Assembly (NCBI GenBank): GCA_949499105.1
Contig: CATEFX010000021.1
Coordinates: 84,815 to 148,814, forward strand
DNA length: 64,000 nucleotides
Reading direction: 5' to 3'
DNA from: Formosa sp. Hel1_33_131
GTDB taxonomy: Bacteria; Bacteroidota; Bacteroidia; Flavobacteriales; Flavobacteriaceae
The notes beneath the pieces were generated by a model. That model searched no databases, had not been told where the DNA came from, and worked only from the letters and a program-made list of their open reading frames with translations. Position numbers and translations under genes: made by a program. This document shows positions 1-64,000 of this stretch, piece after piece (within the stretch, counting starts at the first letter, position 1; the number at the start of each line of letters is the position of its first letter).

Positions 1-554
1 TTAAGGACTACACCAACGATTTTGGGATGAACACACTCGACAATTCTCATTCAAGCCCCATTGAGCTGGGTATTGGAGGTGGTGTTATTTTTGATGTTTC
101 TAAGAATAAGCGCCTTAAATGGGATTTAGGGATCAACTACAATAAATATAAAATCAACACCAGCTTTGTTGTCGGAAACACCTCCACATCGACCCATTAT
201 AATTTATCCTATGTGTCCTTAAAATCAGGACCCTATTACTCGTTAATCGATAAACCAAGAGTCAAATTGCAATTCCATTCTCATGCTTCATTTGATTATT
301 TAGTATTTGGCTCAAATCAATATATTAATGAATTTATAGATCTTACCAGCGGTCACCAACTAAGCAAATTACTGATGAATTATCATTATGGATTGGCCTT
401 GGAGATTTTCATAACGAGTGAGAATTCGTTTTATATAAGTTACGATTCAAAACACAGTTTTAGAGCAACGATTGAAAATGACGAGTCGTATCGACTCAAC
501 GTAAATTCTGTGATGTTGGGCTTTCGTTTTAAATTTAAAGAGCTCGAAAATTAA
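1..554 (+). CDS. Outer-membrane beta-barrel-like protein, C-terminal part (truncated at window start)
   Basis: Frame is open from base 3 into the ORF 27..554; alternating aromatic/hydrophobic pattern ending 'SVMLGFRFKFKELEN'. Confidence 0.55.
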   Translation, partial: KDYTNDFGMNTLDNSHSSPIELGIGGGVIFDVSKNKRLKWDLGINYNKYKINTSFVVGNTSTSTHYNLSYVSLKSGPYYSLIDKPRVKLQFHSHASFDYLVFGSNQYINEFIDLTSGHQLSKLLMNYHYGLALEIFITSENSFYISYDSKHSFRATIENDESYRLNVNSVMLGFRFKFKELEN

Positions 555-563
555 CTAAAACCC

Positions 564-1736
564 ATGCAAAAACTACTTAAACATATATTCAGAATAGTGT
601 TTCTCATTTTCATGAGTAAGGGACTTTTGTTTGCCCAAACACCCGGGATTAATTACCAGGCTTTAATCTTAAATTCTGAAGAAATTCAAATTCCTGGCAC
701 AAATGTAGAAGAAAATCAAGTGCTATTGACTTTAGAAGATGTTTCTTTTCGATTCAGTATTTTAAATGCCTCTTTTGAAGAGTATTATATTGAAACACAA
801 AGCACCATCACGGATGAAAATGGGATGGTTTCATTAATTGTTGGAGAAGGCACGCCTTTGTTGTCAAGCTTTGACTCGATTGCTTGGGACGGTACTTTGA
901 AATACTTGAACATCGAGATTGACATTCACAGACAAAATCAGGGGTTTGTGTTTTTAGACATTCAAAAAATACTGTATTTGCCACAAAGCGGTATGGGTAC
1001 GACTATGGATATTGTCGAATTCATTGAGGATATACCAATGAATGATAATGTGACTGGTGATTTAATGTGGGTAAAAGATGTGGATCAAAAAGGGAATCCG
1101 TCGCTGATGGTTTGGGATGGCGAAAAGTGGAGTTTTGCCAATACGGATTATGACCCCGAAAACGAATTAGGATTGGTCGTCGCTTCAAATTCGAATGATC
1201 GTGATCTTCAATATCCAAGTCCAACGACAGGCGATCAAGTTTGGAATCAGACTTGTGAGTGTATTCAGATTTATGAAGGGAGTGAATGGGTTAATATTAA
1301 TGGGTCCTTAGAGGATATAAAGGCCAGCAATGGAATTAATATAGACGAGAATACAGAGATCAAACTAGGCGGTGTTTTGACGGCCCCCACCGAAATAAAT
1401 ACGGATGCTACCAATACACTTGCCCTTACAGGCTTAGAAGAAATTACACCAACAGTAGATGATGATGTAATGATGGTTAACTCCAATACAGGGGTGATCA
1501 CACGAACAACTTTAGGGGATCTTTTTCAAGAAGAAGTGACACTTACAATCGCTGCAATAGACGGGCAAAGTCAGTTTGCAACGCCCTTGCCAATCGAAAC
1601 CCCCAATAAAGTAAATGTGTATCGTAATGGGGTGCGAATCGGATTTTCGGTAGTGAGTATTAACACTGTAAAGCTAGAGCTAGAAGCCGTATGTTATCAG
1701 GGCGATGAAATACGAATTGTACAGTACTCTAACTAA
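564..1736 (+). CDS. Secreted hypothetical protein with C-terminal 'VYRNG...GDEIRIVQYSN' domain
   Basis: 390-aa ORF with N-terminal signal-like hydrophobic stretch; C-terminus resembles that of the next ORF. Confidence 0.7.
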   Translation: MQKLLKHIFRIVFLIFMSKGLLFAQTPGINYQALILNSEEIQIPGTNVEENQVLLTLEDVSFRFSILNASFEEYYIETQSTITDENGMVSLIVGEGTPLLSSFDSIAWDGTLKYLNIEIDIHRQNQGFVFLDIQKILYLPQSGMGTTMDIVEFIEDIPMNDNVTGDLMWVKDVDQKGNPSLMVWDGEKWSFANTDYDPENELGLVVASNSNDRDLQYPSPTTGDQVWNQTCECIQIYEGSEWVNINGSLEDIKASNGINIDENTEIKLGGVLTAPTEINTDATNTLALTGLEEITPTVDDDVMMVNSNTGVITRTTLGDLFQEEVTLTIAAIDGQSQFATPLPIETPNKVNVYRNGVRIGFSVVSINTVKLELEAVCYQGDEIRIVQYSN

Positions 1737-1794
1737 ATTCATCAATTATAAATAACAATAACTATAAATAATAATAACACCAAATCTAAACACT

Positions 1795-2574
1795 ATGAAA
1801 AACAACTATGTAAAAATGGGTCTATTAGCCCTCACAATGATTGCTGCGACGGCTACCGTTCAAGCACAAGACACCAATGCAACGATTGGAAAACAAACGG
1901 AAGCCACCTTGGGTGATGTCACTACGGGTGCTGATGCAACTCCAGCAGCGAATGTATTTACGGCTCCAACTGCAGGCGCAGTCACTCAAGGCGGTGCCAT
2001 TCGCGTTATTGATAACAAGGGTACCAAAAAATTCTTGCAAGTTCAAAATGGGATCACCCAAGTAACAGATACGGCACCAGATGGGGGAATAATCACCACA
2101 TGGCAATTGGGCGGTGATTTAGTAGATGATACTGAGATCGACTTTAATGGTTCTGCGTTTTCTTTTGAAAATGTAATTCAAGTGAATCCAGCTACAGAAA
2201 ATCCTGCGACAACTACAAAGGCAGACTCTGATGGTTCAACTACTGGATGGACCCTTTTAGTACGTGATGAAGCCACTGGAGATATCAAAAAAATGTTAGC
2301 ATCGGATCTCATTGTAAGTGGGCAAACGGTTTTTACAGCCACTCAAGGCACTTTAACGTATGATGTTGCTTCTGGAACGCCAGCAATGGCAGGTGCCAAA
2401 ATTCCGTTACCTGAATACCAAAAAGTGTGGGTTTATCGCAACGGTGCAAAACTGTTGGCTGGTTTAGATTACACAATTTCAGGGAGCGTCGTCACCTTAG
2501 ATGAGTCTCCAGGCACTGGTGATTCATGGACCTTGTTTACAGGCGATATTTTAGAAGTTCAGTATTTTAAGTAA
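1795..2574 (+). CDS. Secreted hypothetical protein, 'VYRNG' C-terminal domain
   Basis: 259-aa ORF with signal peptide (MKNNYVKMGLLALTMIAATATVQAQ); C-terminus 'KVWVYRNGAKLLAGLDYTISG...GDILEVQYFK' parallels the upstream gene. Confidence 0.75.
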   Translation: MKNNYVKMGLLALTMIAATATVQAQDTNATIGKQTEATLGDVTTGADATPAANVFTAPTAGAVTQGGAIRVIDNKGTKKFLQVQNGITQVTDTAPDGGIITTWQLGGDLVDDTEIDFNGSAFSFENVIQVNPATENPATTTKADSDGSTTGWTLLVRDEATGDIKKMLASDLIVSGQTVFTATQGTLTYDVASGTPAMAGAKIPLPEYQKVWVYRNGAKLLAGLDYTISGSVVTLDESPGTGDSWTLFTGDILEVQYFK

Positions 2575-2582
2575 TTAAAAAT

Positions 2583-2637
2583 AAACCTATAAACACTTAA
2601 CTGCCTTTAAAATGAGCAGTTAAGTGTTTATAGGTTT
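2583..2637. terminator. Perfect 22-bp stem hairpin between CDSs
   Basis: AAACCTATAAACACTTAACTGC (2583-2604) / GCAGTTAAGTGTTTATAGGTTT (2616-2637) with 11-nt loop; no strong T-run afterwards. Confidence 0.55.
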
Positions 2638-2713
2638 CATTCCAATCTAGCAATAAGTGATAATAAATTCTAAAAAATAAAACCAAATCCAATTTAACTC
2701 TAATATCCGATCA

Positions 2714-5700
2714 ATGAAATATAAGGGGTCCATTTTTGAATCGAAGTTAAAAGCGATCAGGCTACAGTATTTAGTTTGTATGATTGTAAGCTTAATTGGC
2801 TTTCAGATGCATTCTCAAGTCGTCCGAGTCATTGATAACAAAGGGACTATTTCTGAAGTTAATAACAATCAAGTCACCACAGCGACTACAGCCCCTATAT
2901 CGCCTTTAGAAAACGATATATGGATTGATACTACAACTAATACCGTAAAAGTTTGGGAAGGTACGCCATTGAATGCTTGGCAGGAGATGGCTTCCATTCG
3001 CAATTGGATTAGTGATACCAATAGCGGCAGCTATGCCGTTGATCATTTGGTGTCTTATAAAGGCAACATCTATAAAAATCTTACAGGAGTCAATACCGAT
3101 ACTGACCCATCGGCAGACACGCTCAATTGGAATGGTACAAATCCCATTGTGGATCTAAGCGACTATGAATTTATAAAAGAGGGCAACTTAATCCGAGGCG
3201 TCGGTTTAGAAGCCATAAGTGGTGGCACTATTGAAAGTCCTACAGGTAATCCTTTGATTAATTATGAACTTGCATTTGATGGCGATCCTAATACTTTTAC
3301 AGTTGGCAATAACGCTTCTTTTTCTGACGACAAATATGTTTTACCAAGCGCTTTGAATGTACGGAAAATTAAAATTGATTATAGCGGAAGGCCTACAGAC
3401 ACCGCTTATCCAGATTTTTATTTATGGAACGCCTTAGATGTAGAGCTTGTAGCAATTGACGCTCCAACTTTAACTGCAAATGAAAGAAGAACTATAAGCT
3501 ATGAAACCAATGCTCAAAATACCGCTAAAGTAAGAACTCGAGACGACTCGGGTTCACGAGTTAATATTTACGAAATTTCTTTATATACCATTGAAGCTTC
3601 TACAGAAATTCCAACCATTTCAGTGGGGGATACTGTTTTTATTGAGGGCTGTGGCTATGCGACTGTTTTGACAAATGTCGATGGCAATATAACCCTTGAA
3701 ACGACAAGTCATAATGCAGTGCCGCTTTGGGTCAATACCACCAATGGCGGCAGTTATATAAGCAATGACATTATTAATTACAATGGGGTATTGTATAAAA
3801 ATTTAACAGGCACCAACCTAGATACCAGCCCTAACGTAGATACTACAAATTGGGCATCAACCGCTTCTTTATTCCAAAGTGATGGGGTCAATAGCATTGA
3901 TTTAGCGGTACAATCGGATGGAAGCGCAAGAACAGCAGACACTGAAGTTGTGATAACCGACAATGGGAGGCTTGGTGTTGGCACTACTAGCCCAAGCCAT
4001 AAAGCTGATTTTCATGGAAGTACTGGTGGCGCTAATATAGTAGTTGTTGGCGTAGGAGATGTCGAGGGCTCAACAAATCCATTATTTTACTTACAGGCAG
4101 GAGCAGGTGAGGCGGTTATTCAATCGAGGAGAAACCACCCACTGGTTTTAAAAGTAAATAACATACAGAGACTAAAATTAAATACAGACGACAGTGCCGA
4201 ATTTCGTGGAAATATTCATACAAAAGATTTTTCTACAGAGTGGTTGTCTGATGCGGATGGAGGTTCTTATGCGATAGATTATATCGTGATTCATAATGGT
4301 ATTTTTTATAAAAACTTAACAGGCACCAACCTAGATACCACTCCTGATTTAGATACTACAAATTGGACTGAAGTCGTGCCAGATTTTGAGGTCGTTCCTT
4401 TATGGAAATCTGACACCAATGGCGGCAGTTATGCAACCAATGACATTATTAATTACAATGGGGTATTGTATAAAAATTTAACTGGCACCAATCTAGACAC
4501 GACCCCAGAATTAGATAGTACTAACTGGGCTGCTTTTGAAAGTGACACAATCGACAGTGTGCCACTTTGGAGTTCAGCGACTAATGGTGGTAGTTATGAT
4601 ATTGATGATATAATCAATTATAACGGGGTATTGTATAAAAACAATACAGGAACAAATACTGATGTAACACCCAATACAGATCTCACAGATTGGGAAGTTT
4701 TAGATGCCAGTATTTCGCATTCTACAGGCGTTCAACTTGGAGGAGTTCTCTCAGTGGGTAGTCCAAATACAACCTTTAGCATTTCGGATGGCTTTGGATA
4801 CATCATAGACAATATGACAGATCCATTTAATCCCGAAGCAGAAAGAATTAATTGGTCGGGGCTTACAAATATAGCGGCTACCAATATTGCCACCCAATTA
4901 ATTACATTTATCTCCATTGATCAAAACGGTGCTGTGATTCAACAAGCAAGCCGCTGGAGCAATTCTGAACGTAGAGATCGAATCATTATTGGAGTGATTG
5001 TACATGTAGATAATATCAGTATTGACGTTGTCAATAATGAACAGCAAGTAGGGCAAGATGCGGTATCCCAAATCTATGATATTTTAAATGGTCTCGGATT
5101 TATCAATGTGGAGGGCAATGTGTTTGGTGCCAATGGTTCCAATTTGTTAATCAATAAGACGGCAGGAACCATGCTTGGAAGTGGGATCAATTATGCCAAT
5201 AATATCAACAACCCGCATCAACTTATTTTACCTGGTTTAACACAAGCCAATTTTCAGTACCGATTGCAAAACGGAACCAATCTAACAGGACTGACCAATC
5301 AGACGATTGATCCAGATATTTATGATGTTGGAGGGGTTGCTACCTCAGTACCTGCTAAAAAATATACCATTCAGCATATTTATAGTTTCACCTCTAATAA
5401 TGTAAAAATACAGCCAGGTCAAGGGTTTTATAATAAAATAGATGAGGCAATAGTTGCTATTAATTCGGATGCTTTTGTAACCGAGCAATCCATAAAAGAA
5501 AATGGATTGCTTCGTGGGTATTTAATTATTAAAGAAGGAACCAATGACCTGACCGATGCTAAAAAAGTTCGATTTATCGAGGCCTCTAACATCCCAGGAA
5601 GTAAAGGAGGGTCATCGGGCGCTAGTGTATTATTAAGTGCAGTGCCCTTATGGAAATCGAGTTCCAATGGCGGAAGTTATTTATTAAACGATATCATCAA

Positions 5701-6808
5701 TTACAACGGTGTACTATACAAAAACCTCACGTCTGATAATTTAGATACCACTCCTGATTTAGATACCACAAATTGGGTGGCTCTTGCATCTACTTCCCTG
5801 AGTGATACCGATGGAGACACCTCCGTCGAAGTAGAACGTACCACAGATAATGATACCGTCTATATTAAAACAAACGGCGTCGACCGATTGACCACAGATG
5901 CATCAGGGACAACCTCACGCGGAAAAATTAAAATTAATAATGGACAATTTGCATCCATTAATCATTTAGATATAGGGTTTAATGGGACTACTGGAATCGC
6001 TTCTTTTGAATCCATTGGAAATGGCAATACATCAATGGATCTTTATACATCAAATGGAGGGACCCAAAATCTAGGTTTAAGAATAGATAAGGATCAAAAC
6101 GTTATCATCCCACAAGATCTAACAACAGACACCTTTTCTACTGCTTGGGTAAACAATACCAATGGTGGTGTTTATGTAGTCAATGACTTGGTAATTTATT
6201 TAGGAGGAATTTATAAGAATTTAACAGGGAATAATACCAACACGACTCCTAATGCAGATACTACAAATTGGAGTGCAATTGTTGGAGGTTCATCTGTTAA
6301 TGTTGTCAACTCGTTAAACTCCACTTCAACCGTTGATGCACTGAGCGCAGCGCAAGGGAAAAACCTACAAGACAACAAGCTAAATACTAACAGTGTTATA
6401 AATTCAGCGACCTCAACATCAACAACAAGTCCTGTAAGTGCAGCCCAGGTAAGGTTATTAGATATTGGAAAACTAGACAAAGTAGATGTTACAGGCACGG
6501 AGCAATTCATGGGGTATCAAATTAATGGTCGAGATGTATATCAGAAATATGTTAGTGGGACCTCACCAACAGGATTTACTAATTTGTATTTAGAGTTTAA
6601 CGGAGTAAATACCCTACTTTCTGTCGAAGGTGTTATCAAGCGAAATGGGCAATCCCAATGGCATTTAATATCACAAATGGGTAACGATCGCGATGGACAT
6701 GCAGGGGCAGTTTATCAAGAAAATGATGACATTGCCATGTATGGAGGCGCTCTTTTAGGAGATTTTCAAGGGCAGTCCTTTAAAATTGTATTGAAGTACA
6801 CGAAGTAG
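2714..6808 (+). CDS. Large secreted repeat protein with seven CBM5/12-like modules and phage tail-fibre-like motifs
   Basis: 1364-aa ORF with signal-like N-terminus (...VCMIVSLIGFQMHSQ); repeated 'W....GGSY...DIINYNGVLYKNLTGTNLDTTP..D..NW'; 'STSTVDALSAAQGKNLQDNKL' motif. Confidence 0.8.
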   Translation: MKYKGSIFESKLKAIRLQYLVCMIVSLIGFQMHSQVVRVIDNKGTISEVNNNQVTTATTAPISPLENDIWIDTTTNTVKVWEGTPLNAWQEMASIRNWISDTNSGSYAVDHLVSYKGNIYKNLTGVNTDTDPSADTLNWNGTNPIVDLSDYEFIKEGNLIRGVGLEAISGGTIESPTGNPLINYELAFDGDPNTFTVGNNASFSDDKYVLPSALNVRKIKIDYSGRPTDTAYPDFYLWNALDVELVAIDAPTLTANERRTISYETNAQNTAKVRTRDDSGSRVNIYEISLYTIEASTEIPTISVGDTVFIEGCGYATVLTNVDGNITLETTSHNAVPLWVNTTNGGSYISNDIINYNGVLYKNLTGTNLDTSPNVDTTNWASTASLFQSDGVNSIDLAVQSDGSARTADTEVVITDNGRLGVGTTSPSHKADFHGSTGGANIVVVGVGDVEGSTNPLFYLQAGAGEAVIQSRRNHPLVLKVNNIQRLKLNTDDSAEFRGNIHTKDFSTEWLSDADGGSYAIDYIVIHNGIFYKNLTGTNLDTTPDLDTTNWTEVVPDFEVVPLWKSDTNGGSYATNDIINYNGVLYKNLTGTNLDTTPELDSTNWAAFESDTIDSVPLWSSATNGGSYDIDDIINYNGVLYKNNTGTNTDVTPNTDLTDWEVLDASISHSTGVQLGGVLSVGSPNTTFSISDGFGYIIDNMTDPFNPEAERINWSGLTNIAATNIATQLITFISIDQNGAVIQQASRWSNSERRDRIIIGVIVHVDNISIDVVNNEQQVGQDAVSQIYDILNGLGFINVEGNVFGANGSNLLINKTAGTMLGSGINYANNINNPHQLILPGLTQANFQYRLQNGTNLTGLTNQTIDPDIYDVGGVATSVPAKKYTIQHIYSFTSNNVKIQPGQGFYNKIDEAIVAINSDAFVTEQSIKENGLLRGYLIIKEGTNDLTDAKKVRFIEASNIPGSKGGSSGASVLLSAVPLWKSSSNGGSYLLNDIINYNGVLYKNLTSDNLDTTPDLDTTNWVALASTSLSDTDGDTSVEVERTTDNDTVYIKTNGVDRLTTDASGTTSRGKIKINNGQFASINHLDIGFNGTTGIASFESIGNGNTSMDLYTSNGGTQNLGLRIDKDQNVIIPQDLTTDTFSTAWVNNTNGGVYVVNDLVIYLGGIYKNLTGNNTNTTPNADTTNWSAIVGGSSVNVVNSLNSTSTVDALSAAQGKNLQDNKLNTNSVINSATSTSTTSPVSAAQVRLLDIGKLDKVDVTGTEQFMGYQINGRDVYQKYVSGTSPTGFTNLYLEFNGVNTLLSVEGVIKRNGQSQWHLISQMGNDRDGHAGAVYQENDDIAMYGGALLGDFQGQSFKIVLKYTK
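3005..6270 (+). repeat. Seven ~45-aa repeats (approx. 3005-3130, 3727-3852, 4241-4366, 4400-4531, 4563-4692, 5650-5776, 6143-6270)
   Basis: Repeated protein motif; repeats 2 and 4 share long near-identical DNA ('gacattattaattacaatggggtattgtataaaaattta'). Confidence 0.85.
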
Positions 6809-6907
6809 AGTGTTAGTGTATTGAGCTATAAAATTTTAAAAAACTTAGTAGATTAGCCTATCTTTGTTTTTTTAAATCGAAGATTTATCTTCTGCTCAAT
6901 CATATTT

Positions 6908-7549
6908 TTGAAAGATACGTTTAAACATAAAGGACTTCGCAAGCAATTAGTGGCAACTTTGGTAACTAAAGGGATTACAGATTCAGCGGTCTTAGAGGCC
7001 ATTGGATCGATTCCCCGACATCTTTTTATGGACTCTAGTTTTTTGGACCATGCGTACCAAGATAAAGCGTTTCCTATTGCTGCCAGTCAAACGATTTCAC
7101 AGCCCTATACTGTCGCATTTCAATCCGAGTTGTTGGAAGTTAAGCCATCTGATAAGGTCCTTGAAATTGGCACGGGAAGTGGATACCAAACGGCTGTTTT
7201 ATGTCTGTTAGGAGCGCATGTGTATAGTATTGAGCGTCAACTAGAACTCTTTAAAAAAACGAGTAAATTTCTACCTAAAATCGGTTATCTTGCCAAACGT
7301 CTCATATTTGGAGATGGCTACAAAGGACTTAAAGATGAGGCGCCATTTGATAGTGTCATCGTCACTGCAGGGGCGCCTTTTGTTCCAAAACCATTATTAG
7401 CACAATTAAAAATTGGAGGCCGTTTAGTCATTCCTGTTGGAGACGTTGATCAAATTATGACGCTTTACATCCGAAAAGGCGCTAAAGAATTTGAAAAACA
7501 CGAATTAGGGAATTTTAAGTTTGTCCCGCTTTTAGAAAATAAAAACTAG
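6908..7549 (+). CDS. pcm: Protein-L-isoaspartate O-methyltransferase
   Basis: 213 aa; 'ASQTISQPYTVAFQSELLEVKPSDKVLEIGTGSGYQTAVL' SAM-binding motif; TTG start. Confidence 0.92.
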   Translation: MKDTFKHKGLRKQLVATLVTKGITDSAVLEAIGSIPRHLFMDSSFLDHAYQDKAFPIAASQTISQPYTVAFQSELLEVKPSDKVLEIGTGSGYQTAVLCLLGAHVYSIERQLELFKKTSKFLPKIGYLAKRLIFGDGYKGLKDEAPFDSVIVTAGAPFVPKPLLAQLKIGGRLVIPVGDVDQIMTLYIRKGAKEFEKHELGNFKFVPLLENKN

Positions 7550-9999
7550 AAACTAATCCCAAATAACACCCCATCGTTTACAAAACCAGATTGATACGAT
7601 CGCACATAATCGATTCGTAAAAAACGGTATTTTTTCCAACCGATATTATTAATCCCGAGACTCACTTCTTGATACGGGTTTTGAAACTTTGCAGAAAATC
7701 CATGTAAGCCCACAATTAAGTTATAGTTGAGTTTATTAATCAATGGGATCTTTCCTAAAATATAGCCATTAAAATCATGTTCTAAATGGTATTCTAAATA
7801 GTTTTCGGACGTACTAAAATCATAATACGCCACGTTTTTAAATGACGTCAAATAATTACCACTCAAATTCACATGGGTTTGATTGCCATTAAAATGCTTA
7901 GAATCCATAAATGCTAGTTTGGAGTTCTCAAAAAAGGTGCCTCCCGAAATATTATAACTAAAATCACCTTTATTTTCAAGGCTAAAATTTTGAGATAAAT
8001 TAACACTTAAATGGTCATAATTATAGTCGGAGTTGGTAGCGGCCATTCCTTTTTCAAAACTAAAATTTAACTTCGGGTATTTAGGTGTATTTAGGTTGTA
8101 TTTATTTCCTGGGTAGCTCAGGTATTTTTGTCCAAATCGAATAGCCCCATCGAATTTAAACTTTAGGAGGTTATGATTTTCAAAGGGAGCGGATACAAAA
8201 TTTAAGGCGTCTTTTGGATTGTTACTTGTGTATGATTTATCATCCTGATTTAGGGTCGCGTAATCGGTGCTATTGAACAACGCCCTTCGGTTTTCAAAAC
8301 TGATAGAAGTGCCTATTCTGAAACCATTAAAAAGCTCTTGACCATAACGGGTTTCTATAAATCGATTTTCAAATAATTTAATGTAATTATCTTCAAAAAG
8401 TAAGCTGCTTAAGCTATTTATTAAATTCGAAATAGGGTCTTGATTATTATACTGTTTTACTTTTATACCTGCACTAAATCCTACATTTAAATCATTGATA
8501 TTATTAAATTTATATCGGAATCCTAGCGTCCCCCGAACTTTTTGAGTGTCAAAACTGTAATTGATCTGACTTTGAAGTTTAAGGTATTTTTTAAACGCAT
8601 CATAGCGTTTGGTGTATTCAATCTCTAAATTTGAATTGAATCCTTGAACCGTATTAAAATTTAAGCCTTTTAATGGACTACTAATGCTAAATTCTTTGTG
8701 TTCAAAAGAATTCTCAAATGAATATCCTGAAATTAAATTACCAAACTTAAATGTATTGTTTTTGGTATCCACCGAATCGCGATAGATTTTGGATTTTTTT
8801 AAAGTTTGAACACTATCTTTTTTAATGTAATCAGTGAATTCTTCACGGGTTAGAGGAACTGGACGAAGGGTGTTCCAATAAGTGGAATCTTTTTTATTGG
8901 CTTCGGGCGCAAATGCCAAAATTTCATTTGTAAATACAGTCTCATCAAAATTTGTATTCAATTCATAATTGCTGTAGTTCGCTACAAAATTACCATCCCC
9001 TTCAAATCCTAGAATTTTATATTCAAAACCAATAGTTTGGGAACGAACCACCCAGTAATCCGTTTTCTCATCATAAGATAAATTTTGTTTAATAGTGACC
9101 AAATCAGCTGCTGGGGTTTGAATTTGGCTGCCAGTCACTTGTAATTCAATACCATAGATACTCCATTGGTCTTCCACAATATAAAGAACCCCCGAAAATA
9201 CCCGATCGTTTTCACGACGTGGAATCACTTGAATTTTATTAATTAAATTCCCACGATTGTCATAAAAAACGCCTTCAAGTTTATAGCGGTAATAATTAAA
9301 AGCATACGCTGCAATTGGGGATACAATTTCTGCATTAATCTCAACCGTATTTTTGTAAAAGTTATAATCAACATCACTCGCAGTGTTAAAGCTAAATCCG
9401 TTTGAATCGCCACTTATTTTCGAAGCAATAATTTTTTCTGACAATTTATCAGGTTTTTGATACTTTATTTTGGAGATGGTTTCCGATAAATAGATAATTC
9501 CCGAACGGGTGGAGTCTAATTCAACATCGAACGTCACCTCTTGTCCCATAAATTTTTTGGGCGCATTTTTGATGCGAATGAGGCCTTTAGAATAAAAATC
9601 GGCAGCATATGAATTGATGGTTTCTAAATGCGATTTTCGGGCAGCAATGGACGCTCTTATAATTCGATTTGCAGGGTTTTCATTTCTAGTGATGACCACT
9701 TCATTTAGAGAGATCGATTCTTCCGCTAATTGAATGTTTAGTTCATGTGGAAACTGTTCCACTTTAATAACTTTAGTTTGTGTTTTAAATCCAATAAATT
9801 GGTAAACAATTGAATAGGTGCCTGGTTTTGAGAGGGCTAATTCATAATCACCTTGGTCATTTGAAGTCGTGCCCGTATAGGAATTTTCAATGTAAATATT
9901 AACGTAAGGGACCGGTTGGTTTTTAACATCGGTGATCGTCCCTTTGAGTTGCGCGTTTACAGATAGAGAACAAATAAGGAATAAAAATAAATAACGCAT
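7546..9999 (-). CDS. DUF5686 / carboxypeptidase-like regulatory domain outer-membrane protein
   Basis: N-terminal 'LKGTITDVKNQPVPYVNIYIENSYTGTTSNDQGDYEL' CarboxypepD_reg-like domain followed by large beta-barrel. Confidence 0.82.
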   Translation of the reverse strand: MRYLFLFLICSLSVNAQLKGTITDVKNQPVPYVNIYIENSYTGTTSNDQGDYELALSKPGTYSIVYQFIGFKTQTKVIKVEQFPHELNIQLAEESISLNEVVITRNENPANRIIRASIAARKSHLETINSYAADFYSKGLIRIKNAPKKFMGQEVTFDVELDSTRSGIIYLSETISKIKYQKPDKLSEKIIASKISGDSNGFSFNTASDVDYNFYKNTVEINAEIVSPIAAYAFNYYRYKLEGVFYDNRGNLINKIQVIPRRENDRVFSGVLYIVEDQWSIYGIELQVTGSQIQTPAADLVTIKQNLSYDEKTDYWVVRSQTIGFEYKILGFEGDGNFVANYSNYELNTNFDETVFTNEILAFAPEANKKDSTYWNTLRPVPLTREEFTDYIKKDSVQTLKKSKIYRDSVDTKNNTFKFGNLISGYSFENSFEHKEFSISSPLKGLNFNTVQGFNSNLEIEYTKRYDAFKKYLKLQSQINYSFDTQKVRGTLGFRYKFNNINDLNVGFSAGIKVKQYNNQDPISNLINSLSSLLFEDNYIKLFENRFIETRYGQELFNGFRIGTSISFENRRALFNSTDYATLNQDDKSYTSNNPKDALNFVSAPFENHNLLKFKFDGAIRFGQKYLSYPGNKYNLNTPKYPKLNFSFEKGMAATNSDYNYDHLSVNLSQNFSLENKGDFSYNISGGTFFENSKLAFMDSKHFNGNQTHVNLSGNYLTSFKNVAYYDFSTSENYLEYHLEHDFNGYILGKIPLINKLNYNLIVGLHGFSAKFQNPYQEVSLGINNIGWKKYRFLRIDYVRSYQSGFVNDGVLFGISF

Positions 10000-10060
10000 G
10001 TAGGTTTTTGGTTTAGATTACATGAGTATAGACGATACTCTTAAAGAGATGTTACAAAAG

Positions 10061-10519
10061 TTACTTAAAATTCTTCTTTACACGATCTAAATCACGTTTA
10101 TTATCACGGTCTTTGATGGTTTCCCGTTTGTCAAATAGCTTTTTTCCTTTTGCTAAGGAGATCCTCAGTTTTGCAAACCCTTTATCATTGATGAAAAGTT
10201 TTAAAGGAATAATCGTTAGACCCGAATTTTTCACTTCTTTCTCAAGTTTTTTGAGTTCTTTTTTGTTGAGTAATAGCTTTCGTTCTGCTTTGGGGGCATG
10301 GTTATAATGATTTCCAAAATCATATTCTTGAATGGTCATATTAATCACAAAAAGCTCCCCTCGTAAATTAAACTCACAAAAACTTTCTGCAATCGATGCT
10401 TTATTCTCGCGAATGGATTTAATTTCGGTACCAGTTAATACAATACCAGCGATGTATGTATCTAATAGATCATACGTAAATCGTGCTTTTTTGTTTAATA
10501 TGTTAACGGACTTTTTCAT
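10061..10519 (-). CDS. smpB: SsrA-binding protein SmpB
   Basis: 152 aa; 'NKKARFTYDLLDTYIAGIVLTGTEIKSIRENKASIAESFCEF...KRDLDRVKKNFK'. Confidence 0.96.
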   Translation of the reverse strand: MKKSVNILNKKARFTYDLLDTYIAGIVLTGTEIKSIRENKASIAESFCEFNLRGELFVINMTIQEYDFGNHYNHAPKAERKLLLNKKELKKLEKEVKNSGLTIIPLKLFINDKGFAKLRISLAKGKKLFDKRETIKDRDNKRDLDRVKKNFK

Positions 10520-10723
10520 TGAAGGTCAAAACTAAGCAAATTATTAATCGATTGCTAGAGGAGTCTATAATTTATCGGAATTTTAATTGGTAATTTTTCT
10601 AAAATATTTTTTTAGTAACGGTGTATTTCCATACAAAAAAGCAATGCTTTTTTTATTTCTAAAATTCGCACTGCTTTTTAACTAACTAACCAACACTTAT
10701 AAGACGATGTTTGTTGAGATTTG

Positions 10724-13330
10724 TTACAATTTTTCTGAAATTAAATCACTTTGATTCCTAAAGACCAATTGATTTTCGAAAGCATCTAATAAAATGATAC
10801 TGTTGGAAGTAATGGTTCCTGCCAAAAGTTCTTTACTTAAGGCATTGAGGACTTCCTTTTGAAGGACTCGTTTTACTGGGCGCGCACCATATTCAGGTTG
10901 ATAGCCTTTAGAGGTTAAGTATTGGATAGCCTCTGGCGTAGCGTCAAATGTGATTCCTTGAGTTTCAATAATTTTAGAAATTGATTTGAGTTGTATTGCG
11001 ACAATCGATTCAATATCTTTTTTACTGAGTGGTGTGAATAAGATCGTGTCATCAATTCGATTTAAAAATTCAGGTCTGACCGACTTTTTCAATAATGCCA
11101 AGACCTCTACTTTAGCCGCTTCCATGGCTGTAGTTGAGTCTTTTAGAGTGTCAAACTGCGCTTGAATCAGCTCACTTCCTAAGTTTGAAGTCATGATAAT
11201 AATGGTATTTTTAAAATCTGCTATCCGTCCTTTATTATCAGTTAAACGCCCTTCATCTAAAACTTGTAGAAGAATATTAAAGGTGTCGGGATGCGCTTTT
11301 TCAATTTCATCTAACAACACCACAGAATAGGGTTTACGACGAACGGCTTCTGTTAACTGGCCACCTTCTTCGTACCCCACATAACCGGGAGGGGCTCCTA
11401 TCAATCGGCTGACCGAATGACGCTCTTGATATTCACTCATATCGATCCGAGTTAATGCATTTTCATCGTCAAATAAATAAGCTGCTAAGGTTTTAGCGAG
11501 TTCCGTTTTTCCAACCCCTGTAGTGCCTAAAAACAAAAATGTCCCAATTGGTTTTTGAGGGTTTTGCAATCCAGATCTACTTCGTCGAACTGCGTCACTC
11601 ACCGCTGTGACCGCTTCATCCTGCCCAATAACTCTTTTGTGAAGCTGTTTTTCGAGCGTTAATAATTTTTCACGCTCAGATTGAATCATTTTAGTCACTG
11701 GGATTCCAGTCCATTTGGCAACAACTTCTGCGATATCTTCATAGGTAACTTCTTCCTTTATCAAAGCCGTTGATTGGTTTTTAATCAGCTCTTTTTGGAG
11801 GACTTCCAAATGTTCTTGAGCCTCTTTTATTTTCCCATAACGAATTTCGGCTACGGCCCCATAATCACCATCACGTTCCGCACGTTCTGCTTTGTTTTTA
11901 AACTCTTCAATATCAGATTTAGCTGCTTGTACACGATCTACCAAATCTTTTTCACTGCGCCATTTGGCCTCCAAATCGTTACGCTCTTCTTTAATATTAG
12001 CCAGATCGGCTCTTAAAGATTTGAGCTTAGTTTCATCTTTTTCTCTTTTAATAGCCTCAATTTCGATTTCTAGTTGCCGAACTTTTCGATCCAAAACATC
12101 TAATTCTTCAGGTTTTGAATTTATCTCCATACGTAATTTTGAAGCTGCTTCATCCATCAAATCAATTGCTTTATCTGGCAAAAAACGATTGCTAATGTAT
12201 CGGGTTGAAAGTTCTACGGCTCCAATGATAGCTTCATCTTTGATGCGCACTTTGTGATGTGTTTCATACGTTTCTTTCAGTCCTCTAAGTATAGAGATTG
12301 CACTTTCTGTATCGGGTTCATCGACGATTACTTTTTGAAAGCGACGTTCCAACGCTTTGTCTTTTTCAAAATATTTTTGATACTCATCTAAGGTCGTTGC
12401 TCCAATGGCTCTGAGCTCTCCGCGAGCAAGTGCGGGTTTCAAAATATTGGCGGCATCCATAGCACCTTGTCCGCCACCGGCTCCAACCAATGTGTGAATT
12501 TCATCGATAAAAAGAACGATATCTCCTTCGCTTTGTGTAACTTCTTTGATGACTGATTTTAAACGTTCTTCAAACTCCCCTTTATACTTTGCACCTGCGA
12601 TTAAGGCGCCCATGTCGAGGGCAAAAATTTGTTTATCTTTTAAGTTTTCAGGAATATCTCCTGCAATGATTCGATGTGCTAAACCCTCTGCAATCGCTGT
12701 TTTTCCTGTGCCTGGTTCGCCGATCAGTATAGGATTATTTTTAGTGCGTCTTGATAATATTTGTAAGATTCGCCTGATCTCCTCATTTCGCCCAATCACA
12801 GGATCCAAACGGTTGTCTTTAGCCATTTGATTGAGATTGGTAGCATATTTATTTAGTGCGTTATAGTTGTCCTCTTGGCTTTGTGATGTTACAGAATGTC
12901 CTTTACGCAGACTTTCTATCGCACCTTTAAGGTCCTTTTCGGTCACTCCTTGGTCTTTTAACATTTGTGCAATTGAGGACTTCGAAGCAAAAATTGCAAC
13001 CAGTAAATCTTCGATCGCCACAAACTCACCTCCCGATTTTTTGGCCTCCAAATCAGCCTTTTGAAGCGTCTTAGTCGTCTCTCTCGATAATTTCTGATCC
13101 CCATTGCTCACGGTCGGAAAATGCTCCAATGCTTTATTTAGTAATTGCAATAGCAAATCAAGATTAATATCTAATTTTTTTAATAAAAAGGGGAGGACAT
13201 TTTGATCGATTTCATAAATCGCTTTAAATAAATGTTCATTTTCTATTTGAGAATGTCGGTAGCCCAATGCAATTTGTTGAGCTTGTTGTAGGGCTTCTTG
13301 TGATTTTATTGTATAATTGTCAAAGTTCAT
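10724..13330 (-). CDS. clpB: ATP-dependent chaperone ClpB
   Basis: 868 aa; two AAA+ modules ([16 protein letters not shown]), Clp_N, long middle domain. Confidence 0.97.
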
Positions 13331-13454
13331 AATGGGTGTTTTTATAGTATGATTGGGTCAATAATCTTACCATATAAACAGTCAAGACAAAATGACACTA
13401 AACCACTTAAATAGCTGACTTTTAGTCAGTTTTGTAATTATTTAAATTTAATTT

Positions 13455-13835
13455 ATGGGAATTTTTAATTCATTATTTAAACCTAAAACCGAAGGCATTA
13501 ACTGGCCAGGTGTCCAACTAGAATCCATGGATCAATTGGAAGCTTTAATTAGCGCTTCAAATACAATACCTCAATTGATTTTTAAGCATTCGACTCGTTG
13601 CAGTATCAGTCGGTTTGTACTATCAGATTTTATGGCACATTTTTCCTATTCGGATACTGAATTTGGCGCCAATTATTTAGACTTGTTAAATCATCGAGAC
13701 ATCTCTGGTGCCATTGCAGAACGCCTTGGCGTTTTCCATCAATCACCACAATTGATTGTGATAAAAAATGGAAAAGCAATTGCACATGCGTCACACGAAG
13801 GGATTAATGAACTTCAACTAAGTCAATTTAAATAA
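13455..13835 (+). CDS. ytxJ: Bacillithiol-system redox-active protein YtxJ (DUF2847)
   Basis: 126 aa; 'QLIFKHSTRCSISRFVLSDF...FHQSPQLIVIKNGKAIAHASHEGI'. Confidence 0.88.
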   Translation: MGIFNSLFKPKTEGINWPGVQLESMDQLEALISASNTIPQLIFKHSTRCSISRFVLSDFMAHFSYSDTEFGANYLDLLNHRDISGAIAERLGVFHQSPQLIVIKNGKAIAHASHEGINELQLSQFK

Positions 13836-13839
13836 TCGA

Positions 13840-14871
13840 CTAAATACCGAGTTCGTCTAAAAGTGAAATCAGTCCCTCACTCGATGGGCGAGGGGCATCT
13901 GCGTCAATAATATTTCCATTAGGATCTATTAATATAAATCGAGGGATTCCACTAATTTTATAATCTTGTATGAAGTCGGTTTTCCATCCATTTCCTGAAA
14001 ACAATTGAACGCCCGATAATTCTTTTTCACTCACCATTGTTTTCCAAGCTTCGTGGGCTTTCTCTAGCGTTCCACTACGACGAGCATCGTCCACAGAAAT
14101 ACTAATAAACTCAATATTTTTAGCATGGTATTTTGATTCTAATTCTTGTAAAAATGGAATTTCAACTTTACAAGGCCCACACCAAGTTGCCCAAATATCA
14201 ACATACACAAATTTTCCTTTAAAGTCGCTTAATGAACTGACACCCCCTTTATGATTTTCATAATTAGTAAACTCAGGAGAGGCCATTCCTTTAGGAAACA
14301 ACGTTTTCATTCCTTGTTTTTCTAAGAAATATTCATAGTACGATTTACGCATCAATTTTAAATTCTCAGACTGCTCTTCAAAAAAAGCAGCATCCAGTTG
14401 TTTAAACTCATTTTTCAAAGAATTATAGACAACTTCTAAATCATTAAATGATTTTGAAAACTCAGCTTCAGATCCATCAAAAATATTTTGAAGGTATTTT
14501 TCTTGCAGTAGATTATTGGTAATTATGAAATTACTTTTATCGGCACCGTCTCCTTTAAATTTTAAAGTTTCGTCAAAAGCATTGGTGTCTAATGTGAAAG
14601 AAGTTGAGTTGTTATTTTTTAAATAGATCATTCCCACTTCATTACCATCAAAAAAGGTAAAAAGGCCTTCTTTTATATGAAGGGTGTCGCTAAAAGTTCC
14701 ATCATCATTTACTTGAATTTCTTTTTTGTATCCTTCTCTATTGCTGATGGTTATTTTTTTAAACTCATTAAAATTCGTGATTTCTCCAGAGAGCGTCACG
14801 TAGTTTTTAGGCGTTTCTGTACAAGAGCTGAATATCAATATGGATAAAAGTAGCGTAAAAAACGATTTCAT
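13840..14871 (-). CDS. TlpA-family thiol-disulfide oxidoreductase lipoprotein
   Basis: 343 aa; lipobox-like 'FSSCTE', 'VDIWATWCGPCKVEIPFLQEL'. Confidence 0.92.
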   Translation of the reverse strand: MKSFFTLLLSILIFSSCTETPKNYVTLSGEITNFNEFKKITISNREGYKKEIQVNDDGTFSDTLHIKEGLFTFFDGNEVGMIYLKNNNSTSFTLDTNAFDETLKFKGDGADKSNFIITNNLLQEKYLQNIFDGSEAEFSKSFNDLEVVYNSLKNEFKQLDAAFFEEQSENLKLMRKSYYEYFLEKQGMKTLFPKGMASPEFTNYENHKGGVSSLSDFKGKFVYVDIWATWCGPCKVEIPFLQELESKYHAKNIEFISISVDDARRSGTLEKAHEAWKTMVSEKELSGVQLFSGNGWKTDFIQDYKISGIPRFILIDPNGNIIDADAPRPSSEGLISLLDELGI

Positions 14872-14958
14872 GATATTGTAATTTAGTTGAGTTATCTTTC
14901 AAAAGTAAGTTAATCCACTTACTAAATTAATAAATTAACAATTATTTGCATATCTACT

Positions 14959-16497
14959 GTGGAATGTTCAATTTTGAAACACACAAACACCAATCAAATG
15001 CATATAATAAGTTCGAAATCGTTAAGCTTGCCGGATCTTAGAACGCTTATTCTTGAAGGCTCCAAAATTAAGCTTTCATCTGAAGTTATACAAAAAATTC
15101 AGGAGTGTCGGGAGTATTTAGATCAAAAAATCGCAACGACTTCAGAACCTATCTATGGGATTAATACAGGATTTGGTGCTTTGTGTGATGTTAGAATCCA
15201 TGCCGAAAACCTCACTAAATTACAAGAAAATCTAGTTCGGTCACACGCTTGTGGGATGGGAGATTTGGTGCCAAAACACATTGTAAAGTTGATGCTTTTA
15301 TTAAAAATAAAATCCTTGAGCTATGGTCATAGTGGGGTGCAATTAGCCACTGTTACCCGATTGGTTGCTTTTTATAATAATGATATTTTACCCGTCATTT
15401 ATACCCAAGGGTCTTTAGGAGCTTCGGGCGATCTTGCGCCACTGGCTCACTTGGCATTGCCGCTCATTGGCGAAGGAATGGTTTGGTATAAAGGCACTCA
15501 AAAGTCTACTTCTGAAGTTTTAGAGGGATTTGATTGGCGTCCAATAACCCTTCAATCGAAGGAAGGCTTGGCTTTGCTTAATGGCACACAGTTTATGACT
15601 GCTTACGGCGTACATTGTTTATTAAAGTCTCACAAATTATCCTATATGGCCGATTTGATTGGGGCGTTGTCATTGGATGCTTATGATGGGAGGACAGAAC
15701 CTTTTGACCCTTTGGTGCAACTGGTGCGTCCTCATAATGGACAGATAAAAACGGCGGCTCGTATTCTAAGTTTTTTAGAAGACAGCGACTTAATGAAGCA
15801 GCCGAAACCACATGTTCAGGATCCGTATTCATTTCGATGCATGCCACAAGTTCACGGCGCAACCAAAGACACGCTGTCTTTTGTAAGCAATACTTTTATA
15901 ACCGAAATTAATGCCGTCACCGATAATCCTAATATATTTACTAAAGATGATAAAATAATTTCAGGAGGAAATTTTCATGGGCAACCATTAGCGTATGGGT
16001 TTGATTTCTTAAAAATTGCCATGGCCGAATTGGGTAATATTTCTGAAAGAAGAACCTATCAATTGATTACAGGTTTGAGAGGATTGCCTTCTTTTTTAGT
16101 TGATAAATCGGGTTTAAATTCGGGGCTTATGATTCCTCAATATACGGCTGCGAGTATTGTGAGTACAAACAAACAATTAGCCACGCCTGCCAGTGTCGAT
16201 TCTATTGTCTCTTCCAATGGGCAAGAAGACCATGTCAGTATGGGCGCAAATGCGGCTGTACAAGCGTATCAAATTTTAGAAAATGTAGAACGAATTTTAG
16301 CGATTGAGTTGCTAACTGCTTCTCAGGCATTGTTTTTTAGAACCAAAAAAACATCTCCATTTCTATCTGCGGTCGTTTTTAGTTTTAGATCTAAAATCCC
16401 AAAAGTTACTGAAGATAGAATGCTTCATAATGATATTGTAAAAGCCGTCGACTTTATTCAAACACTTGAACTAGAAAATGATCTTTTGTTCAATTAA
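14959..16497 (+). CDS. hutH: Histidine ammonia-lyase
   Basis: 512-aa ORF with MIO motif 'GSLGASGDLAPLAHLALPLIGEG'; true start may be the ATG at 14998. Confidence 0.93.
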   Translation: MECSILKHTNTNQMHIISSKSLSLPDLRTLILEGSKIKLSSEVIQKIQECREYLDQKIATTSEPIYGINTGFGALCDVRIHAENLTKLQENLVRSHACGMGDLVPKHIVKLMLLLKIKSLSYGHSGVQLATVTRLVAFYNNDILPVIYTQGSLGASGDLAPLAHLALPLIGEGMVWYKGTQKSTSEVLEGFDWRPITLQSKEGLALLNGTQFMTAYGVHCLLKSHKLSYMADLIGALSLDAYDGRTEPFDPLVQLVRPHNGQIKTAARILSFLEDSDLMKQPKPHVQDPYSFRCMPQVHGATKDTLSFVSNTFITEINAVTDNPNIFTKDDKIISGGNFHGQPLAYGFDFLKIAMAELGNISERRTYQLITGLRGLPSFLVDKSGLNSGLMIPQYTAASIVSTNKQLATPASVDSIVSSNGQEDHVSMGANAAVQAYQILENVERILAIELLTASQALFFRTKKTSPFLSAVVFSFRSKIPKVTEDRMLHNDIVKAVDFIQTLELENDLLFN

Positions 16498-16501
16498 GCC
16501 A

Positions 16502-16535
16502 TAAAAAAAGCCCCACAATGTGAGGCTTTATTTTT
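16502..16535. terminator. Bidirectional terminator between convergent hutH and clpC
   Basis: 'aaaaaaagccccacaatgtgaggctttattttt' hairpin with A/T runs. Confidence 0.75.
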
Positions 16536-19086
16536 AAGATTCTTTCGCCTTATTGGGCGATGTTATATTGATTTCTAACTTAGAATCATCTTTACCAATG
16601 TCTAGCGTAATGGTATCGCCTTCATGTACATTAGACTTAATAATTTCTTCGGCGAGAGCATCTTCAACGTATTTTTGAATGGCACGTTTTAGAGGCCGGG
16701 CGCCATACTGTTTGTCAAATCCTTTTTCGGCAATAAAACTTTTTGCTTTTTTGCTCAATTTGAGTGTATACCCTAGTTCCGAAATACGTTCAAGGAGTTT
16801 GCCAAGTTCGATATCAATAATGATATCAATATCTTCTTTTTCTAAGTTATTGAATACGACAACATCATCAATTCTATTTAGAAACTCTGGAGCAAATGCT
16901 TTTTTAAGAGCGTTTTCGATGACGCTTCTCGCATTTGAACTTTCTTGCGATTTTTGTGCCGAAGTTCCAAATCCAACGCCAGAACCAAAATCTTTCAGTT
17001 TTCGAGCGCCAATATTAGAAGTCATAATAATAATGGTGTTGCTGAAATCAATTTTTCGACCTAAGCTGTCTGTTAAAAATCCATCATCTAAAACTTGAAG
17101 GAGCATATTAAAGACGTCGGGATGTGCTTTCTCGATTTCATCTAAAAGAACAACGGCATAGGGTTTGCGTCGAATTTTTTCGGTGAGCTGACCGCCTTCT
17201 TCATACCCTACATATCCTGGAGGTGCCCCTACCAATCTTGAGATTGCAAATTTTTCCATGTATTCGCTCATGTCAATTCTCACTAGGGCATCTTCACTGT
17301 CAAATAATTCTCTGGCAAGAACTTTAGCGAGTTGTGTTTTACCAACGCCTGTTTGTCCTAAAAATATAAATGACCCAATGGGCTTATTGGGATCTTTAAG
17401 TCCAGCACGATTCCTCTGAATCGCTTTCACAACCTTTGAAACTGCTTCGTCTTGGCCAATCACTTTACCGTTAATGAGCTCAGGGAGTTTTGATAATTTA
17501 TTACTTTCTTTTTGTGCAATTCGATTTACAGGAATACTGGTCATCATAGATACTACTTCTGCCACGTTTTCTTCGGTGACCACAATACGGTTTAATTTGG
17601 AATCGGTTTCCCATTTTTCCTGCGCTTCTGCAAGGCTTTTTTCTAAACGTTTTTCGTCATCCCTAAGTTTAGCAGCTTCTTCATATTTCTGTTTTTTAAC
17701 AACCGAATTTTTAGTGGCCTTCACTTCTTCAAGTTCTGCTTCTAATTCAACAATTTGATCTGGCACATTAATATTTGTGATGTGGACTCGCGAGCCGGCC
17801 TCATCCAATGCATCAATTGCTTTGTCAGGTAAAAACCGATCGGTCATGTAGCGATTTGTTAGTTTGACACAGGCTTCAATAGCGGCATCTGTATAATCGA
17901 CATTATGATGATCTTCGTATTTGTTTTTAATATTATTTAAAATCTCAATGGTTTCCTCAACGGTGGTCGGCTCTACAATGACCTTTTGAAAACGACGTTC
18001 TAGTGCGCCATCTTTTTCGATATGTTGTCTGTATTCATCAAGTGTTGTCGCTCCAACACATTGTAGTTCGCCACGTGCTAAGGCAGGCTTAAACATGTTA
18101 GAAGCATCTAAACTTCCGGTGGCGCCACCAGCACCGACAATGGTATGAATTTCGTCAATAAATAAAATGATGTCATCATTTTTTTCAAGCTCATTCATCA
18201 CTGCTTTCATGCGTTCCTCAAATTGACCACGGTATTTTGTACCGGCCACAATACTCGCTAAATCTAAAGTCACGACGCGTTTATTAAATAAGATTCGTGA
18301 GACCTTTCGTTTGATAATTCGAATGGCCAAGCCTTCTGCTATGGCCGATTTGCCGACACCAGGCTCGCCAATGAGTAAAGGGTTGTTTTTCTTTCGGCGA
18401 CTCAAAATTTGAGACACTCGTTGGATTTCTTTTTCACGCCCAACAACAGGGTCTAATTTTCCTTCTTCAGCCATGGCTGTAAGATCTCTACCAAAATTGT
18501 CTAGAACAGGTGTTTTAGACTTTTTGGTCCCTTTCTGAGTTCCACTTTGACCAAATGAACTGTCTTTATCCTCTTCTTTTGGGAGGTCTTCACTCGGAAA
18601 AGATTCTGCTTTTGGAGTACTATCAGTGTATGAATCGTCGTTTGTGATCATATATTTAAATTGTTCTTTTACACCCTCGTAATCCACTTTTAGTTTATTT
18701 AAAAGTTTCGTTGTAGGGTCGTTTTCATTTCTCAAAACACATAAAAGTAAATGTGCCGTATTTATAGATTTACTTTGAAAGAGTTTGGCTTCCAAAAAAG
18801 TTGTTTTTAAAGCACGTTCAGCTTGCCGTGTCAAATGAAGGTTCTTCTTTTCATTGGAAGAAACCATGATACTTGGATTGGCAGGACTCAGAATTTCTAC
18901 TTTGCGACGCAAATGACTCAAATCAACATCCAATGCATTTAAAATATCGATTGCTTTGCCATTGCCATCTCTTAAAAGCCCCAACATAAGATGTTCGGTG
19001 CCAATAAAATCATGACCCAGACGTAGTGCTTCTTCTTTGCTGAAAGAAATTACATCTTTAACTCGAGGGGAAAAATTATCATCCAT
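16534..19086 (-). CDS. clpC: ATP-dependent Clp protease ATP-binding subunit ClpC
   Basis: 850 aa; Clp_N repeats, UVR-like middle segment, two Walker A motifs ([16 protein letters not shown]). Confidence 0.95.
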
Positions 19087-19336
19087 AAAAATTCTTTGGT
19101 TAAAATTACAAATTCAAAGGCATTAAATCAAAAACTATACCTCATTTATTTTTCATTAATACAAATGATAGTAAAAACTAATTAAAATCAAAATTTTTGG
19201 AGCTGTATTTATTAACGATTTAGCTTCTTTAAATTGTTGATAAATTTGATTAAAAAAGCCACAGAAATTCGATCAATAATAATTTGAAAAGTAGTATATT
19301 AGCTTGGTTATAAAACATACAAAAATATAGTGTAAA

Positions 19337-21886
19337 ATGATAGAAGGCGAAAAGTTAATCCCCATTAATATTGAAGATGAAATGAAGTCGGCCTACATCG
19401 ATTATTCGATGTCGGTTATTGTGTCTCGAGCACTTCCTGATGTAAGGGATGGTTTGAAGCCTGTTCATCGCAGGGTATTGTTTGGAATGCACGAACTTGG
19501 TGTGAGATCAAACACCGCTCATAAAAAATCGGCAAGAATTGTTGGGGAAGTTTTAGGAAAGTATCACCCGCATGGAGACACCTCTGTATATGACGCCATG
19601 GTTCGTATGGCTCAGGAATGGAGCTTGCGATACATGTTAGTTGACGGACAAGGAAATTTCGGATCGATTGATGGCGATAGTCCTGCAGCAATGCGTTATA
19701 CGGAAGCCAGAATGCGTAAAATATCGGAAGATATGCTTGCGGACATTGATAAAGAAACGGTGGATCATAAATTAAATTTTGATGACACCCTCCAGGAACC
19801 AACGGTTTTACCAACCCGAATTCCAGGACTATTGGTCAATGGTGCATCTGGGATTGCAGTAGGGATGGCGACCAATATGCCCCCTCATAATCTCACCGAA
19901 GTGGTAGACGGAATTACAGCCTATATTGAAAATCCTGAAATAGAAATAGATGAATTAATTACACATGTCAAAGCCCCTGATTTTCCAACAGGTGGAATTA
20001 TTTATGGCTATGATGGTGTTAGAGAAGCGTTCAAAACAGGCCGAGGTCGAGTGGTCATGCGTGCAAAGGCTAATATTGAAGAAGTAAACGGACGTGAATG
20101 TATCATCGTGACCGAAATCCCTTACCAAGTCAATAAAGCCGATATGATTAAGAAAACGGCCGATTTGGTAAATGATAAAAAAATGGAAGGTATTTCTACC
20201 ATTCGTGATGAATCAGATCGAAACGGAATGCGTGTTGTCTATGTCTTAAAAAGAGATGCCATTCCTAACATTGTTTTAAATAAACTCTATAAATATACAG
20301 CACTACAATCGTCTTTTAGTGTCAATAATATTGCGTTGGTAAATGGCCGTCCAGAAATGTTGAATCTGAAAGATATGATTCATCATTTTGTAGAACACCG
20401 ACATGAAGTGGTGGTGCGACGTACTACTTACGAGCTTAGAAAAGCCGAAGAACGCGCGCATATTTTAGAAGGTTTAATTATTGCTTCCGATAATATAGAC
20501 GAAGTCATTGCCATCATCAGAAGTTGTTCGAATGCAGAAGAAGCCCGAGAAAAATTAATAGAACGTTTTAAACTCAGCGAGATTCAATCCAAAGCGATTG
20601 TTGAAATGCGATTAAGACAATTGACAGGTTTAGAGCAAGATAAGTTACGTGCAGAGTACGAAGCGATCATGAAAACGATTGATGATTTAAAAGATATTCT
20701 TGATAAAAAAGAACGTCGAATGATCATTATTAAAGACGAACTTGCTGTAGTTAAAGATAAGTATGGAGATGAGCGTCGTTCTGTGATCGAGTATGCAGGA
20801 GGCGATTTATCAATCGAAGATATGATTCCGAATGAGCAAGTTGTCATTACAATTTCACATGCAGGCTATATCAAACGAACGTCATTAACTGAATATAGAA
20901 CTCAAAATAGAGGCGGGGGTGGACAAAAAGCCTCAACCACACGTAACGAAGATTTCCTAGAACATTTATTTGTTGGAACCAATCACCAGTATATGTTGTT
21001 TTTCACTCAAAAAGGAAAATGTTTCTGGATGCGTGTGTATGAAATTCCAGAAGGAAGTAAAACGTCTAAGGGGCGTGCCATTCAAAATTTAATAAATATT
21101 GAACAAGATGATAAAGTCAAAGCCTTTATTTGTACACAAGATCTAAAAGATGAAGACTATACCAACTCGCACTATGTGATTATGGCGACTAAAAAAGGAC
21201 AAGTCAAAAAGACGTCCTTAGAACAGTATTCTCGACCAAGAACCAACGGAATTAATGCCATCACCATTAAGGAAGATGATGAATTATTAGAAGCAAAACT
21301 AACCACTGGCGAAAGTCAAGTTATGCTCGCCTTAAAATCAGGAAAAGCCATTCGATTTGAAGAAGCCAAAACACGTCCAATGGGTCGTGGTGCTTCAGGA
21401 GTTCGTGGGATTACTTTAGCGCATGATTCAGATGAGGTGATCGGAATGATTGCCGTAGATGATATGGAAAGTAATATCTTAGTAGTTTCTGAAAATGGGT
21501 ATGGTAAACGTTCGAGTTTAGAAGATTACCGAATTACGAATCGAGGTGGAAAAGGGGTTAAAACAATTTCAATCACTGATAAAACAGGTAATTTAGTTTC
21601 CATCAAAAATGTCACCGATGAAGATGACTTAATGATTATCAATAAATCAGGCGTTGCCATACGATTGGCTGTGGAAGATTTAAGAGTCATGGGGCGTGCC
21701 ACTCAAGGGGTTCGCTTAATTAATCTTAAAGGGAATGATTCCATTGCAGCTGTCGCGAAAGTCATGCGTGAAGATGAGGAAGAGCTCGAAGCTAATAACG
21801 ATCAGTCAGATGATGGTAGTACTTCCGAAATCAATAGCGATCAAACAGATGGCACAACTTTTGATAAAAAAGAAGAGGAACAATAA
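19337..21886 (+). CDS. gyrA: DNA gyrase subunit A
   Basis: 849 aa; '[30 protein letters not shown]...[19 protein letters not shown]'; acidic C-terminal tail. Confidence 0.98.
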
Positions 21887-21903
21887 TTAAAATTTAGAAC
21901 ATA

Positions 21904-23154
21904 ATGAACAAGTATTTTGTATTAGTGATAGCGTTAACCCTAGGGTTTTCTGCGATTGCACAAAAAAAAGAATTAAAAACAGCTGCGAAAGAATTGAAAA
22001 AAAATAATTTCGAAGCCGCTGTAACTGCTCTTGATGCTGCCGAAGCATTGATGTCTCAAATGGATGATAAATCAAAGAGTCAATATTACTTATTTAAAAG
22101 TAAATCACTTTTCAAGAACGGCAAAGCTAATTTTAACGATGTAAAAAAAGCTACTGAAGCTTTGGAATCGATTACAAATTCATCTTTTAAACAAGAATCT
22201 ACTGCCCATAAGCAATTGATTTTCGCACATCTAGTGAACAAAGCAAGTAAATTATATGAAAAAGATAAGTTCCTAAAGTGTTCTGAGCATTTTGAAAGTG
22301 CTTATCGTGTGTCTCAAAAAGATACAGTGTATTTGTATTATGCCGCTTCTACAGCTACGAGTGCAAAAGCATATGATCAATCATTATCCATGTATGAAGA
22401 GTTGAAGTCTTTAGGATATACAGGGATTGAAAAACAATATTTTGCAATTAGTAAAGAAGATCAAAAAGAAGAGTCGTTTGGTAGCAAAGTGTTAAGAGAT
22501 GTGTCTGTCAAATCAGGAACTCATTCCTCACCAACTGATAAACTGACCGATTCTAAGTTTCCAGAAATCATCAAACAGATAGCTTTAATTTATATCGAAC
22601 TTGGAAATAATGATAAAGCCCTAGAAGCGATGAAATTGGCAAGGTCTGAGAATCCAGATAATGTGAATTTAATTCTTACAGAAGCTAATGTCCACTACAA
22701 AATGGGTAATCTCGAAAAGTTTAAGGAGCTATTAGAAATTGCTACTGAAATGGATCCATCCAATGCAGATCTTCAATTTAACCTGGGAGTTATCTCTGCT
22801 CAATCAGATGACTTTCTGAATGCTAAAAAATATTATTTAAATGCAATTGAATTAAAGCCAGATTACACCAATGCTTTTATCAATTTAGCAGTTTTAATAT
22901 TGGATCAAGAAAAAGCAATTTTTAGTCAAATGAATGAATTAGGAACTTCGGCTGCAGATGACAGAAAATATGATCAACTCAAAGCAGATAGAAATCAATT
23001 GTATTTGGATGCGATTCCTTATTTAGAAAAAGCTATTGAAACAGATCCAGCTAACTTTCAAGCCGCTAAAACTTTGTCGAATATTTACAGTGCGACTGGA
23101 AATACAGAAAAATATAAAGAATATAAAGCTCTTGCCGATTCAATCGAGGAGTAA
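21904..23154 (+). CDS. Tetratricopeptide repeat protein, secreted
   Basis: 416 aa; signal peptide and TPR motifs. Confidence 0.87.
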   Translation: MNKYFVLVIALTLGFSAIAQKKELKTAAKELKKNNFEAAVTALDAAEALMSQMDDKSKSQYYLFKSKSLFKNGKANFNDVKKATEALESITNSSFKQESTAHKQLIFAHLVNKASKLYEKDKFLKCSEHFESAYRVSQKDTVYLYYAASTATSAKAYDQSLSMYEELKSLGYTGIEKQYFAISKEDQKEESFGSKVLRDVSVKSGTHSSPTDKLTDSKFPEIIKQIALIYIELGNNDKALEAMKLARSENPDNVNLILTEANVHYKMGNLEKFKELLEIATEMDPSNADLQFNLGVISAQSDDFLNAKKYYLNAIELKPDYTNAFINLAVLILDQEKAIFSQMNELGTSAADDRKYDQLKADRNQLYLDAIPYLEKAIETDPANFQAAKTLSNIYSATGNTEKYKEYKALADSIEE

Positions 23155-23186
23155 TTATAGTTTACAACGTTGACCTGACCCGTCAT

Positions 23187-23219
23187 AAAAAAAGCCATTC
23201 AATTTGAATGGCTTTTTTT
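23187..23219. terminator. Bidirectional rho-independent terminator
   Basis: 'aaaaaaagccattcaatttgaatggcttttttt' between convergent genes. Confidence 0.9.
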
Positions 23220-23970
23220 ATGGGATTATTTTTTTGATAACTCTTAGTTTGTGAGAGTGTGTTCTGGTGTCCACATTATAAATGCCACTTTGATCTAAGA
23301 GATCGATCCGGACTTTACCATGTGCGTGAATAATATGATGGTCCTCCATAATAATACCCACATGGATGATATCCCCTTCATTATTGTCAAAAAAAGCTAA
23401 ATCACCTGGTTCACTTTCTTCTATGAAACTGAGGGCTTCTCCTTGGGAGGCTTGTTGTGAAGCATCTCTCAGAATTTTGAAACCATTTAGTTTATAAACC
23501 ATTTGAACAAACCCAGAACAATCAATTCCAAAAGGCGTTTTTCCACCCCATAAATAAGGTGTATTTAAATATAATAAGGCGGTTTCAATAAGTTTGGATT
23601 TAACCTTATGTCCAACTGATTCAACCCCTTCAAAAGTGTGATTTAAGTAGGGGAGGCCATTCAAAGCTGAGCCTAATAAAATGGGATGTAATTGCTGTTT
23701 TTGATTGGATATAAAATCGACCAAATCCATCGCCATTAAGGGCGGTGATTTATGAAGCTGTTTGTAGTCGGATTCTTCGATGAATTGAAATTGCTTATTG
23801 TCTATCCAGCCTTCATAGCTGTCAAATCCCAATCGAATTCGACTCCAAGATTTTCGATGTTCCAAAACCTTAAAGTAATCACCATAGAGAACTTGAGAAA
23901 CCAATTCGCTGGAATCAGAAGCTTCAGATCTTAAAGCGACAACGCTTAAATAGCAAAGGCCGTATTGCAT
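23218..23970 (-). CDS. C40 family peptidase (NlpC/P60) with SH3-like N-terminus
   Basis: 250 aa; 'YLWGGKTPFGIDCSGFVQMVYKLNG...DIIHVGIIMEDHHIIHAHGKVR'. Confidence 0.93.
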   Translation of the reverse strand: MQYGLCYLSVVALRSEASDSSELVSQVLYGDYFKVLEHRKSWSRIRLGFDSYEGWIDNKQFQFIEESDYKQLHKSPPLMAMDLVDFISNQKQQLHPILLGSALNGLPYLNHTFEGVESVGHKVKSKLIETALLYLNTPYLWGGKTPFGIDCSGFVQMVYKLNGFKILRDASQQASQGEALSFIEESEPGDLAFFDNNEGDIIHVGIIMEDHHIIHAHGKVRIDLLDQSGIYNVDTRTHSHKLRVIKKIIP

Positions 23971-23973
23971 TGC

Positions 23974-25155
23974 TTATATATTTCGTTCGAGGATTAATGC
24001 CGAAGCACCGCCACCACCATTACAAATGGTTGCAGCTCCAATTTTCCCATTATTTTGTTCCAGAACACTTAACAGTGTCACCACAATTCTTGCCCCCGAA
24101 CATCCTAATGGATGTCCTAAAGAAACCGCGCCGCCATTAACATTCACGTTCGTATCATTGAGTTCTAAAAGTTTCATGTTCGCGAGTCCAACGACTGAAA
24201 AGGCTTCATTAAATTCAAAAAAGTCAACATCAGAAATACTCATATTTGCTTTTGCAAGTGCTTTTGGCAATGCTTTTGAGGGTGCGACGGTAAACCATTC
24301 GGGAGCAGTTGCTGTATCGGCATAGCCTTTGATCGTTGCTATGGGTTTCAGTCCAAGTTCTTCAGCTTTATCTTTACTCATTAGGATTAATGCAGCAGCG
24401 CCATCATTAATGGTAGAGGCGTTTGCAGCGGTGACAGTCCCATTTTTTGTGAAAGCTGCACGTAGACTAGGTATTTTATCTAAACGAACGTTTGTGAATT
24501 CTTCATCGGTATCCACGATGATCGGTTCGCCTCTTCGTTGCGGGACTGATACTGGTACTACTTCGGAATTGAATTTACCTGAATTCCATGCATCGGTTGA
24601 TCGTTTATAGGATTGTATGGCAAAAGCATCCTGATCTTCCCTAGAAAAATTATATTTTATGGCACAGCTATCGGCAAATACGCCCATGGCTTCTTGTGCA
24701 TAGGCATCTACCAATCCATCTCTTTGAAGACCATCTTCAACGGATATTGGTCCAAATTTTTGACCCGATCGTGCCTGTTGATAATGCGGAATTGAACTCA
24801 TGTTTTCCATACCACCAGCGACAACAACATCAGCATCGCCCAAAGCAATCGATTGGGCCGCTTGCGTAATGGTTTTCATTCCTGAAGCGCACACTTTATT
24901 AACGGTAGTGCAAGGAACAGAATCGGGAATACCAGCCTCAATTGCGGCCTGTCTTGCCGGTGCTTGCCCGTTGCCAGCCTGTACAACATGACCCATCAAG
25001 ACTTCATCGACTTGTTTTGGGTCTAAATTGATTTTATCGAGAGCACCTTTAATTGCGATTGCGCCTAGTTTTGGTGCAGCAACAGACGATAGGGCCCCTA
25101 AAAAACGCCCTATTGGGGTTCTCGCGGCGGATACAATTACAACGTCTTTACTCAT
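23974..25155 (-). CDS. Acetyl-CoA C-acyltransferase (thiolase)
   Basis: 393 aa; 'VNKVCASGMKTI', 'NEAFSVVGLANM', 'GGAVSLGHPLGCSGARI', 'CNGGGGASALILE'. Confidence 0.95.
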   Translation of the reverse strand: MSKDVVIVSAARTPIGRFLGALSSVAAPKLGAIAIKGALDKINLDPKQVDEVLMGHVVQAGNGQAPARQAAIEAGIPDSVPCTTVNKVCASGMKTITQAAQSIALGDADVVVAGGMENMSSIPHYQQARSGQKFGPISVEDGLQRDGLVDAYAQEAMGVFADSCAIKYNFSREDQDAFAIQSYKRSTDAWNSGKFNSEVVPVSVPQRRGEPIIVDTDEEFTNVRLDKIPSLRAAFTKNGTVTAANASTINDGAAALILMSKDKAEELGLKPIATIKGYADTATAPEWFTVAPSKALPKALAKANMSISDVDFFEFNEAFSVVGLANMKLLELNDTNVNVNGGAVSLGHPLGCSGARIVVTLLSVLEQNNGKIGAATICNGGGGASALILERNI

Positions 25156-25358
25156 AGATCAGAATTTAGAGATGTTCCTTGCGAAAATAACTAAAATTTA
25201 GGATATATAAAGTAGGATTATTCTAATATGGGAAGAAAATGCACTTCTTTTTATTACTTTTGGGTATTAACAAGATCATAATATGGAGATTGCTTGAGGT
25301 CTTTAGTTTTATGAGTCAACTAATTTTTTTGAATTTTTAAAATAGTCTAAGAGTCGCG

Positions 25359-27407
25359 ATGAAAGACCTAATTAATATTTTCCATAAAAATCATTCCTTA
25401 ATTTATAAGGTCTTTCTTTTTGTGCTAACCACGTTTGTTATTGTTTATTTATTTCCGAAAAGTGGAACATTCAGATATAGTTTTGAAAAAGGGAAACCTT
25501 GGCAGTCTGAAAATTTATACGCACCTTTTGATTTTGCGATTAAAAAAACAGCCGAAGAAATTGAAATAGAAAAACAGCAAATTATAAAGCAGTCCCCTGT
25601 TTTTTTTGATGTAGATACGCTCGTCATTTCTAATGTAAAAAATGAATATGCAACTGCATTTGTGCGGTTATTTTTTGAGCTTCCAAAGGATCAAATCAAA
25701 TTTGATTTGTTTAATAATGGTGTTCAGTTTTTAGATCAAATATACCAAAGCGGTGTGATTCAAGATCAATTTGATTATGATTCTAACCAGCAAATTTCTA
25801 TCCTAGTTAACAAAACACAAAGTGGCGTCAAACCTTTTGATAGTTTTTTTCTTCAAACTAATTTAAAATCTTTTATAGAATCCAATATCAGTGAATTACA
25901 ATTAGAGGCCTATCGTCAACGCTATTTAGCCCTCTTTTTTGATATTGTAAAACCCAATACAGGACTCAACAAAGCACTCACACAGATTTCACTTGATGAA
26001 CGATTAAATCAAATGAAACTCGTTAGAGGGCGTGTCGATAAGCAAACTCTTATTATTTCTAAAGGCGAAGTGGTTCAAGGGGATAACTATGCAGTGTTAA
26101 ATTCGTTAGAATCTGAATATGAATCTCAAGTTTGGACGGATTCAAACTATACGCTCGTCGTGATTGCATACACTGTTCTGGTATCTCTCGCTTTGTTGAT
26201 GCTATTATTATTTATGAAAAAATATAGGGTTGAAGTATTTTCAAACAATACCAAAGTCACCTTTATCTTTTTCAATATCGTTTTGATGGTTCTTTTGACC
26301 ACTTTGGTTGTTAATTATAATTCGTCCTATATTTATATAGTTCCACTTTGTATTTTGCCCTTAATATTAAAAGCTTTTTTTGATGCTCGTTTAGGACTGT
26401 TCACCCATGTTATTACAGTGTTGTTACTAGGCTTTGTTGTTGCGAACAACTATGAATATATGTTTTTACAAATTATCGCAGGGATTGTTACCATATTAAC
26501 GGTTTCCGAACTTTATAAACGTGCTAATTTATTTATCTCTGTTGGACAAATCACCCTGATATATATCGTATCCTATTTTGCGTTTTTTGTAATTCATGAA
26601 GGGAGTATCGATAATTTACAATGGGAAACTTTTTTATTGTTCGTTTTGTGTGGATTAGCAACCTTGTTTGTTCAGCCACTTATCTATGTGTATGAAAAAC
26701 TCTTTGGGCTGGTGTCTGATGTGTCGTTGTTAGAGCTTTCAGACACCAATTCTAAGTTATTGAAAGAATTATCTGATAAGGCCCCAGGAACCTTCCATCA
26801 TTCTTTAAATGTAGCTAATCTTGCGGAGGCGGCTGCCAATGAAATTGGTGCCAATGCCATGCTTGTAAGAGTCGGAGCCTTGTACCACGATATTGGAAAA
26901 ATGACCAACCCGACCTATTTTACCGAAAATCAATCGACCGGTACCAATCCCCATGACGAATTATCGCCAAAGGAAAGTGCTCGAATTATTATAAATCATG
27001 TCATTGACGGCATAGAGCTCGCAAAGAAAAACAACCTACCAGACAGAGTCATCGACTTTATTAGAACGCACCATGGAACCAGTGTGGTGTATTATTTTTA
27101 TAACAAACAACGCGAGGCAAATCAAGATTTTGATGAAGCCGATTTTGCGTATAGTGGTCCAAATCCATTTAGTAAAGAAACGGCCATACTTATGATGTGT
27201 GACAGTGTTGAAGCTGCTTCCAAGAGTTTGAAAAACCCGACCTCTACCAAAATCAATGATTTTGTAGATATGATCATTTCTAAACAAATGGAATCAAATC
27301 AGTTTTTAAATGCAAATATTACATTCAAAGAAATACAATCTATTAAGAAGGTTTTAAAGCGTAAGTTGGCTAATATCTATCACTTACGTATTGAATACCC
27401 AGACTAA
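25359..27407 (+). CDS. HD family phosphohydrolase, 7TM-7TMR-HD/PgpH-like
   Basis: 682 aa; TM segments then 'PGTFHHSLNVANLAEAAANEIGANAMLVRVGALYHDIGKM'. Confidence 0.93.
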   Translation: MKDLINIFHKNHSLIYKVFLFVLTTFVIVYLFPKSGTFRYSFEKGKPWQSENLYAPFDFAIKKTAEEIEIEKQQIIKQSPVFFDVDTLVISNVKNEYATAFVRLFFELPKDQIKFDLFNNGVQFLDQIYQSGVIQDQFDYDSNQQISILVNKTQSGVKPFDSFFLQTNLKSFIESNISELQLEAYRQRYLALFFDIVKPNTGLNKALTQISLDERLNQMKLVRGRVDKQTLIISKGEVVQGDNYAVLNSLESEYESQVWTDSNYTLVVIAYTVLVSLALLMLLLFMKKYRVEVFSNNTKVTFIFFNIVLMVLLTTLVVNYNSSYIYIVPLCILPLILKAFFDARLGLFTHVITVLLLGFVVANNYEYMFLQIIAGIVTILTVSELYKRANLFISVGQITLIYIVSYFAFFVIHEGSIDNLQWETFLLFVLCGLATLFVQPLIYVYEKLFGLVSDVSLLELSDTNSKLLKELSDKAPGTFHHSLNVANLAEAAANEIGANAMLVRVGALYHDIGKMTNPTYFTENQSTGTNPHDELSPKESARIIINHVIDGIELAKKNNLPDRVIDFIRTHHGTSVVYYFYNKQREANQDFDEADFAYSGPNPFSKETAILMMCDSVEAASKSLKNPTSTKINDFVDMIISKQMESNQFLNANITFKEIQSIKKVLKRKLANIYHLRIEYPD

Positions 27408-27439
27408 GATATTTTTCTTTTAAAAAACTAAAAAAATAG

Positions 27440-27471
27440 TTTGCGTTCTTAATAATGAACAACTACATTTG
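27440..27471 (+). promoter_or_regulatory. Bacteroidetes-type promoter of the tRNA-Ser/tRNA-Pro unit
   Basis: TTTG (27440-27443), 20-nt spacer, TACATTTG (27464-27471), matching -33 TTTG / -7 TAnnTTTG. Confidence 0.7.
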
Positions 27472-27506
27472 CAACCGCAATTTTAATTGCTTAAGTTCAT
27501 TAAATA

Positions 27507-27590
27507 GGAGAGGTGCCAGAGTGGTAATGGAGCAGATTGCTAATCTGTCGACGGGTAACTGTCGCCAGGGTTCGAGTCCCTGTCTCTCCG
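27507..27590 (+). tRNA. tRNA-Ser (GCT)
   Basis: GGAGAGG...TCTCTCC-G; anticodon loop TTGCTAA; long variable arm; GGTTCGAGTCC T-arm. Confidence 0.95.
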
Positions 27591-27616
27591 CAATTAGTAA
27601 ACTAACAATAGATAAC

Positions 27617-27714
27617 CAATTCGGGGTGTAGCGTAGCCCGGTTATCGCGCCACGTTTGGGACGTGGAGGCCGCAGGTTCGAATCCTGCCACCCCGACACA
27701 GAGGTCGTCACGCT
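27617..27714 (+). repeat. 98-bp direct repeat copy 1 (tRNA-Pro plus flanks)
   Basis: Same as 46799-46896 except one mismatch (27699 c vs 46881 a). Confidence 0.93.
27622..27696 (+). tRNA. tRNA-Pro (TGG)
   Basis: CGGGGTG...CACCCCG-A; anticodon stem-loop CCACG-TTTGGGA-CGTGG. Confidence 0.95.
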
Positions 27715-27765
27715 AAAAGCGTGACCACCCCGACACAGAGGTGGTCACGCTAGAAGCGTGACCAC
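27703..27765. repeat. Two REP-like hairpins downstream of tRNA-Pro
   Basis: gtcacgctaaaagcgtgac (27707-27725) and gtggtcacgctagaagcgtgaccac (27741-27765), each followed by 'cc(c)gaca'. Confidence 0.85.
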
Positions 27766-27776
27766 CCGACAAAAAT

Positions 27777-27806
27777 AATCCAATCACGAAAGTGGTTGGA
27801 TTTTTT
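27777..27806 (+). terminator. Rho-independent terminator of the tRNA unit
   Basis: 'aatccaatcac gaaa gtggttggatttttt'. Confidence 0.85.
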
Positions 27807-28358
27807 GGTTATTAAAAATGAGCATTCAAAATCACCATCTTTTTGGATTTAAAATTTCACTCAAATTGGGAATGATTTGTATTGAATTTGCTTACTAGTA
27901 ATTCAATATTACGTACAGATTTTAATCCGATTTCATCAACAAAGTTAATTACTTACTTTATTAGTTTCTCTCAAAGAACTACTAAAATAAAACAATACAG
28001 AATATCAATAAAGTTGAATTTATCTTATAATTTGAACGTGTTAAATCTTGATTTCCAGAGTTCAAAAATAACTTACAACACTAATTAACCATACATCTCC
28101 ACAACATTACTTTAAATTTAAGAATACTTCAATTTATTTTTATGGGAGGTTTGTTTAGATATCGTTGATAAAACCCCCTTAAAATTGTCATGTATGTTTT
28201 TTGTTGAGGTAAGTTTTGTCAATTTCTTAATATATTGATATAAATTCCCATTATAATAATGGTAGAATTCTATCTAGTACAAAAGGCACTCAAATCAAAC
28301 CGTTTGTTTTTGGAATTAAAACCATTTAGAATCATCAATTTATAAATTCAATAGAATT

Positions 28359-31300
28359 ATGAAACACAATTTTATAAGATTAGTATTCTTCTTATTTGTA
28401 ACATCAATTTTTGCTCAAGCAGATAAAGTATCTGTTTTGAATGATGACGATGGAATGAAGTTAGTTGTCAATGGCGAACACTTCATGATTAACGGTATGA
28501 ACTGGGATTATTTTCCTATTGGGACTAATTACTCCTATAGTTTATGGAAGCAATCGGATGATGTCATTAAGGCAGCATTGGATGCAGAAATGGGCTTATT
28601 GAAAAACATGGGCGTGAATGTCATAAGACAATATACAGGTGTCCAACCAAAATGGATACAGTATATCTATGAAAATTATGGTATTTATACCTTGTTGAAT
28701 CACTCGTTTGGACGATACGGTCTAACGGTGAACGGCGCATGGGAAGTAGTGACAGATTATAGAGACCCAGCAACTCAAGCGTTGTTAATGTCTGAAGCCA
28801 CTAAAATGGCACAAGACTATAAAGACACCCCCGGTTTGTTAATGTTCTTATTAGGGAATGAAAATAACTACGGACTTTTTTGGGCCGGTGCTGAAACCGA
28901 AGATTTCCCAGACGAAGCAGAAAAAATAGCTTTCATTGGAGAAGAACGTGGGCGTCCAATGTACAAGCTCATGAACGATGCTTCCATTAAAATGAAGACT
29001 ATTGATGGCTCCCATCCCATAGCAATCTGTAATGGAGATGTATTATTCATCGATATTATTGCTGAAGAATGTAAAAACATTGATGTTTTCGGAACCAATA
29101 TGTATCGCGGTGCTTCTTTTACAGATGCCTTCAAAACGGTTAAGGAGAAGTTAGACATGCCAATCATGCTGACGGAGTTTGGTGCAGATTCATTCAATGC
29201 AATCAAAAATGCAGAAGACCAAAAAATGCAAGCCTATTACATGGTTGAAAACTGGAAAGATATTTACCAGAATGCAGCAGGTCTAGGAAAAGCTGAAAAT
29301 GCCATTGGAGGTTTTACCTTTCAATTTAGTGATGGTTGGTGGAAATTTGGACAAACTAAAAATTTAGAAGTGCATGACAACAATGCATCATGGGCAAATG
29401 GAGGCTATTCATTAGATCTTGCACCTGGCGAAAACAATATGAATGAAGAGTGGTTTGGAATTTGTGCAAAAGGACCAACCGATGTCAGAGGCCTGTATAC
29501 GTTATATCCAAGAGCGGCCTATTATGCTTTAAAAGAAGCTCATCAATTAAATCCTTACGAAGAAGGTGTGGATGCGGAATTTGTGAAAAATCATTTTGAA
29601 AACATTGAATTAATGGGGGCTGTCCTTCGAGCTAGAGGCGACAAAGCGGCTTTAGGAGGCAATGAAAAAATTAAGCTAAGCAATATGAGAGCTGAGTTTA
29701 CAACCTTTAATACAGGCGGTAGTCTTATTACGACTCCCGACAATATCGATCCAAAGAATTCAGGCTACCCAGATCAACTTGGGTTTGATCATATGCAATC
29801 GTATTTCATTGGCGTGGAAGCGAACCCGACTTCTAGCATGAGAGCCAATGTTAATTTTAACATATTAGGTAATGTCGCTGATAATCCAATTGACGAAATA
29901 TTTTATGAAAATACAGGGCGTTCAATATCTGTAAATACAGATGATGGAAATGTAGAAATTACTGATCCAAACAGAGTAAAAATATACAATGCTGAATTTG
30001 ATTGGAATGCGAAAGAGTTTAATTTAAGAGGGTTTTATAGAACTGGACATTACCACTGGAGTTACGAAGGTGATTTCTTCGGTTTATACAGGGAAGCTAA
30101 CTATGGTCCAAATTTAGACCTTTATAATGGAGAAATTTCAGGAATTGAGGTCGATGGTAAAGGGGCTCTAAAAGGTTTAAAAGCCGCTTTTGGGTCTCAA
30201 CTTTGGTGGGGAGCTAACCCTGCAGTCCTATTGAAATATGGAACTAAACTAGGAAAATGGGATGTCACTGGGGTCTATCATGAAGATATTGATGATGTTG
30301 GAGAAGCGGTCACTTCGATTGCTGTACCACTTCCAAAAACACGTCGTGTGACTTTACATACCGCGAGAGAATTTGGAGATTTTATTTTTGAAGCCGGTGG
30401 TATTTGGGGTGGACAACCGTTAAACGGACGCGAATTTCAAATTGCAGAAGGAACGACTGATAACTACATCATTTATACCGATGAAATCGATGCAAAAGAT
30501 AACTGGGGTGCCAAAGCGAAGTTAACCTATCAAAAAGGAGCTTTTAAATGGTACGCACAAGGCGCAAGCATGGGCTTAGTTGCCAATGGCGGGACCGATC
30601 AAACACAAACATTTACGGGCTGGAAACTTAAGGATTCTGGAAGCGGAAATCAAAACAACTTCCTAACAGGGTTTTCATACATCATTGGAGATTTTGAAAT
30701 CGCACCTAACTTTCTATGGCAAAAACCAATTGTCGATGCAATGCCAAATGATATGAACGGCGGAACAGGACGTCTTAGAAATATTCAAGACGATCCATTT
30801 GCCGTAAGATCCAATAGAGAAACCACTGCCGGAGAAATTTTATTATCTTATGATCCGACTCCCGGCACTTGGATGTATGAATGGGACAACGACCGAGCAG
30901 AGGATGCTGAGTTTGCTTTTAACTTAGGGTTTATCTATCGCCATCACCCAACTGCGCAAGATGCAGCTATTGGTTTTTTAGCCAATCGTACTGCTTTTGC
31001 CTTTCCAAATGCTGCCCCTGCAAAAGATTTATGGGAAGCACATTCGCGAGTGGTCTCTAAAGTGAGTCCAGACCTCGGTTTGATCGCTAACTTCTATGCA
31101 GGTAATATACAGTCTACTGGTAGTGACGAACGTTTAGTTGAGCGCTATGGAGGCGATATTCGATTGATTTATAACAAACTGAAACTAACCCATACGTTTA
31201 AAGTTAACGATTGGGGACCTTTTGATTATCACCGTGATTTTAACTTGACATACCCTGTTCAATTAATGTTAGATCTATCGACCACTTTAGGAAAACCAGA

Positions 31301-31496
31301 TTGGTTTATCCTTCCAAATACTCAAGTAGGCTTACGTGGTACATGGCGTTCATTAAATCAATATTCGCCTCGTTACTCACCTAGTTTTGTACCAGAAAAC
31401 ACCTATCCACCAATACCGCCAATTAGTACTGTTGGCTTTGGATTTGGAAGCGAATGGGAAATTAGAACATACATACATATCAATATTGGTAAATAA
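28359..31496 (+). CDS. Secreted TIM-barrel glycosidase-like domain fused to C-terminal outer-membrane beta-barrel-like domain
   Basis: 1045 aa; signal peptide; 'LVVNGEHFMINGMNWDY', 'FLLGNENNYG' and 'IMLTEFGADSF' (clan GH-A type Glu motifs); C-terminal ~550 aa of beta strands ending 'EIRTYIHINIGK'. Confidence 0.65.
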   Translation: MKHNFIRLVFFLFVTSIFAQADKVSVLNDDDGMKLVVNGEHFMINGMNWDYFPIGTNYSYSLWKQSDDVIKAALDAEMGLLKNMGVNVIRQYTGVQPKWIQYIYENYGIYTLLNHSFGRYGLTVNGAWEVVTDYRDPATQALLMSEATKMAQDYKDTPGLLMFLLGNENNYGLFWAGAETEDFPDEAEKIAFIGEERGRPMYKLMNDASIKMKTIDGSHPIAICNGDVLFIDIIAEECKNIDVFGTNMYRGASFTDAFKTVKEKLDMPIMLTEFGADSFNAIKNAEDQKMQAYYMVENWKDIYQNAAGLGKAENAIGGFTFQFSDGWWKFGQTKNLEVHDNNASWANGGYSLDLAPGENNMNEEWFGICAKGPTDVRGLYTLYPRAAYYALKEAHQLNPYEEGVDAEFVKNHFENIELMGAVLRARGDKAALGGNEKIKLSNMRAEFTTFNTGGSLITTPDNIDPKNSGYPDQLGFDHMQSYFIGVEANPTSSMRANVNFNILGNVADNPIDEIFYENTGRSISVNTDDGNVEITDPNRVKIYNAEFDWNAKEFNLRGFYRTGHYHWSYEGDFFGLYREANYGPNLDLYNGEISGIEVDGKGALKGLKAAFGSQLWWGANPAVLLKYGTKLGKWDVTGVYHEDIDDVGEAVTSIAVPLPKTRRVTLHTAREFGDFIFEAGGIWGGQPLNGREFQIAEGTTDNYIIYTDEIDAKDNWGAKAKLTYQKGAFKWYAQGASMGLVANGGTDQTQTFTGWKLKDSGSGNQNNFLTGFSYIIGDFEIAPNFLWQKPIVDAMPNDMNGGTGRLRNIQDDPFAVRSNRETTAGEILLSYDPTPGTWMYEWDNDRAEDAEFAFNLGFIYRHHPTAQDAAIGFLANRTAFAFPNAAPAKDLWEAHSRVVSKVSPDLGLIANFYAGNIQSTGSDERLVERYGGDIRLIYNKLKLTHTFKVNDWGPFDYHRDFNLTYPVQLMLDLSTTLGKPDWFILPNTQVGLRGTWRSLNQYSPRYSPSFVPENTYPPIPPISTVGFGFGSEWEIRTYIHINIGK

Positions 31497-31507
31497 AAAA
31501 CTATAAA

Positions 31508-32971
31508 ATGAAAAATATAAAATTTATGTATTCAAAAGTTATGTTGCTCTCAGGCTTACTTTTTGTAGTGATGATGAGTTGTGAACGAGATATTACGGAC
31601 AAAGTAGAATTTGCGCATTTGACCAAATCAGGTGAGATTTTCACAGATTCTCCAATTGGACTTGGAAGTGATTTCTACTTTCCATACACAGGTTCAAAAC
31701 CAACCGCATGGTCAGTAGACGAAAGCGAAGGCTATGAAAGTGCCGCCTCTATGCGAATTGACGTTCCTAATGCCAACGATCCAGAAGGAAACTATGCTGG
31801 AGCCATATTTAGAGTTGATGGTGCTGGACGTGACCTCACCGAATTTGATGCTTTGACTTTTTGGGCGAAAGCCACCCAAGGCGTTGTTATTGGTGAAATA
31901 GGCTTTGGACAAGATTTTGGACTGAATAAATATCAGGTCAATGAAACAGATGTAAGCTTCAGTACTACTTGGCAAAAATACGTGATTCCAATTCCGGACG
32001 CTTCCAAACTTTTTGATGAAAGAGGGATGTTTTGGTATTCCGCAGGAACTCAAAATACAGGTGGAAATGCCTACTCTTTTTGGATTGATGAATTGAAATT
32101 CGAAAAATTAGGAACTATCGGTCAGTCAAGACCCGCTATTCAAAATGGTGAAGATGTTGTTAAAAATGTATTTGCAGGAATTAGTTTAGAATTAACAGGC
32201 TTCACACAAACATTCAACTTGGGTAACGGCATTGATAAGACAGTCAATGTAGCACCAAGTTACTTTGACTTTACATCTTCGGAACCGAGTATAGCTTTCA
32301 TAAATGAATTTGGAAACATCAGTGTTAGTAGTGGTACAGCCGTTATTACAGCGAGTTTGGGTGGTGTAGAAGCGGAAGGATCTTTGACTATCAATGCCGT
32401 CGGTCAGTTTGAACTAGCACCAACCCCAACTACAAACCCTAGTAATGTAATTTCTGTTTTTAGTGATTCTTATGAAAACATTCCTGTAGATTATTTTAAT
32501 GGCTATTGGGAACCTTATCAAACAACTCTAGGAGGTGAAATTATTATAAATGGACAAAATGTGATTAAGTTTACGGACTTTAATTTTGTGGGCACGAAAC
32601 TTATAACACCTCTAGATATTTCGGAAATGACCCATTTTAGTATTGATATATTAATGCCTGTAATTTTGCCAACGGATATTGATATGCTTATTGTTTTAAA
32701 AAATGAAAATTCTGCTGAGACAACTCTACAACAGCAGCGTATTGGTGGTCAAACATATCAATGGTCTAATCAAACAGGGGATATCACTGATACGGAAACC
32801 AATGCAACCTTTGAAGCAGGAGGCGTATGGAAAACCTTTAAAATTCCTCTTAGACCAACGTCAGAAACTGGTTTGGATAAGACAGGAGTTAATCTCATCA
32901 TCATTGAAAGGATAAAATCTTCTAACGTGACTGATTTACACATCGATAATATGTATTTCTTTAAAGAATAA
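31508..32971 (+). CDS. Surface glycan-binding-type lipoprotein (CBM-like and Ig-like segments)
   Basis: 487 aa; lipobox 'VVMMSCE'; beta-sandwich-like segments ('DLTEFDALTFWAKATQG', 'DISEMTHFSIDILMP'). Confidence 0.6.
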   Translation: MKNIKFMYSKVMLLSGLLFVVMMSCERDITDKVEFAHLTKSGEIFTDSPIGLGSDFYFPYTGSKPTAWSVDESEGYESAASMRIDVPNANDPEGNYAGAIFRVDGAGRDLTEFDALTFWAKATQGVVIGEIGFGQDFGLNKYQVNETDVSFSTTWQKYVIPIPDASKLFDERGMFWYSAGTQNTGGNAYSFWIDELKFEKLGTIGQSRPAIQNGEDVVKNVFAGISLELTGFTQTFNLGNGIDKTVNVAPSYFDFTSSEPSIAFINEFGNISVSSGTAVITASLGGVEAEGSLTINAVGQFELAPTPTTNPSNVISVFSDSYENIPVDYFNGYWEPYQTTLGGEIIINGQNVIKFTDFNFVGTKLITPLDISEMTHFSIDILMPVILPTDIDMLIVLKNENSAETTLQQQRIGGQTYQWSNQTGDITDTETNATFEAGGVWKTFKIPLRPTSETGLDKTGVNLIIIERIKSSNVTDLHIDNMYFFKE

Positions 32972-33001
32972 TAATTAAGAAAATATTAAAACAATAAAAA
33001 A

Positions 33002-33988
33002 ATGAATAAAAATAATAAAAAGAGAAAGCGTATAACAACAATTTTGTTGAAAACGCTCAGCTTAGTAAGCATTCTTATCGCCTTTAGTTGTAATACAGAC
33101 GAAACCCAAACGGTTGCAGTTTTTACAAACTTAGTAATGGCCGATGAGTTTGATGTTGAAGGCGCTCCTAATCCTGAAATTTGGAATTTCGATATCGGAA
33201 CGGGTCCAAACTCTGATGGCTGGGGGAATAATGAATTACAATATTACACCAACCGTTCTGAAAATGTAACCGTACAGAATGGGCTGCTAGTAATCTCCGC
33301 TATCGAAGAAGATTATAACGGTGCTTCATTTACATCGGCAAAATTGTTAACCAAAGGGAAATTTGAACAAGCCTATGGGCGTTTCGAAGCCCGTATCAAA
33401 GTACCAGGCGGATCGGGACTTTGGCCTGCATTTTGGCTCTTAGGAGAAAACAGCGATGTGGATGGTTGGCCTCAGTGTGGTGAAATCGATATTATGGAGT
33501 ACCGCCGACAAGAACCAACCTTGGTGAGCGGATCCATTCATGGCCCTGGATACTCTGGTGAAACAGATCCTCAAGGGCAAGTCACTAAAAGTTACGATTT
33601 AGGAAATGATCGTTTTGATGCTGGGTTTCACATTTTTGGAATCGAATGGGGCCCTGAATACATCAATTATTACATAGACGATGTCTTGTACAATCAAATT
33701 ACACCCTCTGATATCGAAGTCACACCAACCGACGCTGTTTACACCTTAAACGATGCTGTGGAAGCAGTAGAAGCGATGGAAGCGACTGAAGATACTCCAG
33801 CTGTTGAGGCTGTTGAAGCAAAGGAAGCCACTGTTATTACAGGGGATTGGGTTTTCAATAAACCGTTTTACATCATAATCAATTTGGCTGTTGGAGGCAA
33901 CTTCCCTGGGAATCCAGATAGTGGAGAAACATTTCCACACAACATGCTAGTCGATTATGTGAGAGTATATAAAAATAGTAACAACTAA
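33002..33988 (+). CDS. GH16 family endo-beta-1,3-glucanase (laminarinase-like) lipoprotein
   Basis: 328 aa; 'FSCN' lipobox; catalytic 'GEIDIMEYRRQEP'; 'GSGLWPAFWLLGEN'; 'IINLAVGGNFPGNPD'. Confidence 0.93.
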   Translation: MNKNNKKRKRITTILLKTLSLVSILIAFSCNTDETQTVAVFTNLVMADEFDVEGAPNPEIWNFDIGTGPNSDGWGNNELQYYTNRSENVTVQNGLLVISAIEEDYNGASFTSAKLLTKGKFEQAYGRFEARIKVPGGSGLWPAFWLLGENSDVDGWPQCGEIDIMEYRRQEPTLVSGSIHGPGYSGETDPQGQVTKSYDLGNDRFDAGFHIFGIEWGPEYINYYIDDVLYNQITPSDIEVTPTDAVYTLNDAVEAVEAMEATEDTPAVEAVEAKEATVITGDWVFNKPFYIIINLAVGGNFPGNPDSGETFPHNMLVDYVRVYKNSNN

Positions 33989-33993
33989 TAAAA

Positions 33994-36312
33994 ATGACAA
34001 TGAAAAATTTATTCAAAAAAATTAAACAAGTTTCGATTTTAATCTTGGCAATCAGTTTTATAGGTTGTGACGATGATGACGCTATTTTGCCAAAACTAAC
34101 AGCTGGCTTTACGCACACAATTAATGCCGATACAGGCACCGTAACGTTTATTAACACGTCCACAAATGCATCGATGTACGCATGGGATTTTGGAGATGAA
34201 ACTTCTTCAGCCCTTATTAACCCGGTGAATGTGTATGAAAACGGAACCTATATTGTGGTTTTAAAATCTTCAAATGTTGCAGGAGCGTTTGATATCTTTA
34301 CCGATGAGATCGTAATTCTAATACCGGAAATCGCCACCTTACCAATTACTTTTGATGGTGAAAACACGAAATACGACCCTACAGTTTTTGATGGGACCAC
34401 CTTTGACATCCTTACAAATCCAGACCTTACAGGCACAAATTCTGTAGAATCAAACGTAGGAGCCATCACAAATAGTGGGGCGACTTATGAAGGTTTGTTT
34501 TTTGAATTAGGGGCCGCAGTCGATTTAACGACTGAAAAATCAATAAAAATGAATTTTTGGTCAGATAAAGCAGTCGATGTTTTATTAAAGCTTGAAGATG
34601 GAACTGCAGCGAACTCCGAAGCAACTGCGAGCCATACCGGAACTGGATGGGAAGAATTGATGTTCACATTTAATTCAGCAGCGAGCTACAACCAATTAAC
34701 GCTCTTTGTAGACGGTGCAGGAACAACCGATGGTACATTCTATTTTGATGATATAATGCAAGTTGTATCGCCTCCAACACCATGTACTCCAGAAACAGTT
34801 GAGTCGCTTGCCGCAGTCGATTTTAATGTCACATTTACGACCGACCCAACAGCAAGTATTGTGAATGATGGGACTACCTTTGAGTGGATTGATAATCCAG
34901 ATTTTAATAACACTGTAAATACATCTTGTAAAGTTGGAAAAATCACAAAACTTGGAACCAACCCTTGGGATAATAACCAAATTGTTTTAGATGCTAAATT
35001 AGATTTAGTTGCCAACCAAGGTTTAAAAATCAAAGTATGGTCTGCTAAAGCAAATACTGAAGTTAGAATTAAGTTAGAAGAAAATGGAACGCCTGCGAAC
35101 TTCACTGAATTATCGTTAACCACCTCCCTAACGAGTGAATGGGAAGAATTAAGCTTTGCTTTTACAGGGGACGATACGGATAAATATGATAAAGTCGTTT
35201 TGTTCTTTGATTTGAATGCAAACAATACCGACACCTATTATTTCGATGATTTAACTTTATACGGAACAGGGACGGCACCAGCGGGGTGTATTGCAGAAAC
35301 AGCACAGTCGCTTAGTGCAGCAAACTTTGAATTAACATTCCAAAACGACCCAACCGCTAGTATTATTTCTGACGGTGCAGGTTTTGCATGGATTGATAAT
35401 CCAGACTTTGATAACACAGTAAATACCTCTTGTAAAGTTGGTCAGATAGACAGAACGAGTGCAGCGCAGTATGCAAACAATCAAATTATTTTAGATGCTA
35501 AATTAGATTTTAACTCAAATTCAGGTTTTAAACTAAAAGTATGGTCACCAACTGCTAGTACAAACGTATTATTAAAATTAGAGGATCAGACTAATTCAGG
35601 TGTTTTTAAAGAAGTTTTTGCAACCACTTCATCAAGCAGCGCAGGTGAATGGGAAGAACTTACTTTTAATTTTACAAGTGCCGATTCTAATAAGTTTGAT
35701 AAAATTGTAGTGTTCTTTGAATTAGATTCAGCCACTGAAGAAACCTATTATATTGACGACCTTAAACTTTACGGCGACGGTTCTGGCGGCGGCGGCGGCG
35801 GCGGTGCATATAACCTTACGCTTCCTATTGATTTTGAGACATCAGGATTTGGAGCAAGTTGGACTTGGAATGTGTTTGAAAATGATTCTAACCCACCAGT
35901 AGAATACGTAACAAATCCAAACGCATCAGGAATAAATACTTCAAATACTGTGGCTAAAATCACGGCACTTCAAGCAGGGCAACCCTGGGTTGGTTGTGAA
36001 ACTGCACATGGCGAAATGGGAATTACGTGGGATCTTTCTGCTTCAAATGCGATCATTAAGATTATGGTTTACAAAACCGTCATTAGTGATGTTGGTATCA
36101 AATTAGTAAATCCTGCCGGAGGTGCACAACCAGAAATCAAAGTTCCAAACACTGTAATTAATGCATGGGAAGAATTAACATTTGATTTTAGCAGTCGTAT
36201 TGGAAATGGATTAGATGGCTCTACAAATATTGATCAAATAGTTGTATTCCCTGATTTCAATGCAAGAACATCAGATAATGTAGTGTATTTCGATAACGTT
36301 ACGTTTCAATAA
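33994..36312 (+). CDS. Multidomain lipoprotein: PKD plus tandem CBM-like domains
   Basis: 772 aa; 'SFIGCDDD' lipobox; PKD 'NTSTNASMYAWDFGDE'; repeated '..ADFN.TF..DPTASI..DG..F.WIDNPDF.NTVNTSCKVG'; Gly6 linker. Confidence 0.75.
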   Translation: MTMKNLFKKIKQVSILILAISFIGCDDDDAILPKLTAGFTHTINADTGTVTFINTSTNASMYAWDFGDETSSALINPVNVYENGTYIVVLKSSNVAGAFDIFTDEIVILIPEIATLPITFDGENTKYDPTVFDGTTFDILTNPDLTGTNSVESNVGAITNSGATYEGLFFELGAAVDLTTEKSIKMNFWSDKAVDVLLKLEDGTAANSEATASHTGTGWEELMFTFNSAASYNQLTLFVDGAGTTDGTFYFDDIMQVVSPPTPCTPETVESLAAVDFNVTFTTDPTASIVNDGTTFEWIDNPDFNNTVNTSCKVGKITKLGTNPWDNNQIVLDAKLDLVANQGLKIKVWSAKANTEVRIKLEENGTPANFTELSLTTSLTSEWEELSFAFTGDDTDKYDKVVLFFDLNANNTDTYYFDDLTLYGTGTAPAGCIAETAQSLSAANFELTFQNDPTASIISDGAGFAWIDNPDFDNTVNTSCKVGQIDRTSAAQYANNQIILDAKLDFNSNSGFKLKVWSPTASTNVLLKLEDQTNSGVFKEVFATTSSSSAGEWEELTFNFTSADSNKFDKIVVFFELDSATEETYYIDDLKLYGDGSGGGGGGGAYNLTLPIDFETSGFGASWTWNVFENDSNPPVEYVTNPNASGINTSNTVAKITALQAGQPWVGCETAHGEMGITWDLSASNAIIKIMVYKTVISDVGIKLVNPAGGAQPEIKVPNTVINAWEELTFDFSSRIGNGLDGSTNIDQIVVFPDFNARTSDNVVYFDNVTFQ

Positions 36313-36468
36313 TTTATCAATAGGACTAGGGAATAGCTTTCTCTAGCCTTATTAGATTACTACAGTCAATAGTGCAGTGAAAATTAATACAAATAATATA
36401 TCCGTAAAAGAATTGCTGTTATTTTCACTTATTAAAATAAATGAATTAAAATGGACATAAAAAAGGTT

Positions 36469-36502
36469 AGGATATAGTTCATTCCACCTAACCTTTTTTT
36501 AT
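36469..36502 (+). terminator. Rho-independent terminator
   Basis: 'aaaaaaggttagg...cctaaccttttttta'. Confidence 0.85.
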
Positions 36503-36573
36503 TTTTGAAACAATAAATTAATTTTTATAAAAAACCAATCAACTCTTAGGAGTTAAACGATATTAAAAAACTA

Positions 36574-36608
36574 AAAAACCTCTCCAAAAATAGCTACGGA
36601 GGTTTTTA
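36574..36608 (+). terminator. Hairpin with T-run immediately upstream of the GH149-like gene
   Basis: 'aaaaacctctccaaaaatagctacggaggttttta'. Confidence 0.55.
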
Positions 36609-36623
36609 TTGACAATCAAATAA

Positions 36624-39600
36624 ATGACAAATAACACTATTTTTTTAGATAAAAATAAAGACACCGATCAGGTCAAAGATATTGAAGGTACTTTAGTCAA
36701 TATAGACAATGAAGTCTTTTATAAAATCTCGAACAGTGATAAAATGAGACCATTTTTCATGAGCATTGTGAGTGATTCTAATCATTGGATGTTTATCTCC
36801 AGCAACGGAAGTTTAACCGCTGGAAGAAAAAATTCTGAATTCGCATTATTTCCGTATTACACAGACGATAAGATTACTGAAGCTGCTGAAATTACAGGAA
36901 GTAAATCTATTTTTCAAGTTCATAAAAATAGTAAAACTCATTTATGGGAACCTTTTTCCGATCGTTTTCAAGGGATGCACAACATCACTCGAAATTTGTA
37001 TAAAAACGAGTATGGTAACAAAGTATTATTTGAAGAAATCAACCACGATTTAGGACTGACGTTTCAATACCAATGGAATTCTACAAACACTTTTGGTTTT
37101 ATAAAAAAATCAAAGCTTATCAATACTTCGGATTCAAACGTTGAAATCAATCTATTGGATGGGATTCAAAATATTTTACCTTATGGCGTTGGGAGCGATT
37201 TACAAAATGCAAGTAGTAATCTTGTAGATGCTTACAAACGTAATGAGTTAGAGAAAAGTTCTGGATTAGGGATTTATGCTTTAAGCGCAATTATTGTAGA
37301 TAAGGCGGAACCTAGCGAAGCTTTAAAAGCCAATATTGTTTGGTCCTTAGGATTAGATCAACCTAAACATTTAGTATCGTCTCTTCAAGTTGAATCGTTT
37401 CGGAAAAATCAAGACCTTCAAGAAGAAACCGATGTGAAAGCAGAAAAAGGCGCTTATTTTGTCAATTCAACCATTGTTTTAACGGCTGAAGAAAGCAAAG
37501 AATGGATGCTAGTTGCTGAGGTTAATAAAAATCATTCAGCAATTGCAAAATTGATCCATGAGATTAAAACGAATGACGGTTTATCAGAACTCATCAACCA
37601 GAAAATTGAAAAAGGAACTGAGCGTCTCATTGCTTTAAATGCAGCCTCTGATGGGTTGCAACTTTCAGCAGATAAATTTAGAGATACTCGTCATTTTTCA
37701 AACACCTTATTCAACATCATGCGTGGGGGTATTTTTGATGATAATTATCAAATTGAAAAATGGGATTTTAAAACCTATCTTTTAAAAGCCAATAAAAAAG
37801 TAGCTAGGAAAACAGAGGACTTGGTTGAGAAACTACCTGAAGTGTTCTCACTTTCTGTACTACAAGAATTAGCATATCAAATTGATGACACAAACTTTAG
37901 ACGTTTGTGTTTTGAATACATGCCTTTAAAATTTAGCCGACGACATGGCGATCCGAGCCGTCCTTGGAATAAATTTTCAATCAATACCAAAAGCGAGATT
38001 GATGGTTCAAAAATCCTTGATTACGAAGGAAATTGGCGTGATATTTTCCAAAACTGGGAAGCATTAGCACATTCATACCCGGCGTTTATTGAGAGTATGA
38101 TCCATAAATTTTTAAATGCCACGACTTTTGATGGTTACAATCCGTATCGAGTGACAAAAGGCGGGTTTGATTGGGAAACGATCGAACCAGACGATCCATG
38201 GTCGTACATTGGCTATTGGGGCGATCACCAAGTGATTTATCTATTAAAGTTTTTAGAGTTTATTGAAAATCATCAGCCTGGCAAACTAGCAAGCTATTTT
38301 GATAAAGATATGTTTGTATATGCAAATGTTCCTTACAAAATTAAAAGCTACGACGCACTGCTTGAAAACCCAAAAGATACCATCGAATTTGATGAAGCAT
38401 TGGATCTTAAAATCCGTGAACAAAGAGTTGAACTTGGTGCAGATGGTGCTTTACTTCGAGATGAAAATCGTTTTATTGTAAAAGTCAATTTTATTGAAAA
38501 AATATTAGCAACCACTTTAGCAAAACTTTCAAACTTTATTCCAGAAGGCGGAATTTGGATGAACACACAACGTCCAGAATGGAACGATGCCAACAATGCG
38601 TTAGTTGGAAGTGGCGTATCAATGGTTACTTTGTATTATCTCCGACGTTTCCTTAAGTTTTTTGATACTGTAGTGGTTCAATCAAACTTAGAAACTGTTG
38701 AGGTTTCAAAAGAGTTAGTGACTTTCTTTGATTCTATTTCAACGACCTTTAACGACCATCAACATTTACTGTCGGGTCGAATCAACGATACAGATCGAAA
38801 ATTGATTTTAGATGCCTTAGGAAATGCAGGAAGCAGCTATAGAAATCAAGTTTATAAGAATGCGTTTTCAGGAAGAAAAAATGAAATATCCATCCAAGAT
38901 CTAAAAGCGTTTATAGCCGTGAGTCTTCAATATTTAGAACACTCTATTGAAGCAAATAAACGAGACGATAATTTATACCACGCGTATAATTTAATGACGA
39001 TAAACGATTCTAAGAGCGTTTCAATTTCATATTTAGATGAAATGTTAGAAGGGCAAGTGGCGGTCTTAAGTTCAAAATATTTATCGACCAATCAGTCCTT
39101 ATCTGTGTTGAATGCCATGAAAAGCAGCAAATTGTTCCGACCAGATCAGTATAGCTACTTATTGTATCCTAACAAAGCGTTGAAAGGATTTATTGAGCGA
39201 AATACAATTTCTGCTTCAGCTGTTTCATCCTCTAAATTACTAGAACAGTTAGTGAGCGATGGAAATGTTCAAATTTTAGAGAAAGATGTCAATGGTGCTT
39301 ATCACTTTAATGGGAGTTTTAAAAATGCCATTGATTTAAAAGTCGCTTTAAATGAACTTTCTCAAACATCTTATAAAGAACTCATTGCGTTAGAAACGCC
39401 CAAAATTCTTCAAATTTTTGAAGAGGTCTTCAATCACAAATCGTTTACGGGTCGTTCCGGAACCTTTTATGGATATGAAGGTTTAGGTTCTATTTACTGG
39501 CACATGGTTTCTAAACTACAGTTGTCGGTACTTGAAACCTGTCACGCAGCATTTGAAACGGAAACCAATGAAGCCGTTAGAGGCCACTTATTAGATCATT

Positions 39601-40097
39601 ATTACGAAATCAATGCTGGAATTGGCGTTCACAAATCACCAAAGTTATATGGTGCTTTCCCAACCGATCCTTATTCGCATACCCCTGCAGGCAAAGGCGC
39701 TCAACAACCTGGAATGACAGGTCAGGTAAAAGAAGATGTTTTATCTCGTTTTGGTGAATTTGGAGTGGAAGTTTCGGATGGAAAACTAGGTTTTAATCCT
39801 CGTTTGTTACGTGGAAATGAATTTTTAAAAGAGAGTAAAACATTTCATTACATCGCGCTTCCTAAAAAGAAAAACAGCATTTTAGTTTCCAAAGATTCTT
39901 TGTGTTTTACCTATTGTCAAGTGCCTATTACGTACACAATTTCTGACGAAGAGAGTTTAACGGTAAAATTCAGTAATGGTAATTCAACAACCTTTAAAAC
40001 GTTAAGCTTAGATGCTGAAACGAGTGCACATGTATTTAATCGTACAGGGGATGTTGTAGAACTAAATGTTCACGTTAAAAAGAGTCGTTTAAAATAA
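36624..40097 (+). CDS. GH149-like beta-1,3-glucan phosphorylase (GH94-related), cytoplasmic
   Basis: 1157 aa, no signal peptide; cellobiose-phosphorylase-like N-terminus ('NHWMFISSNGSLTAGRKNSEFALFPYYTDDKI'), 'KGGFDWETIEPDDPWSYIGYWGDHQVIYLLKFLE'; laminarin-type neighbours. Confidence 0.72.
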   Translation: MTNNTIFLDKNKDTDQVKDIEGTLVNIDNEVFYKISNSDKMRPFFMSIVSDSNHWMFISSNGSLTAGRKNSEFALFPYYTDDKITEAAEITGSKSIFQVHKNSKTHLWEPFSDRFQGMHNITRNLYKNEYGNKVLFEEINHDLGLTFQYQWNSTNTFGFIKKSKLINTSDSNVEINLLDGIQNILPYGVGSDLQNASSNLVDAYKRNELEKSSGLGIYALSAIIVDKAEPSEALKANIVWSLGLDQPKHLVSSLQVESFRKNQDLQEETDVKAEKGAYFVNSTIVLTAEESKEWMLVAEVNKNHSAIAKLIHEIKTNDGLSELINQKIEKGTERLIALNAASDGLQLSADKFRDTRHFSNTLFNIMRGGIFDDNYQIEKWDFKTYLLKANKKVARKTEDLVEKLPEVFSLSVLQELAYQIDDTNFRRLCFEYMPLKFSRRHGDPSRPWNKFSINTKSEIDGSKILDYEGNWRDIFQNWEALAHSYPAFIESMIHKFLNATTFDGYNPYRVTKGGFDWETIEPDDPWSYIGYWGDHQVIYLLKFLEFIENHQPGKLASYFDKDMFVYANVPYKIKSYDALLENPKDTIEFDEALDLKIREQRVELGADGALLRDENRFIVKVNFIEKILATTLAKLSNFIPEGGIWMNTQRPEWNDANNALVGSGVSMVTLYYLRRFLKFFDTVVVQSNLETVEVSKELVTFFDSISTTFNDHQHLLSGRINDTDRKLILDALGNAGSSYRNQVYKNAFSGRKNEISIQDLKAFIAVSLQYLEHSIEANKRDDNLYHAYNLMTINDSKSVSISYLDEMLEGQVAVLSSKYLSTNQSLSVLNAMKSSKLFRPDQYSYLLYPNKALKGFIERNTISASAVSSSKLLEQLVSDGNVQILEKDVNGAYHFNGSFKNAIDLKVALNELSQTSYKELIALETPKILQIFEEVFNHKSFTGRSGTFYGYEGLGSIYWHMVSKLQLSVLETCHAAFETETNEAVRGHLLDHYYEINAGIGVHKSPKLYGAFPTDPYSHTPAGKGAQQPGMTGQVKEDVLSRFGEFGVEVSDGKLGFNPRLLRGNEFLKESKTFHYIALPKKKNSILVSKDSLCFTYCQVPITYTISDEESLTVKFSNGNSTTFKTLSLDAETSAHVFNRTGDVVELNVHVKKSRLK

Positions 40098-40112
40098 ATA
40101 TTTCAAGTCATC

Positions 40113-41405
40113 ATGAGAAGATCAAAACAATTATTAGTTTCAACACTGCTTGTTTTTCTCATGGTGTCTTGTAAAAACAAGCAATCAAAACAAAGTACTA
40201 CCAACCAACAATCTCAAAAAGAAGTGACAGCTAAAGATATATTAGGAAATTCAAACTATTTAGCAATCTCTTATGGAGGGTATCGAAAATCGTCTAGAGA
40301 TATTCAACCCACTATTGAAGAGCTAAAGGAAGATATGAGAATTCTTCATGCGATGAATATCAGAATCTTACGCACCTATAATGTTCAATTGGCGCAGGCT
40401 TCAAATATGCTAAAGGCAATTCGAGAACTAAAAAAGGAAATTACTGGTTTTGAAATGTATGTGATGTTGGGAACTTGGATTGATTGTAAAAATGCATGGA
40501 CTGATCAGCCTTTGGACCACCATCAAGAGAGTGAACACAATGCCGCCGAAATTGCACGTGCAATTGCTTTGGCAAATGAGTATCCTGAAATTGTTAAAGT
40601 CATTTCAGTTGGAAATGAAGCCATGGTCAAATGGGCAGCGTCCTATTTTGTGCAACCCGTTGTTATTTTAAAATGGGTCATGCACTTACAAGACTTAAAA
40701 ACAACGGGTGACCTTTCTAAAGACCTTTGGATCACAAGCTCCGATAATTTTGCGTCTTGGGGTGGAGCTGAGTCTCAATACCACGTCGAAGCTCTTGAAA
40801 AACTAATGGCAGCTGTGGATTATGTCTCAGCGCATACCTACCCAATGCACGATACGCATTACAACCCTGTTTTCTGGGGTGTTTTTGGAACTGAGACAGA
40901 ATTGTCAAGTTTAAAACGAATTGAGGTCGCAATGAATCGTGCCACGGACTATGCCGCTTCACAAATTGATAGTGTGGCGAGTTATATGAAACGTTTGGGA
41001 ATTGATAAACCAATTCATGTTGGAGAAACTGGATGGGCAAGTGCTTCAAACCGACAATATGGCTCTAACGGCTCCAAAGCGACGGATGAATACAAGGAAG
41101 CCATTTATTACCACAATATGAGAGTATGGTCTGATGAAACCAAAAGGTCATGTTTCTATTTTGAAGCTTTTGATGAACCTTGGAAAGATGCTCAAAACAT
41201 TGGAGGTTCTGAAAACTATTTTGGCTTGTTTACTGTCGATGGAAAAGCCAAATATGTGCTCTGGGATTTAGTTGATAAAGGAGTTTTTGATGGATTGACG
41301 CGTAATGGAAATCCGATTACAAAAACCTATAATGGCAATAAGGAAGCCTTATTACTAGAGGTCGAATTACCGCCTTTGAAAAATGAAATTATAATGAACC
41401 AATAA
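40113..41405 (+). CDS. GH17 family beta-1,3-glucanase lipoprotein
   Basis: 430 aa; lipobox 'LMVSCK'; 'ISVGNEAMVKW' and 'HVGETGWAS' catalytic motifs. Confidence 0.88.
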   Translation: MRRSKQLLVSTLLVFLMVSCKNKQSKQSTTNQQSQKEVTAKDILGNSNYLAISYGGYRKSSRDIQPTIEELKEDMRILHAMNIRILRTYNVQLAQASNMLKAIRELKKEITGFEMYVMLGTWIDCKNAWTDQPLDHHQESEHNAAEIARAIALANEYPEIVKVISVGNEAMVKWAASYFVQPVVILKWVMHLQDLKTTGDLSKDLWITSSDNFASWGGAESQYHVEALEKLMAAVDYVSAHTYPMHDTHYNPVFWGVFGTETELSSLKRIEVAMNRATDYAASQIDSVASYMKRLGIDKPIHVGETGWASASNRQYGSNGSKATDEYKEAIYYHNMRVWSDETKRSCFYFEAFDEPWKDAQNIGGSENYFGLFTVDGKAKYVLWDLVDKGVFDGLTRNGNPITKTYNGNKEALLLEVELPPLKNEIIMNQ

Positions 41406-41406
41406 T

Positions 41407-42894
41407 ATGAATCGTATAAAAATATATCACCTTTTAATTTTAGTAGGAATGCTCACAGCATGTACAACCAAACAACCCTTACAAGTCACCGTGTACGAAA
41501 CGTCTGCGAGTGGAAATAAATTAACTGAAATCTCAGAATTTAGCACGTCAGAAAACGCCTCTGAAATAGGGCTTTTTCCAGATAAGACCTACCAGACAAT
41601 CACTGGTTTTGGGGGCTCATTCACCGAATCATCAGCCTATTTACTAAATCGTTTGAGTAAAAAAAATAGAGCCCTAATACTCGATGCTTATTTTAGTAAA
41701 AAAGGGGCAAATTATTCATTGACGCGAACCCACATTAGTTCCTGTGATTTTTCATTATCAAATTACACCTATGCGCCAATTGCCGATGATCTGGAGTTAA
41801 AACATTTTAGCGTCGAAGAAGATGAAGCCGATTTAATTCCGATGATCAAAGAGGCGATGGCGGTCTCTGAAGATGGTTTTAAAATTATAGCATCGCCATG
41901 GACAGCACCGCCTTGGATGAAAGACAATAATAAATATGTTGGCGGAAAATTAGTAGATGAACACTACGGTACTTTCGCCTTGTTTTTCTCAAAATATTTA
42001 GACGCCTACAAAGCAGAAGGCATTGATATTTGGGGGTTAACGCCTGTAAATGAGCCGCATGGAAATGGTAACAACTGGGAAAGCATGCACTTTTCACCAG
42101 AAGAAGAAACCGATTTTGTACAAAATCATTTAGGTCCCACACTTGAAGCCAATGGAAATGGAGCGACCAAAATACTTGGATACGATCAAAACAGAGCGGG
42201 TCTAAAGGAATGGGTCGATTCAATGTTTAAGGACGAAGCTTCATCAAAGTATTTTGATGGGACAGCCATTCATTGGTACGAAAGTACTTTTGATTATCTC
42301 CCAGAAGCTTTGCAGTATGCACACAAAAAAGCACCCAATAAATATCTGATCGAAACGGAAGGCTGTGTAGATTCAGAAATTCCTAAATGGCAAGATGATG
42401 CTTGGTATTGGAAAAAAGAATCCACAGATTGGGGCTGGGATTGGGCGCCGCCACAAGACAAACATTTACACCCTAAATATGCGCCTGTCAATCGCTATGC
42501 AAGAGATATCATTGGTTGCCTAAACAATTGGGTCGATGGATGGGTCGATTGGAACATGGTGCTCGATAGACAAGGCGGTCCAAACTGGTTTAAAAACTGG
42601 TGCGTCGCTCCCGTAATCGTAGATCCAGATAACGATGAAGTCTATTTCACGCCTTTATATTACACAATGGCACATTTTAGTAAATACATGCGTCCTGGGG
42701 CTCAAATCATTGATGTCAAAAATACAGATGCTTCTTTAATGGTAACAGCTGCTAAAAATCCTGATGGATCGATTGCAGTGATTATTTTTAATGAAGGAGA
42801 AAATTTAAAAACTTTTGAACTTTCCTTGGGAGATGCTTCAAAATCAATATCCATACAACCACAAGCAATTCAAACAATACTACTCACTAACTAA
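41407..42894 (+). CDS. GH30 family beta-glucosidase / beta-1,6-glucanase lipoprotein
   Basis: 495 aa; 'TGFGGSFTESSAYLL', 'GLTPVNEPHG', 'LIETEGCVD'; starts one base after the previous stop. Confidence 0.92.
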   Translation: MNRIKIYHLLILVGMLTACTTKQPLQVTVYETSASGNKLTEISEFSTSENASEIGLFPDKTYQTITGFGGSFTESSAYLLNRLSKKNRALILDAYFSKKGANYSLTRTHISSCDFSLSNYTYAPIADDLELKHFSVEEDEADLIPMIKEAMAVSEDGFKIIASPWTAPPWMKDNNKYVGGKLVDEHYGTFALFFSKYLDAYKAEGIDIWGLTPVNEPHGNGNNWESMHFSPEEETDFVQNHLGPTLEANGNGATKILGYDQNRAGLKEWVDSMFKDEASSKYFDGTAIHWYESTFDYLPEALQYAHKKAPNKYLIETEGCVDSEIPKWQDDAWYWKKESTDWGWDWAPPQDKHLHPKYAPVNRYARDIIGCLNNWVDGWVDWNMVLDRQGGPNWFKNWCVAPVIVDPDNDEVYFTPLYYTMAHFSKYMRPGAQIIDVKNTDASLMVTAAKNPDGSIAVIIFNEGENLKTFELSLGDASKSISIQPQAIQTILLTN

Positions 42895-42906
42895 TACCAA
42901 TTTATT

Positions 42907-45243
42907 ATGTCAACACATTCAGAAAAAGTTCCCTTCGGCCAAAAAATAGCCTTTGGCATTGGCATGCTTGCAAACCAAATGTTTCCAGCTGCATTGGGAA
43001 TCTTTATGGTGGTCTTAGTTCAAGATTTAGGGTTTCCAGGTTGGATGTGGGGTGTTATTTATTTTTTCCCAAGAATATTTGATTGTTTTACGGACCCAAT
43101 CATGGGTTTTATTTCTGATAACACAAAATCACGATGGGGTAGACGTCGACAATATGTAATTTTTGGTGGTCTTATGATGGGAATTGCATTTATCATTATG
43201 TGGCAACTTTTCAGAGAAAATGGTGTCGATTATAATTTTGTTTACTTCATGATTTGGTCGTTTGTATTTTACTTAGGATTGACCATTTTTAGTGTGCCTT
43301 ATGTCGCAATGGGGTATGAGATGAGTAATGATTTTCATGAGCGTACGAGTATTATGGCAACTGCTCAATGGATTGGCCAATGGGCATGGGTGATCGCACC
43401 CTGGTTTTGGGTGATTATGTATGATCCATCTTGGTTTGAATCGGCAGAAGTTGCGACTCGATCCCTTGCTTTTTGGGTCGGTATCGTTTTTACAATTTGC
43501 GCTCTTGTTCCTGGTATATTTATTAAAAGTAAATCCACATTAAATGAAGACTATTCTCCTCTAAATTTAAAAAATATTGGAAATAGTTTAAAAGAAATAG
43601 GTTCTGGTTTTTCAAGTGCTTTTAAAATGAAACCATTTAGAAAACTATGTATCGCTACTTTTTTAGTGTATAACGCTTTTATGACAATTGCATCATTTTC
43701 ATTCTTTATCATTGTTTATCATCTTTTTGAAGGCGATGCAGGTGCTGCCGGGATATGGCCAACGCTATTTGGGTGTTTAGGAGCCCTTGGAACTACTTTT
43801 TTGGTTATTCCGATCGTGACGCGTATGTCAAAAAATATGGGTAAAAAGAAAGCCTTTTTGATATCACAGGGAATTTCTGTTCTAGGGTATATAATGTTAT
43901 GGTTTCTCTTTATTCCAGGTAAACCTTATATGTTCATTTTTGCTCTCCCATTTTTCTCCTTTGGTATCGGAAGTCTATTTGTATTAATGATGTCTATGAC
44001 AGCAGATGTGATTGATCTAGATGAACTTAAGACGGGATTGAGAAGAGAAGGTACCTTTGGTGCGATCTACTGGTGGATGGTAAAATTTGGTTTTGCTATT
44101 GCTGGAGGATTAAGCGGCGTTATTATGAGTTCAGTAGGATTTGACTCAGGAGTTACTGTTCAACCAGAAGGGGCTATCGATGGATTGCGATTATCGTTTT
44201 CAGGGATTCCAATTCTTGGAACGGTCATAGCCATGCTTGTGATGCGCAATTATAGCGTTACAGAAGAAAGTGCTGGAATCGTTCGAGCTGAATTAGATAA
44301 ACGCAACAATTTATCACAAAACCCAACCTCTTTTTATCAAACCGATAAATTAGGTTCTTTAGTAGATTCAGGCCTCCAAATTGACAGCTCAACAGAGATT
44401 GATTTCACATCCAAAACGGATGCTGAAATTAAAGCCTTGTTTTCAACACATTTAAATAAGGGTCTTCATGGGTTGTGTTTTAGCCCCTATTTAGAAGGAC
44501 AAAATATTGGGGATCAATTATCTAAATCACAAATTAGTCAACGAATGGACATTATTGCGCCTTACACCAATTGGGTGCGTTCTTTTTCTTGTACAGAGGG
44601 GAATGAGCAGACTCCAAAAATCGCGCATAAAAAACACTTAAAAACAATGGTGGGTGCTTGGATCAGTGATGATAAAGATCAAAACGAAAAAGAAATTAAT
44701 GCGCTAATCAATCTTGCAAAATTTGGTTTGGTTGATATTGCAGTGGTAGGAAATGAAACGTTAATGCGAGAAGAATTAACAGAAAACGAACTACTTGAAT
44801 ATATACATCGTGTCAAACAAGCGATTCCGGGAGTTCCTGTGACTTATGTAGATGCCTATTATCAGTTTATTGAGCGGCCTCAACTTATCGACGCTTGTGA
44901 TGTTATTTTAGTGAACTGTTATCCATTTTGGGAAGGCTGTAGTATTGAGCAATCGGCAACGTATCTAAAGCAAATGTATGCGGTGACTCAAAAAGCAGCG
45001 AAAGGCAAACAAGTCATTATTTCAGAAACTGGGTGGCCAAACCAAGGTGACAGCACGAAAGATGCGCAGCCTTCTGAAATTAATGCGATGAAATATTTTA
45101 TAAATACAACCAATTGGGCGCAACAAAATGAAGTGCCACTATTTTATTTTTCTTCTTTTGATGAATCCTGGAAAGTCCATCATGAAGGCGATGTTGGAGC
45201 TCGATGGGGACTTTGGGATACCAACGAAAAATTAAAATTTTAA
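42907..45243 (+). CDS. MFS/GPH-family sugar transporter fused to C-terminal GH17 domain
   Basis: 778 aa; residues ~1-455 polytopic ('FPRIFDCFTDPIMGFISDNTKSRWGRRRQYV'); residues ~480-778 GH17-like ('AVVGNETLMREEL', 'VIISETGWPNQG'). Confidence 0.88.
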   Translation: MSTHSEKVPFGQKIAFGIGMLANQMFPAALGIFMVVLVQDLGFPGWMWGVIYFFPRIFDCFTDPIMGFISDNTKSRWGRRRQYVIFGGLMMGIAFIIMWQLFRENGVDYNFVYFMIWSFVFYLGLTIFSVPYVAMGYEMSNDFHERTSIMATAQWIGQWAWVIAPWFWVIMYDPSWFESAEVATRSLAFWVGIVFTICALVPGIFIKSKSTLNEDYSPLNLKNIGNSLKEIGSGFSSAFKMKPFRKLCIATFLVYNAFMTIASFSFFIIVYHLFEGDAGAAGIWPTLFGCLGALGTTFLVIPIVTRMSKNMGKKKAFLISQGISVLGYIMLWFLFIPGKPYMFIFALPFFSFGIGSLFVLMMSMTADVIDLDELKTGLRREGTFGAIYWWMVKFGFAIAGGLSGVIMSSVGFDSGVTVQPEGAIDGLRLSFSGIPILGTVIAMLVMRNYSVTEESAGIVRAELDKRNNLSQNPTSFYQTDKLGSLVDSGLQIDSSTEIDFTSKTDAEIKALFSTHLNKGLHGLCFSPYLEGQNIGDQLSKSQISQRMDIIAPYTNWVRSFSCTEGNEQTPKIAHKKHLKTMVGAWISDDKDQNEKEINALINLAKFGLVDIAVVGNETLMREELTENELLEYIHRVKQAIPGVPVTYVDAYYQFIERPQLIDACDVILVNCYPFWEGCSIEQSATYLKQMYAVTQKAAKGKQVIISETGWPNQGDSTKDAQPSEINAMKYFINTTNWAQQNEVPLFYFSSFDESWKVHHEGDVGARWGLWDTNEKLKF

Positions 45244-45261
45244 CCATTAAATTACATTTAA

Positions 45262-46170
45262 ATGTCATACAGAGAAGATCGAAAATTTTCACCAAAACAA
45301 ATCGAACACCCCAAAAAGTCAGTCGTTGAAGTTCCTAAACAACCCGAAATTCGTTTAGAAGAACGATGGCGAAACACGTTGAATAATGGGATGCATGGGT
45401 TGTGTTTTAGTATGTATGAAGATGGTCAAGGCCCTGGAAATGAAATTTCAGAAGCTCAAGTAGATCGACGGATGCAAATCATAAAGTCTCACACCAAATG
45501 GGTGCGTTCCTTTTCGTGTATTGAAGGAAATGAACACATCCCCCGTGTTGCTCATAAACATGGCATTAAAACCTTGGTGGGTGCTTGGCTCGGCGACGAT
45601 TTAGAAAAAAATGAAGAAGAAATTGAAGCCTTAATTAAATTAGCAAAAGAAGGCTATGTAGATATTGCTGCTGTTGGTAATGAAGTCATGTACCGTGAAG
45701 ACCTTACAGAAGAACAGTTGTTAGAGTATATCAATAGAGTCAAAAAAGCGTTACCTGGTATCCCAGTTGGGTATGTTGATGCGTATTATGAATTTTCACA
45801 CCGACCAAAAATCACTAAAGCATGCGATGTGATTTTAGCAAATTGCTATCCGTATTGGGAAGGCTGCCCTATTCATTATTCAATAGCCCATATGAAAAAA
45901 ATGTTTGACCAAGCCACCGAAGCGGGACAAGGGAAAAAAGTAATTATTACTGAAACGGGTTGGCCAAGCGAAGGTGGTAGTTTAAGAGGGGCCTTTGCCT
46001 CTCGTGAAAATGCGATGAACTATTTCATAAACACCCAAGAATGGGCTGAAAATAATAATGTCGAGTTCTTTTATTTCTCCTCTTTTGACGAATCTTGGAA
46101 AGTAGGCGCCGAAGGCGATGTTGGAGCCTATTGGGGACTTTGGGATAAAAATGAACAGTTAAAATTCTAA
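45262..46170 (+). CDS. Stand-alone GH17 protein without signal peptide, paralogous to the C-terminus of the upstream fusion
   Basis: 302 aa; 'AAVGNEVMYRED', 'VIITETGWPSEGG'; extensive similarity to residues 480-778 of the 42907-45243 product. Confidence 0.9.
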   Translation: MSYREDRKFSPKQIEHPKKSVVEVPKQPEIRLEERWRNTLNNGMHGLCFSMYEDGQGPGNEISEAQVDRRMQIIKSHTKWVRSFSCIEGNEHIPRVAHKHGIKTLVGAWLGDDLEKNEEEIEALIKLAKEGYVDIAAVGNEVMYREDLTEEQLLEYINRVKKALPGIPVGYVDAYYEFSHRPKITKACDVILANCYPYWEGCPIHYSIAHMKKMFDQATEAGQGKKVIITETGWPSEGGSLRGAFASRENAMNYFINTQEWAENNNVEFFYFSSFDESWKVGAEGDVGAYWGLWDKNEQLKF

Positions 46171-46321
46171 GAATCTTTTTATAGTTCCTAGTTAACATAT
46201 GAGATCCCTAGTTTCTCAAGAAGTTGCAAGCTGTTTTTATCAATTATTTCCTGTCATTTTTTAACATTCCAACGCTTCTAAAATTGTGCAAAATAATATT
46301 GGTTTGTTTGGTTGAGCTGCT

Positions 46322-46329
46322 TATATTTG
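46322..46329 (+). promoter_or_regulatory. Candidate -7 element (TATATTTG) upstream of the GIY-YIG/tRNA-Pro/tRNA-Arg unit
   Basis: Exact TAnnTTTG followed by 'caccgctctggta'; a TTTG at ~46303 lies upstream but spacing is short. Confidence 0.5.
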
Positions 46330-46378
46330 CACCGCTCTGGTATAAATATATGCTGAGCACAAGTTCATACAAAAAGAG

Positions 46379-46447
46379 AAGCATTACTTTTGGAGCGTAA
46401 AATCAAAAAGAGAGGTGCAAAAAGATATTTAGATAATCAATTCGGGG
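46379..46447 (+). repeat. Duplicated fragment of the GIY-YIG ORF 3' end plus first bases of tRNA-Pro
   Basis: 'gaagcattacttttggagcgtaaaatcaaaaagagaggtgcaaaaagatatttagataatcaattcgggg' also at ~46739-46808. Confidence 0.93.
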
Positions 46448-46533
46448 CATCACGCAAAAATGCGTGACAGGACGTAGCCCGGCCTGCAAAGCCAAAGGAA
46501 TTGTTATCGCGCCACGTTTGGGACGTGGAGGCC
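46443..46533 (+). pseudogene. Disrupted tRNA-Pro copy (segments 46443-46447, 46473-46482, 46504-46533)
   Basis: Retains 'cgggg', 'cgtagcccgg' and 'ttatcgcgccacgtttgggacgtggaggcc' of tRNA-Pro, interrupted by two insertions (first a hairpin) and with its T-arm/3' end replaced by a REP-like hairpin. Confidence 0.85.
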
Positions 46534-46552
46534 GTCACGCTTGAGGCGTGAC
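46450..46552. repeat. REP-like hairpins inside/after the broken tRNA-Pro
   Basis: tcacgca-aaaa-tgcgtga (46450-46467) and gtcacgcttgaggcgtgac (46534-46552). Confidence 0.85.
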
Positions 46553-46573
46553 CACCATATTAAAAAGATAAAG

Positions 46574-46813
46574 ATGTATGTGTATATTCTTTATAGTAAG
46601 ACGATATTAAAATATTATGTAGGTCAAACTGCAAATATTGAAAAAAGAGTATTAAGACATAACGCAGGTTATGTTAAATCAACAAAAAGAGGGTTACCTT
46701 GGGTGTTGATTTATAAGATAAAAGTTCATAGTAGGAGTGAAGCATTACTTTTGGAGCGTAAAATCAAAAAGAGAGGTGCAAAAAGATATTTAGATAATCA
46801 ATTCGGGGTGTAG
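46574..46813 (+). CDS. GIY-YIG nuclease superfamily small protein
   Basis: 'MYVYILYSKTILKYYVGQTANIEKRVLRHNAGYVKSTKRGLPWVLIYK...SEALLLERKIKKRG'; likely ATG at 46574; stop lies inside tRNA-Pro. Confidence 0.85.
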   Translation: MYVYILYSKTILKYYVGQTANIEKRVLRHNAGYVKSTKRGLPWVLIYKIKVHSRSEALLLERKIKKRGAKRYLDNQFGV

Positions 46814-46896
46814 CGTAGCCCGGTTATCGCGCCACGTTTGGGACGTGGAGGCCGCAGGTTCGAATCCTGCCACCCCGACAAAGAGGTCGTCACGCT
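46799..46896 (+). repeat. 98-bp direct repeat copy 2 (tRNA-Pro plus flanks)
   Basis: Matches 27617-27714 with one mismatch. Confidence 0.93.
46804..46878 (+). tRNA. tRNA-Pro (TGG)
   Basis: Identical to 27622-27696. Confidence 0.95.
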
Positions 46897-46907
46897 TGAG
46901 GCGTGAC
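46889..46907. repeat. REP-like hairpin downstream of tRNA-Pro
   Basis: gtcacgcttgaggcgtgac, same as 46534-46552. Confidence 0.85.
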
Positions 46908-46920
46908 CACCACCAATAAT

Positions 46921-46994
46921 GGTCGCATAGCTCAGCTGGATAGAGCACCTCCCTTCTAAGGAGGCGGTCCTAGGTTCGAATCCTAGTGCGATCA
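46921..46994 (+). tRNA. tRNA-Arg (TCT)
   Basis: GGTCGCA...TGCGATC-A; anticodon stem-loop CCTCC-CTTCTAA-GGAGG; CTAGG-TTCGAAT-CCTAG T-arm. Confidence 0.95.
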
Positions 46995-47021
46995 CAAATA
47001 AATCAATATAAAGTTAAAGCG

Positions 47022-47056
47022 AAGCAAGCTCAAAATAATGAGCTTGCTTTTTTATT
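47022..47056 (+). terminator. Rho-independent terminator after tRNA-Arg
   Basis: 'aagcaagctc aaaataat gagcttgctttttt'. Confidence 0.9.
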
Positions 47057-47118
47057 TTGGAATCTGCTGAAGTTGTTTTTGTTGACTTTAAGCGCGGAGT
47101 TCCTTTCTGTAAATAAAA

Positions 47119-47288
47119 TTCTAGCGCGATCACAAATATAATTTTGAGGTATTTTAATTCCTTGTATTTATATCTGAAATCTAGGGTTTTTTGTTTCCTT
47201 TAAGACCGTTTATAGTCATTTGTTTTCATCTTTTTGTTTCACTATTGTTTAACCAATTCAAAAAAATGTTTGACCAACTTTTACAGCT
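47119..47288 (+). repeat. ~170-bp imperfect direct repeat, copy A, starting with tRNA-Arg 3'-end-like sequence
   Basis: 'ttctagcgcgatcacaaatataatt...agggttttttgtttcctttaagaccgttta...ttacagct' aligns to 56177-56346. Confidence 0.85.
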
Positions 47289-47430
47289 GGTAATTCGGTT
47301 CCGTGATCGATAATAGTTATTTAAAAAACCTTTGCAGTTGTTTTTAGATAATACTTCAATTCGATGAAGATCGTAAGTTGGGTAAAGGCTTTTTTATTAA
47401 GACAATTATCTTTACATTAGATGACAATTA

Positions 47431-48018
47431 ATGACTTCCAATAGAAAAATAAAAGATACTGATTTAGTAAAAAGGCTTCATAATAATGATCAAGCCGCTC
47501 TAGCTATTATTTATAAAGAGCACTGGGAAATAATGTATTTGGCAGCCTATAACTTATTGAGAGATAAGTCTATTAGTGAGGACATTGTTCAGGATGTATT
47601 TGTGTCTTTCTGGCAAAAAAGAAATACATTAGAAATTAAAGTATCTATCAGGAGTTATCTATATACTAGTACCACTTATAAGGTTTACGACTATTTTAGA
47701 AAAAACAAAAAAATGATTAAAGAGGAGCTTTTTAATCATTTTGATGAAAAAGTCCAAGTTTCAAATCCAGAAACTAAACTTATGCATAAAGAATTAGTGG
47801 GTTTTATAGATTCTCTAATTAATCAGCTACCTCCAAAATGCAAGGAAGTTTTTAAATTAAGCAGAGAAGAACAGTTGACTAATCAAGAGATAGCGCAACG
47901 ATTAAGTGTTTCCAAAAGAACAGTGGAAGGGCATATTACTAAAGCCTTAATGCTTTTAAGAAATTCGTTAGGAGTTAATGTTAGTATTGAATTTATGTCA
48001 TTTATTTCCAATTACTAG
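47431..48018 (+). CDS. RNA polymerase ECF sigma factor (sigma-70 family)
   Basis: 195 aa; 'SEDIVQDVFVSFWQKRNTL', 'LPPKCKEVFKLSREEQLTNQEIAQRLSVSKRTVEGHITKAL'. Confidence 0.93.
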   Translation: MTSNRKIKDTDLVKRLHNNDQAALAIIYKEHWEIMYLAAYNLLRDKSISEDIVQDVFVSFWQKRNTLEIKVSIRSYLYTSTTYKVYDYFRKNKKMIKEELFNHFDEKVQVSNPETKLMHKELVGFIDSLINQLPPKCKEVFKLSREEQLTNQEIAQRLSVSKRTVEGHITKALMLLRNSLGVNVSIEFMSFISNY

Positions 48019-48107
48019 TTACCATTCCTTTAAACTTAAAAAAAAAACAACAACAAAGCAGGTGTGCTTCAATTTTATTACGTCATGTATATATAAGAAC
48101 GTAAGAA

Positions 48108-49271
48108 ATGATGAATTTAAAGCCGAAGCAGTACTTTATACAATTATTAAACAAACTCTTTGATGATTCTATTACCAACAAAGAACTTGAAAAACTATCT
48201 CATTTTTTTCTTAATAATCAAGAGCTTTTAAATTGGCCTCAACATTTTGGCTCTAAAATCGAAATAGAAGCAAGAATCTTTAACAAGATACAATCTGATA
48301 TAAATTCAGGGCTATTAAAAGAAAACAAAATTATTCCTCTTTACAAAAAATATTTATTTAAATATGCCGTAGCGTCGTCTGTAGTACTTTTAATTTCATT
48401 AACATATATTTTAAACAGAGATAATACTTCAATCACAACCAATCCTATACTAGTAAATACCAATATTATTGAACCCGGTAAAGACAAAGCAACGCTTACT
48501 TTAGAAGATGGGTCTATAGTCGCTTTGGAGAAGGGGAATACTTACCAAATCCAAAACGCTAGCAGTAATGGTGAGAAATTAGTATATGATTCTGGAGCAA
48601 AAACTTCAAAAAAGATTGTATATAATTATCTGACTGTGCCTAGAGGAGGTCAATTTCATATTATTTTATCAGATGGTACTCAAGTATGGTTAAATTCAGA
48701 ATCTCAATTAAAATATCCAGTATTATTTAATGAAGAGGACAGTAGGAAAGTAGAATTAGTATATGGTGAAGCCTATTTTGATGTGTCTCCGAGTTCTGAA
48801 CACAAAGGTTTGAAATTCAAAGTTTTCAATCAATCTCAAGAAGTGGAGGTTTTTGGTACAGAGTTTAATATAAAAGCTTACAAAGACGACACTAAAATTT
48901 ATACCACATTGGTAGAAGGAAAAGTAACTGTAAATATTGGAAATTTAAAACAAAGCTTATTACCTAGTCAGCAATTAAGCCTAAACCGCAAAACTAATAA
49001 TACTACCGTAAACTATGTTGATGTCTTCAACGAGGTGTCGTGGAAAGATGGGGTGTTTAGTTTTGAGAATATACCACTTAAAGAGATGATGAAAGTTTTA
49101 TCACGATGGTATGATGTAGAGGTATTATTTAAAAATAAATCAATTGAGAATGAGCAGTTTGTGGGGGTATTAAGAAAAAGTCAAAACTTAGAAGAGATAC
49201 TTTTAAGTATTGAAAATTTTAAGATTATAAAAAATCATGAAATCAAAGACAAGAAAGTAATTCTTGAATAA
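48108..49271 (+). CDS. FecR-family anti-sigma factor
   Basis: 387 aa; one TM; 'TVPRGGQFHIILSDGTQVWLNSESQLKYPV...VEVFGTEFNIKAY'. Confidence 0.93.
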   Translation: MMNLKPKQYFIQLLNKLFDDSITNKELEKLSHFFLNNQELLNWPQHFGSKIEIEARIFNKIQSDINSGLLKENKIIPLYKKYLFKYAVASSVVLLISLTYILNRDNTSITTNPILVNTNIIEPGKDKATLTLEDGSIVALEKGNTYQIQNASSNGEKLVYDSGAKTSKKIVYNYLTVPRGGQFHIILSDGTQVWLNSESQLKYPVLFNEEDSRKVELVYGEAYFDVSPSSEHKGLKFKVFNQSQEVEVFGTEFNIKAYKDDTKIYTTLVEGKVTVNIGNLKQSLLPSQQLSLNRKTNNTTVNYVDVFNEVSWKDGVFSFENIPLKEMMKVLSRWYDVEVLFKNKSIENEQFVGVLRKSQNLEEILLSIENFKIIKNHEIKDKKVILE

Positions 49272-49368
49272 AAAAATGGAACGAAGTAAAAACATTTCGC
49301 GGTGTCATGAACTTCGTCCCTTATAACGTATTAATTAAACTAATGTATAAATAACACAAAGCAAATTT

Positions 49369-52300
49369 ATGGAAATTAAATTACTTAATGCCTGTTCTCT
49401 GTATAGAAAACGGCTACAGAAAATTATTATGAATGTATTTATCTTTTTAATGTGTACAACCGCTTTTTGTCTTTCATCAGACAATACGTTTTCTCAAGAG
49501 AAGGTAATGATAAAAAAAGATCAATTAGTCACTGTTGATCAGGTGTTTAAAATTATTAAAAAACAAACAGATTTTAACTTTGTTTACCCTAGACGTATTT
49601 TTAAGGATAAACATAAAGTACAGCTTAAAAAAGGAGAGATTACAGTTTTGAAACTATTAGAGCAAAGCTTAGTTAGTAATAATCTCAATTTCGAGCTAAC
49701 AGCAAATAATACTATTTTAATTATAGAAAAACCTGTTGTTAATGACGTTAAATTACAGTATCAAGTTACAGGTACTTTAAAAGATGAAGCTGGTCAGCCC
49801 TTGCCAGGAGCAAATATCTTAGAGAAAGGAACAACCAATGGAGTTCAAACAGATTTTGATGGTAATTTTTCCATTTCTGTTAAAGACGAAAATGCAACGC
49901 TAGTGATTTCTTACTTAGGATTTTTTACAGATGAAGTCCTTTTAAATGGACAAACTACCATTAGTATAGTATTAAAAGAGGATACTGCAAAGTTAGACGA
50001 AGTTGTGATTGTAGGGTTTGGAACTCAGAAAAAAATTAATCTTACCGGAGCTGTTTCAACTATTAATAGTAAGGAACTAGCCAACAGACCCATAACCAGT
50101 GCAAGTCAAGCACTTCAGGGAGTTCAGGGCGTGTATGTAAATCAAGTGGGAGGACAACCAGGAAGCGATGGAGCAACAATTCGAATACGAGGTCTTGGGA
50201 CACTGGGTGATAACGACCCTTTGGTTTTAGTAAATGGAATAGAGTTTTCTATAGATGATTTAAATCCGGATGATATTGAAAGTATTACTGTATTAAAGGA
50301 TGCGGCATCCGCTGCAATTTATGGGTCTCGTGCGGCTAATGGTGTTGTTTTAGTTACATTAAAGAAAGGTTCTCAAAAATCAGAAATCACGTATAGTGGA
50401 TCAGTTGGTGTGCAGCAAGTCATCTCATTACCAAAAGTTATCAAGGATCCAATCCAGTGGATGAAATTATATTCTCAAGCACAGTTAAATTTTGGAACAG
50501 ACGAGAGTGCATTGGTGTTTCCACAATCTTTAATAGATGAATATAGTGCAGGTATGTTGACAGATCCTTTCACCTACCCTAACAACGATTGGATGAAAAT
50601 AATGTTTGATCAGGCTATTATTCAGCAACATAGCCTAAGATTTTCCGGTGGTAATGAAAAGACAACCTATGGACTTTCGCTTTCTATGTTAGCTCAAGAT
50701 GGTGTGCTGAGAGGGACAAAATCAAAAAGATATAATGCCAGCTTAAATCTTAACTCAAAGCTGAATAATAAAATTACTATTGGGGGCACTTTCAATGTTT
50801 CCCGTAAAAAAAGAGTAGAACCAGTTGTGGGTGTTCCAGAGACTATACAAATGATTTATAAGGCGCAACCCTATCATCCTACCTACCTTGAAGATGGAAA
50901 TTATGGAATGAATTTTTTCGATATCCCGGGTCATCGCAGATTCCGTAATCCTTTAGCTCTTACTGATGAGGGAAATAATGATCATAGAAATTTAAAATTG
51001 TTCCTAAATTCTTTTGCAGAAATTAAACTTCCCTTTGGTCTAGTTTATAAACTAAATATTGGTGTCACTAGTGAGGCTGAGCAACAAAAACGGTTCATCC
51101 CACAAATAGTTTTATATGATGCTAAAACGAAAGAACCAACTACAATTCAAGCAGGAGGATCTCCGAATATCACTTTTGCAGGAGGACAAAGAGGGGTATT
51201 TCAAAGAGATGAAGAACAGCTTAATACGACCATTTTTAATACGTTGAAATGGAATAAATCTTTTAATGAAGAAACAGAGTTTTCGATTCTGCTTGGAAAT
51301 AGCTACGAAAATTTCAAATATAATTTCTTTTCTGCAGCCAACGAGGGTTACCTCAATAATGATCTTTTTGAACTCAATGCGGGGAGTATCAATCCTTCTG
51401 TGAAAGGTAGAAGTGAGGAAAATAGTATCATATCATACTTTGGTCGTGCCAACTATGTATTGAATAATAAGTATTTGTTTGAGGCAAATTTCCGTTATGA
51501 TGGTTCGTCACGTTTTGCAAAGGGTAACAAGTGGGGCTTTTTCCCATCAATTTCTGCAGGATGGCGTTTAGACCAAGAAAACTTATTAAAGGATATAGAT
51601 TGGTTAGGACAATTGAAAATTAGGTCATCATGGGGTCAACTAGGTAATGAGAGAATCGGTTTATTCCGTTACTTAGATTTGATATCTTCAGGAAAAAATT
51701 ATTTTTTTGGAAACAATTTAAATGCAGGGACGGCAGTTACAGTAGATAATGATACTTCAATATCATGGGAGACAACAACAATTACTAATTTAGGAGTAGA
51801 TGCTAGTTTTTTTGGCGGCAAACTCTCTACTAGCATGGAATACTTTGTAAAAACAACCAAAGATGTATTGAGACCAATTTCTATTCCTACTCAAGTCGGA
51901 GCACTAGATGGGCCAATCACTAACATAGGAACAATAGAAAATAAAGGAATTGAACTTGCGTTGGGATATCGTAATTCAATCGGAGATTTCAGGTATGATA
52001 TATCTGGTGATTTTACAAGTATAACAAATAAAGTAATAGATCTTAAGAGTGAGGTAATTATAGAGAATTATACATCTGATGGAAGAGGCCCATTGATGAT
52101 AACACAAGAGGGGAGTCCAATAAACCAATTCTTACTGTATCAGTCCGATGGATTATTCCAATCACAAGCTGAGATTGATGCACACCCCTATCAAGGACCC
52201 GATACAAAACCGGGATATATTCGTTACAAAGATTTGGATAACAATGGAGTAATAGATTTAAATGATAGAAAAGCGACGGGCAGTACTACACCAAAATACA

Positions 52301-52776
52301 CCTATTCTTTTAATATTAACTTAGCATATAAAAACTTTTCATTAAGTACTTTTTGGCAGGGTGTTGGAGATGTTCAAACCTATAATAACCATGTTACGGG
52401 TGTTCCATTTTGGTTTGGTACCGCTTTAACATCAGAATGGGCAACCGATTCTTGGACTCCTCAAAATACAGGTGCAAGATTACCAATACTTACAAGGTAT
52501 CAAGATGCAGTAACCACTTTATACAGGGGTAGTGATCTTTTTCTCGAAGACGCTTCATATCTTCGATTAAAAAACATACAGTTAACGTATGATTTGAATT
52601 CAGCTTTGTTAAATCAAATAGGAATTAGTAAACTGTCCGTTTTTTGTAACGCTCAAAACCTACTTACATTTACTTCTTTAAAACATTTTGATCCAGAAAC
52701 AGATTTACTAAGTGGGGATTTTTTCGATTACCCATCTACAAAAATTTATAGCTTAGGCTTTAACGTATCATTTTAA
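49369..52776 (+). CDS. SusC/RagA-family TonB-dependent outer-membrane transporter with N-terminal STN domain
   Basis: 1135 aa; STN-like N-terminus, 'VTGTLKDEAGQPLPGANILEKGTTNGVQTDFDGNFSI', plug 'VVIVGFGTQKKINLTGAVS...RGLGTLGDNDPLVLVNG', C-terminal barrel. Confidence 0.96.
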   Translation: MEIKLLNACSLYRKRLQKIIMNVFIFLMCTTAFCLSSDNTFSQEKVMIKKDQLVTVDQVFKIIKKQTDFNFVYPRRIFKDKHKVQLKKGEITVLKLLEQSLVSNNLNFELTANNTILIIEKPVVNDVKLQYQVTGTLKDEAGQPLPGANILEKGTTNGVQTDFDGNFSISVKDENATLVISYLGFFTDEVLLNGQTTISIVLKEDTAKLDEVVIVGFGTQKKINLTGAVSTINSKELANRPITSASQALQGVQGVYVNQVGGQPGSDGATIRIRGLGTLGDNDPLVLVNGIEFSIDDLNPDDIESITVLKDAASAAIYGSRAANGVVLVTLKKGSQKSEITYSGSVGVQQVISLPKVIKDPIQWMKLYSQAQLNFGTDESALVFPQSLIDEYSAGMLTDPFTYPNNDWMKIMFDQAIIQQHSLRFSGGNEKTTYGLSLSMLAQDGVLRGTKSKRYNASLNLNSKLNNKITIGGTFNVSRKKRVEPVVGVPETIQMIYKAQPYHPTYLEDGNYGMNFFDIPGHRRFRNPLALTDEGNNDHRNLKLFLNSFAEIKLPFGLVYKLNIGVTSEAEQQKRFIPQIVLYDAKTKEPTTIQAGGSPNITFAGGQRGVFQRDEEQLNTTIFNTLKWNKSFNEETEFSILLGNSYENFKYNFFSAANEGYLNNDLFELNAGSINPSVKGRSEENSIISYFGRANYVLNNKYLFEANFRYDGSSRFAKGNKWGFFPSISAGWRLDQENLLKDIDWLGQLKIRSSWGQLGNERIGLFRYLDLISSGKNYFFGNNLNAGTAVTVDNDTSISWETTTITNLGVDASFFGGKLSTSMEYFVKTTKDVLRPISIPTQVGALDGPITNIGTIENKGIELALGYRNSIGDFRYDISGDFTSITNKVIDLKSEVIIENYTSDGRGPLMITQEGSPINQFLLYQSDGLFQSQAEIDAHPYQGPDTKPGYIRYKDLDNNGVIDLNDRKATGSTTPKYTYSFNINLAYKNFSLSTFWQGVGDVQTYNNHVTGVPFWFGTALTSEWATDSWTPQNTGARLPILTRYQDAVTTLYRGSDLFLEDASYLRLKNIQLTYDLNSALLNQIGISKLSVFCNAQNLLTFTSLKHFDPETDLLSGDFFDYPSTKIYSLGFNVSF

Positions 52777-52787
52777 ATTAAAAAATC

Positions 52788-54296
52788 ATGAAAAAAATTC
52801 AATATATATTTATTTTACTTTGTGGATGTTTATTATCCCTAAGTTGTTCGGATGATTTAATAGCAAAATTACCTTTAGATCAGAATAATGTTGAGTCCTT
52901 TTGGACCTCAGAAACCAATGTATCATCAGCTATTACGGGGTGTTATCAGCAATTGATAGAGCCTTATAAATCCCCTTGGACATGGAAGCTTGAAGACATA
53001 ACCCCTAATGCATATGAAATAGACGGCAGGGATAGTTCCAGAGAAATATCCCTTGGATTAAACAGTCCTACGAATCAAGTTCCTAAACAGCGTTATAAAA
53101 TTTGTTATCGAGGTATAGGAAGAGCAAACACAGTTTTGAATAATATAGATTTGGTTCCTATGGACGAAAGTTTGAAAAACCGCTATAAAGCTGAAGCCCG
53201 ATTTTTGAGAGCTTTCTTTTATCATAATCTAATAGAATTTTTTGGAGGTGTGCCGTTAATATTAGATGCCCCAGATAATAATACACAAGGACAATTACCT
53301 AGAAATACAAAGGCAGAAGTTTTAGATGTAATTTATACAGATTTGGATGCTGCTATTGCTGGTTTACCAATTTCTTATGCTGCTGCAGACAAAGGAAGAA
53401 TAACAAAAGGGACAGCACTTGCTTTTAAGGCTAGAACAGCTCTTTATAACATGGATTGGACTGAAGCTCTGTCTGCAGCTCAGGCAGTAGTTGATTTAAA
53501 TGTGTATGCTCTTTTTCCAGATTACCGAAGACTGTTTCTAGTAGAAAATGAAAGAAATGACGAAGTTATATTTGATATTGGATTCACAATGCCAGAAGTT
53601 TCTAATAATTATCACGAAATGTATATTGAAGGGAATGTACTGAAAGATTTACCGGATTCTTATTTAATGACAGATGGAAAACCGGCAGAGATTTCAAGTT
53701 TATATAACCCCTTGAATCCTTATGCAAACAGAGACCCACGTTTAAACCAAACTTTAATAACTTTGGGGTCAATGTATAATGGTAATTTGGTTACCGGGAA
53801 TGAATTGTTTATGGATCTTACTGGTTTTTCTTTCAAAAAATATACTTATTTATTAGATGATGCTGGTGGGGTTGCTCCTCTTCCTGGTCAATCTGAAATA
53901 AACCCAATAGTAATTCGTTATGCGGAAGTTTTACTAACTATTGCTGAAGCTGAAAATGAGCTTAACGGACCTACGGTTAGAGCTTATGATGCCATCAACC
54001 AGGTAAGAAATAGACCCTCGGTGAACATGCCTGATGTTACCCCTGGGTTAAGTCAAGAGGATTTTCGAGACGCTCTTCGTCTGGAAAGAAGGATTGAGTT
54101 TGCAGGTGAAGGATTGTATTTTAATGACATTATTCGATGGCGAACAGCAGAAACTGTAATGAATGCTGATGGCCTTGACAGTGAGGGACAATTAATTGAA
54201 ACCCGTAGGTTCAATCCCCAAAGAGATTATTTATGGCCAATTCCGCAGGCAGATATTTTATTGAACACTAATTTAGAACAAAACCCTGGGTATTAA
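52788..54296 (+). CDS. SusD/RagB-family nutrient-binding lipoprotein
   Basis: 502 aa; 'LSLSCSDD' lipobox; 'EARFLRAFFYHNLIEFFGGVPLIL'; 'RFNPQRDYLWPIPQADILLN'. Confidence 0.96.
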   Translation: MKKIQYIFILLCGCLLSLSCSDDLIAKLPLDQNNVESFWTSETNVSSAITGCYQQLIEPYKSPWTWKLEDITPNAYEIDGRDSSREISLGLNSPTNQVPKQRYKICYRGIGRANTVLNNIDLVPMDESLKNRYKAEARFLRAFFYHNLIEFFGGVPLILDAPDNNTQGQLPRNTKAEVLDVIYTDLDAAIAGLPISYAAADKGRITKGTALAFKARTALYNMDWTEALSAAQAVVDLNVYALFPDYRRLFLVENERNDEVIFDIGFTMPEVSNNYHEMYIEGNVLKDLPDSYLMTDGKPAEISSLYNPLNPYANRDPRLNQTLITLGSMYNGNLVTGNELFMDLTGFSFKKYTYLLDDAGGVAPLPGQSEINPIVIRYAEVLLTIAEAENELNGPTVRAYDAINQVRNRPSVNMPDVTPGLSQEDFRDALRLERRIEFAGEGLYFNDIIRWRTAETVMNADGLDSEGQLIETRRFNPQRDYLWPIPQADILLNTNLEQNPGY

Positions 54297-54407
54297 ATAT
54301 TTTTTTTTCAGTTAGTTAGATTGAATTATGCTCCAAGACCTATTTGTCTTGGGGTTTAATTTTTTTGATTCATTTTTTAACATTTATACCCTTAAAATTA
54401 ATACAAA

Positions 54408-55808
54408 ATGAAAAGTATTAAAAAACCACAAACTGTTAATTTAAATGTTGTCTTTCTGTTTTTCTGTTACTTATGCACCTTTACGCAAGCCCAGCAAAAA
54501 GACAGGCCCAATGTGATCATAATTTTGACCGATGATCAAGGTTCCATAGACACCAATACTTATGGTTCTACCGATTTGTATACCCCAAATATGGACAGAT
54601 TGGCTAAAGAAGGCACAAGGTTTACCCAATTTTATGCTGCAGCGCCAGTCTGCTCTCCGTCCCGTGCGGCTTTGCTCTCGGGAAAGACCAATTTAAGAGC
54701 AGGCCTTGAGGGCAACGTACCTGTTCCTGAATATGCGGACATAGATAAAAAATATGGTATGCCCACCGATCAGGTAACCATGGCAGAAATGCTCAAAGAC
54801 AATGGGTATTATACGGCTTTGATAGGTAAATGGCATTTGGGTCATCGAAAAGAAAATTTACCCAATGCACAAGGATTTGATTATTTTTTTGGTCACCAAC
54901 GTGGCTGTATCGATAACTATTCCCATACTTTTTACTGGGATGGACCTAATAAGCATGATCTATATAGAAATAATGAAGAGGTATATTATCCAGGAGAGCA
55001 TTTTTCTGATCTGATGGTCGAAGAAGTGAAACAGATTATTAATAATAAAAAGGAAGATCCCTTCTTTATTTATTGGGCTTTCAATGCACCACATTATCCC
55101 TACCAAGGTACACCAAAATGGATGGATTATTACAAAGACCTTCCCACACCCAGAAAAGAATATGCCGCTTTTATATCCAATACCGATGAAAAAATAGGAT
55201 CTGTACTTGACTATATCGATCAATTGGGTCTTGCAGATGATACGATCGTTATTTTCCAATCCGACCATGGTCATTCCCTTGAAGAGCGTGCCTTTTGGGG
55301 TGGGGGCAATGCAGGACTTTATCGAGGAAGCAAATTTAGTATGTTTGAAGGAGGCATTCGTGTGCCAGCCATCATTCGTTTTCCCGGCGTAGTGCCTGCT
55401 GACCAAGTACGAGATCAGGCTTGTATAGAAATGGACTGGTTTAGCACCATTGCAGCGTTAACTGGGTCAAAGGTGACGGAAAAAGTCGACGGCAAAAGTT
55501 TGATGCCAGTAATTTTGGATGACAAGGCCTTATCCCAGCATGGCGTATTTTATTGGCAAGTTGGCGAATATAATGATCAAAACTCCCAATGGGCAGTGCG
55601 AAGCGGTCCCTGGAAGTTGATTGGAAATGCTAATGAACCTTCTTCTAATGGAAAAAAAAATAATATTGAAAAATTATTTCTTGTCAATCTGGATCAGGAT
55701 ATTGAAGAACAGAATAATCTTGCAGCATCCAACTCCCAAAAATTATATGAGCTTCTTGAGTTGCACAGGTCATGGTTAAAGTCAGTTCGATTGGAAATGA
55801 ACGAATAA
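54408..55808 (+). CDS. Family S1-type sulfatase
   Basis: 466 aa; formylglycine motif 'APVCSPSRAALLSGK'; 'IIILTDDQGS'; 'GKWHLGH'. Confidence 0.94.
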   Translation: MKSIKKPQTVNLNVVFLFFCYLCTFTQAQQKDRPNVIIILTDDQGSIDTNTYGSTDLYTPNMDRLAKEGTRFTQFYAAAPVCSPSRAALLSGKTNLRAGLEGNVPVPEYADIDKKYGMPTDQVTMAEMLKDNGYYTALIGKWHLGHRKENLPNAQGFDYFFGHQRGCIDNYSHTFYWDGPNKHDLYRNNEEVYYPGEHFSDLMVEEVKQIINNKKEDPFFIYWAFNAPHYPYQGTPKWMDYYKDLPTPRKEYAAFISNTDEKIGSVLDYIDQLGLADDTIVIFQSDHGHSLEERAFWGGGNAGLYRGSKFSMFEGGIRVPAIIRFPGVVPADQVRDQACIEMDWFSTIAALTGSKVTEKVDGKSLMPVILDDKALSQHGVFYWQVGEYNDQNSQWAVRSGPWKLIGNANEPSSNGKKNNIEKLFLVNLDQDIEEQNNLAASNSQKLYELLELHRSWLKSVRLEMNE

Positions 55809-55992
55809 CCACTATTGGCAGCCTTTCTATTAGTTGTTCCTTTATAATGCCAAAGAACATCAAATGATATTTTCAAAGTTTTTTATGACTTTAGTCCACA
55901 GTTAGTTGTGCATGTATAAAGACAATAAAGTAAATAGCTTAATACACAAAAGTGGTTAGGTCACCCACCCACATCAAGAGCATAAGAGACTG

Positions 55993-56034
55993 CCTTCAAA
56001 GACTGTTAATCTAACGATTAACAGTCTTTTTTTT
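55993..56034 (+). terminator. Rho-independent terminator-like hairpin
   Basis: 'gactgttaatctaacgattaacagtctttttttt'. Confidence 0.85.
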
Positions 56035-56176
56035 GGTAAGTTTTTGGTAAGTTTTTGGTTGTTTTCATAAACTTTTGCAACGACTTGAAAAAGATCATAT
56101 TTCACTAAGGCTTTACTAATTTTGTTTGTAGTGGTAGAACACATAGATTATGAAGGGGAGTAGAAGTGGGTAAAGT

Positions 56177-56346
56177 TTCTAATGCGATCACAAATATAAT
56201 TCTGATTTATTTTTAACTTCATGTATTTTTAACTGATAGGCAGGGTTTTCTGTTTCTTTTAAGTCCGTTTACAGTCAGTTTATTTTATCTTTTTGTTTCA
56301 TTATTATTTCACCTAGTCAAAAAAATAGTTGACCTCTTTACAGCTA
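56177..56346 (+). repeat. ~170-bp imperfect direct repeat, copy B
   Basis: 'ttctaatgcgatcacaaatataatt...agggttttctgtttcttttaagtccgttta...ttacagct' aligns to 47119-47288. Confidence 0.85.
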
Positions 56347-56392
56347 TGAAATACCACTGATGTGACGCTTACTAATAACAAAAAATTTAGTT

Positions 56393-57115
56393 TCATCTTA
56401 TTCGCTTAATTAATGATTTTATGGTCTCAAGATCTGAGACTACTGAAATGGTATCACCAATTGATTTTAGACTGTTCATGCCAACTTTTTTAGTCATTAA
56501 AAGCTCTCTTACTGAAGTTGCTGAAGCGTGAATTTCGGTAAACATATTGGCTTTAAATTTTAATATATTCTCAGTCGTCACACCACCACCAGGCATGATA
56601 ATTAAGCGGTTTTCAGAATAACTTTTAAACTTAATAAGAGAATCGAGACCTTCAAAAGCAGAAGCTGCTTGACCAGATGTGAGCACTCTATTGACCCCTA
56701 AAGAAATTAGAGAGTCAAGTGCTTTAATTGGGTCTGGGGTCCAATCAAATGCACGATGAAAGGTAAAAGGTAAAGAACCACAAGCAACGATAAGCTGTTT
56801 AACCGCTGAGATATTGATCGTTTGGTCCTGATTTAATACTCCAGAAACAAAACCGTGACACCCCATGGATTTATATCTTTTAATATCCGCCTGCATAACA
56901 GTTAACTCTGAATTTGTATAACAAAAATGACCACTTCTTGGCCGAATTAATACAAAAACGGGAATAGTTACATGGGCAAGGACTTGTTCTACCATTCCAA
57001 ATGAAGGCGTAATTCCGCCTACTCCAAGCTCAACACAGAGTTCAATTCTTTGAGCGCCTGCTTGTTGAGCATTTAGTGCAGATTTAAATGAATTAGCACA
57101 AATTTCTAAAAGCAT
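56393..57115 (-). CDS. cutC: CutC-family copper homeostasis protein
   Basis: 240 aa; 'LLEICANSFKSALNAQQAGAQRIELCVELGVGGITPSFGMVE', 'RPRSGHFCYTNSE', 'FHRAFD'. Confidence 0.94.
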   Translation of the reverse strand: MLLEICANSFKSALNAQQAGAQRIELCVELGVGGITPSFGMVEQVLAHVTIPVFVLIRPRSGHFCYTNSELTVMQADIKRYKSMGCHGFVSGVLNQDQTINISAVKQLIVACGSLPFTFHRAFDWTPDPIKALDSLISLGVNRVLTSGQAASAFEGLDSLIKFKSYSENRLIIMPGGGVTTENILKFKANMFTEIHASATSVRELLMTKKVGMNSLKSIGDTISVVSDLETIKSLIKRIR

Positions 57116-57243
57116 TATACAATTTTTTATTTTTTCACCTATGTGATTCCTCTAGTTCAAGTTATATTAACTAGTCATTAATTGTAACGAATAAAACGTG
57201 TTACAATATGTTCAAATATTTTAATTTTTGATGCAATTCAAAC

Positions 57244-57344
57244 ATGCAAAATAAAGGCTATGCGACGAATAAAATTAGACAGATAACTAATGCATCGAGT
57301 TGAACGTTAAAAAACTTAAATATGCAACCAAACGAATACTTAAA
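57244..57344 (+). repeat. Left arm of ~100-bp inverted repeat flanking the two-component cassette
   Basis: Aligns without gaps to the reverse complement of ~59115-59214; 27-bp identical core acgaataaaattagacagataactaat (57265-57291), plus 'gttgaacgttaaaaaacttaaa' and 'atgcaaccaaa'. Confidence 0.88.
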
Positions 57345-57385
57345 ATACTTCTTGGATGTTTTAACATATATATAAGTTGTGTAGA

Positions 57386-58090
57386 TTACCCAAAAATCTT
57401 TTTCTTGGCATTTTCAACATATGATCTGCCAATGACATATCTAATCCCTTCAATTTCGACACTATTTCCTTCTACAGTATCAATTTTATCAATGGCGATT
57501 GTGAAGGATCTATGAATTCTAATAAAATTACTTTCAGGAAGCAAACTCGTAAAGTTACTCAAAGTACTGTGGATAATATACTTATTAGTTTGGGTTGTAA
57601 TTTTTAGATAATCTCTTAAAGATTCGATCACTAAGATCTCATCTAAGTAGATTTTCTTCATTTTCTTTTTATCAACTTTAATAAAAGTAAAGGGCCTTTT
57701 AATTGATTCAGGGGATTCTATTGACTTATTACTACCTGATAATTTTAAGGCTCTATTAATAGCTTTCATAAATCTAGGAAATGGTATCGGTTTAACTAGA
57801 TAATCCAGAACTTCTAATTCATAAGTTTTTATGGCATATTCATCATAGGCGGTTGTAACAATGATTAAGGGCTTGGTTTCTAAATTTCTTATAAAATCCA
57901 ATCCATTCAAAAGAGGCATATTAATATCTAAAAAAATGAGATCTACGGAATGCTCTTTTAAATATGTCAAAGCATCAATAGCATTGTTAAAAGTGTTAAT
58001 AATCGTGATGTTATCAATTTTTTCTATGTAGCTTTTGATGACATTTATTGCTAAAGGTTCGTCATCAATAATTAAACAATTAATACTCAT
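57386..58090 (-). CDS. LytTR-family response regulator
   Basis: 234 aa; REC 'IDDEPLAINVIKSYIEK...LIFLDINMPLLNGLDFI' and LytTR 'ESLRDYLKITTQTNKYIIHSTLSNF...FIRIHRSFTIAIDKI'. Confidence 0.95.
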   Translation of the reverse strand: MSINCLIIDDEPLAINVIKSYIEKIDNITIINTFNNAIDALTYLKEHSVDLIFLDINMPLLNGLDFIRNLETKPLIIVTTAYDEYAIKTYELEVLDYLVKPIPFPRFMKAINRALKLSGSNKSIESPESIKRPFTFIKVDKKKMKKIYLDEILVIESLRDYLKITTQTNKYIIHSTLSNFTSLLPESNFIRIHRSFTIAIDKIDTVEGNSVEIEGIRYVIGRSYVENAKKKIFG

Positions 58091-59139
58091 GATACTTTTA
58101 TTTTAAGTTTAACAACAAATAGTTTGTTTGTTGAATCAATAACCAGACTGTAATCGTTAGGCTGGTAACCCAATTCGAGTCTTTTTTTTACATTTTTTAG
58201 CCCAATTCCGCTTGAGTTTTTAGTGTCAAAAATTTTATTAGTAGTTTCAGCTAATGGATTTGAGATAGTAAAGTAAAGAAAATTTTCCACTATTTTAAAA
58301 TCAATATCAATTTTCACGTCCCCATTCGTCTTATTCGCTCCGTGCTTAAATGCATTTTCAATAAAAGAAAGTAACAACATAGGTGCTATTTTTTTATCTG
58401 TAATGTTTCCTCTAATTTGGGTGTTAATGTTTAATAAGTCGCCATATCTTATTTGTTCCAAATCTAAATAGTTTTGAATACAGATTATTTCCTTTTCTAA
58501 ACTTTGTCTTTTTGATTTTGTTTCATACAAAAGGTAGCGCATTAGCTCGGAAAGTCTAAGAATTAGCTTAGGTGTTTTGTCGGATTTTTCTATAGATAGT
58601 GAATAGATGTTATTGAGCGTGTTAAAAAAGAAATGAGGTGAGATTTGCGATCTTAAAAAAAGTAATTCTGTTTCTAATTGTGTTTTTTCCAAAACAGTGA
58701 CTCTTTTTTGTTCTTTAAGCGAATCCATTGTAACTTTTATGGCGGTCACAAAAGTAATCACATAGAGTTCGCCAATCATCATGTCAATAGAATAGCTGAA
58801 AGTGACATCGTGTATAACTGCGGGCCCTTCAGGCCATATGTCTGTGCTAATCAGAAAATAGGTTAGATTAAATTTAATGAATACCATCGAAATCAAGGAC
58901 AGAATTAAAAAAAACACGTACAAAAAATATTTACGTTTAAAAACAAATTTTGGCATTAAAACAAAAATATTTAAGTAGCACAAAATCATGTGAATGGGAA
59001 AGCCAAGCAAAGTTGTTTTAAATGAATATTCGTAATTATCAAAATAATTACCCCATCTTAGTGTGTTCAGTAAAAAGTAAATAAACCAAAAGATGACGTG
59101 ATGTCTTAATGTGATTTCTAAATTTTTATTTGGTTGCAT
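58087..59139 (-). CDS. LytS/YehU-type sensor histidine kinase
   Basis: 350 aa; TM segments; 'LRSQISPHFFFNTLNNIYSLSIEKSDKTPKLILRLSELMRYLLYE'; overlaps the regulator by 4 bp. Confidence 0.95.
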   Translation of the reverse strand: MQPNKNLEITLRHHVIFWFIYFLLNTLRWGNYFDNYEYSFKTTLLGFPIHMILCYLNIFVLMPKFVFKRKYFLYVFFLILSLISMVFIKFNLTYFLISTDIWPEGPAVIHDVTFSYSIDMMIGELYVITFVTAIKVTMDSLKEQKRVTVLEKTQLETELLFLRSQISPHFFFNTLNNIYSLSIEKSDKTPKLILRLSELMRYLLYETKSKRQSLEKEIICIQNYLDLEQIRYGDLLNINTQIRGNITDKKIAPMLLLSFIENAFKHGANKTNGDVKIDIDFKIVENFLYFTISNPLAETTNKIFDTKNSSGIGLKNVKKRLELGYQPNDYSLVIDSTNKLFVVKLKIKVS

Positions 59140-59214
59140 TTTTAAGTTTTTTAACGTTCAACGTGATATATTAGTTATCTGTCTAATTTTATTCGTAGTA
59201 CAGCGTTTTTTTTG
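59115..59214 (-). repeat. Right arm of ~100-bp inverted repeat (kinase promoter/start region)
   Basis: See 57244-57344. Confidence 0.88.
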
Positions 59215-59243
59215 CAAATTCACACTGAAATTTAAATAAATAA

Positions 59244-61502
59244 ATGAAGGTTTTTAATAATACAAATATATATATATTTTATGTACTAGCATTTTTTGTA
59301 ATGCTTACATCATGTACCAAACAGGGGTTTGAAAACAGAAAAGACTTCACTAATTATGTGGATCCATTTATAGGAACCGGAGGACATGGACATACTTACC
59401 CAGGGGCAACTGTTCCTTTTGGAATGCTTCAAGTCAGCCCTGATAATGGTGTTTCTGCATGGGATTGGTGTTCAGGGTATAATGTCACTGATTCTATAAC
59501 GATTGGGTTTAGTCATTTACATCTAAGCGGAACTGGCATAGGCGACTTAGGAGATATTCGTTTTATGCCCATAAATAAAAAAGTTGACTTAGCTCAAGCT
59601 TTTGAAACCAGAGACGAAATCCCCTTCAAATCAAATTACTCACATGAGAAAGAAACTGCTGAACCTGGTTATTATAGTGTTTTTTTAAATGACTTTAATG
59701 TTAAAGCAGAATTGACTTCAACTCTAAGAACGGCATATCATAAATACACATTTGCAGAAAATGATAAACAATCCTTAATTATTGATTTAGGCTTTGCATT
59801 TAATTGGGACAAAGCGGAGCTTTCGCACCTAAAAATAGAAGATAAGTTTACCGTTTCGGGATTTAGACATAGCTCTGGATGGGCCGCCAATCAGAAAGTA
59901 TTTTTCGTAGCGAAATTCTCAAAATCGATTAAAGATTTTGATTTGGTTTCTGATGAGGTCTATAGTGATCAAGTGAGTGTCACTGGCGTTAAAACATCAG
60001 CTCAGCTTTATTTTAATAATCTAAGCAATGATGAATTACATATTAAAGTGGGGCTTTCTTCGGTGAGTATAGCGAATGCACTTGAAAATATTTCAGACAG
60101 TGAGCAAAGTTTTAATGTTGTAAAAAATAAAGCCTCTGAAAACTGGAATCAAGCACTCTCAAAAATTGAAATAGAAACGCCTGTAGATTCTTTGAAAACG
60201 ATTTTTTATACAGCGCTTTACCATGCGCAGTTGGCGCCTGTTACATTTAGTGACCGTAACGGAGAGTTTAGGATGGAAAATGACAGCATTGTTAAAGCTA
60301 AAAATTTCACAGCTTACTCAACACTTTCTTTGTGGGATACTTTTAGAGCCCAACAACCATTGCTGACGTTGTTAGAGCCCGGCCATGTTGCTGACATTGT
60401 TAATTCTATGTTACTGTATTACGAGCCAAAAGGCGTCTTGCCCGTATGGACTCTTTATGGAAACGAAACCAATACAATGACGGGCTATCACTCAATCCCG
60501 GTCATAGCTGAAGCTTATTTGAAAGGCATCAAAGGGTTCGATATTAACAAAGCTTATGAAGCAATGAAGGCCACCATGATGCAAGATGAGAGAGGCCTAG
60601 ATCATTATAAAAAATACGGTTACATCCCTTGTGATTTTTTAGAAGAATCGGTTACAATAACACTCGAATATGCGTATGACGATTGGTGTGTGGCACAGGT
60701 AGCGAAGGCTTTAGGGAAGATCGACGATTATGACTACTTCATGAATCGATCTAAATCCTACGCGAATTTATTTGATGTTGACAGCGGGTTTATGCGCGGT
60801 AAATTTAAAGATGGAACAACCTGGCGTACCCCTTTTGATCCCAAACATTCTGCACATCGAATAAAAGCGGATTATACAGAAGGTAATGCTTGGCAACACA
60901 GCTGGTTTGTTCCGCATGATGTTGATAACTTAATAGAATTGCACGGAGGTAATGAATTGTTTTCTAAAAAATTAGAGCAGCTCTTTGCTGAGAGTTCTGA
61001 AATTACCGGAGATAATATTTCCAGTGATATTTCGGGCTTAATAGGGCAGTATGCACACGGCAACGAGCCAAGCCATCACATCGCTTATATGTTTAATCAT
61101 GCAAATAAACCGTGGCGTACGCAGTATTGGGTACGAGAGATATTAAAAACCCAATACAATACATTCCCAAATGGATTAAGTGGGAATGAAGACTGTGGAC
61201 AAATGTCTGCATGGTATGTATTGAGTTCTATGGGCTTATACTCAATGAATCCAGTTTCTGGGAATTACGAAATAGGGAGTCCTTTATTTGAGAAAACAAC
61301 TCTCAAAGTTTCCGACGACACAATTTTCATAATTGAAGCTGAACATGTCTCAGATACAAATATTTACATCCAATCGGCTACACTTAATGGACACGATTTT
61401 AATCAAACAGTCATTTCGCACCAGCAAATTTTAGAGGGTGGAACCTTAAAGTTTGTAATGGGGTCCGATCCTAACAAAAAATGGGGAGTAAAAACCCACT
61501 AA
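59244..61502 (+). CDS. GH92 family alpha-mannosidase lipoprotein
   Basis: 752 aa; 'DFTNYVDPFIGTGGHGHTYPGATVPFGMLQVSPDN'; 'SLWDTFRAQQPLLTLL'; 'GLSGNEDCGQMSAWYVLSSMGLY'. Confidence 0.96.
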   Translation: MKVFNNTNIYIFYVLAFFVMLTSCTKQGFENRKDFTNYVDPFIGTGGHGHTYPGATVPFGMLQVSPDNGVSAWDWCSGYNVTDSITIGFSHLHLSGTGIGDLGDIRFMPINKKVDLAQAFETRDEIPFKSNYSHEKETAEPGYYSVFLNDFNVKAELTSTLRTAYHKYTFAENDKQSLIIDLGFAFNWDKAELSHLKIEDKFTVSGFRHSSGWAANQKVFFVAKFSKSIKDFDLVSDEVYSDQVSVTGVKTSAQLYFNNLSNDELHIKVGLSSVSIANALENISDSEQSFNVVKNKASENWNQALSKIEIETPVDSLKTIFYTALYHAQLAPVTFSDRNGEFRMENDSIVKAKNFTAYSTLSLWDTFRAQQPLLTLLEPGHVADIVNSMLLYYEPKGVLPVWTLYGNETNTMTGYHSIPVIAEAYLKGIKGFDINKAYEAMKATMMQDERGLDHYKKYGYIPCDFLEESVTITLEYAYDDWCVAQVAKALGKIDDYDYFMNRSKSYANLFDVDSGFMRGKFKDGTTWRTPFDPKHSAHRIKADYTEGNAWQHSWFVPHDVDNLIELHGGNELFSKKLEQLFAESSEITGDNISSDISGLIGQYAHGNEPSHHIAYMFNHANKPWRTQYWVREILKTQYNTFPNGLSGNEDCGQMSAWYVLSSMGLYSMNPVSGNYEIGSPLFEKTTLKVSDDTIFIIEAEHVSDTNIYIQSATLNGHDFNQTVISHQQILEGGTLKFVMGSDPNKKWGVKTH

Positions 61503-61514
61503 AAGACAAAACGA

Positions 61515-63392
61515 ATGCATAGCATAGATATACTAATTATAGCTTTTTATATCATCTTAACCGTAGGCGTTGGTATTTGGGTTTCCAAGCGTGCTTCAAA
61601 AGGATTAGACTCCTACTTTCTAGGGGGTAAAAGTATCAAGTGGTACTACTTAGGTTTAAGCAATGGGTCGGGAATGTTTGATGTTTCAGGAACGGCTTGG
61701 ATGGTTGGGATTCTTTTTTTATACGGGGTAAAAAGTTTTATGTTTATGTGGCTCTGGCCCATTTGGAATCAGATTTTTGTAATGATGTTTTTAGCAGTTT
61801 GGATTAGAAGATCTAACATAATGACAGGCTCAGAGTGGATTTTAACACGCTTTGGAGATAAAAAAGCTGGAAGGGCATCGCATTTAATTGTTGCTGCCTT
61901 TGCTATTATAGCTGCGATAGGGTTTATTGCCTACTTTTTTGAAGGGGTTGGGAAATTTATGACGATTATTCTACCTTGGGATTTGACACTCCAAATGGGA
62001 ACATCTGTGCTTTTGAATTCCGAACAGTCTTATGCATTTATCATCATATTTTTAACAACTATTTATACAGTCAAAGGGGGTATGTTTTCAGTGGTAGCCA
62101 CAGAAGTACTACAATATGGGATCATGGTGGTTGCAGGTTTGCTGGTTGTTGGATATAGTTTCTTTGCAATTAGTGATGTCGAAATAAACAGTGTTATTAC
62201 TGAAGAGTGGCGAAATGTGTTTTTTGGATGGGAATTGGAAACCCATTGGAGTGATAAATACCAAGCCTTTAACGATTTAATTGATTCTGAAGGATTTAAG
62301 ATGTTTGGTGCCTTTATTGGAATGACGCTGTTCAAAGGTTTTTTCGCCAGCTTAGCAGGGCCAACCCCTAGTTTTGACATGCAGCGAATCCTTTCTACAA
62401 AAACAGTCAAAGAAGCTGCTTATATGAGTGGCTTTACAAATTTAATTTTGTTTATTCCAAGGTACTTATTAATTGGCGGAATTGTCGTAATCGCTTTGGT
62501 TAGTTTAAGCCCAGAGATGATTGGCAATGCCTCTTTTAGGGGCGCTGATTTAGAGGTGCTGTTGCCTAAGGTTATTAATTTTCATGTGCCTATTGGAATT
62601 AAGGGACTGTTATTGGCTGGATTATTAGCAGCTTTTATGTCCACATTCTCGGCCTTTGTAAATGCAGGTCCAGCCTATATTGTTAATGATATTTATAAAA
62701 AATACCTCAAGCCAACCGCCACTGATAAGCATTATATCAAAGCGAGTCATATAGCGTCCTTTTCAGTAGTATCTTTAGGTGTTTTTATGGGCTTCTTTGC
62801 AGATTCAATCAATTCATTAACCTTGTGGATTACATCGGCACTTTTTGGAGGTTACGTAGCCTCAAATTTCTTGAAGTGGATCTGGTGGCGATTTAACGGT
62901 TGGGGGTATTTCTGGGGCATGCTTTCAGGCTTAATTATAGCATCGTTACAGTTTTTATTGGACCAGAATAAAGGAAGTTTTACTAAGGAATCACTCCTTT
63001 TTGAACTGTCAAACATGCAAGCTATTTATTTGTTTCCTATCATTTTTATCGTTTCATTGACTGGCTCCTTCTTAGGTACTTTTTTATCGGAGCCCACAGA
63101 CATGAAGACCTTAAAGTCCTTTTACAAAACCGTGAGGCCTTGGGGATGGTGGAATCCTATTTATAAAGAATTACACAATGAAGATAGTACAATAAAGAAA
63201 AACACTAATCTTTCCAACGATATGTTAAATTGTGGAATTGGAATTATCTGGCAGTCAAGTATGATTGTCACGCCAATCTATTTTGTAATACGAGATTATC
63301 CTAAAGGATTAATCGCTTTGTCAGCGTTTGTTATTACATCATTAATTCTTAAATATACTTGGCTAGATAAAGTGAAACAAATTACAGATTAA
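61515..63392 (+). CDS. Sodium:solute symporter (SSS family)
   Basis: 625 aa polytopic; 'GVGIWVSKRASKGLDSYFLGGKSIKWYYLGLSNGSGMFD'. Confidence 0.93.
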   Translation: MHSIDILIIAFYIILTVGVGIWVSKRASKGLDSYFLGGKSIKWYYLGLSNGSGMFDVSGTAWMVGILFLYGVKSFMFMWLWPIWNQIFVMMFLAVWIRRSNIMTGSEWILTRFGDKKAGRASHLIVAAFAIIAAIGFIAYFFEGVGKFMTIILPWDLTLQMGTSVLLNSEQSYAFIIIFLTTIYTVKGGMFSVVATEVLQYGIMVVAGLLVVGYSFFAISDVEINSVITEEWRNVFFGWELETHWSDKYQAFNDLIDSEGFKMFGAFIGMTLFKGFFASLAGPTPSFDMQRILSTKTVKEAAYMSGFTNLILFIPRYLLIGGIVVIALVSLSPEMIGNASFRGADLEVLLPKVINFHVPIGIKGLLLAGLLAAFMSTFSAFVNAGPAYIVNDIYKKYLKPTATDKHYIKASHIASFSVVSLGVFMGFFADSINSLTLWITSALFGGYVASNFLKWIWWRFNGWGYFWGMLSGLIIASLQFLLDQNKGSFTKESLLFELSNMQAIYLFPIIFIVSLTGSFLGTFLSEPTDMKTLKSFYKTVRPWGWWNPIYKELHNEDSTIKKNTNLSNDMLNCGIGIIWQSSMIVTPIYFVIRDYPKGLIALSAFVITSLILKYTWLDKVKQITD

Positions 63393-63395
63393 ATA

Positions 63396-64000
63396 ATGAT
63401 TTTAACTAAAGATAAAGTGAGTTTCCCTTGGCAAGATAAGCCAGCTGGAAGCCAAGATGTGTTGTGGCGTTACAGCGAAAATCCAATTATAGGACGTTAC
63501 GACATACCATCTTCAAATAGTATTTTTAACAGTGCTATTGTACCTTTTAAGGAGGGCTATGCAGGTATTTTTAGATGTGACAACAAAGCTGTGCAGATGA
63601 ATATTTTTGCAGGTTTTAGTAAAAATGGAATCGATTGGGAGATCAATCATGAGCCTATTAAAATGCAAGCGGGTAATACGGAGATGATTGATTCCGATTA
63701 TAAATATGACCCACGCGTGGTTTTTATTGAGGATAGATATTGGATTACTTGGTGTAATGGATATAATGGTCCAACTATAGGAATAGGTTATACCTTTGAT
63801 TTTAAAGAATTTTTTCAGTGTGAAAATGCATTTTTACCGTTCAATAGAAATGGGGTGTTATTTCCACAGAAAATAAATGGAAAATACGCAATGTTAAGTC
63901 GTCCAAGTGATAATGGGCACACCCCTTTTGGTGATATTTATATTAGTTACAGCCCTGATATGAAATTTTGGGGAGAGCATCGCTGTGTCATGAAAGCGAC
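63396..64000 (+). CDS. GH130-like mannoside phosphorylase/hydrolase, 5' part (runs off window)
   Basis: Read by eye (absent from ORF track because no stop in window): [62 protein letters not shown]...[31 protein letters not shown]. Confidence 0.8.

Follow-up and report, generated by a model that had tools for sequence, protein, structure and literature searches.

What does a glycosidase that carries some 600 further residues of predicted β-barrel do at the head of a β-glucan operon that has no SusC/SusD pair? The question is raised by a gene of Formosa sp. Hel1_33_131 in the window, the whole stretch of 64,000 nucleotides that was analyzed. The initial annotation described a protein of 1,045 amino acids with a signal peptide, and the ORF was found exactly at 28359-31496 on the plus strand, with a Sec-type signal peptide. 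On the basis of structure models, the protein appears to combine a clan GH-A enzyme and an outer-membrane β-barrel in one chain. About 600 bases of noncoding DNA lie 5' of the ORF, preceded by two apparent tRNA genes. Short near-identical hairpin-like repeats (ggtcgtcacgctaaaagcgtgaccacc) were seen at 27690-27775 of the window, directly 3' of an apparent tRNA gene. The fused gene heads a same-strand operon (28359-46170), which consists of the following genes.

28359..31496, plus strand: whole fused gene (signal peptide, GH-A domain, and predicted outer-membrane β-barrel), 1,045 aa, ATG start
31508..32971, plus strand: lipoprotein, probably surface glycan-binding, with a weak bacterial Ig-like match and a lipobox with an acidic run; homologue in 81 of 81 loci
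33002..33988, plus strand: GH16 lipoprotein, probably a surface endo-β-glucanase (PF00722, E 6e-22), with an acidic run after Cys
33994..36312, plus strand: PKD-CBM lipoprotein, probably surface glycan-binding (PF18911, PF02018), with CDDDD after the lipobox
36624..40097, plus strand: GH149 β-1,3-glucan phosphorylase, cytoplasmic (NCBIfam NF058639, 1801 bits against a cut-off of 1150)
40113..41405, plus strand: GH17 lipoprotein, probably periplasmic (PF00332), with no acidic run after Cys
41407..42894, plus strand: GH30 lipoprotein, β-1,6-glucanase-like, probably periplasmic (PF02055; NF053856 below its cut-off)
42907..45243, plus strand: MFS sugar transporter fused to a C-terminal GH17 (PF13347 and PF00332)
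45262..46170, plus strand: GH17 without a signal peptide (PF00332)

The GH16, GH149, GH17, and GH30 genes support the view that the fused gene heads a β-glucan locus. The claim that this locus lacks SusC/SusD held for the operon, which is consequently not a PUL by the SusC/SusD definition, but it failed for the window and for 16 of 75 loci. In the window, a SusC/SusD pair lies at 49369-54296, about 3 kb past the operon, within a cluster of ECF sigma, FecR, SusC, SusD, and sulfatase genes (47431-55808) that is probably a separate locus for a sulfated glycan. The genome of the window (G000, 86.6% complete) has three SusD genes, none of them inside the operon and one next to a GH5 with a T9SS tail; when the SusC of a syntenic laminarin locus was compared with this genome, the best hit was only 36% identical.

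The gene content of the operon is that of a known laminarin PUL. The SusC/SusD laminarin PULs named "variant B" and "variant 1" share GH16, GH149, GH17, GH30_1, and MFS-GH17 with it (PMC6298971, PMC10108472, PMC6246565). In contrast to these, most of the loci studied here have a LuxR-type regulator and no SusC/SusD at the head, and the GH-barrel gene comes first among the structural genes. An expressed NS4 MAG was earlier noted to contain a laminarin PUL that lacks susCD (PMC10108472), CAZyme clusters that have GH149 but not susCD have also been noted (PMC5827456), and the "GH0" of published laminarin PULs (PMC10108472) may be the fused gene. The fused gene itself has been listed as a GH2 β-glycosidase of laminarin PULs in Muricauda (PMC13188888). 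The protein had been proposed as a previously undescribed route; this stands for the barrel, of which no description was found in openly accessible papers, but not for the gene, which already had this GH2 name. Likewise, no glycosidase-barrel fusion was described in the literature searched, subscription papers aside. The MFS-GH17 fusion FbGH17B of Formosa, of the same kind as the one in this operon, has already been described (PMC11005184); it also joins an enzyme to a transporter of this pathway, but at the inner membrane, whereas the GH-barrel fusion belongs to the outer membrane. The GH-A enzyme, the outer-membrane barrel, and the PUL are each of known kinds, and it is the barrel that is newly noted.

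The enzyme half was delimited by the following features.

28359..28418, plus strand: signal peptide, residues 1-20, without a lipobox, as read from the sequence
28422..29558, plus strand: clan GH-A (β/α)8 catalytic domain, residues 22-400 (PF02836, Foldseek, VIA)
28857..28862, plus strand: N167-E168, predicted acid/base motif (GNENN), invariant in 76 sequences
29175..29177, plus strand: E273, predicted nucleophile (TEFG), invariant in 76 sequences

PF02836 (GH2 TIM barrel) matched residues 71-284 with an E value of 2e-5, above the Pfam cut-off. The two features that place a protein in clan GH-A, a (β/α)8 fold and an Asn-Glu pair after β4 with a Glu after β7, were both found, and the strands predicted by AlphaFold end right before the catalytic residues (E160-166 and E269-274). 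The N-terminal TIM-barrel glycosidase with NEN and TEFG motifs proposed in the initial annotation was thus recovered by AlphaFold and Foldseek, with N167, E168, and E273 invariant; the lack of a glycosidase fold, which would have spoken against it, was not observed. Foldseek ranked GH158 first, followed by GH157 laminarinases and GH2 glucuronidases. The VIA scores of GH2 glucuronidases, a GH5 mannanase, GH157, and GH158 were tied (Z 26-28 over about 290 residues), and no family stood out in the profile comparison (GH158(Pro), E 6e-4; BuGH158, E 5e-3; glucuronidase, E 1e-4). Similarity to GH72 glucanosyltransferases was weak and was seen in two members. N136, E137, and E220 are essential for BuGH158, and N167-E168 and E273 match N136-E137 and E220 in motif (PMC7157763). 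GH158 (BuGH158 and GH158(Pro)) and GH157 (LaGH157) share with the enzyme half the TIM barrel of clan GH-A, the Asn-Glu acid/base, the Glu nucleophile, and a β-1,3-glucan setting. However, their solved members have no outer-membrane barrel, and the sequence similarity is marginal and tied with that of GH2 glucuronidases. The GH2 β-galactosidases and β-glucuronidases share the TIM-barrel domain, but the window protein lacks the sugar-binding and Ig-like domains that GH2 enzymes have at the N terminus: its TIM barrel begins right after the signal peptide, PF02836 is the sole Pfam match, and the outer-membrane barrel follows. We read the GH2 name in PMC13188888 as a fold-level label only, and the enzyme half as a GH-A family of its own that acts on β-1,3-glucan. 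Activity on β-1,3-glucan is likely because of the synteny with GH16, GH149, GH17, and GH30, the nearest folds (GH158 and GH157), and the invariant Glu pair.

The C-terminal part of the window protein had no match in Pfam. A model of residues 415-1045 was predicted by AlphaFold with 76 sequences, and the following features were placed on it.

29670..31493, plus strand: predicted outer-membrane β-barrel domain, residues 438-1045, 24-26 strands (AlphaFold, fold matches, alternation)
30045..30131, plus strand: near-invariant predicted outer loop, residues 563-591 (GHYHW..EGDFFGLY..NYGPNLD), mean entropy 0.20 bits
30198..30218, plus strand: invariant predicted outer loop, residues 614-620 (QLWWGAN), mean entropy 0.00 bits
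30573..30650, plus strand: conserved predicted outer loop, residues 739-764, mean entropy 0.42 bits
31212..31250, plus strand: near-invariant predicted outer loop, residues 952-964 (WGPFDYHRDFNLT), mean entropy 0.08 bits

The model consisted almost entirely of long antiparallel strands and was of medium confidence (mean pLDDT 72, pTM 0.71). Twenty-six strands were counted, of which two short ones lie mid-barrel, so that 24 are possible. In VIA-align, all 50 of the matches listed were outer-membrane barrels; the top one among them was the alginate exporter AlgE (Z 16.0, rmsd 4.6, 275 residues aligned), and others were Occ porins (Z about 14.5), ushers (Z 12-14), maltoporin, chitoporin, and ScrY (Z 12.7-13.3), as well as Campylobacter MOMP and OprC. 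AlgE, Occ porins, maltoporin, and chitoporin conduct saccharides or acids through barrels of 16-18 strands; unlike the window protein, they carry no fused enzyme, and they are only about 10% identical to it in sequence. The alternation of hydrophobicity along the strands (hydrophobic outward, polar inward) exceeded that of 2,000 of 2,000 within-strand shuffles, and the linkers between strands alternated between long (median 20) and short (median 2) ones (p 1e-4). No match was found in a PDB sequence search with the full protein or the barrel profile, so the assignment rests on fold and amphipathicity. Closure was judged from the fold matches, and the inside and outside faces were assigned by hydrophobicity. 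We predict that the domain is a closed, amphipathic, antiparallel outer-membrane β-barrel. This agrees with the outer-membrane-protein-like C terminus claimed at first, and soluble β-sandwich domains were not seen in the model. The barrel starts near residue 438, however, not at about 480 as had been proposed. The full-length AlphaFold model had a pTM of only 0.51, so the arrangement of the two domains is not fixed by it.

For the barrel, Foldseek gave BtuB and ZnuD as nearest, but the TM-scores were low, and we do not take this to mean membership of the TonB-dependent receptors. PF07715 and PF00593, the plug and barrel families of TonB-dependent transporters and SusC, did not match the protein, and a search of the genome for PF00593 did not pick up the gene. 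No autotransporter family matched the protein either, and its 24-26 strands compare with the 12 of type Va translocator barrels. Por_Secre_tail was absent; the C terminus is the last barrel strand, with no T9SS sorting domain.

The outer loops bear on whether the barrel is a conduit or an anchor. Such loops are usually the most variable part of outer-membrane barrels. Here, four long outer loops were highly conserved across genera, and positions with at least 95% identity made up 45% of the outer loops and 45% of the catalytic domain. Because loops are normally variable, this conservation suggests a conserved ligand, with glycan binding or passage rather than mere anchoring. With sides assigned by hydrophobicity, 48% of the inward-facing and 23% of the lipid-facing positions reached at least 95% identity; by the same assignment, the lumen has few aromatic residues, unlike the "greasy slide" of maltoporin. 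On balance, passage of substrate through the barrel is slightly more likely than not, and the enzyme-tethered porin proposed in the initial annotation is plausible.

In addition, we examined relatives that lack the barrel. In 11 genomes, the GH domain occurs alone as a protein of about 440-470 aa, 48-59% identical and with a lipobox, whereas the fused forms begin with an ordinary signal peptide: that of the window protein (MKHNFIRLVFFLFVTSIFAQ, followed by A) has no lipobox, and the pattern was absent from 97 of 99 rows of fused relatives. In a FastTree tree of the GH domain, the barrel-less forms fell in at least two places, as a clade (0.95) nested in a fused clade (0.99) and as a clade (0.98) beside a fused sequence (0.91). 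Barrel and lipid anchor therefore replace each other, with at least two interchanges on the tree. One gene (L117:2025-3464) has a signal peptide of the fused type but stops after the GH domain, with a short remnant of the barrel behind it; here, loss of the barrel may be in progress.

These relatives also bear on the side of the membrane. In Flavobacteriia and Bacteroidia, lipoproteins of the cell surface are marked by an acidic run after Cys, a signal that is little studied outside these groups. The run was present in 94-100% of SusD and SGBP proteins, 99% of the CBM lipoproteins, 87% of GH16, and 22-33% of GH17 and GH30, but in 0 of 13 barrel-less rows by pattern; these rows include three genomes counted twice. 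A further relative, in G646, is borderline (CSDSDRV, with the start codon misplaced by the ORF caller), and in G374 the genome's own SusD keeps the acidic run. Both ends of the barrel lie on the short-turn side by the linker pattern of the window protein, and the short-turn side of outer-membrane proteins is the periplasm. Since the N terminus of the barrel is on this side and the barrel-less lipoproteins have no surface-export signal, the enzyme half is likely to reside on the periplasmic face of the outer membrane. The description of this half as secreted is probably wrong.

The fusion is widespread. A scan of species genomes gave at least 586 stretches related to the fused gene, the best 80 of which were 67-86% identical and nearly all full length. 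The CBM-like lipoprotein had a homologue in all 81 loci and was the next gene in the orders read; GH16 was found in 74 and GH149 in 58 of the 81, some loci being cut by contig ends. The barrel profile hit 35 of 395 Bacteroidota genomes, with full-length hits in frames of 1,028-1,084 aa, i.e., fused. With this profile, no full-length barrel-only homologue was found in the 395 genomes, and the remaining rows were fragments cut short by contig ends or stop codons. A divergent GH-barrel fusion (36% identical) from another family, at a contig end and without its N terminus (L157:523-3330), suggests that the fusion is old. Two distant small GH-A lipoproteins (L119:6145-7203 and L120:6550-7545, 23-28% identical) lie beside GH149 and GH17 and are possibly another GH-A branch for β-1,3-glucan. 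A contig assigned to a Rhodobacteraceae MAG (L020) carries the operon at 86% identity, with the gene in two ORFs of 871 and 155 aa; it probably belongs to Flavobacteriaceae and was misbinned.

The association with SusC/SusD varied. Among 75 informative loci, 51 had a neighboring Y_Y_Y/LuxR-type regulator but lacked SusC/SusD in the cluster of the gene itself, 16 had SusC/SusD and binding proteins upstream, and 8 had neither; in L077, which the script filed otherwise, a divergent SusC lies beyond the regulator. Ten loci were viewed more widely, and three of them had SusC/SusD. In family f82, three barrel-less forms stand beside SusC/SusD in SusC-SusD-GH16-GH-GH149 loci (G374, G645, and, as far as the contig goes, G646), and SusC/SusD is missing from the immediate surroundings of four fused relatives, as though either entry system could take the place of the other. 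No outer-membrane transporter was recognized next to the barrel-less lipoproteins of family f90 (G499, G706, and G708) or of G390, indicating that the enzyme can do without both barrel and SusC/SusD. The neighbors of the f90 genes are gyrase subunits and a PLP enzyme, which rules out a split barrel hidden next door. The proposal that the barrel acts in place of SusC/SusD is not general, as the fused gene also lies directly downstream of SusC/SusD pairs. Simple replacement fits f82, but it is weakened by the Flavobacteriaceae loci with both systems and by f90 with neither nearby.

In the mechanism that we propose, the surface GH16 would cut laminarin outside the cell, and the surface binding proteins would retain it. 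The β-1,3-gluco-oligosaccharides would bind the conserved outer loops and cross the polar lumen of an integral outer-membrane barrel of about 24-26 strands, from which the GH-A domain would hang on the periplasmic side. The tethered enzyme would cut or transglycosylate the oligosaccharides as they arrive, GH17 and GH30 would complete periplasmic debranching and cutting, and the MFS-GH17 at the inner membrane and GH149 in the cytoplasm would come last. Of this picture, the computations show the two-domain architecture and its conservation, the operon, the exchange of barrel and lipid anchor, and the conserved loops and lumen, and the side of the enzyme, its substrate, and transport are inferred. 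Taken jointly, the modeled architecture, the periplasmic location of its enzyme, and the handling of glucan by its barrel have roughly an even chance of being correct. Alternatively, the barrel may be an anchor only, which holds a periplasmic β-1,3-glucanase near whichever TonB-dependent transporter brings the glucan. The swaps of barrel and lipid anchor, at least two on the tree, indicate that anchoring is at least one job of the barrel, and many loci also carry SusC/SusD, with three SusD genes in the genome of the window. However, 600 residues would be a high price for an anchor, conservation of the outer loops equals that of the catalytic domain, and the positions in the lumen vary less than those that face the lipid. 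We consider a role as anchor alone rather unlikely.

The order of signal peptide, passenger, and C-terminal barrel resembles type V secretion, and the GH-A domain could be passed through its own barrel to act on the cell surface, where laminarinases of PULs are expected and where BuGH158 is predicted to be located (PMC7157763). The difference in strand number from type Va barrels and the barrel-less relatives, which lack the surface-export signal found on GH16, SusD, and CBM lipoproteins, make this autotransporter-like display improbable. Export or remodeling of a cell-made glucan, with the GH-A domain as a trimming enzyme or transglycosylase, would suit AlgE as the closest VIA match among those listed and the weak GH72 similarity. 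Nevertheless, no glycan synthase or glycosyltransferase was recognized in the operon, its neighboring genes are degradative, and in Formosa, laminarin induces laminarin PULs that resemble the operon in content (PMC6246565); this reading is very improbable.

Laminarin ranks among the largest carbon flows of the ocean, and explanations of how Bacteroidota take it up rely almost entirely on SusC/SusD transporters. The fused gene, until now annotated as an ordinary glycosidase, is conserved in marine relatives of Flavobacterium, and the swap of barrel for lipid anchor offers a clear case in which genetics can test what the barrel does. More tentatively, and at less than even odds, we suggest a single-chain enzyme-porin: a barrel that conducts glucan to its own laminarinase below would give many marine Bacteroidota a β-glucan route independent of SusC/SusD, in which cutting on arrival, not TonB energy, may draw in the substrate.

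Follow-up and report, generated by a model that had tools for sequence, protein, structure and literature searches.

Can a sugar transporter and a glycoside hydrolase that are encoded as one polypeptide form a real protein of laminarin use and, if so, on which side of the membrane does the enzyme part work, and on what? The question is raised by a gene in a Formosa genome assembly (GCA_949499105.1), of which a stretch of 64,000 nucleotides, hereafter called the window, was analysed. A protein of this kind has been described before. According to Unfried et al. 2018 (PMC6246565), FORMB_24740 (FbGH17B) of Formosa sp. Hel1_33_131 consists of an N-terminal MFS transporter and a GH17 domain. The GH17, studied as recombinant material, is reported to be an exo-beta-1,3-glucosidase that releases glucose and accepts only debranched laminarin, acting together with FbGH30 and FbGH17A in one cascade, and the fusion is called common in marine Flavobacteriia (PMC6246565). 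The architecture and the activity are already published there, as is a key residue difference (PMC11005184). What is added here is the wider spread of the fusion (Cyclobacteriaceae, Saprospiraceae and others), a distinct branch of fused GH17 domains with a lost Tyr, a second transporter lineage and the context of a cytosolic pathway.

The fusion gene and its locus

The gene (42907-45243, forward strand) is a single ORF of 778 aa, running from ATG to stop with zero internal stops. A sequence-only reading had seen in it one unbroken polypeptide with an MFS/GPH-type transporter and a GH17-like domain that keeps both candidate catalytic Glu residues, and the ORF scan, the profiles and the folds given below agree with it. 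Pfam places MFS_2 (PF13347) at aa 16-453 with 222.7 bits against a cut-off of 27, and Glyco_hydro_17 (PF00332) at aa 688-778 with 47.5 bits against a gathering score of 28.2. From the N-terminus onwards, a GPH/MelB-type transporter part with 12 TM helices (aa 9-450; 42931-44256) is followed by a C-terminal helix (aa 453-469, predicted to be cytosolic) and a flexible linker (aa ~451-504), which together occupy 44257-44418, and by the GH17 domain (aa 505-778; 44419-45240), all on the forward strand. Codons 446-511, which span the junction, contain no in-frame ATG, GTG or TTG, and therefore a start for a standalone GH17 is not available in the fusion gene.

An AlphaFold2 model of the 778-aa protein, built on an alignment of 43 fused relatives, has a mean pLDDT of 83.5 and a pTM of 0.62. 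It consists of 12 membrane helices, the extra helix 453-469, a low-confidence linker at 469-478 (pLDDT < 50) and an alternating alpha/beta domain. The final 29 residues are of low confidence, yet this stretch is highly conserved among fusions, and the poor modelling is put down to the shallow alignment. By sequence, the transporter part is closest to MFSD2A and MelB, and Foldseek returns the same two proteins for the model (by target, TM 0.84 for MelB and 0.80 for MFSD2A). For the GH17 part, the nearest solved structure in a sequence search is 4wtp, a Rhizomucor miehei beta-1,3-glucanosyltransferase (E 8e-32), and the fold matches 4wtr/4wtp with TM 0.82 by target (Foldseek). The fused domain thus has two catalytic Glu (E617/E707) on a TIM barrel as judged by this fold match, its last 29 residues being poorly modelled. 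This enzyme, RmBgt17A (PDB 4wtp, 4wtr), is the closest solved GH17 by both fold and sequence, but it is fungal, is not fused to a transporter and has the acceptor-site Tyr102.

On the same strand, the fusion gene is preceded by three genes. The first encodes a GH149 beta-1,3-glucan phosphorylase of 1157 aa in which no signal peptide is seen (36624-40097; NCBIfam NF058639, 1800.7 bits, cut-off 1150). It is followed by a secreted lipoprotein-like GH17 at the FbGH17A/MlGH17A position (40113-41405; PF00332, 36.7 bits; lipoprotein-type N-terminal signal ...LMVSC) and by a GH30 at the FbGH30 position (41407-42894; PF02055, 268.7 bits) with a lipoprotein-type N-terminus, MNRIKIYHLLILVGMLTAC. The published FbGH17B (AOR29491.1) is likewise an MFS-GH17 fusion whose gene, within a laminarin PUL, comes after those for GH17A and GH30, the same gene order as in the window, and GH149 and GH16 are reported for the laminarin loci of that strain (PMC6246565). 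With its N-terminal MFS and C-terminal GH17 in one polypeptide and its place after GH17A and GH30, the window protein is, by sequence and gene order, an orthologue-like further member of the FbGH17B class. Its identity to the copy in genome G010, probably that of the published strain, is 78%.

Other genes of the window may be recorded here. Next to SusC/D genes and a GH16, 33994-36312 encodes a lipoprotein-like product of 772 aa that combines a PKD domain with several CBM4_9-like repeats resembling one another; it probably binds glycans at the cell surface. What looks like a second polysaccharide locus (47431-63392) comprises sigma factor-like and FecR-like regulators, a SusC/SusD-like pair, a sulfatase (54408-55808), a GH92 (59244-61502) and an SSF symporter (61515-63392), a gene set that hints at a sulfated substrate containing mannose. 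An aromatic amino acid lyase gene (HAL/PAL family) lies at 14959-16497.

Two kinds of GH17 domain

A GH17 tree and a residue survey covered 205 related domains, namely 94 fused, 89 standalone and 22 from unfused loci, with quick or FastTree trees. Ninety-three of the 94 fused domains (F-type) fall on one branch (support 0.919), and the opposite side of the tree (support 0.965) holds 89/89 standalone domains (S-type), 22/22 unfused-locus domains and the fused exception L122. The identity between F-type and S-type is about 55%. In L122 (G100:C1:1288000-1292500; ORF 1384-3846, minus strand) the same transporter type is joined to an S-type GH17 that keeps the acceptor-site Tyr and replaces the usual F-type.

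The two kinds also differ at the acceptor site. The position of Tyr136 of MlGH17B is occupied by Tyr in 82 of the 89 standalone and 20 of the 22 unfused-locus domains, as against 2 of the 94 fused ones, and the catalytic Glu pair and the Trp191/Glu192 positions are unchanged in all 205. In the window's fused domain, the predicted acid/base E617 (44755-44757; VGNET) and the predicted nucleophile E707 (45025-45027; SETGWP) align with Glu133 and Glu223 of MlGH17B (PMC11005184). From the Tyr/Trp/Glu triad of the acceptor site, the Trp and the Glu are kept and the Tyr is replaced by Met620 (44764-44766), the role of this position being taken from PMC11005184; FbGH17B also has Met there (PMC11005184). 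Seven standalone GH17s have Leu for the acceptor Tyr (L041, L043, L044, L047, L048, L038 and L098), and the loss of the Tyr is therefore not limited to fusions.

Directly after the fusion, the window carries an S-type gene of its own (45262-46170, forward strand). The 302-aa product, in which no signal peptide is seen, is 58% identical to the fused domain, keeps the Tyr and is of the MlGH17B-like transglycosylase type. Since most of its 294-aa standalone relatives have E133, Y136, W191, E192 and E223 at the exact MlGH17B numbers, it is most likely this gene, and not the fused domain, that corresponds to MlGH17B in the window. MlGH17B of Muricauda lutaonensis (PMC11005184) shares with the fused domain the GH17 type, the lack of a signal peptide and the laminarin locus type, but it stands alone as a protein, has Tyr136 and is active as a transglycosylase. 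PMC13188888 and PMC11005184 set MlGH17B against the fused FbGH17B, and the GH17 tree suggests that these two are paralogues.

It is unlikely that the fused domain is itself an MlGH17B-like transglycosylase, which would remodel imported oligosaccharides into a branched storage glucan. Such a role would suit the shared GH17 type, the level of identity between the two kinds and the conserved Trp191 and Glu192 positions, and PMC11005184 leaves room for undetected transglycosylation. However, the Tyr136 position is non-Tyr in 92 of the 94 fused domains, Ala at the acceptor Tyr position abolishes transglycosylation by RmBgt17A (PMC11005184), although inactivity of Met or Leu is not thereby proven, and FbGH17B is reported to be an exo-hydrolase yielding glucose (PMC6246565). 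The earlier proposal that the domain could act on beta-1,3-glucan oligosaccharides during entry, by trimming or remodelling them, fits these data. Of the two, trimming is the more likely, since an exo-hydrolase is what has been published for the orthologue and the window protein has Met in place of the Tyr needed for transglycosylation.

Transporter class and side of the membrane

The transporter part scores 178.8 bits with the GPH profile TIGR00792, under the curated cut-off of 231.35, and PF13347 is far above its own cut-off. The Asp pair of the MelB cation site (TM2) aligns with D59 and D63 of the fusion, both invariant in 43 fusions. Asp19 and Asp124, sugar-site residues of MelB, are not conserved in the aligned fusion transporter, as expected for a different sugar. 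Both termini of MelB lie inside. With TM helices assigned from the structure model, the mean K+R count is 25.3 in the loops predicted to be inside and 2.6 in those predicted to be outside, so that 12 TM helices with both termini inside are predicted, as in the GPH/MelB group. The MelB melibiose permease (GPH; PDB 4m64, 9old) is alike in fold, in its 12 TM helices and in the cation-site Asp pair, but has no enzyme domain.

The neighbourhood of the transporter gene bears on the same question. The phylum was sampled evenly with 399 genomes. A match to the fusion protein at 1e-60 occurs in 47 of them, and 15 of these 47 carry the fused architecture. GH149 is present in 47/47 genomes with a match, compared with 23/352 others (Fisher p 4e-44, inflated by shared ancestry), and it lies on the same strand as the transporter gene and within 8.6 kb in 47/47 genomes, within 3.2 kb in 15/15 fused ones. 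Such constant linkage is expected if oligosaccharides enter intact and are then used in the cytosol. The product of 36624-40097 is a clear member of the GH149 beta-1,3-glucan phosphorylases (PMC5827456, PMC6484121) and thus a constant neighbour of the transporter, but it is encoded by a partner gene, outside the fusion polypeptide.

Since the predicted topology is C-in and a GH149 gene lies so close in all 15 fused genomes of the phylum sample, the fused GH17 domain is most likely cytosolic, acting on imported oligosaccharides. The cytosolic C-terminus assumed from the letters alone is in line with this prediction. A periplasmic GH17 part, cutting oligosaccharides before uptake so that the transporter would import glucose or laminaribiose, is very unlikely. 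PMC6246565 does propose coupled hydrolysis and uptake and regards the periplasm as the likely site of two enzymes, and its text gives no side for the fusion. Against it stand the 12 predicted TM helices and the strong positive-inside bias, the MelB fold of the transporter part (also that of MFSD2A), and the S-type GH17s adjoining the fusion, whose N-termini, by inspection, carry no visible signal peptide in the loci examined. L122, a separate case in which the transporter is fused to an S-type GH17, also speaks against it.

Distribution and origin of the fusion

Within the genus, the fusion was found in 10 of the 18 genomes sampled, and in an eleventh, G006, it is interrupted by contig ends. 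Copies in G001 are 98% and 93% identical. GTDB species genomes were scanned with the GH17 domain as query, and in the best 80 named loci, which were kept, the GH17 is joined to a transporter in 80/80, 5 being incomplete at the transporter end. Among these loci, Flavobacteriaceae are represented by Formosa, Tenacibaculum, Mariniflexile, Dokdonia, Kordia, Psychroflexus, Flavobacterium and others. Outside this family, the loci come from Cyclobacteriaceae (Algoriphagus, Aquiflexum, Lunatimonas), Saprospiraceae, Flammeovirgaceae, Microscillaceae and a Ferruginibacter MAG. Overall, 94 fused GH17 domains were collected. Some relatives, also within the genus, have separate genes, which might suggest that the gene in the window is broken or an artefact of assembly or frameshift. 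This can be set aside almost with certainty: it is refuted by the conservation of the fusion across several families in all of the best 80 named loci, by the same joined architecture at 99% identity in a second assembly of the genus, an independent MAG (G014/L024), and by the invariant catalytic residues. The MFS-GH17 fusion in the window is a real, conserved and functional-looking protein.

Some genomes of the genus have a bare transporter followed by an S-type GH17 gene (G008, G016 and G017 were checked). Simple fission does not account for the three that were checked, as the GH17 beside the bare transporter is S-type and not F-type. Because this S-type gene is the one that elsewhere follows the fusion, these genomes lack the F domain and do not carry it as a gene of its own; it was apparently lost or never present. 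The fused domain is therefore not essential to the pathway.

The fused transporters form two lineages, that of the window and that of Psychroflexus/Mesohalobacter and kin. In the second, F-type GH17 domains sit on a GPH transporter that is about 44% identical (L055, L066, L078, L088, L091, L092, L095, L099 and L136). An AU test on the transporter tree rejects the grouping of all fusions in one clade (p 2e-39). Mean identities of transporter and GH17 are 70% and 63% within the window's lineage, and 44% and 60% between the lineages. A linker motif of the SFYQT-KL-SL type is in part common to the fusions on both transporters. As the GH17 parts are almost as close between as within lineages, the transporters are not, and the linker motif is partly shared, the simplest reading of the sequences is that linker and GH17 were transferred together onto the second transporter, or in the reverse direction. 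An AU test of Psychroflexus-type GH17 domains nested inside the others gave p 0.46, which is compatible with either order of events; the case for transfer is made mainly by the identity levels. It is less likely that the fusion is old and was lost many times.

No free-standing F-type GH17 was found among the best 80 GTDB loci. The fused GH17 may be a cytosolic subfamily of its own, found nowhere but on transporters, with a single origin from a transglycosylase-type GH17 that lost the acceptor Tyr and afterwards moved with its linker to the second GPH lineage (Psychroflexus/Mesohalobacter), an account in which we place about as much doubt as trust.

Proposed role in laminarin use

Taken as a whole, the protein is probably a cation-coupled importer of the GPH/MelB type for short laminari-oligosaccharides, carrying a cytosolic GH17 exo-hydrolase on a flexible C-terminal tether. 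In such a pathway, outside the inner membrane, the secreted GH16, GH17A and GH30 would cleave laminarin and remove its branches, and the transporter part would bring in unbranched beta-1,3-oligosaccharides. The tethered GH17 would shorten these as they emerge, which may keep free substrate low at the exit, and the remainder would be processed by the soluble GH149 phosphorylase and the standalone transglycosylase-type GH17 of the same locus. Exo-hydrolysis by the window's fused domain is suggested by analogy with FbGH17B, and we infer the transported substrate, the cation coupling and the kinetic benefit of the tether.

Few marine polysaccharides are as abundant as laminarin, whose uptake and breakdown the fusion unites in a single protein. 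The comparison yields natural fused and unfused pairs within one genus and two transporter lineages that bear the same enzyme domain, and the Tyr136 position separates most fused from most standalone enzymes. If the proposed single origin and transfer are true, the F-type GH17 would be a portable 'mouth enzyme', selected for its position at the transporter exit.

Follow-up and report, generated by a model that had tools for sequence, protein, structure and literature searches.

We propose that the 79-residue GIY-YIG nuclease open reading frame (ORF) at positions 46574–46813 of the window, the 64,000-nucleotide stretch of DNA from Formosa sp. Hel1_33_131 analyzed here, is probably the gene of a very small, free-standing, homing-endonuclease-like selfish element that lives in tRNA genes, in this case a tRNA-Pro gene. 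At the level of sequence, comparison of loci and alleles shows that such units enter tRNA genes in a single orientation, bring half a tRNA with them and displace the native half together with a hairpin, and it documents lineages that follow tRNA isotype, tandem amplification and purifying selection; for the homing step itself, we infer a break made by the nuclease followed by recombinational copying. Such tRNA-inserting elements of ~300–400 bases are, as far as we have found, widespread across the Bacteroidota and without a description in the literature searched.

The ORF, which like all window features below lies on the forward strand, matches the Pfam GIY-YIG family (PF01541, E = 2.7e-14) and runs, without a terminator and without a gap, into an intact tRNA-Pro(UGG) gene, placed by ARAGORN and Rfam at 46804–46879 and 46804–46878. 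Bases 1–10 of the tRNA supply the last base of a TTC codon, then GGG, GTG and the TAG stop, which thus coincides with tRNA bases 8–10. The initial annotation had read the ORF end and stop as provided by tRNA-Pro across a terminator-free junction, and both observations are borne out. Absent from that annotation is a partial second unit just upstream of the ORF. This consists of a remnant of an older unit (46361–46447), comprising the last ~29 codons of a second GIY-YIG ORF that likewise enters a tRNA-Pro start, followed by a broken second copy of tRNA-Pro (psi-tRNA, 46443–46556) whose structure recurs in sister genomes. The remnant forms an 87-nt direct repeat, 94% identical, with the 3′ end of the intact ORF, and its protein-level match contains one in-frame TGA. 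The psi-tRNA is interrupted by two hairpins, one in the D-arm region (TCACGC/GCGTGA, 46450–46467) and one of 17 nt (46535–46551) that exactly replaces the 17-nt T arm. Upstream of the broken tRNA copy, the ORF and tRNA-Pro lies a putative promoter of the tRNA operon, TTG-N20-TATATTTG (46299–46329, -7 box at 46322–46329), presumably of the type usual in Bacteroidota.

On the other side of tRNA-Pro, a palindrome search identified the hairpin TCACGCTTGAGGCGTGA (46890–46906), beyond which tRNA-Arg(UCU) (46921–46995; ARAGORN and Rfam) ends the cluster. A second tRNA-Pro gene (27622–27697), which follows tRNA-Ser (27507–27591), is the empty allele of a site occupied by the element in two related genomes (G012 and G014). 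Immediately after it, at 27708–27761, stand two tandem hairpins (27708–27724 and 27745–27761) with repeated tRNA-Pro 3′ ends and no ORF. Of the palindrome class to which TCACGCTTGAGGCGTGA belongs, the 2.1-Mb draft genome from which the window is taken has four exact copies, each at one or the other tRNA-Pro locus; it is therefore not a dispersed repeat of that genome. An Rfam scan of 46200–47100 returned tRNAs only, with no intron family or other known RNA family in the element.

The first relatives, obtained by protein search of genome contigs and of the window's genus, lie beside tRNA-Pro, Arg, Met, Ser and Gln genes. Profile searches gave matches in 132 of 199 Flavobacteriaceae genomes (E ≤ 1e-9) and in 151 of 247 genomes sampled over the phylum (E ≤ 1e-10); survey loci were picked from the match lists by rank, blind to tRNAs, and both samples consist of the better-scoring matches. 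Outside the Bacteroidota, the analysis came across one contig, assigned to Bdellovibrionota. An intact tRNA gene is found less than 500 bp away at 56/68 loci of the family sample and 61/67 of the phylum sample, a total of 117/135. These 117 loci cover about 20 tRNA species, and in every one of them tRNA and ORF share a strand. Several of the 18 loci without a nearby intact tRNA are array interiors or contig ends, and some retain tRNA pieces. By comparison, members of the other GIY-YIG subfamily that is common in these genomes, which served as a control, are tRNA-adjacent in only 1 of 29 cases, and this sole case (G070:C5) is the same tRNA-Asp locus as a member of the survey (L082). Completeness below the better-scoring survey matches was checked in eight complete Flavobacteriaceae genomes, in which every match was examined: of 19 ORFs with scores of 62 bits or more, 17 have a tRNA no farther than 500 bp away, the remaining two being inner members of tandem arrays that end at a tRNA, and none of the 23 GIY-YIG ORFs below 58 bits has one at that distance. 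A further ORF of this set (L066), split by a stop, sits at tRNA-Arg. Searches of plasmid and phage collections with the ORF (tblastn) and of the PHROGs phage families gave no match, and PADLOC returned nothing for the window protein and weak matches for two relatives only (best E = 0.0025). Our literature search on palindromes or GIY-YIG proteins at tRNA genes of bacteria turned up no account of this family; its coverage extends neither to most subscription journals nor to bioRxiv preprints, and a survey of the GIY-YIG superfamily mentions neither Bacteroidetes nor UPF0213.

The elements occur in two forms that are mirror images of each other. In the upstream form, a promoter is followed by a broken 5′ tRNA part with a hairpin, the ORF and the intact tRNA; in the downstream form, to which 72 of the 117 tRNA-adjacent loci belong, the intact tRNA is followed usually by a T-run or terminator, then by the ORF and a broken 3′ tRNA part with a hairpin. 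A second, partial tRNA copy lies beyond the ORF at 104 of 127 loci with an intact tRNA. Of these leftover regions, 82 contain a perfect hairpin arm 6 bp long or longer and 22 do not, although some 6-bp arms may be the tRNA's own stems; arms of at least 7 bp are found in 49, against 3.3 expected from dinucleotide shuffles. Hairpin position varies by lineage: it falls in the D loop (tRNA-Arg, Ala), replaces the anticodon arm (tRNA-Val, Arg and downstream-form Pro) or lies at the T arm (the window and Owenweeksia), and at several loci the hairpin is as long as the tRNA arm it replaces. Tandem arrays with at least two ORFs account for 50 of the 135 survey loci. TAnnTTTG is the -7 box of Bacteroidota-type promoters; at 32 of the 49 upstream-form loci this motif, the same as in the window, precedes the broken tRNA copy, and at 8 it stands directly before the intact tRNA. 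The end of the ORF lies inside the tRNA at 26 of these 49 loci, with TAG exactly at tRNA bases 8–10 in 15, and before the tRNA at the other 23. Overlap of stop and tRNA is thus recurrent beyond chance; the arrangement that the initial annotation singled out is a recurring feature of the family, but an optional one.

Related repeats were also seen apart from complete elements. Tandem arrays of hairpin-bearing tRNA pieces without an ORF lie beside intact tRNAs at 1765–2070 of L057 and 2500–2956 of L013, as well as at 27708–27761 of the window, and look like non-autonomous versions of the element. At four loci (L003, L028, L036 and L043, ~1440–1900), GIY-YIG ORFs away from tRNAs are flanked by a different repeat, CTGAGCGCAGTCGAAG / CTTCGACTGCGCTCAG, sometimes in several copies, a possible partnership of GIY-YIG ORF and palindrome outside tRNA genes. 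Additionally, palindromes of the class TCCCGA...TCGGGA are over-represented in four genomes (G173, G078, G184 and G159), apparently mostly outside elements; G173 has 61, against 0 for a reversed-pattern control.

Element presence and absence can be followed at allelic sites with conserved flanks at two loci, tRNA-Met and Ser-Pro. In the window's genus the tRNA-Met locus is filled in two genomes (G017 and G001) and empty in nine sister genomes, and comparison of the alleles reveals an insertion of ~390 bp into tRNA-Met that has donated a new 3′ half and displaced the native one. The GIY-YIG gene is the sole ORF of this unit, which lacks a site-specific integrase. In G017, the element's trailer stands after the intact tRNA, and the native one (CCTGAATACCCTTCTTAATTGAGGGG) has come to lie behind the broken 3′ half; the native trailer of both filled genomes is common to the empty genomes G002, G003, G005, G006 and G010. 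In G001, the intact tRNA-Met carries the element's trailer and the T-stem letters ATGG/ATG of the inner element copies, and the last broken copies carry TTGG/AAG and the native trailer, as in most empty relatives. Judging from these T-stem letters and trailers, the intact tRNA-Met of G001 combines a 5′ half of native origin with a 3′ half that came from the element, and the element thus restores the tRNA gene that it enters. The Ser-Pro locus is empty in the window and G001 and filled in G012 and G014; in G012, the downstream sequence continues as in the window. The initial annotation had supposed that the element regenerates its own ORF end on insertion, which has the mechanism wrong: it is the tRNA that is regenerated, from the tRNA half that the element carries. 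The tRNA-Met array of G001 also contains, at ~2300–9300 of L261, an island of ~7 kb with a tyrosine integrase (Phage_integrase), positioned between two broken tRNA 3′ ends as if one of them were its attachment site.

The phylogeny of the ORFs follows the tRNA rather than chance. Our tree comprises 141 ORFs and only 76 alignment columns, and many of its forks are unresolved; one locus labeled tRNA-Stop (L079) is a broken tRNA-Val and was scored as Val. On this tree, isotype changes 35 times, against a mean of 87 (minimum 81) when isotypes are shuffled and 80 (minimum 70) when they are shuffled within host families. With the C-terminal part removed, the corresponding figures are 38 against 87 and 80. 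Similarly, when each ORF is paired with its nearest relative in a different genus, isotypes agree in 88 of 122 cases (12.8 expected); for the nearest relative in a different family, they agree in 49 of 122 (10.3 expected). ORF clades therefore track isotype across host families, and these counts suggest that each lineage keeps one kind of tRNA while passing between hosts, or that selection holds it there. Taken with tRNA adjacency, the single orientation and the empty and filled alleles, they give strong support to the earlier suggestion of a tRNA-targeted selfish element.

AlphaFold2 models the 79-residue protein as one compact GIY-YIG domain (pLDDT 93). A catalytic domain of the homing type is present, with invariant Y, Y, G, R, H, E and K columns and with Arg25 and Glu61 as putative catalytic residues; a separate DNA-recognition module is not, the ~79 residues forming a single GIY-YIG fold without a further domain. 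The nearest solved structures are UPF0213, SLX1 and the catalytic domain of I-TevI, as judged by sequence profile and by a PDB structure search, in which E-values were weak, so that our statement on the fold draws mainly on the profile. UPF0213 (YhbQ-like) is closest in both sequence and fold, with the tRNA-linked group set apart by score and genomic context, and the model for group I intron endonucleases gave a partial match below its cutoff. Values of dN/dS between sister copies range from 0.14 to 0.46, and from 0.20 to 0.46 in comparisons of the window ORF with its counterparts in sister genomes and of these with one another, which is indicative of purifying selection and implies that the protein is maintained.

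On the basis of these patterns, we propose the following cycle. The single-domain nuclease would cut the matching tRNA gene of an element-free allele, and host recombination would repair the break from the element-bearing copy, through homology in the tRNA and its leader or trailer. As the sequences show, insertion interrupts the tRNA gene and the element makes good the missing portion, 5′ in the case of an upstream element and 3′ in that of a downstream one, which leaves a single intact tRNA. The displaced native part remains beyond the ORF, and in most cases a GC-rich hairpin lies within one of its arms or substitutes for it. This hairpin may shield the leftover half-site from recutting, and the intact tRNA may in turn be protected by its altered flank. 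Tandem arrays could arise from repeated cutting with unequal repair. Transcription of the upstream-form ORF probably starts at the promoter of the tRNA, from which the ORF also borrows its stop codon; judging from the positions of the promoter motif, the co-transcription of ORF and tRNA envisaged by the initial annotation is plausible. If so, RNase P, by cutting where the tRNA begins, would separate the mRNA from its stop codon, and nuclease levels could be held low in this way.

Several features sit uneasily with homing. A DNA-recognition domain is missing from the protein, and among solved structures it stands closest to UPF0213 and SLX1, a structure-specific nuclease, not to homing enzymes that recognize a site; next to the element, the intact tRNA retains much of any target site internal to the tRNA; the hairpin differs in position between lineages (D, anticodon or T region); and 22 of the 104 leftover regions have no perfect arm of this kind. 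It could be that the nuclease is structure-selective in the manner of SLX1, cutting cruciforms or hairpins that palindromes and tRNA arms form, that mobility or amplification resides in the palindromes, as in REP/RAYT systems, and that the tRNA is merely a hairpin-rich target. The folds of UPF0213 and SLX1 would suit such an enzyme, as would the recurrence of hairpins, several of which replace a tRNA arm at equal length, their ORF-less tandem arrays (in the window and L057) and the TCCCGA...TCGGGA class of palindromes elsewhere in some genomes, such as G173. However, the palindrome of the window genome is confined to its two tRNA-Pro loci, and a tree that follows isotype argues for recognition of sequence; stem-loops, moreover, are shared by all tRNAs. 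We regard this alternative as unlikely. Another possibility is that the co-transcribed, hairpin-broken tRNA copy, or the tRNA itself, guides or partners the nuclease in an RNA-aimed GIY-YIG system. This would explain both the missing DNA-binding domain and the restriction of each ORF lineage to one isotype, and we consider it very unlikely.

A gene in the service of the host, such as an RNA or tRNA nuclease or a defense component co-regulated with tRNAs, with the broken tRNA acting as a decoy or regulatory RNA, would be expected to show the purifying selection, strict co-orientation and probable co-transcription with the tRNA described above. Such a role is hard to reconcile with elements that are present in some sister genomes and absent from others, form tandem arrays, decay to remnants and differ in their tRNA targets, or with the results from phage families and PADLOC, and it strikes us as decidedly improbable. 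Finally, tRNA genes are classical attachment sites, and an integrase island does lie inside one tRNA-Met array, so the ORF could be imagined as a passenger of integrase-type islands or of random duplication at general insertion hot spots. Against this, other GIY-YIG ORFs of the same genomes are found at tRNAs in just 1/29 and 0/23 cases, the units of ~400 bp carry no integrase, co-orientation is complete and the clades are isotype-specific, and we give this explanation hardly any credence.

Between the two tRNA-Pro copies of the window (27698–46200) lies an 18.7-kb polysaccharide cluster of the laminarin type, with GH2-like, GH16, GH30 and GH17 genes and a transporter gene. Two related genomes (G001 and G014) have an uninterrupted Ser-Pro-Pro-Arg series, with GH17 encoded ~0.24–0.27 Mb away, so a rearrangement has joined cluster and tRNA-Pro pair, possibly via the tRNA or element repeats. 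Within the cluster, a 778-residue ORF (42907–45243) encodes a sugar transporter of the MFS type fused at its C-terminus to a domain that shares ~58% identity with the neighboring GH17 enzyme, a fusion also present in sister genomes. A 1157-residue protein (36624–40097) has no Pfam match at 1e-3; in this context, a beta-1,3-glucan phosphorylase (GH149-like) would be our presumption.

If our interpretation is correct, these loci represent a family of tiny autonomous mobile elements that extends over the whole phylum, resides in bacterial chromosomes and can invade tRNA genes, essential as these are, while the cell keeps its tRNA. This would account for many Bacteroidota "GIY-YIG nuclease" ORFs, tRNA fragments and tRNA-side hairpins that are otherwise annotated as unrelated debris. 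It would also provide a natural set of candidate isotype-specific tRNA-gene nucleases of ~80 residues, suited to the study of target finding, and make the rearrangement of tRNA operons testable.

Several known systems share part of this organization. As in REP/RAYT systems, short palindromes adjoin a nuclease gene; however, the nuclease here is GIY-YIG rather than a Y1 (HuH) tyrosine transposase, and the genome-wide dispersal of palindromes is not seen in the window genome, where all four copies are at tRNA-Pro, although other genomes differ in this respect. UPF0213 and SLX1 are the nearest solved structures, but the UPF0213-like relatives that the same genomes encode lie away from tRNA genes, and SLX1 is a eukaryotic structure-specific nuclease. 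Intron-encoded endonucleases of tRNA genes have a comparable specificity, yet there the intron is spliced, whereas here the ORF abuts the tRNA outside any self-splicing intron or intein, in line with the Rfam scan, and the gene is kept whole by duplication. Integrative elements that target tRNAs, with a tyrosine integrase and attB in the tRNA, insert into the tRNA gene and carry the part that restores it, as these elements do; the latter differ in having no integrase, a unit of only ~300–400 bp, donation of either the 5′ or the 3′ part, and tandem arrays. The experimental parallel is SegB, a free-standing GIY-YIG homing endonuclease in the tRNA clusters of T4 and T6 phages (PMC13096335, PMC2988022). 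Like the ORFs described here, SegB of phage T6 is a GIY-YIG enzyme with tRNA genes as neighbors; it is reported to cut inside such genes, to have microhomology at the 3′ end of its gene with the 5′ end of the tRNA, and to drive tandem amplification (PMC13096335). SegB is, however, a phage protein encoded between tRNA genes, whereas the chromosomal, 79-residue single-domain protein inserts into the tRNA itself, a tRNA half is donated and a hairpin-broken copy left behind, and there are many lineages, each with its own isotype. As the DNA-recognition domain of known homing endonucleases is absent, we do not file the protein as a member of the Seg family, but only as one that works like it.
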